Assembly: GCF_026262625.1 (NCBI RefSeq)
Contig: NZ_SHNN01000001.1
Coordinates: 310,001-374,000 of the forward strand
Direction: 5' to 3'
DNA from: Candidatus Litorirhabdus singularis
GTDB taxonomy: Bacteria > Pseudomonadota > Gammaproteobacteria > Pseudomonadales > Halieaceae
Length of the DNA stretch: 64,000 nucleotides
Positions within the stretch are counted from its first letter, which is position 1; the number at the start of each line of letters is the position of its first letter. A program made the translations under genes and the position numbers. Below are positions 1 to 64,000 of this stretch, piece after piece. The notes under the pieces are model-generated. The model was not told where the DNA came from and did no database searches. It saw only the letters and a list, made by a program, of their open reading frames with translations.

Positions 1-729
1 CTGGCCGACCGCCGCTTTGGTATTGGCTGTGATCAAGTACTAGTCGTAGAGCCACCGCAAGATCCGGACGTCGATTTTCGCTATCGCATTTACAACGCCG
101 ATGGCGATGAAGTAGAGCAGTGCGGCAACGGCGCCCGCTGCTTTGCCAGATTCGTGCGCGCCCGACGCCTCACCAACAAGCACAGCATCTCGGTAGAGAC
201 ATCCGCCGGGATCATTCACTTGCGGGTTATTTCAGACAATCAGATTGAAGTCGACATGGGGCAGCCGGTATTAACGCCACAGGACATTCCTTTTCGCGCC
301 GAGCAGCAGGCTCCCAGCTATGAGCTGCTGGTGGACGGTCAAAGTCTGTCTATTGGAGCCGTCTCTATGGGCAACCCCCATGCCGTCACTCGAGTCGATA
401 ATACCGACACTGCGGCGGTTGCACAGCTGGGTCCCCTGATTGAGCAACACCCTGATTTTCCGCGTAAGGTTAATGCCGGCTTTATGCAAGTTGTGTCACG
501 CGGAGAGATCAATCTGCGTGTTTATGAGCGCGGAGTTGGCGAAACTCTCGCCTGCGGCACCGGCGCCTGCGCGGCCGTTGTGGCCGGCAATGTGCAAGGA
601 CTGCTCGACAACCACGTGAAGGTCAACCTACCCGGCGGTAGCCTAGAAATTGAATGGGCAGGCGCGGGTCATCCGGTTATTATGACCGGGCCAGCCACCA
701 CAGTATTTGAAGGAAGTGTGCGTCTATGA
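1..729 (+). CDS. dapF: Diaminopimelate epimerase, 5' end cut by window
   Basis: Converts LL- to meso-diaminopimelate for lysine and peptidoglycan synthesis in the cytoplasm. Frame 1 is open from base 1, so the true start lies upstream of the window. The visible protein begins with [12 protein letters not shown] and carries both catalytic cysteine regions: ECGNGARC-type (here [13 protein letters not shown], about bases 115-150) and [11 protein letters not shown] near bases 538-573. About 243 residues are visible against a usual length of about 275, so only a short N-terminal part is missing. Its stop overlaps the start of the DUF484 gene (ATGA), which points to translational coupling. The order dapF-DUF484-xerC-HAD is the classic gammaproteobacterial cluster. 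Confidence 0.97.
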
Positions 730-1424
730 GTAATACTCAACCACAACCCCAGAGCGACGAGCTCGATGATGAAAGCGTGCGCGAATATCTGAAACAGCAT
801 GAAGACTTTTTCGAGCGCCACCCGGACATGCTCGACTATCTGCACATAAGCCACGGCTCCGGCTCGGCCGTATCACTGGTGGAGAAACAGGTCAGTGTAC
901 TGCGGGAGCGCAATATTGAAATGCGCAAACGAAACAATAATCTCACCAACCATGCCCGCACCAACGATAGTTTGTTCGCGAATACCCGCACGCTGGTGGT
1001 TGCCTTGTTGGAAGCAAAATCCAGAGCAGAACTGGCCGCTGCCTTCAATCACGCGATGAAAAACGATTTTGAGGTTGAGTACACCAGCTTTATCTTGTTT
1101 GGCGATCCCGCCGACAGCAGCGAGGGGTGCCGCATAGAATCAAGCGACAGCGCCAACATCGAAATCGGCTCAATGCTGAAAAACGGCAAAGCGACCTGCG
1201 GTACGCTTCGTAGAGAGGAGCTGAGCTACTTGTTTCCTGCAGCCGACAGTATCGGTTCGGCCGCAGTAATGCCTCTGGTGGCACAGACTGAACTTGGCGT
1301 TATTGCCGTCGGCAACAGTAATCCCAGCTACTACACCTCTAACATGGGCACTATGTTCCTCAATCACGTCGCCGAGGTGTTGGTCCGACTGCTACCCAAA
1401 CTGGAAAGTAGTATCAGTGGCTGA
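726..1424 (+). CDS. DUF484 family protein (YigA-like)
   Basis: A 232-residue cytoplasmic protein of the DUF484 family, whose C-terminal half is GAF-like. The biochemical role is not established. The N-terminus ([18 protein letters not shown]) is the family signature. A coiled-coil-like stretch ([20 protein letters not shown]) precedes the GAF-like part. It overlaps dapF by 4 bases at its start and xerC by 8 bases at its end, so it sits in a tight operon. Confidence 0.9.
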
Positions 1425-2325
1425 GCCACTGGCGCAGCAGATCGCGGAGTTTTTATCCTATCTTCGCGATGCCCGCCAGTTGTCCAAGCACACTCTGAGT
1501 AACTACGGCCGCGACTTGCGCCGGCTGACAGGTTTTTGCGAAGAGCAACAACTCCAGAGCGCCATCAACATAGACAGTGCTGCCGTGCGCCGCTACTCCA
1601 GCGATCTACACCGTCGCGGCCTGGCCAGCGCTTCCATAGCGCGCAACCTGTCTGCCGTTCGCAGCCTGTTCAGCTATCTGGGGCGCGCGCATGGACTGGA
1701 GCACAATCCCGCCATAGGCGTGCAGGCACCGAAACGACCACGGCGCCTGCCCAAAACTTTGGACGCCGACCAAGTCACGCAACTACTGGCGGAGAATGGC
1801 GACGACCCCACCGCGCTGCGCGATCAGGCCATGGCGGAACTATTCTATTCTTCCGGCTTGCGTCTGGCCGAGTTAGCCGCGCTGGACATTAACGACATCG
1901 ATCTTAACGAGGGTATGGTAACCGTCACCGGCAAGGGCAATAAAACCCGTAAGCTGCCTGTGGGGGGGCCGGCTCTGGCAGCTATCCGACGCTGGCTGGA
2001 ATTGCGGCCCAAGCTGGACACTGAAGAAGCGGTGTTCACCAGTAATCGTGGACGCCGTATTAGCCACCGCAACATTCAGGCCCGGCTACAGCAATTAGGC
2101 CGCGGTAACGCGATGCAGCAAGACGTTCACCCGCACATGCTGCGCCACAGTTTTGCCAGTCATATGCTGGAATCGAGTGGTGACCTCAGGGCAGTGCAAG
2201 AGCTGCTCGGACATGCCAATATCTCGACCACACAAGTCTATACCCATCTGGACTTTCAACACTTGGCCAACGTCTATGACAAAGCCCACCCTCGCGCCCG
2301 CAAACGCCGCACGGACACCGACTGA
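1417..2325 (+). CDS. xerC: Tyrosine site-specific recombinase XerC
   Basis: Resolves chromosome dimers at dif together with XerD. I start it at GTG 1417 ([13 protein letters not shown]), which gives 302 residues, close to the usual 298-300. A longer open frame upstream is the out-of-frame DUF484 gene. Catalytic residues are visible: Arg in SSGLRLAEL, Lys in GKGNKTRKLPV, His-x-x-Arg in HMLRHSFASHML, His in LGHANISTTQ and Tyr in VYTHLD. The N-terminal SAM-like core-binding domain covers about residues 1-90. The start overlaps the DUF484 stop by 8 bases. Confidence 0.95.
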   Translation: MAEPLAQQIAEFLSYLRDARQLSKHTLSNYGRDLRRLTGFCEEQQLQSAINIDSAAVRRYSSDLHRRGLASASIARNLSAVRSLFSYLGRAHGLEHNPAIGVQAPKRPRRLPKTLDADQVTQLLAENGDDPTALRDQAMAELFYSSGLRLAELAALDINDIDLNEGMVTVTGKGNKTRKLPVGGPALAAIRRWLELRPKLDTEEAVFTSNRGRRISHRNIQARLQQLGRGNAMQQDVHPHMLRHSFASHMLESSGDLRAVQELLGHANISTTQVYTHLDFQHLANVYDKAHPRARKRRTDTD

Positions 2326-2328
2326 AAC

Positions 2329-3048
2329 ATGCCCGCATCACCCATCAAACTGATTACCTTTGATCTGGACAACACCCTGTGGGACGTTGAGCCAGCACTG
2401 CTGCGCGCGGAACAGGCCCAGTACTTATGGCTGCAACAACATCGCCCGGCAGTAACGCGCAAGTTCAACCCTCAGGCCATGCGCGACTTCCGGGTCACTC
2501 ACTACAAGCAACACCCTGAGCTGGCCCATCAGATAAGCGCCATCAGGATTAGTGCGGTGCAAGCCATGCTGCTGGCAGCTGGCTACGACAGTGACAACGC
2601 AAATGCCGGTGCTCAGGCGGCCTTCGATGTTTTTATGGAACTGCGCCACCAGGTGCAACCTTACGAGCAGGCGCTCGATGTGCTGCAGCAACTGTCCAAG
2701 GAGTACCAACTGGGCGCGCTGACTAACGGCAATGCTGACATATTCAAACTGGAACTGGGCGACTGCTTTGACTTTTCGTTCAGCGCCGAGCAAGTAGACG
2801 CCAGCAAACCGCTACCAGACATGTTTCATGCAGCCATGAGTGCTGCCCAGGTAGACAACCATCAGGTAGTTCATGTGGGGGATAATCCGCATCACGACAT
2901 TTACGGTGCCAAACAGGTTGGCTTATTTACCGTATGGATGAACTCCGGCGACTGGCGCTGGCCTCGAGGCGAACCGGCTGACGAGGAAATCTCCAAACTG
3001 CAGCAATTACCAGACGCTATTCGCCGCATCGAAGCCAAGCTCGCCTGA
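2329..3048 (+). CDS. yigB: HAD-family phosphatase, YigB type
   Basis: A 239-residue haloacid dehalogenase-superfamily hydrolase. In the same position in E. coli, YigB dephosphorylates 5-amino-6-(5-phosphoribitylamino)uracil in riboflavin synthesis and also acts on FMN. HAD motif I is DLDNTLWDVEPA with the nucleophilic Asp, motif II is LTNGNAD, and the last motif is GDNPHHDIYGAK. It starts 3 bases after the xerC stop and is the last gene of the dapF cluster, followed by a clear terminator. The substrate is inferred from synteny and family only. Confidence 0.85.
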   Translation: MPASPIKLITFDLDNTLWDVEPALLRAEQAQYLWLQQHRPAVTRKFNPQAMRDFRVTHYKQHPELAHQISAIRISAVQAMLLAAGYDSDNANAGAQAAFDVFMELRHQVQPYEQALDVLQQLSKEYQLGALTNGNADIFKLELGDCFDFSFSAEQVDASKPLPDMFHAAMSAAQVDNHQVVHVGDNPHHDIYGAKQVGLFTVWMNSGDWRWPRGEPADEEISKLQQLPDAIRRIEAKLA

Positions 3049-3101
3049 GTAACGGCTGGACCCGCCAGGAACAAGTAGCTGACCCCTGACTAACGCGCAT
3101 A

Positions 3102-3141
3102 AAAAACGGCGCGAACCGTCACCCAGTCTCGCGCCGTTTTT
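3102..3141. terminator. Bidirectional rho-independent terminator
   Basis: A perfect 13-base inverted repeat (3102-3114 and 3129-3141) has a GC-rich core, CGGCGCGA / TCGCGCCG, and A/T runs on both sides. It lies between the convergent HAD phosphatase and PII genes and can end transcription from both. Confidence 0.9.
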
Positions 3142-3159
3142 GTTACGCAGCAATGCAGG

Positions 3160-3501
<342 letters not shown>

Positions 3502-3589
3502 TTATGCTCCTGGGGCGAAGATTCAGACGCTCCATTATCGTGGCTTTGCGCAGAATCGCAAGTAGCGCTGCGTACGCCTGAAAAAAGAT

Positions 3590-3617
3590 AAAAAAAAAGG
3601 GGGCCCAAAGGGCCCCC
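3590..3617 (-). terminator. Rho-independent terminator after amtB
   Basis: Read on the - strand, the stem GGGGGCCC-TTT-GGGCCCCC is followed by a run of nine T. It lies between the amtB stop and the second PII gene and should separate their transcripts. Confidence 0.92.
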
Positions 3618-3646
3618 AAAGACACGCATAACAATGCGCCCGCAAG

Positions 3647-4882
3647 CTATTTGGCAGTGATGAACTCCGGGTATGCTTCCATACCACATTCGGAGAGATC
3701 GACGCCTTCGTACTCTTCTTCCTCGCTGACACGGATTCCCATGACAACTTTCAAAATACCCCAGGTCACCAGGCTCGCACCAAATACCCATACAAAGATG
3801 GTAAGCGCGCCTACGATCTGACCGGTGAAGGATGAATCGCTATTAGTAACCGGTACCAACATCAGTCCCAGCAAACCGACCACTCCGTGAACTGAGATAG
3901 CACCAACCGGGTCATCAAGTTTCAGCTTATCCAGCATCAGGATTGAGAAGACAACCAGGGTACCGCCAGCGGCACCAAACAAGGTCGCCTGCAAGGCAGT
4001 AGGTGTTGAAGGCTCAGCGGTGATGGCGACCAGTCCGGCCAGAGCGCCGTTAAGTGCCATGGTCAAATCTGCCTTGCCAAACTTCAGCTGCGCAACAACC
4101 AATGCAGCAATCAAGCCACCGGCCGCAGCAGCATTGGTGTTCATAAACACAACCGCTACCGAGTTAGCGCTCTCTACGCTGGCAGTTGCCAGTACCGAGC
4201 CACCGTTAAAGCCGAACCAACCGAGCCAGAGGATAAAGGTACCCAAAGTCGCCAGCGGCAGGTTAGCACCGGGAATGGCGCGAATCGATCCGTCGGCACC
4301 GTATTTGCCTTTACGAGCACCCAGCAGCAGCACACCAGCCAGAGCAGCAGATGCGCCCGCCATGTGAACAATACCGGAGCCAGCAAAGTCAGAGAAGCCA
4401 AGGTCGCCAAGCGTGTACAGACCGAATACCGCATCGCCGTTCCAAGTCCAGGAACCTTGCAGTGGGTAGATGAGACCAGTCATCACTACGGCGAAGGCCA
4501 AGAACGCCCACAGCTTCATACGTTCCGCAACCGCGCCTGACACAATCGACATCGCAGTAGCAACAAACACTACCTGGAAGTAGAAGTCAGCCGAAGGGGC
4601 ATAGGTTGCAGGCTCTTCAGCGCCAGCGACACCGTCACCGGTGATCCCGGACAGCAGGAAGTCGCCGCCATACATAATCATGTAACCGCAAACCATGTAC
4701 ATCGTGCAGGAGATCGCAAACAGTGCGACGTTTTTAGTCAATATCTCAGTGGTGTTTTTGGACCGTACCAGGCCCGCTTCGAGCATGGCAAAGCCTGCTG
4801 CCATCCACATAACCAGTGCACCGCAGATCAGGAAGTAGAACGTATCCAGAGCGTACTGTAATTCAAAAATTTGATTTTCCAT
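3647..4882 (-). CDS. amtB: Ammonium transporter AmtB
   Basis: A 411-residue Amt/MEP/Rh-family inner-membrane channel for ammonium, with about 11 membrane segments. The family signature AAGFAMLEAGLVR is near residue 30. The two pore histidines are in IVHMAGASAALAG and SVHGVVGLLG. The protein begins directly with the first membrane helix and has no long signal peptide. It follows the PII gene by 26 bases, the usual glnK-amtB arrangement in which PII plugs the channel when nitrogen is plentiful. Expression is probably driven from the sigma-54/NtrC region near 6126-6255. Confidence 0.96.
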   Translation of the reverse strand: MENQIFELQYALDTFYFLICGALVMWMAAGFAMLEAGLVRSKNTTEILTKNVALFAISCTMYMVCGYMIMYGGDFLLSGITGDGVAGAEEPATYAPSADFYFQVVFVATAMSIVSGAVAERMKLWAFLAFAVVMTGLIYPLQGSWTWNGDAVFGLYTLGDLGFSDFAGSGIVHMAGASAALAGVLLLGARKGKYGADGSIRAIPGANLPLATLGTFILWLGWFGFNGGSVLATASVESANSVAVVFMNTNAAAAGGLIAALVVAQLKFGKADLTMALNGALAGLVAITAEPSTPTALQATLFGAAGGTLVVFSILMLDKLKLDDPVGAISVHGVVGLLGLMLVPVTNSDSSFTGQIVGALTIFVWVFGASLVTWGILKVVMGIRVSEEEEYEGVDLSECGMEAYPEFITAK

Positions 4883-4908
4883 GGGAGTATCTCTCTTCTG
4901 TCAGTGGG

Positions 4909-5307
<399 letters not shown>

Positions 5308-6030
5308 TTACATGCTTTTGCTGATGGTGAAGACGGCTTGCGCGTCGCCCCAGGAAGTACCGAAGACCTCGTCTTCATCCAAGTCAGTACCTACAGCCGC
5401 CAGACTAAGGTCAACACCCATCACTGACACACCAACACCCACTGAGTAGTCCCAGTAAGAATCAGCGCCATCAGAAAGGAAGCCTTCTTCATCAAAAGAG
5501 TTGTAACCAGCGTGCAGGGACAATGTCCAGATTTCCGCAAAACCCAGCTCATAGCCACCGGCAACATAGTAGAACTTGCCAGTCTCGGCGTAGTAGTCAG
5601 GCGAGTAAGCGAATGACAGGCTCAAATCATTCCAGGACAAACCAGCAGCAACCTCATAGTAGTCACCTTCGAGGCCATCATCGCCAGGGTAGGCGTAGTA
5701 AAGTGCGGCAATGTCATAGCCGAAGCCGCTGTCGCCGAAACTACCAGCAAAACCAGCGTAGACGTCGAGTTCCAGGCTGCCGTCAAGGCCGCCATCGGCG
5801 TCATTGACGTCAAAATCAACTGAAGAGCCCCAGGTACCGAGATAAAAGCCGGACTCGTGCTCGTAGTCAAAACCGCCCTGTACGGCAATTGACTCGTCTG
5901 ACTGCGAGATACCGCGGAACTTGTAGTCTGAAGTCAGCGCAATGTTACCGCTAATTTCGGCGAAAGAGGCGCTGGCGCCCAGGGTTAAAACGGATGCTAC
6001 CGCAAATGGCATTACTTTTTTAAAACTCAT
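5308..6030 (-). CDS. Outer-membrane protein, TIGR02001-like, in the nitrogen operon
   Basis: A 240-residue secreted protein. The start is ATG 6030 with GGAG 6-10 bases upstream, rather than the longer open frame to 6120, because this gives a clean signal peptide (MSFKKVMPFAVASVLTLG, cut after SASFA). The mature part is rich in alternating beta-strand and aromatic residues (SGNIALTSDYKFRGISQSD), and the final segment AQAVFTISKSM fits a beta-barrel. The N-terminal SDYKFRGISQS block is typical of the TIGR02001 family, which has no assigned function. It is the first gene before glnK-amtB and lies under a sigma-54/NtrC control region. I infer a role in nitrogen-compound passage across the outer membrane. 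Confidence 0.8.
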   Translation of the reverse strand: MSFKKVMPFAVASVLTLGASASFAEISGNIALTSDYKFRGISQSDESIAVQGGFDYEHESGFYLGTWGSSVDFDVNDADGGLDGSLELDVYAGFAGSFGDSGFGYDIAALYYAYPGDDGLEGDYYEVAAGLSWNDLSLSFAYSPDYYAETGKFYYVAGGYELGFAEIWTLSLHAGYNSFDEEGFLSDGADSYWDYSVGVGVSVMGVDLSLAAVGTDLDEDEVFGTSWGDAQAVFTISKSM

Positions 6031-6125
6031 TTTCAATCTCCTTGGGTGTAAGTAATTTAGAGCTTGTTGAGCCAGCCTGGCTACGGGCACATCGGCGCGG
6101 CAATAACAAAGTCTGCCCAACCTAA

Positions 6126-6142
6126 TGCAGCGACCGTGCCAA
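6126..6142 (-). promoter_or_regulatory. Sigma-54 promoter for OMP-glnK-amtB
   Basis: On the - strand the sequence is TTGGCACG-GTCG-CTGCA, matching the RpoN consensus TTGGCACG-N4-TTGCA at all but one position. It lies about 96-112 bases upstream of the OMP start codon, facing that gene. Confidence 0.8.
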
Positions 6143-6215
6143 TTTTGATAAACTCTTTAATTTCAACAACTTATAACAATATTGCTTATCTCAGCCGTAA
6201 TCGCCAGATGATCAT

Positions 6216-6232
6216 CGCACCAAATTGGAGCA
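6216..6232. promoter_or_regulatory. NtrC-type binding site, promoter-proximal
   Basis: GCACC-AAATT-GGAGC (6217-6231) is a one-mismatch match to the NtrC dyad GCACC-N5-GGTGC. It lies about 75-90 bases upstream of the sigma-54 promoter, a normal distance for an enhancer. Confidence 0.65.
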
Positions 6233-6238
6233 CTTTTT

Positions 6239-6255
6239 CGCACCATAATGGTTCG
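6239..6255. promoter_or_regulatory. NtrC-type binding site, distal
   Basis: GCACC-ATAAT-GGTTC (6240-6254) matches the NtrC dyad with one mismatch. Its centre is 23 bases, about two helical turns, from the centre of the neighbouring site, as expected for cooperative NtrC dimers. The intergenic stretch 6031-6345 otherwise holds no gene that I can support. Confidence 0.65.
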
Positions 6256-6345
6256 CGACCACCCCTGGTGCAGCAGACAGGTGCAGCACGCTCGCGCATC
6301 CCACCATCACTGTCCTGACGCCCTCCATTCAGTTAGACTCACTCC

Positions 6346-6597
6346 ATGGCAATCAAACCTCCTCCCTTCAGTGACGTCGCCCGCCAACTCGGAAACTTGT
6401 TGGGGGACAATGGCGGCATCAAAGACGAAGTAGACCGCACAATGCGCGGCCTGGTGCAGTCCGGTCTGGCTAAAATGGATATGGTGAGCCGCGACGAGTT
6501 TGACGCCCAGACCGCCGTTCTGGCGCGCACCCGCACCCGGGTAGAAGAGCTGGAACGTCAACTTGAGGCGCTATTGCAACAGCGGCAAGACGACTAA
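6346..6597 (+). CDS. ubiK: Ubiquinone biosynthesis accessory factor UbiK (BMFP/YqiC)
   Basis: An 83-residue member of the BMFP family. It has an amphipathic N-terminal part (FSDVARQLGNLLGDNGG) and a C-terminal coiled coil (RTRVEELERQLEALLQQR). UbiK binds UbiJ and supports aerobic ubiquinone synthesis at the membrane. Its place between glnK-amtB (divergent) and comM is conserved in Pseudomonas-like genomes, although two extra genes separate it from comM here. Confidence 0.92.
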   Translation: MAIKPPPFSDVARQLGNLLGDNGGIKDEVDRTMRGLVQSGLAKMDMVSRDEFDAQTAVLARTRTRVEELERQLEALLQQRQDD

Positions 6598-6654
6598 CCC
6601 TGCAGCGCAAAAACAGCGACGGAGCCGGGCATCCCTGCAGATGCCAAAGCAGAT

Positions 6655-7596
6655 ATGTCAAAACACCTCATATACAACGCCAGTAGCGCCGCCGGTCTGG
6701 GCCACGTTCTCACGGCTGTTGCTGTCTACGCTGATTATGCCCGCCAAACCGGACGCCGCTTTCATCTTACCTGTCGCACCTGGAACCTGCGGATTGACAA
6801 CAGCCTGGACGTTGACCCAATTTTCGCCGAGTTGTTTGAGCTGGAAACGGAAGGCACAGACTCTATTCAATTGTCTGAACGCATTAGCAACGCGGCGATA
6901 AACGATAGTAATTCTCTTCTGCTGGTAGGCGTGGGAAATAAGGACATTGTGAACAGCTTCCCTGAGCATGAGCGACTGCATGCGCATGAAATGACACATA
7001 TGCGCGAGTTCCGACCGCTGCTGGAGAACACCATAGATCACGCTGCGGATTGCATTATCATTCAAACCGTTTCACCCTTTAGCTCTCTGCGTAAAGACTT
7101 TCCATTCTTCGACCTCTATCCAGCACCAGCCAGGCTATCTGATTCGCTGCTGCATGAGGCACTCAGTGGGGTCGCGCTGGAACGCCACGTTGGAGTGCAT
7201 ATTCGCCATGGGAATGGTGAGTTCCTGCACGGTCGCAGCGAATACGGCACCGATGAATTTCAGCAGATGGTGAGCAAAATCATGCGCACTGCGCTAGACA
7301 TTGCTGCCGAGCGCAATCTCGACATAATTGCGTTCAGTGATAACGCTCCGTTGCTAGAACAGCTCCATGCGGAGTACGGCGTGAAATTTGTTACCCATAA
7401 AATGCGCCCCGACAAAGTCTGGAAAGATCACTTGCAGGCGCTGGAGCAACAAGAGCGAGCCCAAGCAATCAGCACTATGCTGCGAGATTTTTATGCCCTG
7501 ACACAATGTGCAAACGTGGTCTGTGGCAGTAGCCTTTTTACCACTGCAGCGTACATTTTTTCTAAGCATCGAGCGTTTACGAAGGTAGTTTCATAA
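6655..7596 (+). CDS. NodZ-like glycosyltransferase candidate
   Basis: A 313-residue protein with no signal peptide. The most telling segment is VGVHIRHGNGEF near residue 182, which resembles the donor-binding HxRxGN motif of NodZ/FUT8-type fucosyltransferases (GT23). Near the N-terminus, IYNASSAAGLGHVLTAV looks like the first strand-loop of a GT-B fold, and CANVVCGSSLFTTAAYIFSK near the C-terminus fits the second nucleotide-binding region. If this is correct it would transfer fucose or a related sugar to a lipid or surface glycan. No other glycan genes are adjacent. It stands between ubiK and comM, as an insertion in the usual backbone. Family assignment is from motif memory only; a remote relative is possible. 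Confidence 0.5.
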   Translation: MSKHLIYNASSAAGLGHVLTAVAVYADYARQTGRRFHLTCRTWNLRIDNSLDVDPIFAELFELETEGTDSIQLSERISNAAINDSNSLLLVGVGNKDIVNSFPEHERLHAHEMTHMREFRPLLENTIDHAADCIIIQTVSPFSSLRKDFPFFDLYPAPARLSDSLLHEALSGVALERHVGVHIRHGNGEFLHGRSEYGTDEFQQMVSKIMRTALDIAAERNLDIIAFSDNAPLLEQLHAEYGVKFVTHKMRPDKVWKDHLQALEQQERAQAISTMLRDFYALTQCANVVCGSSLFTTAAYIFSKHRAFTKVVS

Positions 7597-7721
7597 CAGC
7601 TAGAGAGACGCGCCATTGGGTTTGCGGCTGTCCAATACTCCTGGAGGAATAACCCCTGATATTTCTTGCTTTGCATCCCATCCTGCGCCACGGTTAACGC
7701 ACTACTACACAGGACAAAACT

Positions 7722-8522
7722 ATGACAGATACTTCAAACGAGGAAGGCTCCATCAGCGTAGAACAGCGTGGTCACATACTGTTGATTGGGCTCAATCGTC
7801 CCGCTAAGTACAACGGCTATACGCCAACGATGGCAAAGCAACTGCTTGAGGCTTACACGCGTCTGGACGAGAGCGACGACCTGTTCGTGGGGGTACTCTT
7901 CGGCCACGGAGACCACTTTACCGCCGGCCTCGATCTGCCCAAGTGGACTGGACGCATGGAGAGCGAGAGCGACCCAGACGCAAGTGCAGAACCGCGAGTT
8001 GACCCAATAGCGTTGGGTCGCGCCTGCCGTAAACCCATTGTTACCGCAGTGCAGGGAATCACCTTTACCTTTGGCATCGAAATCGCCTTGGCGGGTGACA
8101 TTGTCATTGCCGCGGACAATTGCCGCTTCTCCCAGTTAGAGCCAGCCCGCGGCATTCACGCGACGGGTGGCGCAACCATCCGCTTCGTACAGCGCGGCGG
8201 CTGGGGCAATGCTATGTACCATCTGCTGACCAGCGACGAATTCGATGCTCAGGAGGCCTATCGAATCGGCTTCGTCCAGGAAGTGGTTCCGGCTGGAACA
8301 CAATTGGAGCGGGCAATCGAGATTGCAGAAGTCATAGCGGCACAAGCGCCCCTGGCCGTTCAAGCAACCAAGGCCGCCTCAAGACGCTTCGTCGAAGAGG
8401 GCTTTGCAGCCGCCGTACGCGAACTTGGCCCGACGCAGCGCAGACTCTTGGCGAGTGAAGACGCCAAAGAAGGCGTCCAGTCATTCATCGAGCGGCGCAC
8501 GGCGGTATTCAAAGGGGTTTAG
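7722..8522 (+). CDS. Enoyl-CoA hydratase/isomerase (crotonase) family
   Basis: A 266-residue crotonase-fold enzyme that works on acyl-CoA thioesters. The oxyanion-hole region is GHGDHFTAGLDLPKW near residue 65, and the second block is ALAGDIVIAADNCRFSQLE with ARGIHATGG. The Glu in QLEPARG is at the usual catalytic position. ACAGGA precedes ATG by 7 bases. It stands alone, with 125 bases before and 221 bases after it, so its pathway cannot be read from neighbours. The P450 2 kb downstream may share a lipid or steroid context, but that is only a guess. Confidence 0.85.
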   Translation: MTDTSNEEGSISVEQRGHILLIGLNRPAKYNGYTPTMAKQLLEAYTRLDESDDLFVGVLFGHGDHFTAGLDLPKWTGRMESESDPDASAEPRVDPIALGRACRKPIVTAVQGITFTFGIEIALAGDIVIAADNCRFSQLEPARGIHATGGATIRFVQRGGWGNAMYHLLTSDEFDAQEAYRIGFVQEVVPAGTQLERAIEIAEVIAAQAPLAVQATKAASRRFVEEGFAAAVRELGPTQRRLLASEDAKEGVQSFIERRTAVFKGV

Positions 8523-8743
8523 GCGCGTTTGCCTTAGGGGGCCTGCATCATATTCGTTACGATCGCATGCGCCGTACCCGACATTCCAAATGCCCCGGCC
8601 AGCAAGACGAATAATCCGGCAGCTACCCCGACGCTGAACTACACTGCTACTAGACACGCTAGGTAGTGTGTATCTGGCGTCAGCCGCTCCCCGCGGATCT
8701 GGCCCAACAACAGGATGTTAACCAGGCTCAAGGATGGGCGGTT

Positions 8744-10252
8744 ATGACTCTATCGACTGTACTCAGCCGTGCCCAGCACGGCATCGACGCTCCACTGGTG
8801 CGCGTCGAAACCCATATTTCCAATGGCTTGCCGGCTTTCTCCATTGTTGGATTGCCCGCAGCAGCCGTGCGCGAAAGCAAGGACCGGGTGCGCAGCGCGA
8901 TCATGAACTGCCATCTCGAATGGCCGGACCAGCGTCTGACGGTGAACCTGTCGCCGGCTGACCTGCCCAAAGACGGTGGCCGCTATGATCTACCGATTGC
9001 TCTGGGCATTCTGATTGCCAGCGGCCAGATACCAGAGGCGGCCGTCGCCGACGGTGAATTCCTGGGAGAGCTCTCGCTAACCGGCACATTACAAGCCGTG
9101 TCCGGCACCATCAGCGCAGCGGTGGCCGCTAGCGCCGCAGGACATAGGCTGTTTCTGCCTGATGCCAATGCTTTGAATGCGACTGCCGTACCGCAGTCGC
9201 AGATCATGCCTTGCAACAACCTACTGCAGGTCAGCGCCCACCTGCTGGGTAACCTGCCTATGAAGCCGGCGATTGCAGCTCCAGCCTTGATGACAACCCC
9301 CTACCCTGACCTCGCCGATGTGCGTGGTCAGGCCCAAGGCAAGCGTGCATTGGAAGTGGCTGCGGCCGGGGGCCACAATCTGCTTTACTGCGGCCCGCCC
9401 GGCACTGGGAAGACCATGCTCGCGAGTCGGCTGCCGGGGATATTGCCAGCGCTACCCGCCACCGAAGCGCTGGAAGTACTAATGATCATGAGCGCTGCCA
9501 ACCCTTTGCTCGACCCGGCTGTGTGCCAACAACGACCCTTCCGGGCACCCCATCACAGCGCCTCCGCCAAGGCTTTGGTGGGGGGCGGCAGCCGACCCCG
9601 CCCCGGCGAAATTTCCATGGCCCATCGTGGGGTGTTGTTTCTGGATGAACTACCTGAATTTTCGCGCTCTGTACTGGAGCAGTTACGGGAGCCTCTTGAA
9701 TCTGGCTACATAACCATATCCCGGGTACAAAGCCAGCTCAGTTTTCCAGCCCGCTGTCAGTTGGTAGCCGCTATGAACCCCTGCCCCTGCGGTTACGAAG
9801 GCGATCCACGCCACCCCTGTCGCTGCACTCCTGATCAGATAAGACGCTATCGCCAGCGCTTATCGGCACCGCTGCTGGACCGTATTGATATTCTGTTAAC
9901 CCTGCCGCGTACTCCCGCCAGCGAGTTAATGCTGGCACCCACCTCTGAGGAAAGCTCCGCCCAGGTACGACAGCGAGTCAGCGCGGCCAGAGAAATACAG
10001 ATTGCGCGGGCAGGCGTCATCAACAGCCAGCTCGACAGTGCGGCGCTGCTCCGTCACTGCCCACTTACCCCTGCGGATAGCGGTCTATTGGCAAAAGCAC
10101 TAGACGACCTCGGGCTGTCCGCACGCGCCTATCATCGAATTCTCAAACTGAGCCGCACCGTTGCCGATCTCGCAGGCGCAGAGCAGATTGCACGTGAGCA
10201 CCTGTTGGAGGGCATGAGCTATCGTCAGTTACAGTTACATCAGGACAGCTGA
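8744..10252 (+). CDS. comM: Magnesium-chelatase-like AAA+ ATPase ComM/YifB
   Basis: A 502-residue hexameric AAA+ helicase that promotes branch migration and integration of transformed DNA. ATG 8744 was chosen because AAGGA lies 9 bases upstream and the protein then begins in the standard way (MTLSTVLSRAQHGIDAP). The N-terminal Lon-substrate-like domain (GLPAFSIVGLPAAAVRESKD) is followed by Walker A GPPGTGKTML, Walker B GVLFLDELPEF and the cysteine-rich NPCPCGYEGDPRHPCRC block. A ComM C-terminal helical domain closes the protein. It is probably monocistronic. Confidence 0.93.
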   Translation: MTLSTVLSRAQHGIDAPLVRVETHISNGLPAFSIVGLPAAAVRESKDRVRSAIMNCHLEWPDQRLTVNLSPADLPKDGGRYDLPIALGILIASGQIPEAAVADGEFLGELSLTGTLQAVSGTISAAVAASAAGHRLFLPDANALNATAVPQSQIMPCNNLLQVSAHLLGNLPMKPAIAAPALMTTPYPDLADVRGQAQGKRALEVAAAGGHNLLYCGPPGTGKTMLASRLPGILPALPATEALEVLMIMSAANPLLDPAVCQQRPFRAPHHSASAKALVGGGSRPRPGEISMAHRGVLFLDELPEFSRSVLEQLREPLESGYITISRVQSQLSFPARCQLVAAMNPCPCGYEGDPRHPCRCTPDQIRRYRQRLSAPLLDRIDILLTLPRTPASELMLAPTSEESSAQVRQRVSAAREIQIARAGVINSQLDSAALLRHCPLTPADSGLLAKALDDLGLSARAYHRILKLSRTVADLAGAEQIAREHLLEGMSYRQLQLHQDS

Positions 10253-10386
10253 GTGCACTCTCGCAGGTACTCGGCATAGCATCTTTGGATTGAGCTGGAC
10301 CAGTACCTCAAACCACTCTCACCTACGGCGGTTGTAACGCAACCCTGGTGGGTCGACGACTGGAACAAAACCCCCGCATTCGCTAG

Positions 10387-10402
10387 ACTAATGACCATTA
10401 GT
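10387..10402. promoter_or_regulatory. Perfect palindrome upstream of the P450 gene
   Basis: ACTAATG-AC-CATTAGT is a perfect 16-base inverted repeat with a 2-base centre. Its centre is about 56 bases before the P450 start codon, in the only intergenic stretch before it. The size and spacing fit a TetR- or MarR-type operator, but no regulator gene is adjacent. Confidence 0.55.
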
Positions 10403-10450
10403 TTAACGCCAACAAAATGCTCGCGCGCAGCGTCGAGCGAGGTATGAATC

Positions 10451-11689
10451 ATGAGCACTTGCCCTTTCGCCAACTTGGTAGACCCCGACACATATGCTCA
10501 GGGTATGCCTTATAACGACCTGAAAGCGATTCGCGACGCGGGCCCTCTGGTGAAAATAGACGACCCCATCACCGGCATCCCCTACTGGGTGGTCACGCGC
10601 CAACACGAGCTGGACGCCATCTGCAAAAACCCCAAAGTCTTTTCTTCCGCCGAGCGTTCGCCGTTTCCGATGGAGCACGAGGACTGGCTAATTACCGATG
10701 TTCACCAGAAAACAATCATCGGCATGGACCCGCCTGAACACCAGTTGGTGCGGCGCATTGTTCGCAACGCCTTTACCCCCAAAAATGTCGACTCCTATGA
10801 GCCCAGCTTCCGTGAACATGCCAAGCGTATTGTGGATGCTGTAGCCCAACGGGGTGAATGTGAGTTTGTCGAAGAAGTCGCCGCCGAGCTGCCGTTGATT
10901 GCTATCCTGGAGTTGTTGGGTGTACCGCTGGAGGACCGCAAGAAGTTCTTCGACTGGACCAATACCATGATTTTTGCGGACGACCCGGATATGTCGATTG
11001 ATGAGATGGCGGGCAATATTGCCTCGGCAGAGGTCATCGCCTACGCCATGGGTCTGGCGGCGAAACACCATGCCAACCCCACTGACAGTTTGCTGGGCGC
11101 ACTGCTTGATGGCGAGGTCAAAGGCCGTAAGATCAGCGAAGAAGAATTTGGCTGGATGTTTATCCTGATTCTGGTGGGCGGCAACGAGTCAACCCGAACC
11201 GTGATTGCGCAAGGCATGCGCCTGTTGATTGAAAACCCGGATCAGCTTCAGTATCTGGCGGAAAACCCCGACAAGATCTCTGATGCCTGCGAGGAGATAC
11301 TGCGCTACAACACCGCCTTTATACAAATGCGTCGCACTGCCATGGAAGATATCGAACTATCTGGCGTAAAGATCAGCAAAGGGGACAAGATTCTACTGCA
11401 CTATCACACCATCAATCATGACGAGCAGACCTTTGGTGAAGACGCCATGGTGTTTGACGTGCGTCGCGCTGAGCGTATGCCCGACCTTTACAACCAGCAC
11501 CGCTCCTTTGGTATTGGCCAGCACTTTTGTATCGGCTCACACCTGGCGCGGCTGGAATTACGCCTCATGATGGAAGAGGTCATACCCCGTCTGCAGAATG
11601 CAAAATTCGCCGCTGAACCGCAGTTTGTGCGCTCCTTCTTCGTCAATGCGATGAAGGAAATGAAAATCACCTTCGACCCCCAACAATAA
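10451..11689 (+). CDS. Cytochrome P450 (CYP125/142/124-like group)
   Basis: A 412-residue soluble bacterial P450. The haem-thiolate motif is FGIGQHFCIGSHLARLE, the I-helix is LVGGNESTRTV (Gly in place of the usual Ala before Gly), and the ExxR motif is in CEEILRYN. The N-terminal MDPPEHQLVRRIVRNAFTP block is characteristic of class-I bacterial P450s that hydroxylate terpenoids or sterol side chains. The assignment to the CYP125/142 type is my impression from these motifs. No ferredoxin or reductase gene is adjacent. A palindrome at 10387-10402 probably controls it. Confidence 0.93.
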   Translation: MSTCPFANLVDPDTYAQGMPYNDLKAIRDAGPLVKIDDPITGIPYWVVTRQHELDAICKNPKVFSSAERSPFPMEHEDWLITDVHQKTIIGMDPPEHQLVRRIVRNAFTPKNVDSYEPSFREHAKRIVDAVAQRGECEFVEEVAAELPLIAILELLGVPLEDRKKFFDWTNTMIFADDPDMSIDEMAGNIASAEVIAYAMGLAAKHHANPTDSLLGALLDGEVKGRKISEEEFGWMFILILVGGNESTRTVIAQGMRLLIENPDQLQYLAENPDKISDACEEILRYNTAFIQMRRTAMEDIELSGVKISKGDKILLHYHTINHDEQTFGEDAMVFDVRRAERMPDLYNQHRSFGIGQHFCIGSHLARLELRLMMEEVIPRLQNAKFAAEPQFVRSFFVNAMKEMKITFDPQQ

Positions 11690-11758
11690 AGCAAGGGCTG
11701 CCCTACAAACAACCCGACAACCTGCTAGAATCCCACCCCCTTTAGCAGCGTTGTACCC

Positions 11759-13753
11759 GTGAACAAACTCAACCCCCGCCAACATGAGGCCATGAAATAC
11801 ATCGATGGCCCACTGCTAGTACTGGCCGGAGCCGGCAGTGGCAAGACCAGCGTTATCACTCGCAAAATCGCCTATCTGATCCAAAAATGCGGCATCAAGG
11901 GCGAGCACATCGCCGCTGTCACTTTTACCAACAAGGCGGCGCGGGAAATGCGTGAACGGGTTGGCAAGCTGGTGTCTGGCGAAGCCGCCGAAGGCTTGCT
12001 GGTCAGCACTTTCCACCAACTGGGCCTGCGCATCATTCGCGAGGAGCGCAAAACCCTGGAGCTGCGCGCCGGCTTTTCGATTTTCGATAATCAGGACAGC
12101 AATACCCTGATCCGCGACATTCTGATTCAGGACCACGGCGCCGAAGGCGATCAGGCCCAAGTCATCCAGAACCAGATTTCCAACTGGAAGAATGACGGCC
12201 TGCTGCCCGATAAGGCCATCGCACTGGCCACCGGCCCCGCCCAGATGCTGTGCGCGCAAGCCTACAAACGCTATAACCGGGCCCTGCGTGCCTACAATGC
12301 GCTGGACTTTGATGATCTGATTATGCTGCCCGGCATACTGTTTACCAACTATCCCGATATTCTGGAAAAGTGGCAGAACCGCATTCACTACCTACTGGTA
12401 GACGAGTATCAGGACACCAACATCAGCCAATATGAGCTGGTGAAGCAATTAGTAGGCCTGCGTGGCGGACTGACTGCCGTTGGCGACGACGATCAGTCTA
12501 TCTACGCCTGGCGCGGCGCGCGTCCAGAAAATCTGGAGCAACTGCGGGAAGACTTCCCTGGGCTAAAAGTCGTGATGCTGGAGCAGAACTACCGCTCCAC
12601 CCGACGTATTCTAAAGGCCGCCAATACCTTGATAGCCAACAATGATCACGTGTTTGAGAAACAACTGTGGAGTGAACTCGGCTTTGGTGACCCTCTACGC
12701 GTAATCAGGTGCACCGACGAAACTTCCGAGGTAGAACAGGTCGTGGCAGAAATCCTCGATCATCGCCTGCGCAAACGCACCCGACTGGGTGAATATGCAG
12801 TTCTCTATCGTGGTAATCACCAGGCGCGACTGCTGGAGCTGGCGCTACAACAGCAGCAAGTTCCCTACCAGATGAGCGGCGGACAGTCATTCTTTGCCCG
12901 CAACGAGGTCAAGGACATCATGGCCTATCTGCGACTGGTCATTAACGCCGATGACGACAACGCTTTTCTGCGTATTGCCAATGTACCGCGCCGCAAGCTG
13001 GGTACAGCAACTCTGGAGGCGCTGGGCGAGTGCGCCCGCAAATCAGGAACCAGCATGCTACGGGCCGCCGCCAGCAGCCACGCGGACGTGCCCGAGGCGG
13101 GCCGCAAGCGCTTGCGAGAATTTAGCGACTGGCTCGATCAGACTCGGCAACGCTGCCGCAGCGGCAATTCCATTAGTGGAATACGCCAGATGTTGAGAGA
13201 TATTCAGTACGATCATTGGCTGGACAGCATTAGCTCCAGCGAAGATGTCGCTGAGCGACGCATGGGTAACGTCGACTTTCTGGTCGATAGTCTGCAGCGG
13301 GTCATCAATGACGATGGCGTCGATATAGAGGAAGCGATTTCAAAGCTGGTATTGCGCGATCTGATGGAACAACAGGAAGAAGACCGCGCCGCCGATGACA
13401 GCGTACAGCTAATGACACTGCATGCTTCCAAGGGCCTGGAATATCCCCATGTGTTTATCATTGGGATGGAAGAAAACCTGCTGCCACACCGGGTCAGCGT
13501 AGAGGAAGACAACATCGCCGAAGAGCGCCGGCTCGCCTATGTCGGCATCACCCGCGCCCAACAGAGCCTGACCATGACCATGGCGGCAAAGCGACGCCAG
13601 TTTGGTGAGGTGATTGATTGTGAGCCCAGCCGCTTCATAGAGGAGCTGCCAGCCGATGATCTGCAATGGCAAGGCGGGCTGGAAGAAGACGCCGAAGTCG
13701 CAAAGGAACGCGCCAATGAAACCCTGGCCGGGCTGCGCGACTTACTCGGCTAG
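11759..13753 (+). CDS. rep: ATP-dependent DNA helicase Rep
   Basis: A 664-residue UvrD/Rep superfamily-1 3'-5' helicase (E. coli Rep has 673). It clears proteins ahead of the replication fork and supports restart. Motifs in order: Q-motif LNPRQHEAM, Walker A LAGAGSGKTSV, Ia TFTNKAAREM, II LLVDEYQDTN, III VGDDDQSIYAWRGA, IV QNYRST, V LMTLHASKGLEYPHV and VI EERRLAYVGITRAQ. The start is GTG 11759. It converges on feoB with only 10 bases between the stops and no visible terminator. Confidence 0.96.
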   Translation: MNKLNPRQHEAMKYIDGPLLVLAGAGSGKTSVITRKIAYLIQKCGIKGEHIAAVTFTNKAAREMRERVGKLVSGEAAEGLLVSTFHQLGLRIIREERKTLELRAGFSIFDNQDSNTLIRDILIQDHGAEGDQAQVIQNQISNWKNDGLLPDKAIALATGPAQMLCAQAYKRYNRALRAYNALDFDDLIMLPGILFTNYPDILEKWQNRIHYLLVDEYQDTNISQYELVKQLVGLRGGLTAVGDDDQSIYAWRGARPENLEQLREDFPGLKVVMLEQNYRSTRRILKAANTLIANNDHVFEKQLWSELGFGDPLRVIRCTDETSEVEQVVAEILDHRLRKRTRLGEYAVLYRGNHQARLLELALQQQQVPYQMSGGQSFFARNEVKDIMAYLRLVINADDDNAFLRIANVPRRKLGTATLEALGECARKSGTSMLRAAASSHADVPEAGRKRLREFSDWLDQTRQRCRSGNSISGIRQMLRDIQYDHWLDSISSSEDVAERRMGNVDFLVDSLQRVINDDGVDIEEAISKLVLRDLMEQQEEDRAADDSVQLMTLHASKGLEYPHVFIIGMEENLLPHRVSVEEDNIAEERRLAYVGITRAQQSLTMTMAAKRRQFGEVIDCEPSRFIEELPADDLQWQGGLEEDAEVAKERANETLAGLRDLLG

Positions 13754-13763
13754 TGTTCGCTGT

Positions 13764-15602
13764 TTAAATACCAAACAACAACGCCAGATTATAAACGCCA
13801 ACCGCCAGTATGTAAGCCGCAATACCGTAGGCGGCAAACATCTTCAGCGCCAGTGTGTTGGAGCGCGACTCTTTACCGAGAATCGCCATGGTCGAGACAC
13901 ACATCAATGCAATGGCGAAGAACACCAGCAGCGCCAGACCAGAGCCGACGCTCAGGCCGCTGGCCTGAATCTGCTCTACCAGCGGCACCATGTTTTCATC
14001 GGCGCCTTCTATGCCAAACATGGTACCCAGCGTACCTACAAATACTTCGCGCGCCAGGAACGAGGTGAGTACAGCAACCCCGTAGCGCCAGTCCAGACCC
14101 AGCGGTGCAAATATCGGCTCTACCACATGTCCGATGCTACCCAACCAGGAGGCGGACAAATCGGCACCATGATTGGGGAAGTAACCCAGCACCCAGATAA
14201 CCACCGTCACGGCAAAAATGATTTTCCCCGCTTTGGTAACAAAGTGCTTGGAGCGGTTCCAGGAGTTGCGCAGTAATGGCTTTAGCCCTGGCACCCGATA
14301 CGGAGGCATTTCCAGCACAAAGGGCAGGTCGTTATATTGATCGGGGCTATTACGTGAGACCAAGCCAGTAACCAGCAGCGCGCACGCCATGCCAAAGAAA
14401 TAGATCAGAAACATGGCCAAACCCTGCAGGCCGACCAAACCACCGAGCGCGGTTGTCTGTGGGATAAAGGCAGCGATCAGCAGAGTATAGACCGGTAATC
14501 GCGCCGAGCAGGGCATCAGCGGAATCGCCATATAGGTCAGTAAACGTTTCTTCGGTGAGTCGATGGATCGCGCCGCGTAGATCGCTGGAATCGCGCAGGC
14601 CACCCCCGACAGCATGGGAATAAAGCTCTTCCCGGTAAGCCCAAACACCTTCAGGGGCCGGTGACAAATCAGTGCGGCACGCGCCATATAGCCAGAGTCC
14701 TCCAGCAGCCCAATAATAAATGTCAGTACAAATATCTGCGGTACAAAGACCAGAAACGCACCGATACCGCTGAACAGTGCGTCTGCGGTGAAGTCACTGG
14801 CAGTCTGGTTGGAGATAGCCGGCACAATCACATCCGATAGCGCAGCCAGCCCCGTCTCCACTGCATCCATGGCCGGCGCAGACCAGGTGAAAATTGATTG
14901 GAACAGGAGGTACATAATCCCAAAAAAAGCAAAGCCACCCAGTGTGGAATGCAGGAAGAAGCTGTCAAGCCGCGCCTGGGACTTAATCAGAATGTCGCCG
15001 CGCGGCCCAAACCTTGTTGCCAATTGGTGGGCATTCCCACGCAGTAGTTCATCGGGGGTCTCCGCCAGCCCAGCATCAATGCCGCCTTTTGGATTGTCTA
15101 TATTATGCCGCAGGTGCTTCAGTAGGTTATCAATACCCGTGCCTTTACGCGCTGAAATCGGGATGATCGGCGCGTGAATGGCGTGACTAAGTCCCGCCAG
15201 ATCGACCTCAATTTTGTGGCGTGTCAGCACGTCCATCATATTGGCCAACACCACTACCTGCTTGCCGTGGCGCTCACATTCGCGAATCACTTGAAGGGTA
15301 AAATACAGGCTCTTTTCCATGCGAGTAGCGTCGATCAGACACAGCACCTGAGTGACATCGGCATCGTCTAGCGCACGACGAAAATGCTCAACCGCCACTT
15401 CCTCCTCGCCTGAAATAGGTTGCAACGAATAAGTGCCGGGGAAATCTACCAGTGTCGTATCAGGTATCTCCTGCAGCTTGCCAGAGCCTACATCAACTGT
15501 GATACCAGGGAAGTTGGCAACCTTTTGGGATAGACCCGTAAGTCGGTTAAACAGCAGGCTTTTACCTGAGTTGGGACTGCCAACCAGAATGATTCTACTC
15601 AT
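13764..15602 (-). CDS. feoB: Ferrous iron transporter FeoB
   Basis: A 612-residue inner-membrane Fe(II) importer with an N-terminal G-protein domain (G1 VGSPNSGKSLLFN, G2 region FPGITVDVGSG, G3 VDFPGTYSL, G4 LANMMDV). A helical bundle and two Gate-type membrane halves follow, with the FIIGLLEDSGYMARAA signature. It is shorter than the 770-residue E. coli protein, mainly at the C-terminus and in the soluble linker. It starts 3 bases after feoA. No feoC is present. Confidence 0.95.
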   Translation of the reverse strand: MSRIILVGSPNSGKSLLFNRLTGLSQKVANFPGITVDVGSGKLQEIPDTTLVDFPGTYSLQPISGEEEVAVEHFRRALDDADVTQVLCLIDATRMEKSLYFTLQVIRECERHGKQVVVLANMMDVLTRHKIEVDLAGLSHAIHAPIIPISARKGTGIDNLLKHLRHNIDNPKGGIDAGLAETPDELLRGNAHQLATRFGPRGDILIKSQARLDSFFLHSTLGGFAFFGIMYLLFQSIFTWSAPAMDAVETGLAALSDVIVPAISNQTASDFTADALFSGIGAFLVFVPQIFVLTFIIGLLEDSGYMARAALICHRPLKVFGLTGKSFIPMLSGVACAIPAIYAARSIDSPKKRLLTYMAIPLMPCSARLPVYTLLIAAFIPQTTALGGLVGLQGLAMFLIYFFGMACALLVTGLVSRNSPDQYNDLPFVLEMPPYRVPGLKPLLRNSWNRSKHFVTKAGKIIFAVTVVIWVLGYFPNHGADLSASWLGSIGHVVEPIFAPLGLDWRYGVAVLTSFLAREVFVGTLGTMFGIEGADENMVPLVEQIQASGLSVGSGLALLVFFAIALMCVSTMAILGKESRSNTLALKMFAAYGIAAYILAVGVYNLALLFGI

Positions 15603-15605
15603 AGC

Positions 15606-15866
15606 TTAAGTCGCGTCCGTGCCTAGCAGAGACACCCGAATATGACTCGCCACTTCATCATCCAGCGAGAACATGGTATTGCTGACACGATAGACCTTGG
15701 GCGCACTCAGCGCAGGGGCCTGTAAACACGTTACGACCTCTCCCGGGTGAAAGCCCAGCTCCATCATGCGCACACGATAGTTTTCGGCCAAAGCCTTATC
15801 GTAGCTTTCAATGCGGCAGCGCTGACCAGCGCCCAGCGACCAGAGTGAACAAACTGTGGTATTCAA
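15606..15866 (-). CDS. feoA: Ferrous iron transport protein FeoA
   Basis: An 86-residue SH3-like cytoplasmic partner of FeoB, recognised by MMELGFHPGEVVTCLQAPA. The in-frame start is TTG 15866, with AAGGA 6 bases before it. The ATG 8 bases upstream is out of frame and reaches a stop after two codons. A promoter and Fur-like box lie about 60-95 bases upstream. Confidence 0.9.
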   Translation of the reverse strand: MNTTVCSLWSLGAGQRCRIESYDKALAENYRVRMMELGFHPGEVVTCLQAPALSAPKVYRVSNTMFSLDDEVASHIRVSLLGTDAT

Positions 15867-15926
15867 GACATATCCTTGCGACCGCCAACACAGACAGTAT
15901 TGGCAGCATACGGAAAACAGCGGTAG

Positions 15927-15955
15927 ATACTATTTTAAATGGTAATAAGAATCAA
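15927..15955 (-). promoter_or_regulatory. Candidate sigma-70 promoter of feoAB
   Basis: On the - strand, TTGATT (-35, 15950-15955) and TAGTAT (-10, 15927-15932) are separated by exactly 17 bases and face feoA. The -35 element lies within the Fur-like box. Confidence 0.55.
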
Positions 15956-15959
15956 TCTT
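15941..15959. promoter_or_regulatory. Fur-box-like site upstream of feoA
   Basis: The 19 bases GGTAATAAGAATCAATCTT match the Fur consensus GATAATGATAATCATTATC at about 14 positions. The site covers the -35 of the feoA promoter and also the stop codon of the RND gene upstream. Iron repression of ferrous uptake is the expected logic. Confidence 0.6.
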
Positions 15960-18900
15960 GTTTGTCTGTTGTGGACTCACCAAAGCCAAGTCCAGCCTTG
16001 AGCCGCTCACGCGTAGCCTGCACTATGACGTAAAAGCCAGGAATAAAGAATGTCCCGACAACCAGCGCGGCGAGCATTCCGGCCAGCACCGTGATACCCA
16101 GCGAACGCTGTCCAAACATGCCAGCACCGCTGGCCATGACCAGCGGCAGAATACCCAGGATAAACGAGACCGCTGTCATGCACACTGCGCGAAACCGCAC
16201 ACTGGCAGCCTCTGCCGCGGCCTCAGCAATAGGTAAACCGCCCTGCTCACGTCGTTGTCGGGCAAACTCAACGATGAGAATCGCATTTTTCGCCGCCATA
16301 CCAATGAGCAGCACCAGACCAATTTGGGCATACAAATTAAGTTCTATACCCGCCACAAACAGCCCACCAATGGCGCCTGCCAAAGCCATAGGCACTACCA
16401 GTATAATCGCCAAAGGAATCGACCAACTCTCATACTGCGCCACCAGAAACAGATAGATAAATATGAGCGCCAGCACAAACGCCATAATCGCGGCACTACC
16501 GGCCTGCTTTTCCTGATACGCCATACCTGTCCACTCTACCCGATAACCTGCAGGCAGGTTCAAAGCAGCCACATCCTCCAGCAGGTCCATGCCCTGCCCG
16601 CTGCTGTAGCCCTGAGCGGGACTACCGCGGACCAGAGCCGAACGATACAGGTTATAGCGTTCAGACAAATCTGGGCCCAGTATCGGACGGGTACTGACCA
16701 GCGTGGATAACGGAATCATTTCACTACTGGTAGACCGCACATAGAACTGCTCCAGATCATCCAGGTCGGAACGAAACGGTGATTCTGCCTGCATAATCAC
16801 CTGATAGGTCTGGCCAAACTGATTGAAGTCATTGATATAAAGTGAGCCCATTTGTGCCTGCAGCGTATTGAAAATTTCTGACAGTGGCACCCCCAAGTTC
16901 TTCGCCTTGACCCGATCTATATCGATAAAATACTGCGGCACATTGGCGCGATAGGTACTGAACACACCGCTAAGCCCGGGCGTCTGATTGGCTTCTACCA
17001 ACAAGTTATTGAGTACGCTACTGAGCTCCGCAGGGCTGCGACTAAGCGTATCTTGCAGCACCAACTCCAGGCCCCCTACCCCACCCACACCGGGCACGGC
17101 GGGTGGCGCAATCGCAAACACCTGGGCTTCTGGCACCACGTTAAACGCCAATTTGTTGATCTTCTGGGTAATCGAAAACACCAGATCCTGCGGGTCGGTT
17201 CGTTCATCCCAGTGCTTGAGCACCACAAACAGCGTGCCGCCGTTACTGGCCGCTGCACCGGTCAACACCGAATAGCCAGTGATCGCGGTAATAGTTTCAA
17301 CGCGCGGGTCCTCACCCAACAGCTCTGCAACCTTATCCATAGCCTCTTTGGTACGGTTAAGTGAAGAGGCGTCGGGCAACTGTAAGTTGACGAAAAAGGC
17401 ACCCTTGTCTTCAGCGGGAACAAATCCGGTAGGTGTGGTTAAAACGCCAGCGGCAAGCGCTGCCAGCACTCCAAGGTAGATAAGCGAAACCAGCACTAAC
17501 TTACGCAGCACCCACTGCACGCCAACGTTGTAGCGGCTGGTCGTGCGCTCAAACAGCGCCAGAAACTTGCGGTACCAGCCCGCGTCCTGCTGCTGACCTG
17601 GACGCAGCAACAGCCGACAGAGGGCTGGGCTCAAGGTCAGCGCATTCAGCGAAGAAAAGCACACCGCCACACAAATAGTGACCGAAAACTGACGATACAT
17701 TTCACCAGTAATACCGGGTAAAAACGCGACCGGTAAAAACACCGCCAGTAACACCAACGTGGTGGAGATAATCGCACCGCCTACTTCTTGCATTGTTATC
17801 AGGGCCGCATCGGCAGAGGACAGCGTAGGGTCCTCGCGCATGTGACGGTCACAGTTTTCGATGACCAATATCGCGTCATCTACCACAATACCGATCGCAA
17901 GTATCAAGCCAAATAGCGTCACCGTATTAATGCTCATCCCCATGACCAGCAACACCGCAAAGCTGGCAATCAATGACACCGGTATAGCAATGGTTGGAAT
18001 TAGCGTGGCGCGCCAGTTACCCAGGAACAGGAAGGTAATGGCAATCACCAGAGCCACCGCCTGAAACAGCGACACCATCACCTGACGCACGGCCGTTTCC
18101 ACATAGCGGGTGGTGTCATAGCCGACACTGTATTCCAGGTCATCAGGGAAGTAGACGGCCAGTTCTGCCAAGGCCTTATCAGCCTGATTGCCGGCGTCCA
18201 GCGCATTAGCACCGGGCAGCGTATAAAGAGAAATATTCACGGCGGCCTTGCCGTTCAACTCACCAATCACACCATACTGCGCCTGCCCCAACTCTACCCG
18301 GGCTACATCGCGCAGATAAATAGCGGAGCCATCCGCACGTGCCCGCAGCACTACCGCAGCAAACTCCTCCGGGTCCTGCAGTCGACCTTTAGTTTGCAGG
18401 GTGTATTCGGTCTGCAAATTACCCTCAAATGGCGGCGCCCCCACCTTACCCGCTGCGACCTGGACGTTCTGTTCGCGCAGCGCATTGAGCACGTCATTAG
18501 TGGTAATGGACAAGCGCGCCATGCGATTTGGGTCCAGCCACAGGCGCATTGAATAAGCGGCCTCGCCCAGAATATTGGCCTTGGATATACCCTGCACCCG
18601 GGCCAGATTGCTCTGCACGTTAATCTTCAGATAATTGGAAATAAATTTGTAGTCGAGCGTGTCGTTGGGAGAATAAAAGCTGATGATTTTAAGCATATCT
18701 GGCGACTGACGATCAATCTCTAAACCTTGCGCGCGCACCTCTGCAGGTAACTTTGGCTCGGCTAATTTTACCCGGTTCTGCACCCGCACCAGCGACATAT
18801 CCGGGTCTGCGCCAACCTCGAAGGTAACCGTCAAGTTGTAGCTGCCGTCATTGGCGCTCTTGGACGACATATAAATCATGTCCTCCACACCGTTAACGGC

Positions 18901-19104
18901 GTCTTCAATAGGAATACCCACCGTCTGCTCCACAACTTCTGCAGAGGCACCGGCATAGCGGCCACTGATAACAATGTTCGGCGGCGCTATAGCCGGGTAT
19001 TCAGCGACCGGCAATTGCTCAATGGCGATCAGGCCACCCAGGGTCAATACAATCGATATCACCAGGGCAAATTTGGGGCGATTGATAAAGAAAGCGCTGA
19101 ACAC
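15952..19104 (-). CDS. RND multidrug efflux permease, HAE1 (AcrB/MexB-like)
   Basis: A 1050-residue inner-membrane proton/drug antiporter. The first helix is preceded by [19 protein letters not shown]. The TM4 proton-relay pair Asp-Asp is in [15 protein letters not shown], and the TM10 Lys is in [16 protein letters not shown]. The two periplasmic porter loops have normal size. It starts 4 bases after its adaptor gene. No outer-membrane channel gene is linked, so it probably uses a TolC encoded elsewhere. The last codons overlap the Fur-like box for feoA. Confidence 0.94.
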
Positions 19105-19108
19105 CGTC

Positions 19109-20236
19109 TTATTCCTGATTCTTCAAGGCCAGAGACCGGCTCTTCACCCGCAACCCGGGGCGCACCTGCTGCAGACCACGAACAATGATCTGCTCGCCTT
19201 CGTCCACGCCTTCTTTCACGACTACCTTCTCATCAATTCGTTCGCCCAGCGCCACGTTACGGCGCCGCACCATGCTATCGGCATCGACCGCGAGGGCGAA
19301 GCTGCCCTGCTGGTCAACCTGCACCGCTGCCTGCGGAATAAAGATCGCCTCTACCAGATTGGTTTGTTCCAGGATCACCCGCACATACTGCCCGGGCACC
19401 AGCAGTCCACCGGGGTTGGGGATGATGGCGCGCGCCTCCAGGGTACCGGTTTCTTCAGATATTCGATTGGCAAAATAATCGATACGACCGACATGTGGGT
19501 AAAACACTCGATTAGTCAGCTCCAGCGACACTTCCAGATCGCTGGTATCCATGGTGTGAAGATTTTTGGTGGCGCCCAGACGATTAGACATGGCCATCAC
19601 CAGTACGTTTTCAGAAATCTGGAACAGTGCCTGAATCGGATCGATGCTTACCAGGGTGGTTAAGGTTCCGGACGTGGGCCCGATGAGGTCGCCTGGACTG
19701 TGCACGCTGCGACCGATGCGGCCCGATATCGGCGCCAGAATTCGGGTAAAGCCGAGATTAACTTCCGCCGTTTTCAGCTGTGCCTGCGCGCCGGCAATAC
19801 TGGCGTCAGCCTCCAGCTTCTGAGCGTTGAGCTTATCCATCTCTGATGCAGAGATGGCGCCCTTGGGCAGCAACTCACGGCCACGGTTATAATTCAGGTT
19901 AGCCACCGCCTGTGCAGCATTGGCCTTGGCCAAGTCAGCTTTGGCGCGCGCCATTTGCGCCTCGTACTCGGCCGGGTCTATCTCGTAGAGCAGGTCTCCA
20001 GCGGCCACCATTTGGCCCTCTCGAAATGCACGCGACGTCATATAGCCGTCCACCCGGGCCTGAATCATCACGTCTTCCCGGGCGTGCAAGCGACCTACGA
20101 AAGAAGTCTTGGGCTGGTAGGGTTCTAACACTGCCTCATCCACCACCACTTCAACCATCTGTGGCAGAGGTAGTTCCTGGCCACAGGCGCTAATCCACAG
20201 TAAAAGAGACAAAAGGCAGAAACGAAATGGGCGCAT
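19109..20236 (-). CDS. RND periplasmic adaptor (membrane-fusion lipoprotein)
   Basis: A 375-residue AcrA/MexA-type adaptor. The start is ATG 20236 rather than the longer frame to 20302, because it gives a lipoprotein signal [19 protein letters not shown] with a lipobox ending in ISAC. Lipoyl/barrel-sandwich halves ([33 protein letters not shown]) flank an alpha-helical hairpin. It is the first gene of the pump operon. An imperfect inverted repeat lies upstream at 20277-20309. Confidence 0.92.
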
Positions 20237-20276
20237 AGCGAGGAGTCCTAAGTGAGAAACAGACTCTAACAGAGCA

Positions 20277-20309
20277 CTGACAACGATAATAGCGGTCGTC
20301 AATTGTCAG
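20277..20309. promoter_or_regulatory. Inverted repeat upstream of the RND operon
   Basis: CTGACAA (20277-20283) and TTGTCAG (20303-20309) are exact 7-base arms about 40 bases upstream of the adaptor start codon. ACGA and TCGT extend the dyad imperfectly inside. It could be an operator for a local repressor, but no regulator gene is beside the pump. Confidence 0.35.
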
Positions 20310-20314
20310 CAGGC

Positions 20315-20342
20315 AAAAAAAATGCCGCTAATAAAGCGGCAT
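20315..20342 (-). terminator. Rho-independent terminator of the cytochrome c5 gene
   Basis: On the - strand the stem ATGCCGCT / AGCGGCAT has a 5-base loop and is followed by a T-run of eight. It lies 24 bases after the cytochrome stop codon. Confidence 0.9.
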
Positions 20343-20365
20343 TGCGACTTGACTCATGATGACTG

Positions 20366-20791
20366 TTATTGGCTGCCATCCACCATGAAGTCGACCGCCG
20401 CGCGGACTTCTTCGTCAGAGCAACTCATGCAGCCACCTTTGGCAATCATGCCGACACCAAAACCATTGATGCCGCTGTCATAAAGGGCGTCAGGGCCCTT
20501 GGCAATGCGATCGGCCCAGGCCGTGACATCACCCCGCATCGGCGCGCCGCCAGCACCCGTGGAATGACAGGCCATGCAGGCAGCGTTATACACGTCTTCG
20601 CCGGAACGAGGACCAGAGCTGGCAGCGACGGCTACCGCGCCGCAATCGTTGTCGCCCTGCAGGCAGACTTTGCCCACCGGCTTGATGCGGTCTTCAATTT
20701 CCATGCGTTGCTTTTCACTCAGGGCCATGGCGGACAGACTAAACATCACTGCCAGGGTACAAATAGCCAGAGTTTTCAGTGACTTGATCAC
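20366..20791 (-). CDS. Cytochrome c5 family protein
   Basis: A 141-residue periplasmic mono-haem cytochrome. The start is GTG 20791 with GAGGAAG just upstream; the longer frame to 20836 has no RBS and would bury the signal peptide (VIKSLKTLAICTLAVMF, cut near SAMA). The haem motif is CMACH in YNAACMACHSTGAGGAP. The later pair CMSC in GGCMSCSDEE is the disulfide typical of cytochrome c5. It is probably a soluble electron carrier for terminal oxidases. Confidence 0.9.
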   Translation of the reverse strand: MIKSLKTLAICTLAVMFSLSAMALSEKQRMEIEDRIKPVGKVCLQGDNDCGAVAVAASSGPRSGEDVYNAACMACHSTGAGGAPMRGDVTAWADRIAKGPDALYDSGINGFGVGMIAKGGCMSCSDEEVRAAVDFMVDGSQ

Positions 20792-20925
20792 GGTTCTTCC
20801 TCTTCGGGGCGGGTCAGGGTCGCGCATTATAGCCACTTATGGCGCCCGCGGAAACTCGATCTCCACTAGCATTTGGACAAACTCGTGCCTAAGATCAACA
20901 TCCGCCCAAATAATGCGAGCTCGTG

Positions 20926-21549
20926 ATGAAACTGTACACCTGTGATCCTGCACCCAACGCCCAGCGCTTAGCGCTTTTTCTGACCTACAAAGGCATCGAG
21001 CTGGACACCACTCAGGTTGACCTGGCTAACGGAGAGCAATTGGGCGATGCCTACCGTGCCATCAACCCATATTGCACAGTTCCCGCCCTAATTCTGGATG
21101 ATGGCACCCTGTTCACCGAAGTTGTAGGCATGGCCACCTATCTCGACCAGATTTTCCCGGATAAACCACTGATGGGTACTGACCCGGTACAACGCGCACA
21201 AGTGATGCAATGGGATCACCGCATTTTTATGATGATGACCAGCCCGACCGCTGACATCCTGCGCAATAGCAAGGAAAACTGGAAGGATCGCGCAATACCA
21301 GGCCCCCTAAACATCCCACAACTACCAGACCTGGTGCAGCGTGGCCGCGATCGGCTGACCGCCTTTTATCCGATTATGGAGGCGCACCTGGCAGAGAATG
21401 CCTATGTGGCAGGTGATAGCGTGACCTTCGCAGACATTGACCTGTTCACCGCCTGCGGCTTCTGCCGCTGGGTCAAGCAGGGCATTCCTGATGAATGCAC
21501 CCACATGCAAGCCTGGTATGACAAAGTGAGCGCGGAGCTGGTCGGATAA
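20926..21549 (+). CDS. Glutathione S-transferase family protein
   Basis: A 207-residue cytoplasmic GST. The N-terminal thioredoxin-fold domain has MKLYTCDPAPNAQRLALFL and the cis-Pro region INPYCTVPALILDDG, followed by LFTEVVGMATYLD. The all-helical C-terminal domain contains VAGDSVTFADIDLFTACGF. GTG 20923 and ATG 20926 are both in frame; I give ATG. The substrate cannot be told. A hairpin covers the stop codon. Confidence 0.9.
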   Translation: MKLYTCDPAPNAQRLALFLTYKGIELDTTQVDLANGEQLGDAYRAINPYCTVPALILDDGTLFTEVVGMATYLDQIFPDKPLMGTDPVQRAQVMQWDHRIFMMMTSPTADILRNSKENWKDRAIPGPLNIPQLPDLVQRGRDRLTAFYPIMEAHLAENAYVAGDSVTFADIDLFTACGFCRWVKQGIPDECTHMQAWYDKVSAELVG

Positions 21550-21557
21550 ATCCGACC
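21540..21557 (+). terminator. Hairpin around the GST stop codon
   Basis: GGTCGGA-TAAA-TCCGACC is a perfect 7-base stem with the stop codon TAA in its loop. A second stem, GGCAGA / TCTGCC (21585-21602), follows in the gap to the convergent cytochrome gene. Neither has a T-run, so termination is plausible but not strong. Confidence 0.4.
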
Positions 21558-21613
21558 TCCTAAACGCATTCTCTCCACCTGTAGGGCAGACTTTATTCTG
21601 CCGTTCAGGAAAA

Positions 21614-23164
21614 CTATTTGGTGCGGGACAGCATGTACTTGGCTACAGCCAAACGAGTTTCGGGGTCGAGATAGTTTTGCGGCGGCATCTCAGGGTAGTC
21701 AGGACGCTTCTTGATAGGCGCATTAATGTACTCGGCCAGACCTTCCGGATTGTCCATGTAGAGGGCTTGAATTATCTGCACCGGCGGGCCAATCATGCGG
21801 CCGGTGTAAGTATGGCAGCCGGCACAAATTCCAAGGTAGGCTATTTGACCACGATCTTCGGGAGCGATCTGTCGCGGCGCCACATCGGCCAGCAGATAAT
21901 TACCAATAGGGTACGTATTGGCAAAATCACACTCGGCAAAATCATCCGTACCCACAGTCACATAACGGTGCCGATTGATAATGCAGCTATCTTTGGTCGG
22001 GCCAATTACCAGAATATCCGGGTTACCGGTTTTCAACTCGGTAAGCATAATCGCTTTAACTGCATCAATCGTCTCGTAGCCGTTGTTCATCATCACGTTG
22101 TTCAGAATTTTCAGGCCGTCTGAATTAGGATCGGCATCCGGATCCACAGTGACATTGGTTAACTGCGCCGCAGAGTTGTGATCCACCGAGATAATACCGA
22201 TGGTCTTGTTACCGGTAATAATATTGCCTTCGATCACCACATCATCAGCTGCCATCACCATAATGCCGGTGCCCGCAGGAATACCACCCACCGTAGAACC
22301 CGGCGCACCGAAGTTCGGCGTGTTGTTATTGTGTACCCAGTTATTACGAATAATCACATCGTAGGTGGTTTTGATGGGTAGACCCGGCGTGATAAACGCC
22401 AAAATGCCACCGGTGTTGTCATGTACGTAGTTGCTCTCAACAATCGCGTGGCGGGAGTTTTCAATTTCAATACCCGCAACCGAATCAAACACGTGGTTGA
22501 AGGCGACATGCACGTTATCGCTCATCCCCACATAGATAGCCGCATCTTCAATCCCGGAAATCACGTTGTGCTCTATGACGCCGTTTTTACCCAACTGCGG
22601 GAAAATACCGTAAACACCGGTATCTACGATGATATTGTCGCGAATCTCATAGTTGTTGCCGGCCTGGCTCATAATCGCATTACCCTTGTAACGGGTAATA
22701 TAGAAGCCCTCGACCACAATATTGTTACCTGAAAAAAGAATGGCGTCGTTGAGAGTTCCCTTGCCATCCAGCACCGGGCGCTCACTCCCCACCACCATGC
22801 CCAGCAGGCGAATACCGTCTTTATCGATATACACCGTTTCACTGTAATCGCCCGGCATAACCCGAATAGTGGTGCCCGGCTCAGCGGCCTTAACCGCATC
22901 CTGAATCAATTGCCCCGGCTCAACGGTTACCACCACATCTGACTGCGGCGGACCGGCCACGAACTTGCTGGAGCCGCTGGTTACCAGACTGCCTGCTGCA
23001 GCCCCTTCGCTAGAATCCGAATCACTGGAAGGCGCGGCACCGGTATAACCAGCGCCATCGCTATTAGCCGTCACAACAACCGGGGCATCGTTACCGGCGG
23101 CCCCCAAATAGATGCCGATCGCGAAGGCAAAAACCAGACCGGCGATAGCGAGTAGTTTATTCAT
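21614..23164 (-). CDS. Right-handed beta-helix protein fused to cytochrome c
   Basis: A 516-residue exported protein. Residues 1-24 are a membrane anchor or signal (LLAIAGLVFAFAIGIYLGA), and residues 30-72 form a Ser/Ala/Gly-rich linker. Residues about 78-375 are a NosD/pectate-lyase-type parallel beta-helix with repeated NNWVHNNN / GNIITGN / HNVISGI strand-turn units. A C-terminal cytochrome c domain has CAGCH near residue 447 and a likely axial Met in PEMPP. The beta-helix resembles the TIGR03805 group, whose function is unknown. It overlaps the di-haem peroxidase gene by 8 bases and so belongs to its operon. I infer a periplasmic redox scaffold or a redox-linked polysaccharide-binding protein. 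Confidence 0.85.
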   Translation of the reverse strand: MNKLLAIAGLVFAFAIGIYLGAAGNDAPVVVTANSDGAGYTGAAPSSDSDSSEGAAAGSLVTSGSSKFVAGPPQSDVVVTVEPGQLIQDAVKAAEPGTTIRVMPGDYSETVYIDKDGIRLLGMVVGSERPVLDGKGTLNDAILFSGNNIVVEGFYITRYKGNAIMSQAGNNYEIRDNIIVDTGVYGIFPQLGKNGVIEHNVISGIEDAAIYVGMSDNVHVAFNHVFDSVAGIEIENSRHAIVESNYVHDNTGGILAFITPGLPIKTTYDVIIRNNWVHNNNTPNFGAPGSTVGGIPAGTGIMVMAADDVVIEGNIITGNKTIGIISVDHNSAAQLTNVTVDPDADPNSDGLKILNNVMMNNGYETIDAVKAIMLTELKTGNPDILVIGPTKDSCIINRHRYVTVGTDDFAECDFANTYPIGNYLLADVAPRQIAPEDRGQIAYLGICAGCHTYTGRMIGPPVQIIQALYMDNPEGLAEYINAPIKKRPDYPEMPPQNYLDPETRLAVAKYMLSRTK

Positions 23165-24398
23165 GATAATTCACCTGTTGTAGTCTTATGGGTATGGGTA
23201 AACGAGCAGTGGCGAGCTCTGCCGCAGCAAACCCCGCTGGATTATCTATGGGCGGCAGCCCTGAGGGCAACCGCTTCGGAATGCGTGGTTTGAATGCTTC
23301 ATCGGTCAACGTGCCAAGAAAATCGACTACCCGATCCATTTCATCGCTGGTCAGGTTAGGCTCCCAAATATGCCAGTGCAGGTGCATGGAGACACCTTCG
23401 GGCACGGCGTGGCCACGCCCCTTATTGTAAAACTCAACCGTATCACGCAGTGACTCAAATCGTCCCGAATGCATATAGGGAGCAGTCTGCGTAATGTTGC
23501 GCAAGGATGGGACTTTGAAGCCACCTTTTAATTTGGCGGCATTGAACACAGCTTCGGCACCAATATCCAGTGGCAAGCCGTCAGGTTCCGGCGCACCAAT
23601 CACAGCAATCTGTTGGTTGGTAAATAGCGGCGGCGTATGACATTCAGCGCAGCGTGCAACAAACGAGCGAAATACGTTGAGGCCCTCAATCTCCGGCGCG
23701 GTCAGGGCTGCGTGATAACCCTGGGCGTAACGGTCATAGCGGCTATTCAAAGAAATCAACGAAGTCTGGAAGGCCGTCAACGACATATAAATCTGACCCA
23801 AACTGATTTCATCCAGTTCACCACGGGGAAAAGCCTGACGAAACATCTGCTGATAGATCTCATTATCGCTCAGCGTCGCCAGCAGCTGCTGCGGCGTATT
23901 GGCCATTTCTTCGGCTGAGAACAGCGGCCCCTGGGCTTGCTCTTCCAGCGACTCGGCGCGACCATCCCAAAACAGGCGCTGCAGAAAAGCCACGTTCCAT
24001 AAGCTGGGTGCGGCGCGGGTCATTTCGTGGCCACCCTTGCCCATAGAGCGCGCCATCCCGTCGCTAAAGCCCTTGTCGGGATGATGACAACTGGCGCAAG
24101 ACATACTGCCATCGCCCGACAATGCCGGATCAAAAAACAGAAAACGACCCAGATCAATTTGCTCGGGTGTGAAGCCATCGCGATGTGGCGGCAACGAGGT
24201 TTGCGTGCCGCCAACTCCCTTATCTTGCAGGGAGTCGTAGAACTGATACATATTGACCAATTCACAAGTGCCCTGCACAGTTTTCTTGAAACTGGGCGGG
24301 CAATGGTCGCTGAGCACAAACTCGTCCGCCGGACTCGCTGCGGCTACAGCCGGCAGCAGGAACAGTGTCAGTAACGAGAAGGCCAGTAACCGCAGCAT
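23157..24398 (-). CDS. Di-haem cytochrome c peroxidase / MauG family
   Basis: A 413-residue periplasmic protein with signal peptide MLRLLAFSLLTLFLLPAVAA. Two haem sites are present: CASCH in GSMSCASCHHPDKGFSDG (about residue 100) and CAECH in FVARCAECHTPPLF (about 250). The family block APSLWNVAFLQRLFWDGRA is complete, as is VPSLRNITQTAPYMHSGRF. It could reduce peroxide or, like MauG, carry out oxidative modification of a partner protein. The partner candidate is the beta-helix/cytochrome fusion encoded next, overlapping by 8 bases. Confidence 0.92.
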   Translation of the reverse strand: MLRLLAFSLLTLFLLPAVAAASPADEFVLSDHCPPSFKKTVQGTCELVNMYQFYDSLQDKGVGGTQTSLPPHRDGFTPEQIDLGRFLFFDPALSGDGSMSCASCHHPDKGFSDGMARSMGKGGHEMTRAAPSLWNVAFLQRLFWDGRAESLEEQAQGPLFSAEEMANTPQQLLATLSDNEIYQQMFRQAFPRGELDEISLGQIYMSLTAFQTSLISLNSRYDRYAQGYHAALTAPEIEGLNVFRSFVARCAECHTPPLFTNQQIAVIGAPEPDGLPLDIGAEAVFNAAKLKGGFKVPSLRNITQTAPYMHSGRFESLRDTVEFYNKGRGHAVPEGVSMHLHWHIWEPNLTSDEMDRVVDFLGTLTDEAFKPRIPKRLPSGLPPIDNPAGFAAAELATARLPIPIRLQQVNYHE

Positions 24399-24403
24399 AA
24401 AAA

Positions 24404-25027
24404 CTACTGCGCTGAGCCCTGGCTGACAATGAAGGCCAGCACATCAGCAACAGCCTTATCGTCTGGCAATACCGTGGCCATCATCTTCATCTGCCGACCA
24501 TAGCGATCATCGGCGTGGTTTCCGCGGATACCGGCCGCATAATTCTGTAACTGCCGAGCCAGATACTGACGATCCAAGCCTGCCAGTCGCGGTGAATTTA
24601 AAGCCGGATTACCCTGTGCCTGCGCACCGTGACAGGCACCGCAATAGGCGTTGTACTGATTCTCCCCATTGCGCATATCCGCCTCCAGCGTCTCGGTAGA
24701 AACCGCAGCCGGGAGACTCGCCAGATATGCAGCCACGGCTGTGACGGCCTCATCGCTGGCCAAAGTACCGGCCATACCACGCATCTGGGCGCCAAAAGTA
24801 TCTCCAGGCGCTGCGCCGCGTATACCCGACTTGAAATGGTTCAATTGACGCGCGAGATAGTCGGCGTCCTGACCCGCCAGCGCGGGCGAATTCATGGCTG
24901 CTCTACCCTCCCCGGCAGCCCCATGACAGGAAGCACAGATACCGTATGCGACTTTGCCCGCGGCCAGATCCTGGGCCGTGGCAAGTTGGCTCATCAACAC
25001 GCCTAACATTAAAATAATCAGTTTCAT
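24404..25027 (-). CDS. Di-haem cytochrome c (c4/c553 type)
   Basis: A 207-residue periplasmic cytochrome. ATG 25027 was chosen because AGGA lies just upstream and the protein begins with a signal peptide (MKLIILMLGVLMSQLATAQ). Two similar halves carry CASCHGAAGEG and CGACHGAQAQG. Each half repeats the pattern SPALAGQDADYLARQL / SPRLAGLDRQYLARQL, so the protein is an internal duplication. It is first in the three-gene cytochrome operon, 5 bases before the peroxidase gene, and is the likely electron donor or acceptor of that module. Confidence 0.93.
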   Translation of the reverse strand: MKLIILMLGVLMSQLATAQDLAAGKVAYGICASCHGAAGEGRAAMNSPALAGQDADYLARQLNHFKSGIRGAAPGDTFGAQMRGMAGTLASDEAVTAVAAYLASLPAAVSTETLEADMRNGENQYNAYCGACHGAQAQGNPALNSPRLAGLDRQYLARQLQNYAAGIRGNHADDRYGRQMKMMATVLPDDKAVADVLAFIVSQGSAQ

Positions 25028-25213
25028 AAATCCTATCCCTGTTTCTAGCAGCCTGTAAGTGGTGATCGAAATAGACCGCACGAACCCTCACCCGTCATCG
25101 CTCCAAGTGTAGCCGTTGGGTGCCATTTGAACGGAAACGGACAGCGATTTCTGCGCAATTGTAAGAATCCGTCAGATTTTGCGTCGATTTTTGAGAAAAA
25201 TACTGAGAACTGC

Positions 25214-26275
25214 TTATTTTTTGAGCGATTTTCGATAGGCGGTAGGAGTCATACCACGGGTATCTTTGAACGCCTTATTAAAGGAACTCAGCGAACGAAA
25301 CCCCGCATCCATGGCAATAGTCAGCACCGGCAGGCTCTCGGCGGCGGGATCACCGAGGCGTTGTGCGGCCTCGGCAACACGGAAGCTGTTGAGAAAATCA
25401 TTGAAGTTGCGGTAACCCAGCCCCGCATTAATAGCCTGCCGCAAACGGTATTGCGGCACCGCCAGGCGCTCAGCCAGTTGACCCGTAGTCAGGCTCATTT
25501 CACGGTAAACCTGTGCCTCATCCATCAACCGCTGCAATCTGGACATCAGTTCCGGATCTGGCGCCGACTCATGCGCCATCACGGCAGCATCCGCCGGCAC
25601 CGGCGTCGACGTCTGATCACTCGGCATCAGCATCGGTACGCGCGCGCCAGAACGAAACAGCCCAGCCGGCTTATACTGCAATAACAACACGTTCATTCCC
25701 AGCAACACCGGTCCCAAAGGCAGGTACTGGGCCAGCGCAAACCACTGTTCACCATCAAACAGCCACTCACGCATCAGAATCATGGCGAACAGGTAACTGC
25801 CATTGATCGCCACAAACCACCAGCGTAGCCGGCGCCTTGACTCGACCAGATCGACCTGCCAGAACTCGGCGACTACCCACAAAGTGAGCCCCAACAGCAC
25901 AAACTCCAGTAATTGTGGCAGCGTAAAAAATAGATAAAGCCAACCATCGGAGACCTCGGCCAGCTGGCCCAGCACCGGCAGCAATACCGTGATGACCACT
26001 AGACCCACTTGCCAGCCGCGCAGCCGGAAATGGTCATCGAAAACGTAGGCGCTGAACAACCAGAACAGCCCTGGCACCCCCGTGGACAGCGCGCTGGAAA
26101 AGCCGGACCAGGGTAACGGCAGCAGTGGCGTCAGCAAAAAGCAGGTCACTGCCAGCATCAGCAACACGAACAGGGTCTCACCCACCCCCCGTTCGCCCCG
26201 CAGCCCAACCAATATCATACTCAGGCAGACCTGAGACAGGCCAAAGGCAAGCGCAAAGATCAACAGCGTATCCAT
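25214..26275 (-). CDS. AraC-family regulator with N-terminal membrane domain
   Basis: A 353-residue protein. The first 190 residues hold about six to seven membrane helices (LLIFALAFGLSQVCLSMIL through LPLGPVLLGMNVLLLQY), followed by a linker and a C-terminal AraC double HTH (about 255-350; LTTGQLAERLAVPQYRLRQ, then SFNKAFKDTRGMTPTAYRK). ATG 26275 is 2 bases after the stop of the barrel gene; GTG 26290 would give 5 more residues. A membrane-bound AraC regulator suggests sensing of a membrane or periplasmic signal. Being last in the ABC operon, it probably regulates it. Confidence 0.88.
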   Translation of the reverse strand: MDTLLIFALAFGLSQVCLSMILVGLRGERGVGETLFVLLMLAVTCFLLTPLLPLPWSGFSSALSTGVPGLFWLFSAYVFDDHFRLRGWQVGLVVITVLLPVLGQLAEVSDGWLYLFFTLPQLLEFVLLGLTLWVVAEFWQVDLVESRRRLRWWFVAINGSYLFAMILMREWLFDGEQWFALAQYLPLGPVLLGMNVLLLQYKPAGLFRSGARVPMLMPSDQTSTPVPADAAVMAHESAPDPELMSRLQRLMDEAQVYREMSLTTGQLAERLAVPQYRLRQAINAGLGYRNFNDFLNSFRVAEAAQRLGDPAAESLPVLTIAMDAGFRSLSSFNKAFKDTRGMTPTAYRKSLKK

Positions 26276-26277
26276 AC

Positions 26278-27528
26278 TCAGAAATACCACGCCAGCTGGG
26301 CAAAAATCGACGCCCCCTGACTCAAGCGCTGACCCTCAACAGCGGTTTCGATACCGCCATACTCGGTGCCTGCGCCACCCACTGGCAGATTGAGCGCCGC
26401 CAGCAGCTGCCAGTTCTGACTTAAGCTCCAGGTACCCACCAACTGCGCCAAAAAAGACTGGTCGGCCAGATTAACAAAAGCCGTAGGTGCCAACGTCAGC
26501 AGCGGCGTCACTTCAATTAACACAGTGCCAGCAACATAGTGGCGGCCCAGCGTGAACAACTCACCTCGCGCCAAGCGCAACAGTAAATCGGGATTACTCT
26601 GCAAATCCTCGGTACTGTATTCACCTTCGGGCTGACCAAAACCGTTGTAAAAATATTCCACCACGCCGGACATATTCCTACCCCATCCAACCCAGGAATA
26701 AGAAAGATTGGCCACTGCGCTCCAGTATTCGTCCAGATCAGTTTCGGTGAACGTGACATCACCGCGCAACACCGCACCACCCAGCGGCAAGCTGCCGCCT
26801 ATGCCGACAATCATGTCGTCGTAATGCTCGGCCAGTAACAGGTCGTACTCGGCGTCTCCGCTAAAGCCGTGGTATTTAACCGATGTGGAATTGACCGCTT
26901 GGTCGAGATCGCCCTGTTCGTCTCTTCGCACCACGTACACCGCCTGAAGGTCGTCACCGTTATCACGCAGATACTGGGTATAGGCCATATCATCGCCAGA
27001 CTTGTATTCTTTATCCACGGCGGCAGGATCAAACGGGTTAAAGATGTCCACGGGGTTATAGAGCAGGCCATTGCCCCAGCTAATCGCCTGTCGACCCACC
27101 CGCGCTACCCATTTTTCACCGCGCCAGGATAGCGCCAGCCGGTCAAGGCGGTGGGAGATGACATAGTCATTACCTTCGCTGAGTACGGCGGTCAGGTCCA
27201 TCAGACGCCGGTCGTCATTCTGCACACCGCCGGGGCCGGGGAGCAGTGTGGAAACGTCACGCACCAGAGTCAGACTATCGCCCGCCTGCCCAATCAGCTG
27301 ATAATCGGCGTTGACACCCCATTGCCCGCGCTGAGCCTTGAAATTGAGGCGCAGATCACCGCCCTGATCAAAGGCCGGGCTATCGATCGCATTAAGAAAC
27401 ACGCTGTCATCGGGAATGTCAGCAACGCCTAAGCGCAGTTTGGTATGACCTCCCTCTAATACGGAATCCGCCTGCGACGGGGCCGCAACGAATAACAGCA
27501 TCAACAGTGACAGACGCGTCCACCGCAC
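26278..27528 (-). CDS. Outer-membrane beta-barrel protein of the ABC operon
   Basis: A 416-residue exported protein with a short signal peptide (MRWTRLSLLMLLFVAAPSQA). The mature part has alternating strands, and the C-terminus ASIFAQLAWYF ends in Phe, as barrels do. The block VGRQAISWGNGLLYNPVDIF is a recognisable outer-membrane family motif that I associate with DUF1302-type proteins, without certainty. GTG 27528 directly follows the ATPase stop (zero gap). I infer it is the outer-membrane partner of the ABC/LolA-like path. Confidence 0.75.
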   Translation of the reverse strand: MRWTRLSLLMLLFVAAPSQADSVLEGGHTKLRLGVADIPDDSVFLNAIDSPAFDQGGDLRLNFKAQRGQWGVNADYQLIGQAGDSLTLVRDVSTLLPGPGGVQNDDRRLMDLTAVLSEGNDYVISHRLDRLALSWRGEKWVARVGRQAISWGNGLLYNPVDIFNPFDPAAVDKEYKSGDDMAYTQYLRDNGDDLQAVYVVRRDEQGDLDQAVNSTSVKYHGFSGDAEYDLLLAEHYDDMIVGIGGSLPLGGAVLRGDVTFTETDLDEYWSAVANLSYSWVGWGRNMSGVVEYFYNGFGQPEGEYSTEDLQSNPDLLLRLARGELFTLGRHYVAGTVLIEVTPLLTLAPTAFVNLADQSFLAQLVGTWSLSQNWQLLAALNLPVGGAGTEYGGIETAVEGQRLSQGASIFAQLAWYF

Positions 27529-28239
27529 TCAGCTCGGCTCCGCAGCCGCTGCAGGTTCCTGTAAGTCGTCGCCCACTATCTGGCCGTCTACCATACGTAT
27601 CAAACGTCGGCAGTAAGCCATGACGCGAGTGTCGTGGGTAGCAATAATAAAAGTGATATTGCGAGTCTGATTAAGCTCGATAAATAGATCCATTAATTGC
27701 GCGGAGGTTTTACTATCGAGATTGGCTGTGGGCTCATCGGCCAGCACCAAGGCTGGTTCGCTGACGATCGCCCGGGCTACCGCCACGCGCTGCTGCTGCC
27801 CACCGGAAAGTTGTGCCGGCAAGCGTTGCTCCATACCAGCTAGCCCCACTTCAGCTAGAATCGCCATGGCCTTGTCCCGACGTTGACCCGCGGGCACCCC
27901 TTGCACCTGCATCACAAACTCTACGTTCTCCAGGGCAGACAACACCGGTATCAAGTTATACGCCTGAAACACAAAGCCGATACTGTGCAGGCGCATCTCT
28001 GCCAACTCGGTCTTACTCATCTGGTCTACCCGCAGCTCGCCAATACTGATCGAACCACTATCGGGCTGGTCAAGACCGCCGATAGCATTCAGCAACGTGG
28101 TCTTGCCCGAGCCAGAGGGTCCCGACAGACACAGAAAGGAACCTCTTTCGATCTCCAGACTGACTTTATCAAGGCCGGTAATCGTGGTGTCGCCCTGGCT
28201 AAAGGTTTTGCAAAGATCCTTACAACTGACAGATGCCAT
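27529..28239 (-). CDS. ABC transporter ATP-binding protein, LolD/MacB type
   Basis: A 236-residue cytoplasmic ATPase. Walker A is [18 protein letters not shown], the Q-loop is in [14 protein letters not shown], the signature is [14 protein letters not shown], Walker B is [12 protein letters not shown], and the H-loop is IIATHD. The [16 protein letters not shown] text is typical of LolD, MacB and FtsE-type mechanotransmission ABC systems. It lies 8 bases after the second permease gene, and its stop abuts the barrel gene. Confidence 0.93.
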
Positions 28240-28247
28240 AACGAGCC

Positions 28248-29480
28248 TCAGTTTTTATTCAGTGCAGTAATAGGGTCAAACCGCGAAGCCCGCCAGGCGG
28301 GCAGCAGGGTCGACAGCAGCCCCAGTACCAGCACCACCACAGAGGACAGCAACATATCGTTGATATGCAGCACCGGGTACAAGGTTGTCGCCATACCAGC
28401 CATTTCCGCCGCATCGGCAATGCCGGAAAGATCGATGCCCGATTGCAGAGGCAGAATAGAAAGCACTGCAAGACCGTTACCCAGCAACAAACCAATACTC
28501 AGTAGAATCAGACCTTCCAGCAGTATCTGCGAGAGGATAGTAGCTGGCCGCATGCCCAGCGCCAGCATCAGGCCAATTTCCCGAATCCGCTCGAACACTG
28601 CCATAACCATGGTATTAACCAAACCAAAAGACAACACCACAAAGATTATGACGGCCAGTATCACCACAAAGCCATCCTGTATATTGACGGCCATCTCCAG
28701 ATAGCCGTCGAGCTCACGCCAGTCCTTTACTTGATAGTCTGCTGTCAACGCCGCACGCAGCTCGGGTAGCCATGCGCCAAGGTCACGGTAACCGTTACCC
28801 ACTATCGCGATTTCTGACACTTCAGGGCCCATCTTCAACATTGCCTGCACCACCGCGCGACCGGCGTAAACGAAACGCTCCTCCTGCGCATCGGTGTCAG
28901 CTTCATAAACGCCGACAATCCGAAAGCCGCGCTCAGCCACTTCGTTGTCCGGGTCCTGCGACATCAGCACAACCCGCCGACCGGAGACTGTTTCCAACTT
29001 TTCTAACAAGCTCGCGCCAACCACCAGGCCCGTATCGTCAACCGATTCAAGAAAGCGCCCACTGAGCAGATCAGTGGAATCAAAACCCACCCCCAGTTCC
29101 TGCGCAGGATCCACACCTAACAGAATCACACCGCGATTATCCCGTTCGCTAGAAATAATCGCCGGCACCCGCACTCGGGCACTCCAGGCTTCGATGTCCG
29201 GATTTTCCAGCGCCTGCTGCGCCGCGGGGGAAAGTGCCGCAATGCTGTTAACCACACTGGGGTCATCCAGATAGTCACGGTGGTGCACCTGGGCATGTCC
29301 CGGCAGCATAGTAATGCCGGTGTCGACCATGCCATCGATCATGCCGCGCATCATGGCATTCATAAAAATCATTGCCCATACACCGATGACAATCGCCGCC
29401 AGAATAATCAGCGTGCGGCGATGATTGCGCCATAAATTACGCCAGGCCAAGGTAGTAATAGCGCTCAACGGCAAACTCAC
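28248..29480 (-). CDS. ABC transporter permease, FtsX/MacB type (second)
   Basis: A 410-residue inner-membrane protein. GTG 29480 overlaps the preceding stop by one base (TAGTG) and gives VSLPLSAITTLAWRNLWRN, matching the sister permease. One N-terminal helix (LIILAAIVIGVWAMIFMNA), a periplasmic MacB_PCD-like domain and three C-terminal helices (VVILAVIIFVVLSFGLVNTM onward) are seen. The RIREIGLMLALGMRP motif is the coupling helix typical of FtsX-type permeases. Confidence 0.9.
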   Translation of the reverse strand: MSLPLSAITTLAWRNLWRNHRRTLIILAAIVIGVWAMIFMNAMMRGMIDGMVDTGITMLPGHAQVHHRDYLDDPSVVNSIAALSPAAQQALENPDIEAWSARVRVPAIISSERDNRGVILLGVDPAQELGVGFDSTDLLSGRFLESVDDTGLVVGASLLEKLETVSGRRVVLMSQDPDNEVAERGFRIVGVYEADTDAQEERFVYAGRAVVQAMLKMGPEVSEIAIVGNGYRDLGAWLPELRAALTADYQVKDWRELDGYLEMAVNIQDGFVVILAVIIFVVLSFGLVNTMVMAVFERIREIGLMLALGMRPATILSQILLEGLILLSIGLLLGNGLAVLSILPLQSGIDLSGIADAAEMAGMATTLYPVLHINDMLLSSVVVLVLGLLSTLLPAWRASRFDPITALNKN

Positions 29481-30724
29481 TACACAGCCCTCATCGCTTC
29501 GATAGGGTGCATTCGCTGTAACTTGAGTGCCGGATAAATGGCCGCCAACATGCCCCCGATAAAGACAGTGCCCGGGCCCCAAAACAGACTCAACAGCGAG
29601 GCTTGAGGATACATATATTCATCCATATTGTACTTGGCCGCCGCTTCCGCCATGCCAGCAAACGTAAACCCGGTATGGGCAAACCAGGCCACCAGCAAGT
29701 AGCCAATAAAAATTCCGATAAACATCCCCAGCAGCGACATGATCAAGGTTTCCAGCAACACCAGACGTCCAAGTCGACCCGGCTTGATACCCAGCGCCAA
29801 CATAATCCCGAACTCACGGGTGCGCTCCAGTACCGACATTAGCTGGGTATTCATAACACTGAGCGAGACCACGATAATCAGGATGCCGTACATAAACCAG
29901 GCACTGACCATGTCTGACATGATGGCCTGACGCAGACCGGGCTGCAGGGCATCCCAGTCATGCACCGCCAATTGGAATTGCGCCAGCAACTGTTTTTTCG
30001 ACAGCAGAGTCTCTACCTGCGATTTTCGCGCTGGCACCTGATTCAAATCGGGGAACTCAAACACCAGAGCATGAGCCTGGTCCGGCATACTGAAAATTGA
30101 CTGAAATGTGCCCAGCGGGAGCTGGGCGATACTGCGATCGGCATCAGGCAAACCGGTATCCAGTATGCCCACCACCGTCGCCAACCCGGCGGCAAAAGAG
30201 CCGTCGGCGCCGCTCCCCAACAAAGTAATCTCATCGCCAAGCTGCACTTGCAGATTTCGCGCCAGTACCCGCCCCAGAACAATTTCTTCCGCATTGCTGT
30301 CACTGAGCCAGCGGCCCTCTCCCAATAAACCAGGCAAGCTGGACACCAGCGGCTCATAGGCCGGTTCAACCCCGATCAGCTGAATGCCAAAGGAACGCTC
30401 CTGGCTGGAGGCCAAGGCAAAGCCCTGAGCACGCTGCGTGATACTTTCAATACCCAACTGCTCGCGCAGCATAGCGGTTATCGCGCTGGACCCGGCTATG
30501 GTTTCGCGCATGCGCGGCTCATCCAGATAGCCCTCACGCTGCACCTGCATCTGTCCACTGAAAGCGCGCAGGCTGTTCTCGATCATGGTGTCGTACATAC
30601 CTAACTGCAATGAGATCAGAAACACCAACAGCACGTTGGTAAAGATCATCGCCGCTATCGTCAGCCAGGTGCGGCGCCCATTGCGCCACAGATTGCGCCA
30701 CGCCATGGTCAGTGTGACATTCAC
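29480..30724 (-). CDS. ABC transporter permease, FtsX/MacB type (first)
   Basis: A 414-residue inner-membrane protein with the same plan as the next permease: one N-terminal helix (TWLTIAAMIFTNVLLVFLIS), a large periplasmic domain and three C-terminal helices. The coupling motif is RTREFGIMLALGIKPGRLG. The shared AWRNLWRN-R-RRT start in both permeases shows an old duplication. GTG 30724 overlaps the LolA-like stop (GTGA), so translation is coupled. Together with the ATPase this makes a heterodimeric Lol/MacB-like exporter. Confidence 0.9.
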   Translation of the reverse strand: MNVTLTMAWRNLWRNGRRTWLTIAAMIFTNVLLVFLISLQLGMYDTMIENSLRAFSGQMQVQREGYLDEPRMRETIAGSSAITAMLREQLGIESITQRAQGFALASSQERSFGIQLIGVEPAYEPLVSSLPGLLGEGRWLSDSNAEEIVLGRVLARNLQVQLGDEITLLGSGADGSFAAGLATVVGILDTGLPDADRSIAQLPLGTFQSIFSMPDQAHALVFEFPDLNQVPARKSQVETLLSKKQLLAQFQLAVHDWDALQPGLRQAIMSDMVSAWFMYGILIIVVSLSVMNTQLMSVLERTREFGIMLALGIKPGRLGRLVLLETLIMSLLGMFIGIFIGYLLVAWFAHTGFTFAGMAEAAAKYNMDEYMYPQASLLSLFWGPGTVFIGGMLAAIYPALKLQRMHPIEAMRAV

Positions 30725-31476
30725 TGCCGCGGGTTTCGCAGGCTCGATAGGGTAAACAGGTTACCGGGCAAATCGATATCAAATTCAATGGCGCCGATAG
30801 TTACCTGGGTCCATTCATCCGGTGTCGCGGTTTCGCTCATGCGCATCACGGTGGCCACCGTACGACCGGAGATTGACTTTATTTCCAGAGTGTCCATGGC
30901 TTTCACCAATACGTCCGCCTGATCCCAGAATTCCTGGCGCAGCATCACGAAGTCGTCACGAATCACCACCACCTCCTTACCCCAGACCACAGCAGCATCT
31001 TCATGGGGGATGGCTTCGATAACATAAATGGCGTGTCCGTCCTGCTCCCGCGTCTCCACCAGTCGGTGCTCGTATTGTTCAAGCAGGTCCGTGGCCTTAT
31101 TGATGTCCTTATTGGAAAAGTCACTGCCCATCCAACTCTGATTCATCATTGATGAGGGAACTTTGATAATGCGATTGATGCGGGGCGTATAGCTCCACAT
31201 ATTATTGTCTTTCAACAGGGTACCATTGCCGGCATCTTTGGCTGGACCAGTAACTCGCATCAAGGAATTTTTTGAGCCTTCGGTCCAACCCACCATCGAC
31301 ATAGTGCGTTCCCAGTCGGGGCGGTGGATAGTCATGGTGTTTTCGACATAAGAGGTTGAACCGCGCCAATGGTCCATAGCGAGTCGGATCAGTTCTTTGG
31401 CGTCGGTTGCCTGCGCCGCTGCCCAAGACGATTGCAATAACAACACCAGCGCCAGAATGACGCGTTGGATGTTCAT
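30721..31476 (-). CDS. LolA-like outer-membrane lipoprotein-sorting protein
   Basis: A 251-residue periplasmic protein with signal peptide MNIQRVILALVLLLQSSWAA, cut near AAQA. The mature part (SYVENTMTIHRPDWERTMSM, SWMGSDFSNKDINKATDLLE) matches the PF17131 LolA-like group, a half-barrel that binds acyl chains. AGGAGG lies 9 bases before ATG 31476. Its start overlaps the stop of a 27-codon ORF (ATGA), and its end overlaps the first permease. The likely role is to carry a lipid or lipoprotein from the ABC complex to the outer membrane. Confidence 0.85.
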   Translation of the reverse strand: MNIQRVILALVLLLQSSWAAAQATDAKELIRLAMDHWRGSTSYVENTMTIHRPDWERTMSMVGWTEGSKNSLMRVTGPAKDAGNGTLLKDNNMWSYTPRINRIIKVPSSMMNQSWMGSDFSNKDINKATDLLEQYEHRLVETREQDGHAIYVIEAIPHEDAAVVWGKEVVVIRDDFVMLRQEFWDQADVLVKAMDTLEIKSISGRTVATVMRMSETATPDEWTQVTIGAIEFDIDLPGNLFTLSSLRNPRQ

Positions 31477-31556
31477 AGCCCATACCCTCCTGCGGCCTGC
31501 ATCAGCCAAAATGCTAACACCGCTTGCTTTGTCAGACCATCCTCGCGCTCAGCCAT
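31473..31556 (-). CDS. 27-residue leader ORF, translationally coupled
   Basis: ATG 31556 has a strong RBS (AGGAG, 6 bases before). The ORF codes MAEREDGLTKQAVLAFWLMQ and then AAGGYGL, and its TGA overlaps the ATG of the LolA-like gene (ATGA). A charged N-terminus is followed by a hydrophobic half, so it could be a small membrane peptide or a leader that couples or attenuates operon translation. No homologue is known to me. The RBS, frame and overlap are seen in the sequence; the function is not. Confidence 0.55.
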   Translation of the reverse strand: MAEREDGLTKQAVLAFWLMQAAGGYGL

Positions 31557-31573
31557 TATTTTCTCCTGCTTTT

Positions 31574-31589
31574 TGTGACTCCCGTCACA
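31574..31589. promoter_or_regulatory. CRP-like palindrome upstream of the ABC operon
   Basis: TGTGA-CTCCCG-TCACA is a perfect inverted repeat identical to the CRP/Vfr half-site pair with N6 spacing. It lies 18 bases upstream of the leader ORF. On the - strand a TATACT -10-like element precedes it, so it would overlap the start site and could repress. On the + strand TATAAA follows it. Confidence 0.55.
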
Positions 31590-31602
31590 GTATAAAAATG
31601 TC

Positions 31603-31712
31603 TCCTATACAAGCCGGCGCAGCTGCACTAAAACTTAACTATGCATTGGGTGTGCAGGCGTGCTTTGACAGCCGCCATCTTTGGCCCGGGCCCCCCGCCC
31701 GGGCCTTTTTTT
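31603..31712 (+). ncRNA. Candidate small RNA between two - strand operons
   Basis: No + strand gene ends here, yet a textbook + strand terminator closes the stretch at 31683-31712. Upstream lie TATAAA (31591-31596) and the CRP-like site. A transcript of about 110 bases would start near 31603. The start is a guess from the -10-like box, and no coding frame looks real. Confidence 0.25.
31683..31712 (+). terminator. Rho-independent terminator reading on the + strand
   Basis: GGCCCGGG and CCCGGGCC form an 8-base stem around a 7-base loop, followed by seven T (31706-31712). On the - strand no T-run follows, so it does not fit as the tamB terminator. It either ends a small + strand RNA or blocks antisense transcription into tamB. 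Confidence 0.8.
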
Positions 31713-31717
31713 GAACG

Positions 31718-34700
31718 CTACTCGGCAGAGTCAGTTTCCAAAGGCGGCGCTGTAATATCATCATTTTGGCGGCGACGGATATACCACAGTAAATTCAACG
31801 CGCTGCTGGTGCTTTGATAACCCTCGATATAGAAACGTTCGGTCATACGGTAACGAGCACTGAACGCAGTGCCGGGCTCAAACATGCTGTAACCATACTT
31901 CAGATAGAGGTTGGGGCCAAAATAGCCACTGACCTGCGCCTCCTGACCCCGCTCACCCATTTCAGTCCCCACAGCAAAGCCCTGAATACCAAACTGCTCT
32001 GCGGCTTTACCCAGCTGCTGATTGGCACCCGCCAGACCCATAGCGACGGCCGCCTGTGTCGCTGCGCCATCGGTCGATGTGCCATCGGAATCCATGCGTC
32101 TACCCGTGATGAGGTAATGCATACGCTCTTGCTCTGACATTGCCTCCGAGCTGAACAATTGTACTCTGGGGTCTGCCAGCGGGCCGTCGACCAACACACC
32201 GACTATCGCATCGCCGGCGCTCTGGTGACGTTGGGCGCGCAAGCGCAGGTACGGCTCATCCAATGGACCGCTGAATTCCAGGCGACCCTCGTCTACCAAC
32301 AAGTCTTGGCCGTAAGCGCGCCAGTGACCATCTGCGACTCTAATACTGCCTCTGGCTGACAGCGCACCACCCGCCGCTTTTTCCAACAAAGCCGAGCCGA
32401 ACAGACGTCCTATCAACCCATACCCTTTAAAGCGCACCTCATCACCCAGACTCACTGTAATAGCAGCAGAGAATGGTGCCCCTGAGTCCTCACGTAGTTG
32501 CTCACCCACTATTTGCGTGTCCGCAGATACATTCACAACCTGCGGGCCACCACTGATATGGGATAAATCAACCAGCCCGCTGGGAATGAAAATATCGCCC
32601 TCCAGATGAGTGCGCTGTGCAGAGGCCGATAGCGTCAAGTCTGGCACCAGCTGCAGGGTCACGCCCGGCAGTGGTGCTATGCTCAGAGATTCTGCCACCA
32701 GACGCAACTGTGCCTGCCAATCGTCAGTGCGCCAGTCAATAGATCCACTGAGTTGCGCCGGCCCGCCCTCGGCAGCAACCTGCCCTTGCAGCTGAGCCTG
32801 TTGACCCTGTAAATCCAGCTGCAGCAGTGAGGTGGCAAACAAGCCGGTCTGGCCGATAATGCCCAAACGGGCATCAATAACACGGGCCGCGCCTGTCACC
32901 CAAAGCCCCTCATCTCGACGACTGGCGCGCACCTCAAGGTTCAGTGTCCCGGCCAGTTGCCCTAACTCAGGATACAATTGCAGCAGGGGTGCCATATCTA
33001 TCGCTTCACCGCGTACGGTCAGTGCGCCGCGCTCCACCAACTCGACGCTGCCCTCCAACTCGCCAAAGTCAGCAACCCGTGCTTGCCAGTTAAGCGTCTG
33101 CGTGGACGCGCTACTGCCCGCCAGTTGCAGACGCACATCCGCATTACCGGACAAACTGGCGGTACCGGGTATGACACTGTCAAACCATGTCAACGGCAGC
33201 TTGCCCAGCGCCACTTGCAACTCCGAACGGTCGCCGGCAGAAAAGGTAAAAGCCTCGGTCAAACACAGCCTGAGGTCTGGAGCAGACTGTTCCTGAAAGC
33301 AAACCGGCGGCACGGTCAATCGCCCCTTGTGCCACTGCAGCATACTGGTGGGAGCCTGCTGCAAATGCCATGCCGAAGCCACCGACCAGTTGCTTGCGGG
33401 CAGAATTGTCCTCGCCCGCACACAGCGAAGGTCCAGGGGTTCATCAAACGAGTCCCATTGCAGCTCACACTGCAGTTCCAACTCAGCGCCGGCTAGCTCC
33501 CCTATCGCCACATCATGTGCATTCGCTCTGAGCGTCAAGCTATAGCCCGAGCCAGCCACTTCCAGCGAACCCTGCGCATTGGCCTTACCCACCAACGGTA
33601 AATACCCAGACAGATCAGGCGCAGACAGCAACCATTCCAATCCGCCATCTGTGGGACTGCCTTGTAGCGAGAGAGTAGTTGAAGCCTGCGCCGCCGAGTG
33701 GAGTGGTGAGCCACTGCTTGGCGTGTGCGTAATCTCTACACGCTGTAAACGGAGCGCTTGATTGTCGCCCCAAAGCACCTCTCCGCTCACCTGCAACGGA
33801 TATTGCTGTATCTGTAGCTCGCCGCGTTCAAGCCAAATATGGCCATCACGCAAGCGCGCCAAGGCCATCACCGGCACATCTCCGAGCGCACTTTCAGATA
33901 CCACACCTTCCAGCTCCAGAGTCAGCGATTCAGTATCTCCACTGACATCCGCAGTCAGCGACTGCACCGCCAGTGTGTTGTCACCCACGGTGTAACTGAA
34001 GGGCTGCTGCGCTTCGATCCGGGCTTGCAGCGGCAAGCCGGAGGCCAACGCGGCCACTGTTCCGTTCACATGCAACGGCAAGCCTTCTACTTCATTGGTC
34101 TCAAAACCCAGCTCTCGCACCGTTCCCGACAGCTGCACGCGCAGTGGTTGCTGCAAAGCCTGTAGGGCTGCAGTCAGGCTCACTGCCAACGGATAGTCCT
34201 GAGTAAATCGCACGTCGCCCTGCGCCTGCAACTGGTTACCCTGCAGCTCTAACTGTAATTTTTGGAACTCTAATTGATTCTGACGCAGGTGCACATTGCG
34301 CCCGCTGATCGCTTCCAGCAACAACGTCTCACCCACAGCCCCAGGCACCACCAGCTGTCCGAGTTCGAACATGCTGACCGTTACCGCTAGCGGACTACTA
34401 AACACCGGTAAATCCAATGCTTTAAAGCTGGGCTCCGCTTTGTTGACTACCTCAATGCGGCCTACTTTCAGCGAGGTCAGACAAACCCTCGTTGCCAATA
34501 AACAGGCCGGTCGCCAGGACAGCGTCACATCCGTGGCCTGCACTGCCCAATCGTCCTCGCGCCACGCTACCTGACTGAGCTGCAACCCACTCGCGAGGCT
34601 GCCCGATGTTATGTCCAACTGCAATTGCGGCAACCACCGATTCGCCTGATCCGCGAGCCAACGGCTACCGCTCTCACTGCCACCCAACCACCACGCCGTC

Positions 34701-34798
34701 CCTACCAGAATCAGTCCGGGTACAAGCACCATCAAAGCCAAAAATAGCAGGGCCCTCCAAAAGGCAGACTTTTTGGGAATGGGTGTAGCAGCACTCAT
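31718..34798 (-). CDS. tamB: Translocation and assembly module protein TamB
   Basis: A 1026-residue AsmA-like protein, shorter than E. coli TamB (1259). One N-terminal inner-membrane helix (LLFLALMVLVPGLILVGTAW) is followed by a long periplasmic beta-taco of repeated hydrophobic strands. The C-terminal DUF490 domain (VDGPLADPRVQLFSSEAMSE, then YLKYGYSMFEPGTAFSARYR) contacts TamA. It is thought to carry phospholipid to the outer membrane and assist autotransporter assembly. It overlaps tamA by 4 bases (ATGA). Confidence 0.94.
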   Translation of the reverse strand: MSAATPIPKKSAFWRALLFLALMVLVPGLILVGTAWWLGGSESGSRWLADQANRWLPQLQLDITSGSLASGLQLSQVAWREDDWAVQATDVTLSWRPACLLATRVCLTSLKVGRIEVVNKAEPSFKALDLPVFSSPLAVTVSMFELGQLVVPGAVGETLLLEAISGRNVHLRQNQLEFQKLQLELQGNQLQAQGDVRFTQDYPLAVSLTAALQALQQPLRVQLSGTVRELGFETNEVEGLPLHVNGTVAALASGLPLQARIEAQQPFSYTVGDNTLAVQSLTADVSGDTESLTLELEGVVSESALGDVPVMALARLRDGHIWLERGELQIQQYPLQVSGEVLWGDNQALRLQRVEITHTPSSGSPLHSAAQASTTLSLQGSPTDGGLEWLLSAPDLSGYLPLVGKANAQGSLEVAGSGYSLTLRANAHDVAIGELAGAELELQCELQWDSFDEPLDLRCVRARTILPASNWSVASAWHLQQAPTSMLQWHKGRLTVPPVCFQEQSAPDLRLCLTEAFTFSAGDRSELQVALGKLPLTWFDSVIPGTASLSGNADVRLQLAGSSASTQTLNWQARVADFGELEGSVELVERGALTVRGEAIDMAPLLQLYPELGQLAGTLNLEVRASRRDEGLWVTGAARVIDARLGIIGQTGLFATSLLQLDLQGQQAQLQGQVAAEGGPAQLSGSIDWRTDDWQAQLRLVAESLSIAPLPGVTLQLVPDLTLSASAQRTHLEGDIFIPSGLVDLSHISGGPQVVNVSADTQIVGEQLREDSGAPFSAAITVSLGDEVRFKGYGLIGRLFGSALLEKAAGGALSARGSIRVADGHWRAYGQDLLVDEGRLEFSGPLDEPYLRLRAQRHQSAGDAIVGVLVDGPLADPRVQLFSSEAMSEQERMHYLITGRRMDSDGTSTDGAATQAAVAMGLAGANQQLGKAAEQFGIQGFAVGTEMGERGQEAQVSGYFGPNLYLKYGYSMFEPGTAFSARYRMTERFYIEGYQSTSSALNLLWYIRRRQNDDITAPPLETDSAE

Positions 34799-36501
34799 AT
34801 CAAAGGGCCAAGATAGAAATGCAACTGGAAACCATCATATTCAGGATCATCCACCGGCACGGCGATATCAATTCCCACGGCGCCAACCGGTGTTTTCCAG
34901 CGCACGCCCAGCCCGGCACCCGTGCGCAAAGGTTCGTCATCGTAGATAAACGCCTTGCCGCTATCGACAAAACCGACGATAGCCCAGTTGGGTTTGAAAT
35001 CGTATTGGTATTCTAGCGTCGAAGTTATCAGCTTATCAGCACCGGTCAGCGCTCCCTGCGGATCACGCGGTGAAATACTCTCAAACGAGAAGCCACGGAT
35101 ACTGCCCTGACCGCCGGCAAAAAAACGTTTGGAGGCCGGCACCTGGCTCAGCTCTGCGGCAAATATTTTGCCTACCTCGGCGCGACCCAGCAGCGAATGA
35201 CGCTTCGATAAACGATAGAGATAGGCGCCGTTAACTGAACCGCGCAAGAAGTCGGTGTCTGACCCCAACGCCTCCGCGCTACCCAGCAAATTGATACCGT
35301 AGCGGTAACCATTGCCTTCGTCAGCAGGCAGTACTAACCGGGTCCAGGTTGCCAGGGGCAAGATATAGGTCGTGCTTTTTTCCGATGCACTACCTTGCTC
35401 ATAGACCTCGTATTCAAGGTTTACACCCAGAGAGCGCTTGCTGGTGCGCAGATCATGCTGCCAGATGACACCGGTCTTGGTAAGACTACTGAGGGTGTCT
35501 TCATTGTCCTTACGCTGCCAGGCGACAACCCATTCCAAATACTCTTCGCGGGGATGGTCCCAGGGAATAGTGTAACGGGTACTGATATTCTGCACCGGCT
35601 TGGAGAGCTTGGAGTTTAACGACAAACCGTGCCCACGGCCGTTAACAATAGGCTTATCCCAGTTAAAAACCACCTGCGTACCAGTGTCCGTTGCCACCCC
35701 CAGACCAATGGTATAGCGGTCCTTAGGCTCATCCTGCAAATAAGCCCGCAACAGCATAGTGCGACTATCAATATCGGAGGCAACGCGCACATCGGCACTG
35801 ACAAAGTACCCGGTGTCCAACAGCTGGTATTGCAGGTCCCGCAGCATATTGGGCTGATACCAACCGCCCGCCTCCATATTGAGAAGCTTGTAGATGACAT
35901 CATGGTCTATACGAGTACCGACAAACTCAACCCCGCCTAGCCGGAAACGATCCCCTGTATCAGCGCTCAGTTCGACCTGAGCGGTGCCAGCATTCGGATC
36001 CACCAGTAATACCTGCCGGGTCAACTCAGCCAGCGGGTAACCCTGCTGCTGCGCAGTTCTGACCAACTGTTCCTTGTATGCCTCATAGACGCCATGATTT
36101 AGCGCGGTCACATCTAAAAACGGATGTTCCGTCAACAGCTTCAAAATCACCGGGTCCTCAGCGCCCTCGCCTGTCAATTGCAGTCGTGGCGCAGCCCAGT
36201 ACAACGGCTCCCCCGCTTGCACCACTACCCTCAACGTGCCTTCGTGCACCTGCAAGTCATGGGTAGAATGGTAGTAGCCAAGCGCTTGCGCTGCATCCTC
36301 TACCATCTTGCGAATGCGCACCCGGTAATGGCCGCCAGCCAGATCTGTCGCGGTGATACCTGCCAGAGTAGCGCTGATATTCTCAGCCAGGGCCTGCGGA
36401 GCGCCCTCCACTGCCACCCGAGCAGGCTCGGCGGCTACAAGCTGTGCCGACAGCGCGCTGACAAAGGCAAGCAGAAAACCTAGTTGTCGGACATTAGTCA
36501 G
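34795..36501 (-). CDS. tamA: Translocation and assembly module protein TamA, non-AUG start likely
   Basis: An Omp85-family outer-membrane barrel with N-terminal POTRA domains. The C-terminal barrel has the lid-lock region RFFAGGQGSIRGFSFESI and the terminal GAVGIDIAVPVDDPEYDGF. The first conventional start, GTG 36417, would begin inside the mature protein. Upstream in the same frame lies a good signal peptide (TNVRQLGFLLAFVSALSAQ then LVAAEPARV) with no ATG, GTG or TTG before an in-frame stop at about base 36552. I therefore give CTG 36501, with GGAG 12 bases upstream; this makes 568 residues against 577 in E. coli. The start codon is inferred. The alternative is a real loss of the start, or a sequence error. 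Confidence 0.85.
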   Translation of the reverse strand: MTNVRQLGFLLAFVSALSAQLVAAEPARVAVEGAPQALAENISATLAGITATDLAGGHYRVRIRKMVEDAAQALGYYHSTHDLQVHEGTLRVVVQAGEPLYWAAPRLQLTGEGAEDPVILKLLTEHPFLDVTALNHGVYEAYKEQLVRTAQQQGYPLAELTRQVLLVDPNAGTAQVELSADTGDRFRLGGVEFVGTRIDHDVIYKLLNMEAGGWYQPNMLRDLQYQLLDTGYFVSADVRVASDIDSRTMLLRAYLQDEPKDRYTIGLGVATDTGTQVVFNWDKPIVNGRGHGLSLNSKLSKPVQNISTRYTIPWDHPREEYLEWVVAWQRKDNEDTLSSLTKTGVIWQHDLRTSKRSLGVNLEYEVYEQGSASEKSTTYILPLATWTRLVLPADEGNGYRYGINLLGSAEALGSDTDFLRGSVNGAYLYRLSKRHSLLGRAEVGKIFAAELSQVPASKRFFAGGQGSIRGFSFESISPRDPQGALTGADKLITSTLEYQYDFKPNWAIVGFVDSGKAFIYDDEPLRTGAGLGVRWKTPVGAVGIDIAVPVDDPEYDGFQLHFYLGPLI

Positions 36502-36687
36502 GATGTGTTGTGTCTCCGCGTCAAACCAGGGACGGTCCCGGGCAACACTAGTTTAACTGATGACCCACAATGAAGGCAGGCAATAAACACCCATTGCCGC
36601 TACAATCAAAACAGGCACTTGAACGGAATTGTGTGCCATGTAAAGGATCCGACCTGGCAGTTTCCCAGCGGCGCAGAGCACCAGAAA

Positions 36688-38148
36688 ATGACACTCCTGA
36701 TCACCTGGATACTCGACAACCTGCAGCTCTTGATTGCCGGGATATACGTGGGCATGTCCACCGCCGTCACTATCCATGCGATTTTGTGGAAACGCGACAC
36801 CAAAGCCGCTGTCGGCTGGATCGGCCTGGCCTGGCTATCACCTTTCATCGGTTCGTTTAGCTATTACCTGTTTGGCATCAATCGCATACAGCGGCGCGCG
36901 GTAGAGCTCAGTACCCGCAAAGCATGGCGTGGCGCGCAGCGCTTACACCTGACGGATCAGGAAACCGTCCAGAAGGAGTTATTTCTGGCGCACCCGCAGG
37001 CTGGCAGCATGATTCAACTGTCCCGGCATTTATCGCGGCGTTACATTCTGCCTGGAAATTCTATTCTACCGCTGGTCAACGGCGATGAAGCCTACCCCAA
37101 AATGCTCGCCGCCATCGCCAGCGCCAAAAAGTCAGTCTCGCTGCAAAGCTACATCTTTGACAACGATGCCATTGGCATACAGTTTGTAACGGCTCTGGCG
37201 GAGGCGCAAAAACGCGGTGTAGCAGTGCGCGTAATGGTTGACGGTGTGGGCGTGCGCTACAGCAAGAGCCCCAATATTCTCAAGCCACTGCGCGATGCCG
37301 GCCTCAAGCATGCCCTATTCTTGCCCACCCGCATTCCACGCCTGCCAAACACCGCCAACCTGCGCAATCACCGCAAAATCATGGTGGTCGATGGCGTGCA
37401 TGGCTTCACCGGCGGCACCAACATACGCGCCGGCCATTGCCTGAACATCGGCGTCAAGTCACCCGCCCAATGCCTTCACTTTTCGCTGACCGGGCCGGTT
37501 GCCAGTCATCTGCAGCAGACCTTCGCCGTAGACTGGGCCTTCGCCACTGGCGAATCACTGCAGGGAGAAGCGTGGTTTCAGAACAACGAACGCTGCGGTG
37601 ACTCCTGGGCTCGCGGCATCAATCACGGCCCCGATGAAGACTTTGAGAAACTCAGTGATCTACTGGTAGGCGCGCTCAGCATGGCACGTGAGTCGGTGCA
37701 CATTATTACTCCCTACTTTCTGCCTCCCGCCGCGCTTACTCAGGTACTGGCGGTCACGGCAATGCGCGGCGTTGAGGTAAACATTCTGCTGCCATCACGC
37801 AACAACATCCGGATTATGGACTGGGCGACTCAAGCAGAAATAGGCCCACTGCTGGAAAAGGGCTGCAACATTATCGTGACACCAGAACCATTTGATCACA
37901 CCAAACTGCTAGTGGTTGACGATGCCTGGTCACTGATTGGTTCCACCAACTGGGACCAGCGCAGCCTGCGCCTGAACTTTGAGTTCAATGTGGAATGCTA
38001 CGATCGCGATCTGGCAATGCAACTGAAGACAATTTTTACCGATAAAGCCGCCAACGGCCGCCAGCTGAGGTTAAGTGACATCAACGATCGGTCGCTGGCG
38101 GTCAAATTTCGCGACGGCGCAGCACGCCTTTGGGCGCCGTATCTCTAG
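36688..38148 (+). CDS. cls: Cardiolipin synthase (phospholipase D family)
   Basis: A 486-residue inner-membrane enzyme that condenses phosphatidylglycerol to cardiolipin. Two N-terminal helices (LITWILDNLQLLIAGIYVGM; AAVGWIGLAWLSPFIGSFSY) are followed by two PLD catalytic motifs, NHRKIMVVDG and DHTKLLVVDD, each with the downstream GGTN/GSTN pattern (GGTNIRAG, GSTNWDQRS). ATG 36688 is chosen because the protein then begins as the family does; a TTG at 36619 would add 23 residues. The RBS is weak. It is divergent from tamA, and both serve envelope lipid homeostasis. Confidence 0.92.
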   Translation: MTLLITWILDNLQLLIAGIYVGMSTAVTIHAILWKRDTKAAVGWIGLAWLSPFIGSFSYYLFGINRIQRRAVELSTRKAWRGAQRLHLTDQETVQKELFLAHPQAGSMIQLSRHLSRRYILPGNSILPLVNGDEAYPKMLAAIASAKKSVSLQSYIFDNDAIGIQFVTALAEAQKRGVAVRVMVDGVGVRYSKSPNILKPLRDAGLKHALFLPTRIPRLPNTANLRNHRKIMVVDGVHGFTGGTNIRAGHCLNIGVKSPAQCLHFSLTGPVASHLQQTFAVDWAFATGESLQGEAWFQNNERCGDSWARGINHGPDEDFEKLSDLLVGALSMARESVHIITPYFLPPAALTQVLAVTAMRGVEVNILLPSRNNIRIMDWATQAEIGPLLEKGCNIIVTPEPFDHTKLLVVDDAWSLIGSTNWDQRSLRLNFEFNVECYDRDLAMQLKTIFTDKAANGRQLRLSDINDRSLAVKFRDGAARLWAPYL

Positions 38149-38281
38149 CGCACTGACAGTGCTCGGGCATGGACTCATAGCAGCAACCTAGGTATTATCC
38201 GCCTCCTTCCCTAGCTCACCTAGTGAGAATGCTGCCCTTCGGAGGCAGCGGAATGGAAGTGCTATTAGTAGATTGATCAAT

Positions 38282-38358
38282 GCGCCTGTAGCTCAGCTGG
38301 ATAGAGTATCGGCCTCCGAAGCCGAGGGTCGCGCGTTCGAATCGCGCCAGGCGCACCA
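38282..38358 (+). tRNA. tRNA-Arg (anticodon CCG)
   Basis: A 77-base cloverleaf with acceptor arms GCGCCTG / CAGGCGC, D-arm region AGCTCAGCTGGATAGAGT, anticodon stem CGGC / GCCG around loop CTCCGAA (CCG), T-arm GTTCGAATC and encoded ACCA end. It reads CGG codons. Such single-copy tRNA-Arg genes are common integration sites, but I saw no integrase or repeated 3' end nearby. Confidence 0.97.
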
Positions 38359-38393
38359 TTTCCTCAAACACCACACCCGCTTAATTGTTAACC

Positions 38394-38420
38394 GGGTAAT
38401 CGAGATTAACTCGATTGCCC
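38394..38420. other. Hairpin downstream of tRNA-Arg
   Basis: GGGTAATCGAG and CTCGATTGCCC form an 11-base stem with one G-T wobble around the loop ATTAA. It starts 36 bases after the tRNA end. No T-run follows on either strand. It may serve 3' processing or act as a weak stop. Confidence 0.45.
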
Positions 38421-38493
38421 AGATGTAATCGCGCGCAGGCGAGATTGCATAAATGTTGAACAGCGACATTCCGTTGGCTTCGCCGGGAGTATA

Positions 38494-39423
38494 ATGAACC
38501 GCGTCATTTCTTATATCGTCTTGTTTGCCTTGATCGTCACTGCCTACTTTGTTTTGGTGGAGATTCCTGCTCAGCTCAGATTTGCGCCACGGACTGCGCT
38601 TGAGACATCGCCTGCTGATCTTGGGGTGGTCTATGAGAACTTTCAATTGTCCCCCACCGACACAGACATCACGCTGCACGGCTGGTGGATGCCTGCCACC
38701 AGGCCGCTGGCAACGTTACTGTTTCTGCATGGCGGAAGTTCCAACCGGGATAGCCGCTTCTTCGAAGGTCTGGAGTTCTATCAGGCAATGGTTGAGCAAG
38801 GTGTTTCCGTTGCGGCCATTGATCTGCGTAACCATGGTGACTCTGATAGTGACGACCAAGGCATTCAGTTTGGACGCACCGAGCACTACGATGCCCAAGC
38901 CCTCGTGGATTGGGCAAAGCAGCAACAGCTAACGCAGCCTGTCGTCTTAATGGGTATTTCTATGGGAGGTGCCACCGCCATCAGGGCTATTCATGAGGGC
39001 GCCGATGTCGATGGCCTGATTCTATTAGACAGCTTGCTGAACACGCAGGACGCCATCAAACGCGCAATTTGGACGCAAAGCGGTCTGCCACATACCCTGA
39101 TGGCACCCAGTGCCTGGGCGGCTGTGCGGTTCTATGGTTTTCCAGACGGTCACGAGCAGCCGCTAGCGCTGGCGACAAATCTCGACCTACCCATATTGGT
39201 CATCCAGGACCCACAGGACCCGGTGACGCGCGCCATTTATGCCAAATCGCTGACGGCGCAGAACGCTCAGGCCAGGCTTTGGCTGGCACCAGAGGCGCCC
39301 GCTGACCACCCCGAGCTCGCCTCCAAAGGACGATGGGGGAGCCACGTCGCCGCTTTTGTTCTTCATCCGCAGGAGACAGTGGCTCAGATTATGGGTTTTG
39401 TGCAAACGCTCGCAGAAAAGTAG
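38494..39423 (+). CDS. Membrane-anchored alpha/beta hydrolase
   Basis: A 309-residue protein with one N-terminal helix (ISYIVLFALIVTAYFVLV) and an alpha/beta-hydrolase fold facing the periplasm. The oxyanion region is LLFLHGGSSNRDS, the nucleophile elbow is MGISMGGATA with Ser, and the catalytic His is probably in the GSHVAAFVLHP region. GGGAG lies 4 bases before the start. The substrate is unknown. It resembles the BAAT/YfhR-like hydrolases. Confidence 0.85.
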   Translation: MNRVISYIVLFALIVTAYFVLVEIPAQLRFAPRTALETSPADLGVVYENFQLSPTDTDITLHGWWMPATRPLATLLFLHGGSSNRDSRFFEGLEFYQAMVEQGVSVAAIDLRNHGDSDSDDQGIQFGRTEHYDAQALVDWAKQQQLTQPVVLMGISMGGATAIRAIHEGADVDGLILLDSLLNTQDAIKRAIWTQSGLPHTLMAPSAWAAVRFYGFPDGHEQPLALATNLDLPILVIQDPQDPVTRAIYAKSLTAQNAQARLWLAPEAPADHPELASKGRWGSHVAAFVLHPQETVAQIMGFVQTLAEK

Positions 39424-39509
39424 CGCTGTGACTCGAGACATTTACTATTCGTAATACCTCTATGGCCCCGCCCTGGCCTCTTTCCACTCGGCGTCTATCC
39501 CTACCGCTC

Positions 39510-39854
39510 TCAACCAGACTGCCGGGATGCCTGAATGCCTCGAATAACAAAATGGATAAAGGCCAGCCACAGGCACACGTAGGCCAGTGTGTATCCCCAG
39601 GGCGCCAGGAAATAGCCTAGCCCAATGCCTATAACAGGCAACATCGCCAGCCAGTGGCCCGGCACCCAGGCGTCCTGACGCCATGAGATCCAAATGGCGC
39701 TGACCGCAGACAGGATCATCAAGCCGGCAAAAAAGGGTAGCGCCCAGCTGTAAAAATACATGAGGCCACCCAGTATCAGCGCAATGATCCCGGCGCTGGA
39801 GTGGACTATCGCGCCAATATCGAGTTTGGATTCAGAGATCTTTTCCACAGTCAT
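39510..39854 (-). CDS. Small membrane protein, unknown
   Basis: A 114-residue protein with about four helices (IVHSSAGIIALILGGLMYFY, LPFFAGLMILSAVSAIWI, GHWLAMLPVIGIGLGYFL, LAYVCLWLAFIHFVI). I recognise no family. It is followed by nothing clear on the same strand; the DUF3820 gene lies 35 bases upstream, and the two may be co-transcribed. Confidence 0.65.
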   Translation of the reverse strand: MTVEKISESKLDIGAIVHSSAGIIALILGGLMYFYSWALPFFAGLMILSAVSAIWISWRQDAWVPGHWLAMLPVIGIGLGYFLAPWGYTLAYVCLWLAFIHFVIRGIQASRQSG

Positions 39855-39889
39855 TGGAATGGGTTCCTGTCAAATCGCCGGAAGATGCA

Positions 39890-40099
39890 TTATTGCTGAA
39901 AACGCCTCAACATGCCCTCGAGCCCGTTAAGTTTAACTTCATAGATTAACGCCAGCTGCGCGCCTAATTTTCCCGCCGGGAAGCCCTTACCGTGATACCA
40001 CACCAGGTAGGGCTCGGGGAGGTCGAGTAACTGGCGCCCCTTGTATTTGCCATAAGGCATCAGCTGGTTGATGGCCTCTATCAGGTCTTTGTTCTCCAT
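39890..40099 (-). CDS. DUF3820 family protein
   Basis: A 69-residue cytoplasmic protein with the family text MPYGKYKGRQLLDLPEPYLV and FPAGKLGAQLALIYEVKLNG. DUF3820 proteins are widespread in Gammaproteobacteria. Some are called quorum-related in databases, but I cannot support a function. It probably forms a transcript with the small membrane gene after it. Confidence 0.85.
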   Translation of the reverse strand: MENKDLIEAINQLMPYGKYKGRQLLDLPEPYLVWYHGKGFPAGKLGAQLALIYEVKLNGLEGMLRRFQQ

Positions 40100-40331
40100 A
40101 GTTTACTACTACCCTCCCCGGCGAGTTACCGATACTACTGACACGCAAGTGGTGTGCACAACAGCAATGAACATCTATGCGCTAATTCTTCAGCTGCGCA
40201 GCGGAAGATACCAGTCACCCGCGCAGAATCGCCAACGCGCAAGCTAACGGCTGGCGCCCCGTTTACTTGTGATCGCACGGCATAGTTTGCTAGCCTGCCC
40301 ACCCTAACGCAGACTGACGACGGATCCTTTT

Positions 40332-40751
40332 ATGGAAAATATGGCGACAGGTGGCTGCTTGTGTGGCGGCTACAGTTATAAATTTGACCAGACACAGGTC
40401 ATTTCAGCCCACCATTGCCATTGCAAGGACTGCCAGAAGATGACCGGTAGTGGCAAAGCTACCATTATCATACTGCCGACCGCACTGCTTGAGTCCCGCG
40501 GTGATATCAAGTTCTATACGGTGACTGGCACGGATGGTGGTCATGTAAGCCGGGGATTTTGCCCGGAGTGTGGCTGCCAGATGATCAGTTACGTTGAGGA
40601 AAGCCCGGGTCTGCGATTTATAAAGGCAGGGTCACTGAATGACAGCAGCTGGGTCAAGATCGACTCCAGTTTCTGGAGCCACTCCGCCGAAGACTGGTCA
40701 CCGGTCGACCCACGCTGCCCAGCCTCTGAGAAGAACCCGGAGATGGGCTAG
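40332..40751 (+). CDS. GFA / CENP-V-fold zinc protein
   Basis: A 139-residue cytoplasmic protein with the GFA zinc-binding layout: GGCLCGGYSY at the N-terminus, HHCHCKDCQKMTGSG, and GFCPECGCQM. These supply two zinc sites. Family members have been linked to glutathione-formaldehyde adduct formation, but most have unknown roles. It starts ATG 40332; a second ATG nine bases later is also possible. It stands alone. Confidence 0.88.
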   Translation: MENMATGGCLCGGYSYKFDQTQVISAHHCHCKDCQKMTGSGKATIIILPTALLESRGDIKFYTVTGTDGGHVSRGFCPECGCQMISYVEESPGLRFIKAGSLNDSSWVKIDSSFWSHSAEDWSPVDPRCPASEKNPEMG

Positions 40752-40839
40752 GCCCAGCCTTAGCGCGGCGCAACTGACCGCAAGCTGAAGACTTTGAGAT
40801 GCTGCTGCCAACCCCTGTTGCGGACGAATCAGGAGAGGG

Positions 40840-41718
40840 CTAACCGGGGTTGCTGGCCGTCACTAGCCAGCATTGGCCCTGTAGCTCCACATAGCCATCA
40901 ACATAGCTGCCTGCAATCGCCGCTCGAACAGATTCCCTGACCGCAGACCTAACCGCGTCTGGTTGATTCACCAGCCCGCTTGATACAGGCCCCATCTCCA
41001 TAAAAAACTCTACCGATTTATCCAGAGAGCTACCGTTCCCCATCCTCATGTTCGGTTGCGTGGGCTCAAACTCGATATTGGTAAAACCGGCGGCTTGCAA
41101 AAATTCACTGACATAGTCGGTATCGGCAAAAGCAAACGGACCGGGAGCCCTCGGCTCTGCAGGCTCGGGCGCGGGCAGGTGCTCTCTTGCAGCTTGCATA
41201 GGAACCATTATCCAGTCGTTTTGCTCTGCCGGACCCCAACACATAAACGCCAGTCTGCCACCGGGTTTCAAAGCCCCGCGCATATTGGCGAATGCGGTAG
41301 CGGGGTCGGCAAAGAACATCACGCCGAATCGGGAAAAGAGCAAATCAAAAACCGCGGGGGTAAAGTCATGACTGCTAGCGTCAGCCAGTTCAAACGAACA
41401 ATTGCCATCCAGCTCTGCCGGAAGTTGCGCGCGCTTTGCATTGGCAGTAACCAGCATAGGAGCAGAAATATCGACACCGACAACGCGGCCGGTTGCGCCA
41501 ACAGCGACAGCCAGCTCAAGCGTGGTATCGCCGCAGCCACAACCGATATCGAGAACCGCTTCCCCGGTATCAGGCGCGGCCAACGCGATAGCCTCGGCGC
41601 CCAGCGGCCTCAGCATCAAGCTCATCTGGTCATCGCGCTCGCTCCAGTGACTGCCAGCCTCCCCATTCCAGAATTCTATTTGCTGGGCATTGGGGCCGCT
41701 TACCTCAATTTTATCCAT
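40840..41718 (-). CDS. Class I SAM-dependent methyltransferase
   Basis: A 292-residue Rossmann-fold methyltransferase of the UbiE/Methyltransf_11 type. Motif I is VLDIGCGCGDTTLELA and motif II acidic is VVGVDIS; motif III is in FDLLFSRFGVMFFADP. ATG 41718 is chosen over the frame to 41802 because it lies after GGAG and begins the family-like MDKIEVSGPNAQQIEFWNG. The substrate is unknown. Confidence 0.88.
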   Translation of the reverse strand: MDKIEVSGPNAQQIEFWNGEAGSHWSERDDQMSLMLRPLGAEAIALAAPDTGEAVLDIGCGCGDTTLELAVAVGATGRVVGVDISAPMLVTANAKRAQLPAELDGNCSFELADASSHDFTPAVFDLLFSRFGVMFFADPATAFANMRGALKPGGRLAFMCWGPAEQNDWIMVPMQAAREHLPAPEPAEPRAPGPFAFADTDYVSEFLQAAGFTNIEFEPTQPNMRMGNGSSLDKSVEFFMEMGPVSSGLVNQPDAVRSAVRESVRAAIAGSYVDGYVELQGQCWLVTASNPG

Positions 41719-41864
41719 ATGACTCGTCACTCCACGCTGGCTTCCGATTGAATACTTATAGTTGACCCATGCAACGCTCGCTGTCCACAGTACTCTTGGC
41801 ATCAGAGTATCGCTCAGCCTTGAGCCGCTACCAAACTGGATGTGGTGTCATCAAAAAATTGTGT

Positions 41865-42320
41865 CTATCGACTGGGTTTTTTCACACTCTTACAATGCCC
41901 ACAATTGGAATTGTCGAGGAAAGTGCCTCCCACAAGAGGCGACTTTGGCGTTCTAACCTGACAGCCGGCATAGCATGATTTACTGGCATTGTACTCGGCC
42001 ATCTGCCGGTCATAGTCACTGTCGTACTTCTTTTCATGCTGTTTAACTATGTCTCGATCCGTTGTTTTTGAGCTGCGCGTGGACCGACTACTGCTCTCCA
42101 TCGACTGCCTGGAACTACTCATTGCGGAATTGCGCTGTTCGGCTTCAGCAATCTCCGCCGCCGTTGGCTGCCGTATATTGACCTCAACATTGTCAGCTTT
42201 TTCCTGATACTGCTCAGGCACGCGGTCGCCAAAATGAGTCTTGCCGTTTTCATCAACCCACTTGAATATTTCGGCCTGGCAGGGCAGTGCCAGAACTATA
42301 AGGAGAAGAAACCATTTCAT
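41865..42320 (-). CDS. DUF4124 domain-containing periplasmic protein
   Basis: A 151-residue exported protein. It has signal peptide MKWFLLLIVLALPCQA, an N-terminal DUF4124 WW-like motif (EIFKWVDENGKTHFGDRVPE), a Ser-rich low-complexity middle (about residues 65-88) and a C-terminal pair of Cys motifs (SCYAGC; NCGHC). The tail probably forms disulfides or binds a metal. The function is unknown. Confidence 0.85.
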   Translation of the reverse strand: MKWFLLLIVLALPCQAEIFKWVDENGKTHFGDRVPEQYQEKADNVEVNIRQPTAAEIAEAEQRNSAMSSSRQSMESSSRSTRSSKTTDRDIVKQHEKKYDSDYDRQMAEYNASKSCYAGCQVRTPKSPLVGGTFLDNSNCGHCKSVKKPSR

Positions 42321-42573
42321 GATCGCGATCCTGGAAACAGCTGTTCCGTTAAAAGCGTCTTACCACTTTACTGGACTGCACAGGGTTTGCCAGACATCTA
42401 ATAGTGTAAATTTTTAACGCTGAGCCGCGGCGATTGTTGCAGTAATGCCCGGGGATCATCAGCTACCTCTTCTGCCAATCTCTCGGAATGGCGCGGCATG
42501 CTTTCATGCGCCGTCTCTCCGCATCTCGATGGGTTAATCAGGCTTACCCGTTACGTGACGTTTTCACAACAAG

Positions 42574-43509
42574 CTATGCGATACGATATTTGCTCACTTG
42601 GGTGTCTTCCTTCCCCTGGTCTGCATAGTTGTCGTCAACGCGGTTCTGTATAAACTCTCTCCAGCTGAACGGGCGGTAGTGCGGTTGCCCTAGCGCCAAC
42701 TGGGGGTGTGGTTCGATGATGGCATCGCGAGCGGGATGGTAGAAGTACGGCGTACTCATTCGAGCGCGCTCTGTCATGGGTAGCACGCGGTGCACGGCGG
42801 CCTTGTAGATGTCGTTACTCCAGGCCTGCACGGAGTCGCCGAGGTTCACAATGATAGTTCCCTCGCGTGGCGGCACATCGATCCAGCCGTGATCTGTGGA
42901 GAGAGTCTGTAGCCCGCCAGTGTCGTCCTGTACCAACAGTGTCACGAGACCGGGGTCTGTGTGATGGTGAAGCGCCATATCTCCCAGCTCCGTGTTGATC
43001 GCCTGCTCTTCTCCACTGAGGGGGTCGTCTACCGGGTAATAGTTCAGGCGAGCGGTGCTGGTATCCGGGTCACCGCACATGGGCTCCGCGTCTATGCCCA
43101 GCGCTCGATGTAGCAGCGCCATGACCTGCACCGCTACTGTGCCCATGGCTTCGTGGTAGTCGCTCATGCCCTGGCGGAACGCCGCCATTTCTTCGGGCCA
43201 CTGGTTGTATCCAGACTCGTCAGTCAACGGGCGGGTAAAATCGAACACCTGCTTAAGGTCGCGCTTGCGCTTGGTGAGCTCCCGATCAAAGTAGCCCAAC
43301 GGCTTTTCCGCCGTGCGCTCAATCTTACGCAGCTCGGAGCGCGGCCGGGAGAAGAAGTCGCTCGCCTGCTGCCACATTCGTCCGATGGCGTCATCGGCGC
43401 CATGCCCGGACACCAGAAAGAAGCCGTGATCCCTGCAGGCCGCATCCAAGGCTGCTATTTGCCCTGGCTCGTCTACCGCACGTAAGTCGATAATAGGTAC
43501 CTTTTTCAT
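42574..43509 (-). CDS. 2-oxoglutarate/Fe(II) oxygenase, isopenicillin N synthase-like
   Basis: A 311-residue cytoplasmic non-haem iron oxygenase. The N-terminal DIOX_N domain has IIDLRAVDEP and CRDHGFFLVSGHG. The iron facial triad is His-x-Asp in ALHHHTDPGLVTLL and the distal His in AAVHRVLPM. The 2-oxoglutarate-binding Arg-x-Ser is in ERARMSTPYFYHPA. Such bacterial enzymes hydroxylate small metabolites; the substrate cannot be told. It is monocistronic, with 253 and about 200 bases around it. Confidence 0.9.
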   Translation of the reverse strand: MKKVPIIDLRAVDEPGQIAALDAACRDHGFFLVSGHGADDAIGRMWQQASDFFSRPRSELRKIERTAEKPLGYFDRELTKRKRDLKQVFDFTRPLTDESGYNQWPEEMAAFRQGMSDYHEAMGTVAVQVMALLHRALGIDAEPMCGDPDTSTARLNYYPVDDPLSGEEQAINTELGDMALHHHTDPGLVTLLVQDDTGGLQTLSTDHGWIDVPPREGTIIVNLGDSVQAWSNDIYKAAVHRVLPMTERARMSTPYFYHPARDAIIEPHPQLALGQPHYRPFSWREFIQNRVDDNYADQGKEDTQVSKYRIA

Positions 43510-43713
43510 TCTCTGTTTTCTCCCTGCGCTTAGTGCCAGCTTAGCATCAACCGGCTACCAAAAATGTTTTTGCTTGCTCAGCAATAATTTAGCACCCGCG
43601 GTTCACTGCCTGAACCCTCTCATGCGCCGGAGAACAGTTTTATAGAACTGATAACGTGCGAAAGCCGGGATATGGCGCTATGCTCAGTTGATAATAAAAA
43701 CTGGAGAACGGGT

Positions 43714-45273
43714 ATGCTACTGCACCACTTTATGGAATTTTTTGGCCGCGAAACCGCTAGCAACCCCTGTATTGAAATGGGTGCTAGAAAGCTCGATTAC
43801 AGCGCAGCAAACGCACACTGCAACCGCATGGCGCACGCCTTCGGCAGCAAAAGTCTCGGCAAGGGCGATCGTCTGGCCTGGATCGGCAAGAACAGTATTG
43901 ATTTTGCGCTGCTATTTTTTGCCGCCTCAAAGGTCGGTGTGGTACCTACTCCACTTAACTATCGCCTGGCGCCGCCCGAGTGGGCGTATATTCTCAACGA
44001 TTGCACGGCGCGCGTGCTGGTAGCAGAAGCAGAGTTCTGCGCCGGCATCGACAAGGTTCGTGACCAACTGCAGAACATAGAGCACTTTATTTGCCTGGAT
44101 GGGGATATCGAAGGCTGGGAGAATTATGAAAACTGGCTAAAGGGGCAAGCGGAGCATAACCCGGAGCATGATATAAGACCGGAAGATGAGCTGTATCAAA
44201 TGTACACCTCCGGCACCACGGGGCTACCCAAGGGCGCCGTGCTAACCCAATACGCAATAGAGACCAACACTCGAGTTATTTCACTGATGTTTGATATGCG
44301 TATAAGTGATACGCGAACAGTAATCCCGTTGCCTTTTTATCACGCAGCGGCGGGCATCAGTATTAAATGTGTGGTTTCCGCCGGCGGCAGTATCATTGTG
44401 CACCGCGAGTTTGACCCGGTGGCAGTTGTCGACAGCATAGAGAATGAAGGCGTCACCAACGCCACCCTGGTGCCGGCAATGATTCAGGCCTGCCTGGTGG
44501 CAGTTCCGGATATCAACCAAAGGGACTTTCCTCTTCTACGCACCATGGCTTACGGCGCCAGTCCCATTGCAGAAGAAACACTGAAGCAAGCGATGAAAGT
44601 ATTTGGTTGCAAGTTCCAGCAGGTTTTCGGTATGACCGAGACCACTGCCTGCGCCACACAGTTATCTCACGCTGCCCACCAGCGCGCCATAAACGGTGAG
44701 CCGCATTTGCTGCTGTCTTGCGGCAGAGCCGCCGCAGGAACCCAGGTGCGCATTGTCGACGCGAATTTGCAGGAGGTTCCTGTGGGCACCGTCGGCGAAA
44801 TAGCGGTTAAAGGACCCCAGGTTATGTTGCAGTACTGGAACCTGCCTGAGGCAACCGCAAAGACATTGGTTGATGGCTGGCTTTATACCGGCGATGCCGC
44901 GCGCATGGATGCAGAGGGTTTTATTTATATTCAGGATCGCATTAAGGACATGATTGTCAGCGGCGGCGAGAACATCTACCCCAAAGAAGTAGAAAACGCG
45001 CTGTTTGATCACCCGGATATTATCGATGCCGCGGTCATCGGCATACCCGATGAAAAATACGGCGAAGCCATTCTGGCCTTTGTGCAAACTCGCGATGGCG
45101 GTGCGCTGGATAAAGATGCGCTGATCGCGTTCTGCCGCGAACGACTGGCGGGCTACAAAGTGCCCAGGGCCTTTGAGTTTATCGAGTTGGTACCTCGCAA
45201 TGCATCCGGCAAAATATTGAAAAAGGACCTGCGCGAGCCCTACTGGGCTGGCGTGGAGAGAAGAGTGGGTTAG
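43714..45273 (+). CDS. Acyl-CoA synthetase (AMP-forming, FadD-like)
   Basis: A 519-residue ANL-superfamily ligase that activates a carboxylic acid to its CoA thioester by way of an acyl-AMP. ATG 43714 has GGAG 8 bases upstream; the frame open to 43672 lacks an RBS. The P-loop is MYTSGTTGLPKGAVLT; the A5 motif is GMTETTACA; A7 is YTGDAARMDAEGFIYIQDR; A8 is KDMIVSGGENIYPKEVE; and the catalytic Lys is in RNASGKILKKDLR. The substrate is probably a medium or long acyl chain or an aromatic acid. Confidence 0.93.
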   Translation: MLLHHFMEFFGRETASNPCIEMGARKLDYSAANAHCNRMAHAFGSKSLGKGDRLAWIGKNSIDFALLFFAASKVGVVPTPLNYRLAPPEWAYILNDCTARVLVAEAEFCAGIDKVRDQLQNIEHFICLDGDIEGWENYENWLKGQAEHNPEHDIRPEDELYQMYTSGTTGLPKGAVLTQYAIETNTRVISLMFDMRISDTRTVIPLPFYHAAAGISIKCVVSAGGSIIVHREFDPVAVVDSIENEGVTNATLVPAMIQACLVAVPDINQRDFPLLRTMAYGASPIAEETLKQAMKVFGCKFQQVFGMTETTACATQLSHAAHQRAINGEPHLLLSCGRAAAGTQVRIVDANLQEVPVGTVGEIAVKGPQVMLQYWNLPEATAKTLVDGWLYTGDAARMDAEGFIYIQDRIKDMIVSGGENIYPKEVENALFDHPDIIDAAVIGIPDEKYGEAILAFVQTRDGGALDKDALIAFCRERLAGYKVPRAFEFIELVPRNASGKILKKDLREPYWAGVERRVG

Positions 45274-45310
45274 TGCCAACTTCCTCGTTGTGGGCTTGTA
45301 TTCTTGGTGA

Positions 45311-45577
45311 TTGCATATCAATCCGAATACGGAGATCGGCGCCCTACGACTTCTCAAAACCACGCCAATGTTGGCAACGACCGGTGCCGGGTTCGCAGCG
45401 GAAAATGCGGTCAGTGCAGAACTCGACGATGAATGGGTGCTGGAAACTTCCTACAAGCTTCAGCTCACGCCAAACTTCACATTAACCCCAGACCTGCAAC
45501 TATTAATCAACCCAGCCCGCGACCAGCATCACAACCAACTCTGGATAGCGGGACTACGCGCCGTATTTACCATTTGA
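45311..45577 (+). pseudogene. 3' remnant of an OprB-type porin gene
   Basis: The open frame from TTG 45311 ends in WVLETSYKLQLTPNFTLTPD followed by LQLLINPARD and WIAGLRAVFTI. This is how OprB carbohydrate porins end (last strands and C-terminal aromatic). The intact OprB-like protein at 47476-48732 ends in a similar way (YRWQTTKKLALTLDFQYLKD). There is no signal peptide and only about 50-88 residues remain, so this is a truncated remnant. It lies convergent to the porin gene at 45597. Confidence 0.65.
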
Positions 45578-45596
45578 ATGTAAACTCGCACCAGCG

Positions 45597-47264
45597 CTAC
45601 TCCAGAATCAACATAAGTCTCGTTGTAAAACCCTGGCTGGTTCCCTGCTCGCCGAAACGGTCGAGCTCTATGTAGCGGTAGTTTACATTGAAGTTGAAAT
45701 ACGGCGTCAACCACCAGTTCAAACCCAGCGACCAGACATCCATCTCCCCGGCATCCAGCCCAGCAGGATCAGGCACCTCACTCATGTCTAGCGTGCTAAA
45801 GCGGGTACTGACTTCCCAGGCACCCCAGCCGTTCTGCTTCACCGAACGGGCTACCGCAATTGGCCTGAAAGTACCGGTGCGCTTGTTGTAGTCTCTTACT
45901 TCGCCCGTCAGTATCCACGAGGCGGTAACGTGATAACCATCAATACTGGAATCTCCCAGCACGGGGTCATCAAGATCCGTACGCGCATATTCACCATGCA
46001 ACCAGAAAGGTCCGGAGCGCAGGGACGCCTCCGCCTGGTAAGTCATCATGCCGTCGACATCAAAAAAATCGCTGGCAACATAGTCGGGTGCTTGATTGAT
46101 TTCTGGACCTGTCTGCGTCACAAACCCTTCCTTGCCGTCTGAGTCACGCAACCCTAGCCCCAGATGCAGTAGCGTGCTCTCATTGGCCGACTGCACCGGC
46201 ACCCACGTGGCGCGGCCTACCAACTGTGTGGAATTGTCATCGAATGAACTGGGTTGATCCTTATCCAGCCAATTATTGAACGCCCCTCCCGCTAGCGTCA
46301 TGCGATCATTCAACAACGTGCCCGCCATAACAACCCCCACATTTCTCGACGGCAGCAGCGCATCTGATACAGCTGCACGTTCGCCCAAGGGGCCATGACC
46401 GAGTGCCATCAAGCGCTCCATCGAAATAGGCTCTTTCTGCTTACCTATACTAAAACTGGTTTTGTCCCAGAGCGGAATATCCAGACGCAAATCAAACAGC
46501 GTATAGTCATCTGACTCAATAGAGTCAAAGCCCTGGTCAAACGCGTGAGTGGCTCCAAATACAGTCCACACCCAGGGCTTTGGAAAATTCAAAGTGCCTA
46601 CGCCGCCGAATCTCAAGCCTCTTATTTCGCCTCCTTCAAAACTCTTGAGGTCGCCTACCTGAGAGCGGCTCTCGCCGTCCTGATTCGTCCAACTCTGTCT
46701 ATCAAGCACGATCGCACCAGTAAAAATCCCTGACACATACTTGGTATTAAACTTGTTCCAGCGGCGATCATCCCTATAGTTCAAAGGCACGGCCAGAGGA
46801 GGTGCCGTGTAGGCGAGCCAACCCGCTTGCTTGCGCTCACGCTCGGCCGGCGATTCGTCCGTTATAGGCCGTAGTGTATTTTTCAAAACAGTGCCGTCAT
46901 GAATAGCAAAAAGAGTATGTGTCTTGGTGTCGAGCAACAGTTCTACGTTCTCAGAAGGGTCGCCATCCAGCACCAGAAAGCTGGCAGGCTCTCCAAGCTT
47001 CAAGTTGCCCATCACAGTGCCCTCGCGCGCATCAAAAACGCTATCAGCGGCATCGAGTGGAATAGTGTCTTGAGTAATGATATTGAGTTCAGATGACTTG
47101 ATCAGAACGTTGACAACAACTTTTTCCTTCTCACCTTCCTGCCCTAGAAGCGTGATATTTCTGATCAGAATAGTGTTTTCCGATTGTGCCATGGCAGGCC
47201 AAACCAACCCGACAGACAGGAATAGGGACATTAGGTACTGTCGCAAGAACTTGGTGTTGTTCAC
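45597..47264 (-). CDS. Porin (OprO/OprP type) with N-terminal amidohydrolase relic
   Basis: A 555-residue exported protein with signal peptide near MSLFLSVGLVWPAMA. Residues about 30-135 read like the composite beta-domain of an amidohydrolase: a start strand (ILIRNITLLGQEGE), the FDAREGTVMG stretch, and the closing part LGEPASFLVLDGDPSENV with AIHDGTVLKNTL. The whole metal-binding barrel that should lie between is absent. Residues about 160-555 are a phosphate-selective-porin-like barrel (FSIGKQKEPISMERLMALG; C-terminal GFTTRLMLILE). It is last in the - strand order amidohydrolase, small protein, OprB, this gene. The barrel is probably functional and the N-domain non-catalytic. Confidence 0.8.
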   Translation of the reverse strand: MNNTKFLRQYLMSLFLSVGLVWPAMAQSENTILIRNITLLGQEGEKEKVVVNVLIKSSELNIITQDTIPLDAADSVFDAREGTVMGNLKLGEPASFLVLDGDPSENVELLLDTKTHTLFAIHDGTVLKNTLRPITDESPAERERKQAGWLAYTAPPLAVPLNYRDDRRWNKFNTKYVSGIFTGAIVLDRQSWTNQDGESRSQVGDLKSFEGGEIRGLRFGGVGTLNFPKPWVWTVFGATHAFDQGFDSIESDDYTLFDLRLDIPLWDKTSFSIGKQKEPISMERLMALGHGPLGERAAVSDALLPSRNVGVVMAGTLLNDRMTLAGGAFNNWLDKDQPSSFDDNSTQLVGRATWVPVQSANESTLLHLGLGLRDSDGKEGFVTQTGPEINQAPDYVASDFFDVDGMMTYQAEASLRSGPFWLHGEYARTDLDDPVLGDSSIDGYHVTASWILTGEVRDYNKRTGTFRPIAVARSVKQNGWGAWEVSTRFSTLDMSEVPDPAGLDAGEMDVWSLGLNWWLTPYFNFNVNYRYIELDRFGEQGTSQGFTTRLMLILE

Positions 47265-47475
47265 AAAGCTAATCCTTATACCGGCGGAGGAAGTTGGAAC
47301 ATGACATCAAGGTCGCGCAGCGTATTCATTACGCGCCGACCTCCACACTGCGATGACACCGAGCAAAAGTCAAAGCTTACGCCCGCGTAAACCGCAACCA
47401 ACCAGAATGAGTATTTAGTTGGATTCGCAAAACATAAAACCGCTTGAGCAATGCAAGCCGCAAGCAGGAAATCAT

Positions 47476-48732
47476 TTAGAGTGCGAATCGTCCTCGTAAA
47501 GACCAAACATAAACGTTACTCGCATCCTGGTTGAGGGCAGGATCCTTCAGATACTGAAAATCTAATGTGAGCGCCAGCTTTTTCGTCGTCTGCCAGCGAT
47601 AGAACATTTCAGCCGTGTACTGATCATCAAGGCCGGATCCAAAAGACTCCTCATTCACTTCACCCCAGTTTACAGCGGCGCCGAACAAGTTACCCGGCAC
47701 GGAAGTTGAAGAGTCTGGTTGGTAACCGAAACCGAGACTCACGCTCTTCTGCAGCAGCGAGCCACTTTCATCGGTATAGCCCGCGCGGATGAAAGGCATG
47801 AACTGATTATTGTAATAACGGGACCAGGAGAAGTTTGCCCCCCAACCCTCGGGTGCACCCACTTCCTCGCGAGCATCAGCCTGCCAAAAGGCAATATGGA
47901 CATTGTCCAAAGCAATGCGTGAATGAGAACTGGTATGGCCTATTTCAACACTGTAGAAATACTCGTTATCACCAAAAAAAGTATCAAACCCTTCACTGAT
48001 GTCGGTGGGGTCAGAGTTGCGGTCTACCACGCTACCAATCACATACACATTGTTATCAAACAAGTGTCCGGCAGCCACGCCCATTGCTGCATCATTGGGC
48101 AGATCTGTTGCCGCTGCGCCCGTTGAAAATGTGAGGTTCATAAAGTGTAGCCAGGGACTGGCCATACCGTAGACGTCAAAGAAATCTGTGGCATCGAGAA
48201 AGCCGCCGAGCACCACCGTGCGCCCACTATTGAGACTTTGGCGCCAATAAAGGTTGGTGAAACGGGTTTCCTGGTCACTGAACGGCGGCGCGGTCAGGCC
48301 AGCATAGCCGACGCTACCGAGATAGAACTCACTGGGCGCCAGATCACTATATCCGTGCCGATGCTCCAGCTTGTAGACCAGGCCGCCAGAAGTCGATTCA
48401 CCATCACCGGTAAGGTTCCAGCTGCCGTAAAACCGCAACATGCCGCCACTGGCAGAATCATCTGCCCCTGGTAAGGATTCACTGGCACCCACCGTAACCG
48501 CAGAGTAATCCATGCCAAGGCTGAAGCCATGTTCCTCTTTCATTCGGGCCTGCCATTGCTCCAGAGGCCCAAAAACCTCGCCACTGTAGAATTCGCCCTT
48601 TTCTGTACGATCAGTCTCGATGATCTGCTCTACTGAATCTGGCCCACCGAAGCCAGGCCGACCTTCCGACTGCGCTACGGGGCTTAACGCTAACAGAACC
48701 GCTAAAAACGCCGCCTTCAGTGTAGTTCTCAT
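47476..48732 (-). CDS. OprB-like carbohydrate-selective porin
   Basis: A 418-residue outer-membrane barrel with signal peptide MRTTLKAAFLAVLLALSPVA. The EVFGPLEQWQARMKEEHGFS start and the ending DASNVYVWSLRGRFAL fit OprB porins, although it is at the short end of the family. It is in line with the downstream amidohydrolase-relic porin, with 211 bases between them. By context it imports the substrate of the amidohydrolase/sulfatase locus. Confidence 0.75.
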   Translation of the reverse strand: MRTTLKAAFLAVLLALSPVAQSEGRPGFGGPDSVEQIIETDRTEKGEFYSGEVFGPLEQWQARMKEEHGFSLGMDYSAVTVGASESLPGADDSASGGMLRFYGSWNLTGDGESTSGGLVYKLEHRHGYSDLAPSEFYLGSVGYAGLTAPPFSDQETRFTNLYWRQSLNSGRTVVLGGFLDATDFFDVYGMASPWLHFMNLTFSTGAAATDLPNDAAMGVAAGHLFDNNVYVIGSVVDRNSDPTDISEGFDTFFGDNEYFYSVEIGHTSSHSRIALDNVHIAFWQADAREEVGAPEGWGANFSWSRYYNNQFMPFIRAGYTDESGSLLQKSVSLGFGYQPDSSTSVPGNLFGAAVNWGEVNEESFGSGLDDQYTAEMFYRWQTTKKLALTLDFQYLKDPALNQDASNVYVWSLRGRFAL

Positions 48733-48862
48733 TGTTTTCTGTCCGTAAATATTGATGACGAGCGTTTCAGCTCACTTTAACTGATGTCCTGTTATGGACT
48801 TGCGGTGGTTCCTGGAAACATTAAGTACGCCTGTAACACCGAGTCAAAGAACTCTAGCTCAA

Positions 48863-49222
48863 CTACTGAAACATACGCGCAAAGACGTTTTCCACCACAG
48901 GGGTGACATTGATGCCGAACATCCTTTGCGGGCCAAAGGCGTCGGGCTGGTCAACATAGTAGTTTATCTCAGCACCTAACTTCCAGGGACGACCAATAGT
49001 TTCTCCCCAGGCTTTCAACTCTGCGGTGCCGTCCGCATAGTATCTGGCGGTGGCTGAAACGCTTGCCGGCAGTGACCCCTCCATAACGGCATCGGACATC
49101 AAGGCGCGTAGCTTGTTCTCGCCGGTATAAGGCTCCCAGGTCTGAGCCAACGCCAGCGAATTAACAATGCAAGCGCCTACCAGCAAGCAGGCCGATAGGA
49201 TGCGAGAATGGTCACTGCTCAT
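48863..49222 (-). CDS. Small exported protein, unknown
   Basis: A 119-residue protein with signal peptide ([19 protein letters not shown]). The mature part has [20 protein letters not shown], which resembles the ARY.ADGTG..WG text of small periplasmic proteins seen next to hydrolases, but I cannot name the family. It begins 14 bases after the amidohydrolase stop and is clearly in its operon. Confidence 0.7.
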
Positions 49223-49236
49223 TGTTCGCTCTCAAC

Positions 49237-50646
49237 CTACAAAGTGTTTTTATGGATAACGCCGTCCTTCATAATCAGCACAATACCTACGGGGCTATCC
49301 GGTGGTGTTGGCGCGTCGAACCACTTGGGATGTGCGCCGATAACAGACAGGTCTTCAAGCGGATTGCCGTCGATGAGCAGAATATCGGCATAGGCGCCCT
49401 CTTCAATAACACCCAGCTTGCCATCAGGGTATGGGTTCATAAAATCTCCGGTCATTGCGGCGATTTCACCACCGACTGAAGTCATAGCTACCAGCGCGGT
49501 GTGGTTGTCAAAGAAATCTCCATTGAGAAACTGTTCATGGTGAATCTGCTTATTGCATGATTCCACTGACCCAACGCAGTCGGTGTGAAAACCGCGCTTA
49601 GCCGGGCAGCTACGCATATTGTCCAGGTAATCTTCGAAGGCGAGCTGCGCCGTTTTAGCCTTACGGAAACTAGCTGGTACATTTTTGACCGCAGGAATAT
49701 CCAGAAGGCCCGGAATAAATGCGGTCAGGTTTGTAGTGATATACGCCCCCTTTTTTTCCATCAACTTGCCTATTTTGCAGTCATACATAAAGCCGTGTTC
49801 AAGCGATTTTACGCCCGCCTCAAGCGCCGCGACCATCGCCTCGCGCTTGTAGGAGTGAGCCATAACATAGGTGCCGTATTGCTCGGCGACTTCTACCGCG
49901 GCGCTGATTTCATCAGACGTGCGACCATCCATCTGCCAGGGGTCAAATGCCGAAACTACGCCCCCTGACTGCATCACCTTCAGTTGAGAGGCCCCCATTC
50001 GGAAGTTGTTCCTGGCAACCTTTAGCACCTCATCACGACCATCGGCTTCAACGGCCATGTTCAAACGCGACATGTTTGAACTCTCCCCAATCGGCGCGGT
50101 GTAATTAGCAAAGTCGGCGTGACCACCACGGCCACCAATGAACGCGGCAGAGGGATAGTAACGGGGACCGGAAATCATGCCGCTGTTAATCGCTCGTTGC
50201 AGGCCGGCATTGCCGCCCCCGGCATCACGAACGGTGGTGAAGCCCTGGTTCAAGTACATTTCAGCCATCTTCGTGCCATGAATAGCGAAGTCTTCCCAGG
50301 TCGTCATGCTCTCCATCGCCGGCAACGAAGGACCCATAAGCATCAGGTGAGCGTGGTTCTCGATCATTCCTGGCATCAAGGTCCGACCCTCACCATCGAT
50401 GACGGTAGCCTCTCCTGCTGAAATGCTGGACTTGGAAATCGTCTTGATCATGTTCGCTTCAACCAATACGTTCATGTTCGGCGACAGTTTACGGCTCTTA
50501 CCGTCAAATATAGTGACGTTGTTGAACAAGACCTGAGCCAGCTTACTCTCTTCTGCAGTGGCCGCACCGGCTAACATAGCGACACTAGTAATCATGGTCA
50601 CTGCCGTCAAAAGCTTCCTGGTTCGTCCGTAGAGGTTTTCAATCAT
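49237..50646 (-). CDS. Exported amidohydrolase
   Basis: A 469-residue metal-dependent hydrolase with a signal peptide (LLTAVTMITSVAMLAGAATA). Several ATGs stand together; ATG 50646 has GGAG 7 bases before it. The N-terminal composite strand is VLFNNVTIFDGKS; metal motif His-x-His is in IENHAHLML; a Lys region is in SQLKVMQSGGVVS; later His residues are in AHSYKREA and SLEHGFM. The C-terminal composite part is ADILLIDGNPLEDL with IMKDGVIHKNTL. It looks like an imidazolonepropionase- or prolidase-like exported enzyme. It is divergent from an AraC-type regulator. Confidence 0.9.
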   Translation of the reverse strand: MIENLYGRTRKLLTAVTMITSVAMLAGAATAEESKLAQVLFNNVTIFDGKSRKLSPNMNVLVEANMIKTISKSSISAGEATVIDGEGRTLMPGMIENHAHLMLMGPSLPAMESMTTWEDFAIHGTKMAEMYLNQGFTTVRDAGGGNAGLQRAINSGMISGPRYYPSAAFIGGRGGHADFANYTAPIGESSNMSRLNMAVEADGRDEVLKVARNNFRMGASQLKVMQSGGVVSAFDPWQMDGRTSDEISAAVEVAEQYGTYVMAHSYKREAMVAALEAGVKSLEHGFMYDCKIGKLMEKKGAYITTNLTAFIPGLLDIPAVKNVPASFRKAKTAQLAFEDYLDNMRSCPAKRGFHTDCVGSVESCNKQIHHEQFLNGDFFDNHTALVAMTSVGGEIAAMTGDFMNPYPDGKLGVIEEGAYADILLIDGNPLEDLSVIGAHPKWFDAPTPPDSPVGIVLIMKDGVIHKNTL

Positions 50647-50687
50647 CATTGTTCTCCGCATCGCTAGGGCGACTACAAATTAAGAGG

Positions 50688-50761
50688 CATATTTGACGCT
50701 TATCCTAATCGAACGCGCCCTTGCTGTTGCTATAACTTTGCATAATTGTAATCATATTTGA
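50688..50761. promoter_or_regulatory. Direct repeats in the amidohydrolase/araC divergent region
   Basis: CATATTTGA occurs twice in the same direction, at 50688-50696 and 50753-50761, 65 bases apart. Direct repeats between a regulator and its divergent target are typical of AraC-family binding. They probably mediate control of the amidohydrolase/porin operon. Confidence 0.4.
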
Positions 50762-50788
50762 TAGGGAAGAAGCTAAAGGGAAAGTCCT

Positions 50789-51778
50789 GTGCGGCAAAAT
50801 CAGTACTCCATCCAAATAATGCGCCCCGCACTGTTGTTGCCATTCGTACTCGCGATGGATAAGCACAAAATGGATACGGATATTCTACTGGAACAGCACA
50901 GGTTGACCCGAAGCAGTGTTATGAATGACACAGGGATGATTTCCGCCCAACAAGTTCACCCTTTTTTACGCAGCGCAACCGATGCGTCTGGCGACCCTGG
51001 CTTTTGTTGGCGTGTCGGATGGCAACTTGACCACAACCAGTATCCCATGTTCTCGGAACAGCTCGCACGAGGTCTGTCGCTGGCAGAACTTCTCACTGAG
51101 ATGGCGCTGTCGGCAGAAAATCTCGCCTCCGCCAGCCGCTTTGAATTACAAATTCCAGGCGCCTATGCCAGCTTTACCGAGCTGCGACTTTATAAATCAA
51201 ACCCTTCTCCCCACACAGACGCATTCTTTTTTGGCGCGCTCTCGTCACTCCTGAAGGGCTTTGTGAAGCAACACTGGGACCAGACAGAAGTCTCCGCCGA
51301 GCTGGCCGATTTAAGCGCCGTTCCCCACGATACCGGCAGCAAGTTGGTGCAGACCCAATTGCCCAGTAAGTGCACAATTAGCTTTCCAACAATTTGGCTG
51401 CTTCCTAAAGGTAGCTCATCCCATTTTGCTAAGCCCAATAGCGTTGAGTTTGAAACGGCCGGGCGTCTGGTAGAGTTTCTTAGATCGGCGCTGCATCCAT
51501 ATCTGGATACGCCTGGCATGACAGCTGAAGCAGCGGCCAATAGGATCGATAGCCCGCTTAGGGAAATAAACGAGAGCCTCAAGCCCCGTAGCACAACGTT
51601 GGCTCAACTACTTGATGATTGGCGTCTGCAGCAAGCCTGCCGAAAACTCAGAAACACTGACTTGAGTGTTGCCGATGTAGGCTCCGCTGTGGGCTACCCC
51701 GACCCTACCAGTTTCAGTCGTGCGTTCCGGCGGTGGACTGGGATGTCTCCACGAGACTACAGAAACTCTAGCCTGTGA
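50789..51778 (+). CDS. AraC-family regulator with arabinose-binding-like N-domain
   Basis: A 329-residue cytoplasmic regulator. The N-terminal PF12625-like sensor domain covers about residues 10-200. The C-terminal AraC HTH pair ends in VADVGSAVGYPDPTSFSRAF and RRWTGMSPRDYRNSSL. The start is GTG 50789. It is divergent from the exported amidohydrolase and upstream of the sulfatase, so either could be its target. Confidence 0.9.
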   Translation: MRQNQYSIQIMRPALLLPFVLAMDKHKMDTDILLEQHRLTRSSVMNDTGMISAQQVHPFLRSATDASGDPGFCWRVGWQLDHNQYPMFSEQLARGLSLAELLTEMALSAENLASASRFELQIPGAYASFTELRLYKSNPSPHTDAFFFGALSSLLKGFVKQHWDQTEVSAELADLSAVPHDTGSKLVQTQLPSKCTISFPTIWLLPKGSSSHFAKPNSVEFETAGRLVEFLRSALHPYLDTPGMTAEAAANRIDSPLREINESLKPRSTTLAQLLDDWRLQQACRKLRNTDLSVADVGSAVGYPDPTSFSRAFRRWTGMSPRDYRNSSL

Positions 51779-51860
51779 ATATCGTCAAAGCTGAAGACAA
51801 CGTGATATTCGGCCGCATATCGAGAAATATCCTTCGAGATACCCAAGTCTTTTACTAATT

Positions 51861-51887
51861 TGCGCTATCCTGAGTAGAAGTAGCGCA
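51861..51887. promoter_or_regulatory. Inverted repeat upstream of the sulfatase
   Basis: TGCGCTA (51861-51867) and TAGCGCA (51881-51887) are perfect 7-base arms separated by 13 bases, ending 35 bases before the start codon. It can be an operator or a 5'-UTR hairpin. Confidence 0.35.
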
Positions 51888-51922
51888 CGTTCCTTACACA
51901 TAATTCAATAAAGGATTTACCC

Positions 51923-53461
51923 ATGGTGACAAGTAAACAATTTGGAACCAGGCTCTGCGGCCTGTGTCTGCTATTACTCAGCTCTGCGGCTTTCGCCGCA
52001 GATAAACCCAACATCCTCATCATCTGGGGTGACGATATTGGCCAGTTCAACGTCAGCTCTTACAACATGGGAATGATGGGCTACAAGACGCCTAATATCG
52101 ACCGTATCGCAGCCGAGGGCGCTGTGTTCACCGATTGGTATGGCCAACAGAGCTGCACCGCCGGACGCGCCGCGTTCATCACGGGCCAGTCACCGATGCG
52201 CACCGGTCTCACCAAGGTAGGGCTTCCTGGCGCCCCAGAAGGCATGCAGAAAGAGGACCCCACCATTGCCACGCTGCTGAAAGAGCAGGGCTATACAACG
52301 GGTCAGTTCGGCAAAAACCACCTCGGAGACAGGGATGAGATGCTGCCCACTGCTCATGGTTTCGATGAGTTTTTCGGCAACCTTTACCACCTGAACGCAG
52401 AGGAGGAACCAGAGCTTCCCGACTACCCCAAAGATCCAGAATTCGCCAAGCAATTTGGGCCACGCGGAGTCATTCACAGCTTTGCCGACGGCAAGATCGA
52501 CGATACCGGTCCGCTGACCAAGAAGCGCATGGAAACCGTCGACGAGGAAGTCACTGCCAGAGCGCTGAAGTTTATGGACAAGGCAGTCGCCGACGACAAG
52601 CCTTTTTTCGTCTGGTGGAACAGCACCCGCATGCACGTGTGGACGCACCTCAAGCCTGAGTCTGAAGGCAAGACCGGACTCGGCGTCTATGCCGACGGCA
52701 TGGTTGAACATGACGGCCACGTCGGTCAATTGCTGGCGAAGCTTGACGAGCTCGGCATAGCCGACAACACCATTGTTATGTACTCAACCGACAACGGTGC
52801 AGAAGTGTTTACCTGGCCAGACGGCGGCAGCACCATGTTCGCCGGTGAAAAGGCCACACAGTGGGAAGGCGGTTTTCGGGTGCCGACTCACATGCGCTGG
52901 CCTGGCGTGATCGAGCCCGGTACGGTCAACAACGAAATTGCTTCACACGAAGATATGTTCAGCACACTGCTTGCTGCGGCTGGCAATCCCAATGTGAAAG
53001 AAGAGTTGCTGAAGGGTAAGCGGGTCGGTGGCAAGAAGTACAAAGTCCACCTCGACGGCTACAACCTGTTGCCTGCACTAAAGGGCGAAGCCGAGTGGCC
53101 GCGCGAAGAGTTCCTCTACTGGACTGACGACGGCAACGTTGCTGCCCTGCGCTTCAATAACTGGAAGATCACCTTCCTGCGTCAAAACGCACACGGAATG
53201 GACGTCTGGCAAGCGCCTTACGAGCAACTGCGCATGCCCATGATAGGCAACCTGCGTAGCGATCCTTTTGAGCGCGCCCATCACGAAGCCATCGGCTACG
53301 GCAAGTGGCAGTTCGAACATATGTTCATGTTCGCCCCAGCGGGTGCCTACGTTGGTAAATGGCTACAGAGCTTTCGCGATTTTCCACCGCGCCAGAAACC
53401 CGGCAGCTTCAACCTTGATAACGTCATGGAATCAATAGAAAAGGGTTCCGGCGACAAGTAA
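51923..53461 (+). CDS. Exported type I sulfatase, Ala-variant FGly motif
   Basis: A 512-residue arylsulfatase-family enzyme with signal peptide LCLLLLSSAAFAA. Metal-binding text at the start is ILIIWGDDIGQFN. The formylglycine site is CTAGRAAFITGQ, with Cys, and Ala in the place of the usual Pro (C-x-P-x-R); this Ala form is known. The later YSTDNGAEV and the WEGGFRVPTHMRWP block complete the core. RBS AAGGA is 7 bases before the start. No FGly-generating enzyme is encoded beside it. By context it removes sulfate from an imported or extracellular organic sulfate ester. Confidence 0.93.
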   Translation: MVTSKQFGTRLCGLCLLLLSSAAFAADKPNILIIWGDDIGQFNVSSYNMGMMGYKTPNIDRIAAEGAVFTDWYGQQSCTAGRAAFITGQSPMRTGLTKVGLPGAPEGMQKEDPTIATLLKEQGYTTGQFGKNHLGDRDEMLPTAHGFDEFFGNLYHLNAEEEPELPDYPKDPEFAKQFGPRGVIHSFADGKIDDTGPLTKKRMETVDEEVTARALKFMDKAVADDKPFFVWWNSTRMHVWTHLKPESEGKTGLGVYADGMVEHDGHVGQLLAKLDELGIADNTIVMYSTDNGAEVFTWPDGGSTMFAGEKATQWEGGFRVPTHMRWPGVIEPGTVNNEIASHEDMFSTLLAAAGNPNVKEELLKGKRVGGKKYKVHLDGYNLLPALKGEAEWPREEFLYWTDDGNVAALRFNNWKITFLRQNAHGMDVWQAPYEQLRMPMIGNLRSDPFERAHHEAIGYGKWQFEHMFMFAPAGAYVGKWLQSFRDFPPRQKPGSFNLDNVMESIEKGSGDK

Positions 53462-53471
53462 TACCCTCTAG

Positions 53472-53489
53472 CGACCCCTTCGGGGGTCG
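53472..53489 (+). terminator. Hairpin terminator with TTCG loop
   Basis: CGACCCC-TTCG-GGGGTCG is a perfect 7-base stem with a stable UUCG tetraloop, 10 bases after the sulfatase stop. A short, mixed T-tract (TTAACTTT) follows. It lies before the convergent RND gene. Confidence 0.7.
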
Positions 53490-53520
53490 TTAACTTTCCC
53501 CTACAAGACTTTGAATGCGG

Positions 53521-56500
53521 CTACTGCTGCTCACTGACTAATTCATCCGCGTCGCCATCAGAGGCCGACTTATTCCTACTCATAAAGCGGTTGAGATCCT
53601 CAAGAATAATGTAACCTGAAGGCACAACCAGTAGCGTCACTACGGTTGCGAACGCCACGCCAAACGCCAACGAGACAGCCATTGGTACCAGGAACTGTGC
53701 CTGCACACTGGTGTTGAACATCAGCGGCAACAAACCGACGAACGTAGTCAATGCCGTCAACACAATGGGCCTGCAGCGCGACTGCGCCGCCATCAGTACT
53801 GCATCATGAAAATGTACGCCCTGTTTGCGGCTTTGATTAATCTGATGTACCAGCACCAGACTTGAGTTAACGACTACGCCTGAGGCTGCAATAAAGCCCA
53901 TAATCGAGGGCATAGCGAGGCCGGCTACCAAACCAAAGTTCTTCATGATCACGTGCCCCCAGATGGCCCCGACGAAGGCAAACGGAATCACGCTCATAAT
54001 AATCAGCGGTTGAACGTAAGAGCGCAGCGGCACCGCCAACAACGCAAAAATCACGAACAGGGCAATACCGAACATGGGCACCAGTTTGCCAATTGCCTCG
54101 CCCTGCTCTGCCTGCTCGCCCTCCAGGCTATAGGTAATGCGAGGATACTCGCGCATAATTTCTTCTATGAACCCCGCCCCAAGATCCGCAATCACCTCAT
54201 TAGCCGTAATCTGGGAGCGATCTACATCTGCCACCACGCTCACAACACGCTGCCGATCCGCTCGGCGAATAGTTGAATAACCACGCCCCAACTCGGCACT
54301 CGCAACCGTCCGAAACGGGACTTCGGCGCCCTCAGGCGTGCGGATACGCATGTCCTCGAGAGTAGCCAACGACCTGCGCTCGGCGTCGGTATAACGCACC
54401 ATCACTCGCACATCATCGCGTCCACGTTGGATACGCTGGGCCTCCTCACCGTAAAACGCCTGCCGTACCTGCCGCGCCAGAGTCTCTAATGACAGACCCA
54501 AAGCCTCACCCGAAGGTCGCACATCAAGCTTTAACTCCTGCTTACCTGAGCGAAATGAATCAGTGATATCGATCACCCCCGGGTAGGTTCCGAGTTGCTC
54601 GCGCAACTTGGCGGCAACGATACGCAAATCCTCCACATTGGCGCCCGCCAGCTGGATATCAATGGCATTGCCAGCGGTAAAAAACGCCGTGCTGAACTTG
54701 AGCTCGACCGCGTCGGGAATAGGGCCTGCAAGCTCGCGCCAACGATTAGCGACGGTGCGAGTGTCAATGCTCCGCGACTGGCTAGGCGTTAGCTGTAAGG
54801 TGACTTCACCGAGATGACCACCGCCACCCACTGCACCGCCGCCAGCACTGCTGGGCTGACTACCTACCGCTGACAGGATGTGCGTTACCGGAGAAGCCGC
54901 AGGAAATTCGTTATCCAGCTCTAGCTGCAGTAGCTGAGCAGTTTTTTCCAGATGCAGCACCGCCGCATCTGTAACCGCTACCGGAGTGCCCAATGGCATC
55001 GTCAGTGCGGCAATGGCCTGGTCCGACTCCAGTGGCGGGAAAAAGGAAAAAGGCAGACGACCACTTCCTAGAATGCCTACCGCCGATAAAAAAGCCACCA
55101 TCGCCAGCGCAATCACTACATAACGAGCTGCAACCGCACGCTCCACCACGCCGCGGAAAGTAACACTGATAAATAACTCTATGCGGGCTGAAATCTGCTG
55201 CTGAAAACTCACTAGCAACGCAGCGACACGCTGCGCGACGCCCGCCAAGTGCAGCAAGTAAAGCAGCACCATAATGAGCACAGCAAGTCCTATATAGCTG
55301 CGTACATCCCATGAAAATTCAAGCAGCGCGATAGCGACAATCGGGATCATCAACAGGCCTACTTCACTGGACGGACTCCCGGACTTACTGTGCCCCAAGT
55401 GCGAAGGCAGAATCAGCTGAGATTCAATCAATGAAAAGGCCAGGCAACACATCACCACGGTCGCCACTACACCAAATATCTGCCCAAAACTACCCGGGCC
55501 CAACAGCAGAGGCGTAAACGTAGCCACGGTTGTCAGCACGCCAAAGATCACCGGCAAGGAAACCTGTTGAGTGCCAAGCACGGCGCCCTCCAGCAGATCG
55601 CCTGTTTCCTGCTGCACTGAGTGCACTTTTTCACCCACGACAATGGCATCATCCACCAGGATGCCCAGTACCAGAATGAAGCCGAACAGGGAAATAGCAT
55701 CGATAGACAGGCCGAGGATATAGATGGCAAAGATTGCGCCCAGGAACGCCACTGGCACACCCACACTGACCCAGAACGCCAGCCGCGGCCGCAGAAACAG
55801 CGCCAGCACAATCAGCACCATCAAAAAGCCCTGACGGGCGCTATCCAATAGTGTCTCGAGACGGTCTTGCAACAGCTTGGAGCCGTCATTCCAAACCGTC
55901 AATTCAACACCTTCAGGGAGCCGACTTGCAGAGGTATCGAGATAGTCCTGCACCGTCCGAGTGATATCCATGATGTCCTGATTACCGATTCGAGACACGC
56001 GTATGAGCGCTGCTGGCCTGCCATCAAAACGCAGCATCTGGTCGGTGTCGGCAAAACCATCAACAATGGTGGCGACATCTCTTAGGTACAGGCGGGTACC
56101 ATCAGGCGCGGTACGTATAATCAGTTGCTCGAAATCGCGGCCCCAATAAGCCTGCCCCTGGGTGCGCAACAATATCTCGCCGCCGATAGTTTTGATGGAG
56201 CCGCCGGGAAGATCGAGTGAACGACTGCGAACGGCGCCTGCAACGTCGTCAAAGCTAAGCCCGTGGCGACGCAGTGAGGCCTCTGAGACTTCAATGGAAA
56301 TTTCATAGGGCCGAGTATTGCTCAACTCAACCTGTGTGACCCCGGGTAGCTTGGCTATATCGTCACGCACCTGCTCGCCAATCACCTTAAGAGTTCGCTC
56401 TTCCGCCGGTCCGATCACGGCAATATCCAGCACCGTGCGCACAATACTAACCAGGTTTACAATCGGTTTTTCGGTCTCTACCGGGAATGTATCAATGGCA

Positions 56501-56841
56501 TCGACCCGGTTTTTGACATCATCCAGAGCCTTGCCGGTGTCGGCATCTTCAAGCAACTCCACGGATACCGAGCACAGGCCCTCATTGGCATTGGAAGTGA
56601 TGGTCTTAATACCCTCGACACCTTCCAGTTCTTCTTCAATGCGAATGCAGACACCCTGCTCTACCTCTTCAGGCGCGGCGCCCAAATACGGTACTGAGAT
56701 AGAAATAACAGGTACATCGATATCGGGAAATGACTTCTGCGGCATGTTTGCCACAGCCACTAGCCCAGACAGAACAATAAGCCCCAGCAGCAAGTTGGCC
56801 GCTACCGGATTGTGAGCGAACCAGGCTATGGCACCCTTCAT
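53521..56841 (-). CDS. RND efflux permease (HAE/AcrB family, second system)
   Basis: A 1106-residue inner-membrane transporter. It begins MKGAIAWFAHNPVAANLLLG. TM4 carries Asp-Asp in LGILVDDAIVVGEKVH. In TM10 the usual Lys region is replaced by ASGVVVNSSLVLVHQINQS, as in subfamilies other than AcrB/MexB. The loop after TM5-6 has an extra pair of membrane-like segments (about residues 495-540, including IGLAVLIMVLLYLL), which accounts for its larger size. It overlaps the adaptor by 4 bases (ATGA). The substrate class is unknown. Confidence 0.93.
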   Translation of the reverse strand: MKGAIAWFAHNPVAANLLLGLIVLSGLVAVANMPQKSFPDIDVPVISISVPYLGAAPEEVEQGVCIRIEEELEGVEGIKTITSNANEGLCSVSVELLEDADTGKALDDVKNRVDAIDTFPVETEKPIVNLVSIVRTVLDIAVIGPAEERTLKVIGEQVRDDIAKLPGVTQVELSNTRPYEISIEVSEASLRRHGLSFDDVAGAVRSRSLDLPGGSIKTIGGEILLRTQGQAYWGRDFEQLIIRTAPDGTRLYLRDVATIVDGFADTDQMLRFDGRPAALIRVSRIGNQDIMDITRTVQDYLDTSASRLPEGVELTVWNDGSKLLQDRLETLLDSARQGFLMVLIVLALFLRPRLAFWVSVGVPVAFLGAIFAIYILGLSIDAISLFGFILVLGILVDDAIVVGEKVHSVQQETGDLLEGAVLGTQQVSLPVIFGVLTTVATFTPLLLGPGSFGQIFGVVATVVMCCLAFSLIESQLILPSHLGHSKSGSPSSEVGLLMIPIVAIALLEFSWDVRSYIGLAVLIMVLLYLLHLAGVAQRVAALLVSFQQQISARIELFISVTFRGVVERAVAARYVVIALAMVAFLSAVGILGSGRLPFSFFPPLESDQAIAALTMPLGTPVAVTDAAVLHLEKTAQLLQLELDNEFPAASPVTHILSAVGSQPSSAGGGAVGGGGHLGEVTLQLTPSQSRSIDTRTVANRWRELAGPIPDAVELKFSTAFFTAGNAIDIQLAGANVEDLRIVAAKLREQLGTYPGVIDITDSFRSGKQELKLDVRPSGEALGLSLETLARQVRQAFYGEEAQRIQRGRDDVRVMVRYTDAERRSLATLEDMRIRTPEGAEVPFRTVASAELGRGYSTIRRADRQRVVSVVADVDRSQITANEVIADLGAGFIEEIMREYPRITYSLEGEQAEQGEAIGKLVPMFGIALFVIFALLAVPLRSYVQPLIIMSVIPFAFVGAIWGHVIMKNFGLVAGLAMPSIMGFIAASGVVVNSSLVLVHQINQSRKQGVHFHDAVLMAAQSRCRPIVLTALTTFVGLLPLMFNTSVQAQFLVPMAVSLAFGVAFATVVTLLVVPSGYIILEDLNRFMSRNKSASDGDADELVSEQQ

Positions 56842-58016
56842 AAAGACTGATCACTATTGTCCAAGGGTTCTGCGCCGACCATGCGCACAGTCATCCCTTC
56901 TATCGCAGTGTCCAGTGACGAGATACAGACTCGGTCACCCGCTACCAGACCACTGTCTATATAGGCCAGTTCGCCGACCGTACGCATGACTGAGACCGAC
57001 CGAAACTGCAGGCGGCTATCGCTATCCACCACCAACACCCGGTCGTTCTGGCGCACGGCGGAGCGAGGCAGCACCGCAACATTTTGCGCCAGACGGCCAT
57101 GTATTTCAGCATTCACAAACAATCCCACTGCCAGTGGCGCCCGGCCCGCCACCCGCGCATAAGGAGCGTCAACGCGCGCCACCAGATGAATCATCCGGGT
57201 CAGCGGGTCAATCTCACCTTCGGTCCTCACAATCTGTGCAGGCCAATGATGCTCCTCACCGGCAAACCGTGCACTAATAGTCACTTTAGTCGCCGCTAAT
57301 GTAGAGACTTCCCCGACTACCGGCACCAGGGGTAAATCAAGGATCGCCAACTCCGCGTCGTTAATCGGTAAGCGCACTTCGGCATAGTCAGTGGCATAGA
57401 GTACAGCGATAGCATTGCCACGATTCACGAACTGGCCAATATCGACACGCTCGCTGCGCACACGGCCCTCAAAGGGGGCCAAAAATCGGGTACGTGTTAG
57501 GTCACGTTCGGCCCGCGCCAATTGCGCTTGCGAGGAACGCAACGTAGCCTCGGCGATGCGCAGCCTGTTCGTCGCATCATCCTGCTGTGACACGCTGGTT
57601 AGCTGCCGCTCACTGAGACTATCCAAACGACTAGAATTGCCCTGTGCATTAGCCAAGTCACTTTCTGCCTGCACAAGATTCGCCTTGGCTTGCTCCAACG
57701 CCAGCTCATAGTCCAATGGATCAATTCGCAGTAATTCCTCGCCCGCCGCAAAAAATCCGCCCGAGACCAAATTGGGATTGACGCTAATAACACGCCCCGC
57801 CACTTCCGCCACGAGTTCACTTTCGGTGCGCGGTGCTACGGTTCCGTGCGTCAATGAAGACAGTTCCACGTCCTCCAGCGTCACAACCTGCACCCGCACC
57901 AGCGGGATCAGGGCCTGAACGGGCTGGGGGCTCAAGGTGGGCCCCGTCGCTAACAGCAGTGCAGCCAACCCAAAGCCGGCCATTACGATAACGGTGGGTA
58001 CAACCAGGCGTTTCAA
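56838..58016 (-). CDS. RND periplasmic adaptor, second system
   Basis: A 392-residue membrane-fusion protein anchored by one N-terminal helix (VPTVIVMAGFGLAALLLATG) rather than a lipobox. The barrel-sandwich halves are ESELVAEVAGRVISVNPNLV and FLAPFEGRVRSERVDIGQFV. The helical hairpin lies between them. The start is TTG 58016 with AGGAG 9 bases before. A palindrome at 58035-58049 is just upstream. No outer-membrane channel is linked. Confidence 0.92.
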   Translation of the reverse strand: MKRLVVPTVIVMAGFGLAALLLATGPTLSPQPVQALIPLVRVQVVTLEDVELSSLTHGTVAPRTESELVAEVAGRVISVNPNLVSGGFFAAGEELLRIDPLDYELALEQAKANLVQAESDLANAQGNSSRLDSLSERQLTSVSQQDDATNRLRIAEATLRSSQAQLARAERDLTRTRFLAPFEGRVRSERVDIGQFVNRGNAIAVLYATDYAEVRLPINDAELAILDLPLVPVVGEVSTLAATKVTISARFAGEEHHWPAQIVRTEGEIDPLTRMIHLVARVDAPYARVAGRAPLAVGLFVNAEIHGRLAQNVAVLPRSAVRQNDRVLVVDSDSRLQFRSVSVMRTVGELAYIDSGLVAGDRVCISSLDTAIEGMTVRMVGAEPLDNSDQSL

Positions 58017-58034
58017 GATTTATGCTCCTGTAAT

Positions 58035-58049
58035 GACCAGTATCTGGTC
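58035..58049. promoter_or_regulatory. Palindrome in the leader of the second RND operon
   Basis: GACCAG-TAT-CTGGTC is a perfect 15-base dyad ending about 7 bases before the adaptor RBS. It could be a repressor operator or an RNA hairpin next to the RBS. Confidence 0.45.
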
Positions 58050-58200
58050 GATCGTGTGGTGTCGCCAAAAGGTTTGAATAAGGGAAGACTGATTGCGGGG
58101 CTACGTGGCTAATTACGCGGTAAACCTGGCTTTAGATCTATCAGGAACCTGGATTTAGCATAGGGGTGCCGCTTTTTTGAGGTTCAGTAGCTGCGAATCC

Positions 58201-59169
58201 CTAGGGTCTGGTTGCGGGCCGAAAATTGAAGCTCAGCTTCACGAAGCCATTGCTGGAGAAATCCAGATCGGGCTCTTCCACATCGCCATTAACTAACCTC
58301 AGGCCACGTAAACCCCCTATACCTGCATCTGCACCCAGCCAAAAGTTACCAAACACGCGGTACTCAGCGCCAAGACCAAGGTCCCAGGCATCTAGATTTA
58401 CCCCCACTTCGCCCTCCTCCACATCCAGTGACCAGGAGGCACCTGAGGGAGCAGCACCAAGCCGGAACATAATATCGCGGTTAGGTGCGTAAATCACTGC
58501 TGGCCAAGGCATGATAGCGCTCAGGGTCCAGCGTTCATTGATCGCCCAGGATGCGCCAAGATACGGTATGTAAAAGTTGTCACCGGAACCCACATCAGCA
58601 TATGCGCCAAACGCCCACCACAGCGTCTCACTGCTGACATAACGGGCAAAGGCACCACCCAGATATTGCCAGCTCCAGTCGCTATTATCCAAGTCACTGT
58701 CGTGGCCCAGCGGCATCACAAATGCCGCCAGCTGCCAGTCAGGGTTTTGCTGACGCATCCAGCCCATCGGCAAGCCAATACTCGCGACGCTGATGTCATT
58801 GCGATCATCGTCTTTAACATCAAACTCTGACCAACTCATATAGGCTCCCGCAAACACCGCATCGCGCTTGCCCAACAAGAATGGTATCGCCACCATAGTG
58901 GAAAAGCGCTGCACATCGTAGGTTAGTTCCTGGCCGGCGGATGACTCCACGTCTACGTCACCGTAAGATGCGCCACTGACAAATCCTAGCGGCGGAAATG
59001 GGGCATTGGAAATCGTTCGTTGAAATTCGAACTCACTGTCCTCAAAACCGTTAATAGTGCGTTGCACAAAACCGCCTGGCGATTCTTCCTCAGCCTGCAA
59101 GGGAACTGCGACTGTAAGGCACAGAAGACCCGTCATCATCAGCTGACGGGGACTGAAGATGGGTATCAT
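58201..59169 (-). CDS. Outer-membrane beta-barrel protein (DUF6268-like)
   Basis: A 322-residue exported protein with signal peptide MMTGLLCLTVAVPLQA. Strand-rich text and the final FVKLSFNFRPATRP fit an outer-membrane barrel; I associate it with DUF6268 without certainty. ATG 59169 overlaps the stop of the upstream secreted protein (ATGA), so the two are translated together. It may also be read into the RND operon 185 bases later. Confidence 0.7.
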   Translation of the reverse strand: MIPIFSPRQLMMTGLLCLTVAVPLQAEEESPGGFVQRTINGFEDSEFEFQRTISNAPFPPLGFVSGASYGDVDVESSAGQELTYDVQRFSTMVAIPFLLGKRDAVFAGAYMSWSEFDVKDDDRNDISVASIGLPMGWMRQQNPDWQLAAFVMPLGHDSDLDNSDWSWQYLGGAFARYVSSETLWWAFGAYADVGSGDNFYIPYLGASWAINERWTLSAIMPWPAVIYAPNRDIMFRLGAAPSGASWSLDVEEGEVGVNLDAWDLGLGAEYRVFGNFWLGADAGIGGLRGLRLVNGDVEEPDLDFSSNGFVKLSFNFRPATRP

Positions 59170-61310
59170 CGACGTCGGCCTTGACGCATGCCGGAACGGT
59201 TCATTTCATGGCGCGTACCGCGCTGACGCGCATCATAGGATCGATTCAGCTCATTGCGATTGATCTGCTGGCGATTGTGGTCGGGCATTTGCTGGGCCCG
59301 CGACTGCACCTTTGCTGCCTGCTGAGTACTAACATTTGCAGCCTTGTCACGCGCCACGTTGGCTTTATCAGATTGCCACTGACCGTTACTGCGCTGCTCC
59401 CACTCCGAGCCGTTGCGACGCGCCACATTCCCACTGCGGTCCGCAAACACATCGTTAGCACGCGTAGGGGCAGGACGTGCGCGCTTAAGCTCGCTGCGCG
59501 CTAGAGCGTTATCAGCGTTCCGCGCACGGTTACCTTCACGATTATAGATATTGGGCCGCTGCGCATTACCGCGGTCGCCCAGTTCCCGATTGACCCGATC
59601 ACGATTGCCAATATTGACCGAATTACCAATATTAATATCGCCCGTATTAATGACTACCGGGCGGCGATATCCGCCCCCATACCAACCGCCGCGATGATAG
59701 GGACTGTTCCAACCACCGCCAAAGCTCATACCCAGGGTGAGAAAGCCATTACTCCAGGTCACCCCAAAGTTCCAACCGGTCCAGGGGTTATAGCCCACAT
59801 GCAAACCCCAGGTAGGCGGACGCGGATAGTAATAGGCGCCGTAGTAAGGCGGGTAATACCAGCCGGTGCCATACACCGGCACGCCGTAATAAGGGTATGA
59901 CCACATATATCCGGGTGTGTAGCCCACGTAAACGATTTCCGGAGTCGACTCATAGACCTTCACATAGGTCGTGTTGTAGACCGGAGAGCTAGGGGGAATC
60001 TTACCAATTTCATCATCCGGAATAGTATCGGCTACCACCCACGGTCCCTTGGCCATAGTCGCTGTAAACCAGACGCCTTCATCGACCGCATAGTAACGGC
60101 CATTGATTGCCAACACCTGAGAGCCCGTATTAACCGCATAGGAAACCTCGGTGCCCTTAATCTTTTCGAACTTGGGTTCGCCGTCATAGCTCACCGTCAG
60201 ACTGGCTTCATCGCGTTTGATCGCCGTGGTCTGGGGTATGGCGGCATCGAGCATCGCCTGCTCTGCCTCCTCAGTGCCAGCCACAGAAGTTCGCAGCCCG
60301 CCTATGTCTGATGCGGGCGGAATATCGCTGAAGCTGACGGGCAATTCATCGGCTCGTACAAATGTCCACGGGCCCTTCTGACTTTTGGAACGGTACCAAC
60401 GGCCCGACAACAGCACATACATATTTCCGGTTTCTAATTCACGTAACCAGGGAGTCTCGGTATTGCTGACATAAAGCAGGGCACCGCCAGACAACGCTGT
60501 CCATTCTGCTTTGCCATTGGTCGCGATAAGCTCAGTGGCTTCGGTTGCCACCACGACTTTATCAACCTTAATACTCTCGCCTGCTTCAGCAGTATCCTCT
60601 GGCATCATTTGCAGCAGGTCTGCTGGCGGCTTCGCGTTGGGCTGCCAGGGGCCTAAAGGATCGCTGGAGCTAAACCACTGCGCGCCGCTGCCCATCCAGC
60701 TTTGCCCCTTTTTCTTGTCGCGCACAACCAGAAACGGGGTATTCAATGCACGCTCGTAACTGCTGCCCTCGATCGCCGAAAAATGTGGCTTACCATCAAA
60801 CATCAACAACAGCGCCAGCTCATCAGAGAATATAATAACCGGCGGATCCGTCTTCAACTGTTCCAGGCTGCGCTGCTCAACTTCGGCGGTGCTAAGGCTC
60901 GCGGTCAAGCGCTCCAGGGAAAAACTAAGCCCGGCTTCTGGCATGGCAGCTTCCACTACCGCGGTAAAGCGTTGCTCCTGGGCATCGGTAGACTCCGGCC
61001 AACCCACTTTAGTCACTTTGATGTCACGCACCAACGCGGTGCCCGCACCGCGATCGGTATCAACGCGGGCGTCAAACCACATCACGCCAAAGATCGGATG
61101 ATCAACCTCTTCAACTTCAATCGATATGGCCGCACGGCTTTTTAGCACGTTGCCCTGCAGCGACTCGGGCTGCGGCTGGTAGATAACAATGACACCATCT
61201 TTAATGCTAACTTCCTGCGGCCACTCCAGCGCCTGCGCTGACACAGACAGCAGCGCGAGCACCACTAGGGCGGCTAAAGGTGCATAGTGCTTGCTATCGA
61301 ATAACCGCAT
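59166..61310 (-). CDS. Large exported protein with three internal repeats and Tyr/Gly and Arg/Asn tracts
   Basis: A 714-residue protein. ATG 61310 gives a signal peptide ending VLALLSVSAQA. Residues about 175-445 contain three copies of an 85-residue unit; each has a strand pair, a W(F/Y) region (SGRWYRSKSQKGPWTFV; DEGVWFTATMAKGPWVVADT; GAQWFSSSDPLGPWQ) and a following D/P-rich end. Then comes a Tyr/Gly/Pro-rich stretch (about 465-560) and an Arg/Asn/Gln-rich tail. Databases often call such proteins carbohydrate-binding or autotransporter-like; I cannot confirm either. It is in an operon with the barrel that overlaps its stop. Confidence 0.75.
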   Translation of the reverse strand: MRLFDSKHYAPLAALVVLALLSVSAQALEWPQEVSIKDGVIVIYQPQPESLQGNVLKSRAAISIEVEEVDHPIFGVMWFDARVDTDRGAGTALVRDIKVTKVGWPESTDAQEQRFTAVVEAAMPEAGLSFSLERLTASLSTAEVEQRSLEQLKTDPPVIIFSDELALLLMFDGKPHFSAIEGSSYERALNTPFLVVRDKKKGQSWMGSGAQWFSSSDPLGPWQPNAKPPADLLQMMPEDTAEAGESIKVDKVVVATEATELIATNGKAEWTALSGGALLYVSNTETPWLRELETGNMYVLLSGRWYRSKSQKGPWTFVRADELPVSFSDIPPASDIGGLRTSVAGTEEAEQAMLDAAIPQTTAIKRDEASLTVSYDGEPKFEKIKGTEVSYAVNTGSQVLAINGRYYAVDEGVWFTATMAKGPWVVADTIPDDEIGKIPPSSPVYNTTYVKVYESTPEIVYVGYTPGYMWSYPYYGVPVYGTGWYYPPYYGAYYYPRPPTWGLHVGYNPWTGWNFGVTWSNGFLTLGMSFGGGWNSPYHRGGWYGGGYRRPVVINTGDINIGNSVNIGNRDRVNRELGDRGNAQRPNIYNREGNRARNADNALARSELKRARPAPTRANDVFADRSGNVARRNGSEWEQRSNGQWQSDKANVARDKAANVSTQQAAKVQSRAQQMPDHNRQQINRNELNRSYDARQRGTRHEMNRSGMRQGRRR

Positions 61311-61404
61311 CGGGTTAACTCCGTCTGTTACCAACTGTTGATGAGACCGGCAGAATACCCTTGCATAGCCGCTAAATAAACAGCCAGCGACGACAACGGG
61401 ATTC

Positions 61405-61578
61405 TCAGGACGCCGGTGAGTACCAGATGGGCGAAGTATATGCCCGCTCCTGAGTCTTGAGTTTCACGCTGGCATCTGCTGGCGCCTTGAGACGGACATG
61501 GTCATAGACCGTCCAACGCGACTTAGCGGTAGGCAAACCTTGAAAAGGCAATAACGTGTACTTACTTAGTTTATTCAT
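61405..61578 (-). pseudogene. Decayed C-terminal tail of a DUF3604 gene
   Basis: The frame from ATG 61578 reads [20 protein letters not shown] then [20 protein letters not shown] then [17 protein letters not shown]. Its last half matches the C-terminus of the intact DUF3604 protein at 61746-63557 (PRWTTYDAVRAGLPLL, then IQERAWSSPIWYTP). It is inverted relative to that gene and lacks all catalytic parts. It is therefore a remnant of a duplicated or rearranged copy. The rest of 61311-61745 holds nothing else that I can support. Confidence 0.7.
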
Positions 61579-61745
61579 CACGGGTTACTTTGGAAGCAAG
61601 AGGATATTGGACAGGTCTACCTTGGAATATACAGCTGAGTCCGATGAATGGATTTTCTCGAGCCAATATGAGTGCACTAGCTACCTTTACTGCGGCTCAT
61701 TATAGTAGCGTCTGTAATTCCTGAGACTAAGAGAGGTGATACTCC

Positions 61746-63557
61746 ATGCCCAAGCACATACGCACTAGCAGTCTCATGCTGGCGACCCTTTCATTGCTGG
61801 CCGGTACGGCACTGGCAGAGGTGACACAGAACAAGGAGCGTAACCTCTACTTTGGTGAAACTCACATGCACACCGCTTATTCGCTGGACGCCTTCATTGG
61901 CGGCACCCGACAGACACCCTCCGATGCCTACCGCGCTGCCAAAGGAGAGACCGTCATCGTCAATGGGCAGCCACACAAGGTTCGCCGGCCACTGGACTTT
62001 GCTGCAGTGACCGACCATGCCGAGTATCTCGGCGAAATGTATAGCGCACTCAACGCCGACGCGCCGGGACACGACAACCCCTTGATACAGCAACTGCTGG
62101 GTCTCCAAGACATCAAACAGCGAGAACAGTGGTTCTTCAAATATGTGATCAGCAATAACCGTGGCGACGAACCAGGCCATACCGACTTTTACGCTGGCGT
62201 CGAAACCGAGAAGAGCGGCTGGCAGATTTCTGTGGATGCCGCCGAGGCACATTATCAGCCCGGTGTCTTCACTACGCTGGTCGCCTACGAATGGAGCGCC
62301 GCACCCAAGGGGGGCAACCTCCACCGCAACGTCATTTTTCGCGGCGACAGCTTCCCTGAAAAACCTATGAGTTATATCGATATAAATCGCGAAGAGGGTT
62401 TGTGGCGCTGGCTACAGGAGTTGGAACAAGAGGGCATCCGAGGGCTGGCGATTCCGCACAACTCCAACGCCAGCAAAGGCATGATGTTCCCGGATCAGGA
62501 TTCCAGCGGCGACCCCATCGACCTTGAATACGCTCAAATGCGGGAGCACTTCGAGCGCGCCATCGAAATGATGCAAGTGAAAGGTAATTCAGAGGTGCAC
62601 CGCCAGTTTTGGGCCGCTGATGAATTCTCTGATTTCGAAAATGCCGACTCTATCCAAAACAGCAGCGGCAGGACCTTTGCCAAGGGTAACTTCGTAAGGA
62701 GCGGTATTACCAAAGGCCTGGCATTTCAACAGCAGCTAGGCGTAAACCCGTTCAAGCTAGGCTTTACCGGTGGCACCGACAGTCACAATGGCATGATGAG
62801 CGACGTCGATGAGGACAACTTTGTAGGTGCGCACGGTCCTGAAGACGGCTCGGTAAAGGCGCGACGCGAAGGCAGCGTTACCGGCTGGATCGATAGCAAA
62901 GATCTCAGCATAGGCTCGCTTACCGCTGTCTGGGCAACCGGCAACACTCGCGAGGCGATCTGGGATGCAATGCACGCCCGTGAGACCTATGCCACATCGG
63001 GCCCACGCATGGCGCTGCGCTTTTTTGGCGGCTGGCGTTACGCCGATGATATCCACACCCGCGCCGACGTGGTCAAGAAGGCCTATCGTGGTGGCGTACC
63101 CATGGGCGGCAGCATGCAAGACGCACCCCGCGGTAAAGCGCCACGCTTCGTAGTCATGGCAAACAAGGACGCCTTGGGCGCCAATCTGGACAGAATTCAG
63201 ATCGTCAAAGGTTGGGTGGACGCCTCCGGCGAGCTCCACGACCAGGTATTTGATGTGGTCTGGGCGGGTGTTCGCGAGCCGACTGGAAGCGGCAAGCTAC
63301 CGGCGCTCGGTAATACCGTAGATCTCGCCACAGCGACCTACCGCAATACGATAGGCTCCGCCCAATTGGCGACCGTCTGGCAGGATCCCGAGTTCGATCC
63401 AGAGATTCCAGCCCTGTACTATGCCCGCGTAATAGAGATACCAACGCCTCGCTGGACTACCTACGACGCCGTGCGCGCCGGTCTACCCCTGCTTGCAGAC
63501 GTGCCCGCGACCATTCAGGAGCGCGCCTGGTCGTCACCTATCTGGTACACGCCGTAG
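61746..63557 (+). CDS. Exported DUF3604 metal-dependent hydrolase-like protein
   Basis: A 603-residue protein with signal peptide LMLATLSLLAGTALA. The N-terminal metal motif NLYFGETHMHTAYSLDAF is PHP-like (His-x-His), and AVTDHAEYLGEM plus GLAIPHNSNASKG add further ligands. The GFTGGTDSHNGMMSD and GLTAVWA-type (SLTAVWATGNTREAIWDAM) blocks are the DUF3604 core. The C-terminus ends SSPIWYTP, as in the family. The function is unproven. Its 8-kb distance from the sulfatase and its presence in marine hydrolase loci suggest work on organic sulfate or phosphate esters. A short 3' copy lies inverted upstream. Confidence 0.9.
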   Translation: MPKHIRTSSLMLATLSLLAGTALAEVTQNKERNLYFGETHMHTAYSLDAFIGGTRQTPSDAYRAAKGETVIVNGQPHKVRRPLDFAAVTDHAEYLGEMYSALNADAPGHDNPLIQQLLGLQDIKQREQWFFKYVISNNRGDEPGHTDFYAGVETEKSGWQISVDAAEAHYQPGVFTTLVAYEWSAAPKGGNLHRNVIFRGDSFPEKPMSYIDINREEGLWRWLQELEQEGIRGLAIPHNSNASKGMMFPDQDSSGDPIDLEYAQMREHFERAIEMMQVKGNSEVHRQFWAADEFSDFENADSIQNSSGRTFAKGNFVRSGITKGLAFQQQLGVNPFKLGFTGGTDSHNGMMSDVDEDNFVGAHGPEDGSVKARREGSVTGWIDSKDLSIGSLTAVWATGNTREAIWDAMHARETYATSGPRMALRFFGGWRYADDIHTRADVVKKAYRGGVPMGGSMQDAPRGKAPRFVVMANKDALGANLDRIQIVKGWVDASGELHDQVFDVVWAGVREPTGSGKLPALGNTVDLATATYRNTIGSAQLATVWQDPEFDPEIPALYYARVIEIPTPRWTTYDAVRAGLPLLADVPATIQERAWSSPIWYTP

Positions 63558-63667
63558 CTCATCAACAGAAACTCAATATCGGTCTGCCGCAATGAGTCTC
63601 GCTATCGAAGCCAGGTTCTATCATGCATACTCCCCAACCTGATTCAGGCAACCCGGAGAGAGTGAAT

Positions 63668-64000
63668 ATGGGACCCGGTACAGACCTTACCGCCGGCGTA
63701 CTCGGCGGACTCGGCCCTGAAGCCACCGTAGATTTTATGGCCAAGGTCATCGCTGCGACTGATGCCAGCTGCGATCAGGACCACATTCGCCTGTTGATCG
63801 ATCACAACCCAAAAGTTCCCAATCGCAACCAGGCATTAGCAGGCGAGACGCCCAGCGTGGGGCCTGAGCTGGCTGCCATGGCACAACGACTGGAGCAAGC
63901 CGGGGCCGACTTTCTGGTCATGGTATGCAATACCGCCCACGCCTACAGCGACGATATTCGCGCGGCGATCAGTATCCCCTTCGTCAGTATTATTGATGTC
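63668..64000 (+). CDS. Aspartate/glutamate racemase family, 3' end cut by window
   Basis: A 111-residue N-terminal part of a cytoplasmic racemase that interconverts L- and D-amino acids through two cysteines. Near the start are GVLGGLGPEATVDFMAKV and a catalytic Cys in FLVMVCNTAHAYSDD. ATG 63668 has GGAG 9 bases upstream; GTG 63662 is also in frame. The second catalytic Cys lies beyond the window. Confidence 0.9.
   Translation, partial: MGPGTDLTAGVLGGLGPEATVDFMAKVIAATDASCDQDHIRLLIDHNPKVPNRNQALAGETPSVGPELAAMAQRLEQAGADFLVMVCNTAHAYSDDIRAAISIPFVSIIDV

Follow-up and report, generated by a model that had tools for sequence, protein, structure and literature searches.

What is carried, and in which direction, by an operon that resembles the lipoprotein-sorting (Lol) machinery and has an outer-membrane barrel of its own? 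This question is raised by a locus of Candidatus Litorirhabdus singularis (Gammaproteobacteria, Halieaceae) within the 64,000-nucleotide stretch of DNA that we analysed (contig NZ_SHNN01000001.1, positions 310,001 to 374,000; hereafter the window), where five genes that overlap or abut on the reverse strand (31476-26278) encode a carrier, two permeases, an ATPase and a barrel. We propose, with a probability of roughly 60%, that this operon is a dedicated outward ATP-driven route for hydrophobic or lipid-like cargo and the ABC counterpart of the AmeABCD-type RND systems; its cargo and physical contacts are what we infer.

Results

The first of the five genes codes for a LolA-fold periplasmic carrier of 251 residues with a signal-peptide-like start (PF17131, LolA_like; 30721..31476, -). 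It overlaps by 4 bases the gene of FtsX-type permease 1 (29480..30724, -; 414 aa), the stop of which is overlapped by 1 base by the GTG start of FtsX-type permease 2 (28248..29480, -; 410 aa from GTG, taken from a TTG start at 29468 in alignment A4). After a gap of 8 bases comes an ABC ATPase of the LolD/MacB/FtsE group (27529..28239, -; 236 aa; ABC_tran, LADEPT motif), followed with a gap of 0 by the barrel gene (26278..27528, -; 416 aa, C-terminal Phe). Both permeases pass the Pfam cut-offs for MacB_PCD and FtsX, and these domains, together with the LolD/MacB-like ATPase, place the motor among the FtsX/MacB (type VII) ABC systems. The gene of an AraC-type regulator (25214..26275, -; HTH_18, 54.4 bits) lies 2 bases beyond the barrel gene, outside 26278-31556, and is probably co-transcribed with the operon in the window. 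The sequence-only reading had described a compact run with overlaps or gaps of 8 bases or less, and the coordinates confirm it for the carrier, permeases, ATPase, barrel and AraC gene. TamAB lies directly upstream of the operon in the window; it is beside the operon in none of 33 family stretches, and of 80 named loci L144 has it too while L196 shows a TamA-like match that is weak and partial, so that it was rejected as a fixed neighbour.

The five-gene set is present in many proteobacteria. Within the Halieaceae the order LolA_like-FtsX-(FtsX)-ATPase-barrel is kept in 30 of the 33 fetched stretches, and it recurs in 65 of the 80 named loci, a set overlapping with the former, most misses being contig ends. 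It is also found in 30 of 40 distant loci, which were picked from barrel matches, and extends to another class of the phylum; five further loci of these 40 have a fused double permease in the order LolA-ATPase-FtsX-barrel. The sequence-only reading, which loss of the order in other genomes would have refuted, withstood this test. Contig ends and fused permeases apart, a few loci do not show the order: L098 has just the carrier, in L148 and L203 neither an ATPase nor a barrel was found after the carrier and permeases, L376 has just the ATPase and barrel, and L386 just the barrel. Since a close carrier and the barrel occur together in 37 of 140 family genomes, one alone in three (carrier 2, barrel 1) and neither in 100, this order is far beyond chance.

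The two outer members of the six-gene unit that had been proposed are not part of this core. Upstream of the carrier we found no counterpart of the 27-codon leader ORF (31473..31556, -; 27 aa; ATGA overlap with the carrier at its end) in 32 relatives, none exceeding the best of 20 shuffles. We therefore rejected it as a conserved gene and general feature of the unit, and judge it to be incidental or lineage-specific. Among the stretches fetched, only the nearest relative has a counterpart of the AraC gene next to the operon; this relative is represented by L092 and L129, apparently one contig that entered two collections (5,863 bases each, with the same match places). The AraC gene was accordingly rejected as part of the system, and general control by a membrane AraC regulator is unsupported. 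Its hydrophobic N-terminal half does look membrane-embedded, with a provisional helix count: a simple hydropathy scan gave four clear segments where seven helices had been suggested.

The operon is not the Lol pathway: canonical LolCE (C11:613-617 kb), LolA (C11:402 kb) and LolB, for which the genome has one match (C14:464 kb), are all encoded elsewhere, none of them in the operon, and its proteins miss the Lol cut-offs. The permeases score 90.5 (permease 1) and 121.6 bits (permease 2) on the lolCE equivalog, for which the cut-off is 362.45 and the genome's own LolCE reach 452 and 382.5 bits; the ATPase scores 213.8 bits on the LolD equivalog (cut-off 307.75). In a weak alignment (20-24% identity) both permeases seem to be without an insertion present in one LolC/E protein, at a site which we take to be the place of LolC's LolA-docking hook. 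With this full canonical set elsewhere, the idea of a route parallel to Lol with its own carrier and barrel stands.

A MacB-like pump that expels toxic amphiphiles, with the LolA_like protein as substitute for the MacA adaptor and the barrel for TolC, is quite improbable. The MacB_PCD and FtsX domains of the permeases are consistent with it, as is the RND relative AmeABCD: in the accessible part of its description, deletion of ameABCD lowers monoterpene tolerance and its periplasmic proteins are suggested by the authors to act like adaptors (PMC6394551). However, the ATPase and permeases are separate chains and not a single MacB chain, and the best MacB model score (184.8 bits, ATPase) is far from the cut-off of 966. 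Neither MacA nor any other adaptor gene was found among the operon proteins in the ORF list and Pfam matches, and the carrier is modelled with a lipid-groove fold. The adaptor-like genes of the window, named by reading, adjoin RND pumps (15952-20302 and 53521-58016).

The carrier is a clear member of PF17131 (161.6 bits over residues 68-247; cut-off 30), and it has no PF03548 (LolA) match at E<=1. The nearest fold to its AF2 model (pLDDT 85.3) is LolA3 of Porphyromonas gingivalis (9tp6, Z 24.2), LolA/LolB entries following at Z about 9-14. Its profile compared with 23 checked canonical LolA sequences of the family gave a non-significant 4.5%; the carrier shares only the fold with canonical LolA. 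This bears on a second lipoprotein-sorting pathway, which would serve a special lipoprotein subset with the barrel as outer-membrane receptor or surface-display exit. The LolD-like ATPase, LolC/E-like permeases and LolA fold speak for such a pathway, yet we consider it unlikely in view of the carrier profile, of RND kin that act on small hydrophobes and of flanking-ORF clustering across the 80 named loci, which yielded no recurring cargo gene and no gene cluster in more than 12 loci, a result that also counts against export. Moreover, the available excerpt on P. gingivalis LolA3 reports very weak binding to LolB and the absence of both the LolA arginine and the LolB leucine (PMC13103446). Loss of a carrier named LolA3 in Flavobacterium johnsoniae, a possible relative of the operon carrier, had no phenotype (PMC11885536), which is counted against our proposal.

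The AF2 model of the barrel (pLDDT 89.8) contains 19 strand segments, two of which we read as one broken strand. This gives 18 strands that form an OprD/AlgE-like channel, its periplasmic turns being short; the folds that match best are the Occ/OprD porins (Z 23.6) and AlgE (Z 22.4). This porin-like model has no periplasmic docking domain, which counts against export. The barrels conserve a GRQxxSWGNG...NPxDxFNPFDP stretch at about residues 145-180 (alignment A2). A looser motif (Gly-basic-Gln, then a close Trp-Gly) occurs in 27 of 39 ABC-type barrels, 9 of 14 AMIN/DUF1302-type barrels (FtsX loci supplied two of these 14) and 8 of 12 DUF1302 barrels, so that about a third of barrels are without the motif in that form; it is found in one of 357 other ORFs of at least 250 aa, and BLAST identifies that exception (L264_3) as a fragment of a barrel. 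On DUF1302 itself (PF06980) the window barrel scores 18.3 bits, below the Pfam cut-off of 23.2, and DUF1302 matches at E<=0.1 in 15 of 20 aligned barrels, including that of the window. Profile comparison shows homology to the DUF1302-type barrels of RND loci: 47 ABC-type barrels matched 13 RND-locus barrels at 99.2% (E 3e-19, 322 columns) and the 20 family barrels alone at 96.3%, while four other window barrels gave 0.2%. The paired values for different RND sets were 99.2% and 95.4% for the 13 sequences from RND loci, 99.2% and 94.2% for 11 (two doubtful neighbours left out), and 99.1% and 96.5% for 15, two of them from FtsX loci (L260, L266). Counted against our proposal, along with the low Pfam score of the window barrel, is that ABC-type barrels matched DUF1302 proper at 80% over just 34 columns (70.8% over 34 columns for A2). 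Early profiles were negative because the AMIN-type alignment was thin: against that four-sequence set A2 gave 2.3% and DUF1302 0.1%.

The carrier and barrel of the operon are both homologous to those accompanying MMPL/RND pumps, which is the new point, and its closest kin are the RND-driven DUF1302/DUF1329/LolA_like systems, overlooked in the sequence-only reading. What differs is the motor: the operon has no RND motor and an FtsX-type ABC in its place. Such a pump is encoded in the same genome as well, at L209, where an MMPL-LolA_like fusion (PF17131, 185 bits) precedes a DUF1302 barrel (55 bits). At L260 and L266 two FtsX permeases and an ATPase accompany barrels that match the RND type (100%, E 7e-65, 585 columns); the match of these barrels to operon barrels is weak (84.9%, 74 columns) and is counted against our proposal. 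In a carrier tree of 48 rows, the RND or ABC label requires 2 changes, for a shuffled mean of 12.9; the motor label therefore changes at least twice.

Discussion

If the operon is an export route, the LolA_like carrier would receive the cargo and bear it across the periplasm in its groove, as the LolA fold suggests, before unloading at the co-encoded barrel, by which the cargo would be placed in or through the outer membrane. The unloading step is suggested by gene linkage and by a published contact prediction for the DUF1302-DUF1329 pair of Pseudomonas putida. In the opposite direction, the barrel would admit hydrophobic nutrients, and the carrier and ABC protein would pass them to the inner membrane. 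Such retrograde uptake is very improbable: the roles established for FtsX/MacB-type ABC proteins are, to our knowledge, extrusion or mechanotransmission and not import. In its favour, the modelled barrel resembles substrate-specific uptake porins, and RND kin are needed or induced on hydrophobic substrates, PP_0765/0766 of P. putida being required on Tween20 (PMC10866462) and the MMPL-LolA_like protein TOL_3187, next to an encoded porin-like protein, being 42-fold up on C28 alkane (PMC6304351), in the accessible sections of both reports. These findings, and the monoterpene tolerance given by AmeABCD, are counted in favour of export too. The functional papers concern RND kin and not the ABC form, and as part of that kin supports growth on a substrate, they do not settle the direction.

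Outward transport by this operon would bear on how the outer membrane is supplied with hydrophobic molecules that are neither LPS nor lipoproteins. The operon ties two little-understood protein sets, the PF17131/DUF1329 carriers and the DUF1302-type barrels, to an ATP-driven motor, and the widely kept five-gene order can be deleted or moved as a single piece. Motor exchange leaves carrier and barrel together, which also indicates where to look for their contact. Among the matches listed in our literature search, in which subscription papers and preprints are thinly covered, no paper describes the ABC form in proteobacteria.

Comparison with known systems

The operon shares with LolABCDE a LolD-like ATPase, two FtsX-type permeases and a LolA-fold carrier, whereas a barrel may take the place of LolB, and carrier, permeases and ATPase fall under the Lol cut-offs. 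The BBJ23-29 cluster of Borrelia likewise combines a type VII ABC, a LolA-like carrier and a co-encoded barrel; however, its barrel is Omp85/TamA-like, its permease is proposed to be homodimeric, and two TPR proteins are present (PMC13078400). The solved fold closest to the carrier is that of P. gingivalis LolA3; in this species neighbouring tags for an "outer membrane lipoprotein-sorting protein", which may not be LolA3, an MMPL transporter and a hypothetical protein are up in low hemin, according to a partly available source (PMC10470040). TOL_3187 of Thalassolituus, with its neighbour, and L209 possess a LolA-like domain as in the operon (PF17131 in L209), and L209 a homologous barrel, but their RND motor is fused to the carrier, which in the operon is separate and served by an ABC motor, and L209 lies beside TPR-like proteins, unlike the operon. 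Finally, AmeABCD of Castellaniella defragrans and PP_0765/0766/2018/2019 of P. putida unite, as does the operon, a LolA-superfamily carrier, a DUF1302-superfamily barrel (in the operon by profile homology only) and one inner-membrane motor. They differ from it by an RND-type or multidrug-efflux motor (HAE3 in AmeD) in place of the two-permease FtsX-type ABC, by a DUF1329 carrier in place of PF17131, and by an additional periplasmic protein (COG4447 in AmeC) for which the operon has no gene. It is an even bet that the PF17131 carrier and the DUF1302-superfamily barrel form a general proteobacterial trans-envelope export cassette, coupled more than once to unrelated motors (RND/MMPL and FtsX-type ABC), and thus a third architecture beside TolC tubes and Lpt/Mla bridges.

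A widely conserved operon outside the Lol pathway

Five minus-strand genes (31476 to 26278) make up the operon; the first three overlap by 4 and then 1 bases, and the last two follow after gaps of 8 and 0. They encode a 251-residue carrier with a signal-peptide-like start (31476-30721; PF17131 LolA_like at 161.6 bits), two permeases (30724-29480 and 29480-28248) that each contain MacB_PCD and FtsX domains, an ABC ATPase as fourth gene (28239-27529) and, last, a 416-residue barrel protein with a C-terminal Phe (27528-26278). The sequence-only reading was right that these genes form a real operon, and it is widely conserved. Gene order, counted from six-frame profile matches with one or two FtsX genes accepted, is kept in 30 of 33 family stretches (from 32 of the 40 genomes with carrier and/or barrel; the rest are two contig ends and one carrier alone), in 65 of 80 named loci (the best 80 of 582 confirmed, overlapping the family set; the rest are 13 contig ends and two others) and in 30 of 40 distant loci that we picked from barrel matches in the order, class and phylum (the rest are three contig ends, five fused-permease variants and two others). 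In the fused variants (L356, L358, L359, L366, L377) both permeases form a single chain of about 835 residues and the ATPase gene has moved ahead, giving LolA-ATPase-FtsX-barrel; distant loci L351 and L378 have a single permease only. At L098 (G050:C134), a close carrier lacks the other four genes despite about 4.8 kb of contig beyond it.

A close carrier (E<=6.5e-71) is present in 39 of 140 genomes of the family, and the barrel (E<=1e-5) in 38; both occur together in 37, two genomes have just the carrier, one just the barrel and 100 neither. In sampled genomes the barrel profile matches 44/293 at order level (E<=1e-5), 33/369 at class level and 56/398 at phylum level (both E<=1e-10), the phylum-level matches falling mostly in one family outside the class (f246), where five of the six loci retrieved show the complete order and the remaining one runs into a contig end. 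Named carriers of the operon include Halioglobus pacificus, Seongchinamella, Pseudohalioglobus, Parahaliea mediterranea, Photobacterium lipolyticum and an uncultured Shewanella.

Two elements once counted in the operon fall away: the 27-codon leader ORF directly before the carrier gene (31473-31556, minus strand) and the AraC-type gene starting two bases past the barrel gene (25214-26275, minus strand). Upstream, TamB- and TamA-like minus-strand genes, named from their sequences (31718-36417), end 161 bases short of the leader ORF; of the other loci, only L144 was seen to have a full pair (420-5899; operon at 6971), and at L196 a TamA-like match is partial and weak. Between tamB and the operon (31683-31705), the plus strand carries a strong hairpin that resembles a terminator and has a T run, with no plus-strand gene seen just before it. 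Downstream of the AraC-type gene, the minus-strand stretch 21614-25081 encodes three proteins, named by reading: one c-type cytochrome, one protein resembling di-haem peroxidases, and one that combines a parallel beta-helix with a cytochrome tail; relatives of the latter two directly follow the barrel at L075 and L189 (66% and 69-70% identity).

By sequence comparison, the operon is not the Lol pathway. On contig C11 the same genome encodes two LolCE proteins that pass the equivalog cut-off with 452 and 382.5 bits, as well as one LolA match of 114 bits, and on C14 one LolB match (123 bits); the operon permeases score 90.5 and 121.6 bits against LolCE (cut-off 362.45) and the ATPase 213.8 bits against LolD (cut-off 307.75). 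The permeases share 28% identity with one another and 20-24% with the genome's LolC/E, and the carrier profile has no significant likeness (4.5%) to 23 LolA sequences from the same family of organisms. With canonical LolCE, LolB and LolA elsewhere in the genome, the proposal of a separate route, running in parallel and equipped with a barrel of its own, is right. We consider a second lipoprotein pathway unlikely.

Carrier and barrel under a second type of motor

The same genome encodes a better PF17131 match, an MMPL pump of 1079 aa that ends in the carrier domain; a DUF1302 barrel gene comes next. This locus (L209, C11:437000-452000) lies between two long TPR-like proteins; by reading, its upstream flank encodes a PEP-CTERM-like protein and its downstream flank a two-component-like pair. 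A further locus (L211, C16:157000-176000) has two AmeABCD-like cassettes of about 6.6 kb each in two different gene orders, with RND, DUF1302 (by search), DUF1329 and COG4447-like genes (these and RND by reading); a gene with CoA-transferase-like sequence sits between them.

Of the 19 carrier loci that are paralogous, one is the genome's own and 18 come from relatives; the motor is an RND pump in 15 and FtsX permeases with an ATPase in four. A barrel is present at 13 by profile and at four more by BLAST (L251, L253, L262, L263); L257 and L258 have instead an unclassified 404-aa neighbour, which at L257 matches no Pfam family and has Trp-Tyr-Phe at its C-terminus. L260 and L266 have two FtsX permeases and an ATPase, with the carrier gene on the opposite strand, and their barrels are of the kind beside RND pumps (profile comparison: 100%, E 7e-65, 585 columns; DUF1302 at 41.7 bits for L266, cut-off 23.2).

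A first barrel profile trial with four sequences found nothing. Profiles of 47 ABC-type barrels against 13 from RND loci gave 99.2% (E 3e-19, 322 columns, reaching the last residue); 20 family barrels alone gave 96.3% and DUF1302 95.4%, versus 0.2% for four other barrels of the window. Compared directly, ABC-type barrels and DUF1302 gave 80% over only 34 columns, the GRQ..WG stretch.

In a carrier tree of 48 sequences (29 of the operon's ABC type, 15 RND, four other ABC), made by a quick method with SH-aLRT support only and with long branches flagged for L260/L266, a single branch (support 94) separates the operon's type from all the others, and L257 and L258, both ABC, are nested in the RND group beside L262 (support 99). 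The motor label needs two changes, forced by well-supported branches; provided that the tree is correct, this means at least two motor exchanges, L257/L258 being counted by carrier kinship and not by barrel.

Structures and proposed function

The carrier model (pLDDT 85.3) is closest to P. gingivalis LolA3 (9tp6, Z 24.2), followed by 4z48, a DUF1329 protein (Z 22.5); entries for canonical LolA and LolB, from several species, reach Z of about 9-14. The barrel model (AlphaFold2, 20 aligned sequences; mean pLDDT 89.8) lists 19 strand segments and reads as an 18-stranded barrel if 113-118 and 122-136 are counted as one, with long loops all to one side. Foldseek places OmpU, OmpM1, MOMP and AlgE at the head of its list; VIA-align favours Occ/OprD porins (OccAB4, Z 23.6, 312 aligned, rmsd 3.3), with AlgE just below (Z 22.4). 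The most conserved stretch in the alignment, GRQxxSWGNG...NPxDxFNPFDPAAVDxEYKxGDD, would by strand count lie within the loop after strand 5, either at the outer face or tucked inward as a porin L3 loop is.

Membership of the motor in the FtsX/MacB/LolD family points to outward transport; an uptake route, which the porin-like barrel might accommodate, is highly improbable. The carrier fold points to a hydrophobic ligand, which the carrier may take up, and the pair's joint occurrence across two motor types points to a putative hand-over between the two. MacB-like efflux would match the permease domains, and we rate it as slightly less probable than a lipoprotein pathway. We favour an outward route for a putative hydrophobe or lipid cargo (probability about 0.6).

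Relation to known systems

More interesting than the operon itself is a carrier-barrel pair common to exchangeable motors. Among the literature matches listed, none deals with this ABC form in proteobacteria. In published work on related systems, deletion of lolA3 in F. johnsoniae gave no phenotype (PMC11885536); in P. gingivalis under low hemin, an MMPL protein, an 'outer membrane lipoprotein-sorting protein' and a hypothetical protein are strongly up (PMC10470040); and Thalassolituus TOL_3187 (MMPL plus LolA-like), with a porin-like neighbour, is 42-fold up on C28 alkane (PMC6304351). P. putida PP_0765/0766 with PP_2018/2019 are required on Tween20, a barrel-carrier complex being predicted and substrate transport proposed (PMC10866462). 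AmeABCD combines a DUF1302 outer-membrane protein, a DUF1329 LolA-superfamily protein and an HAE3 RND pump, and its deletion lowers monoterpene tolerance (PMC6394551).
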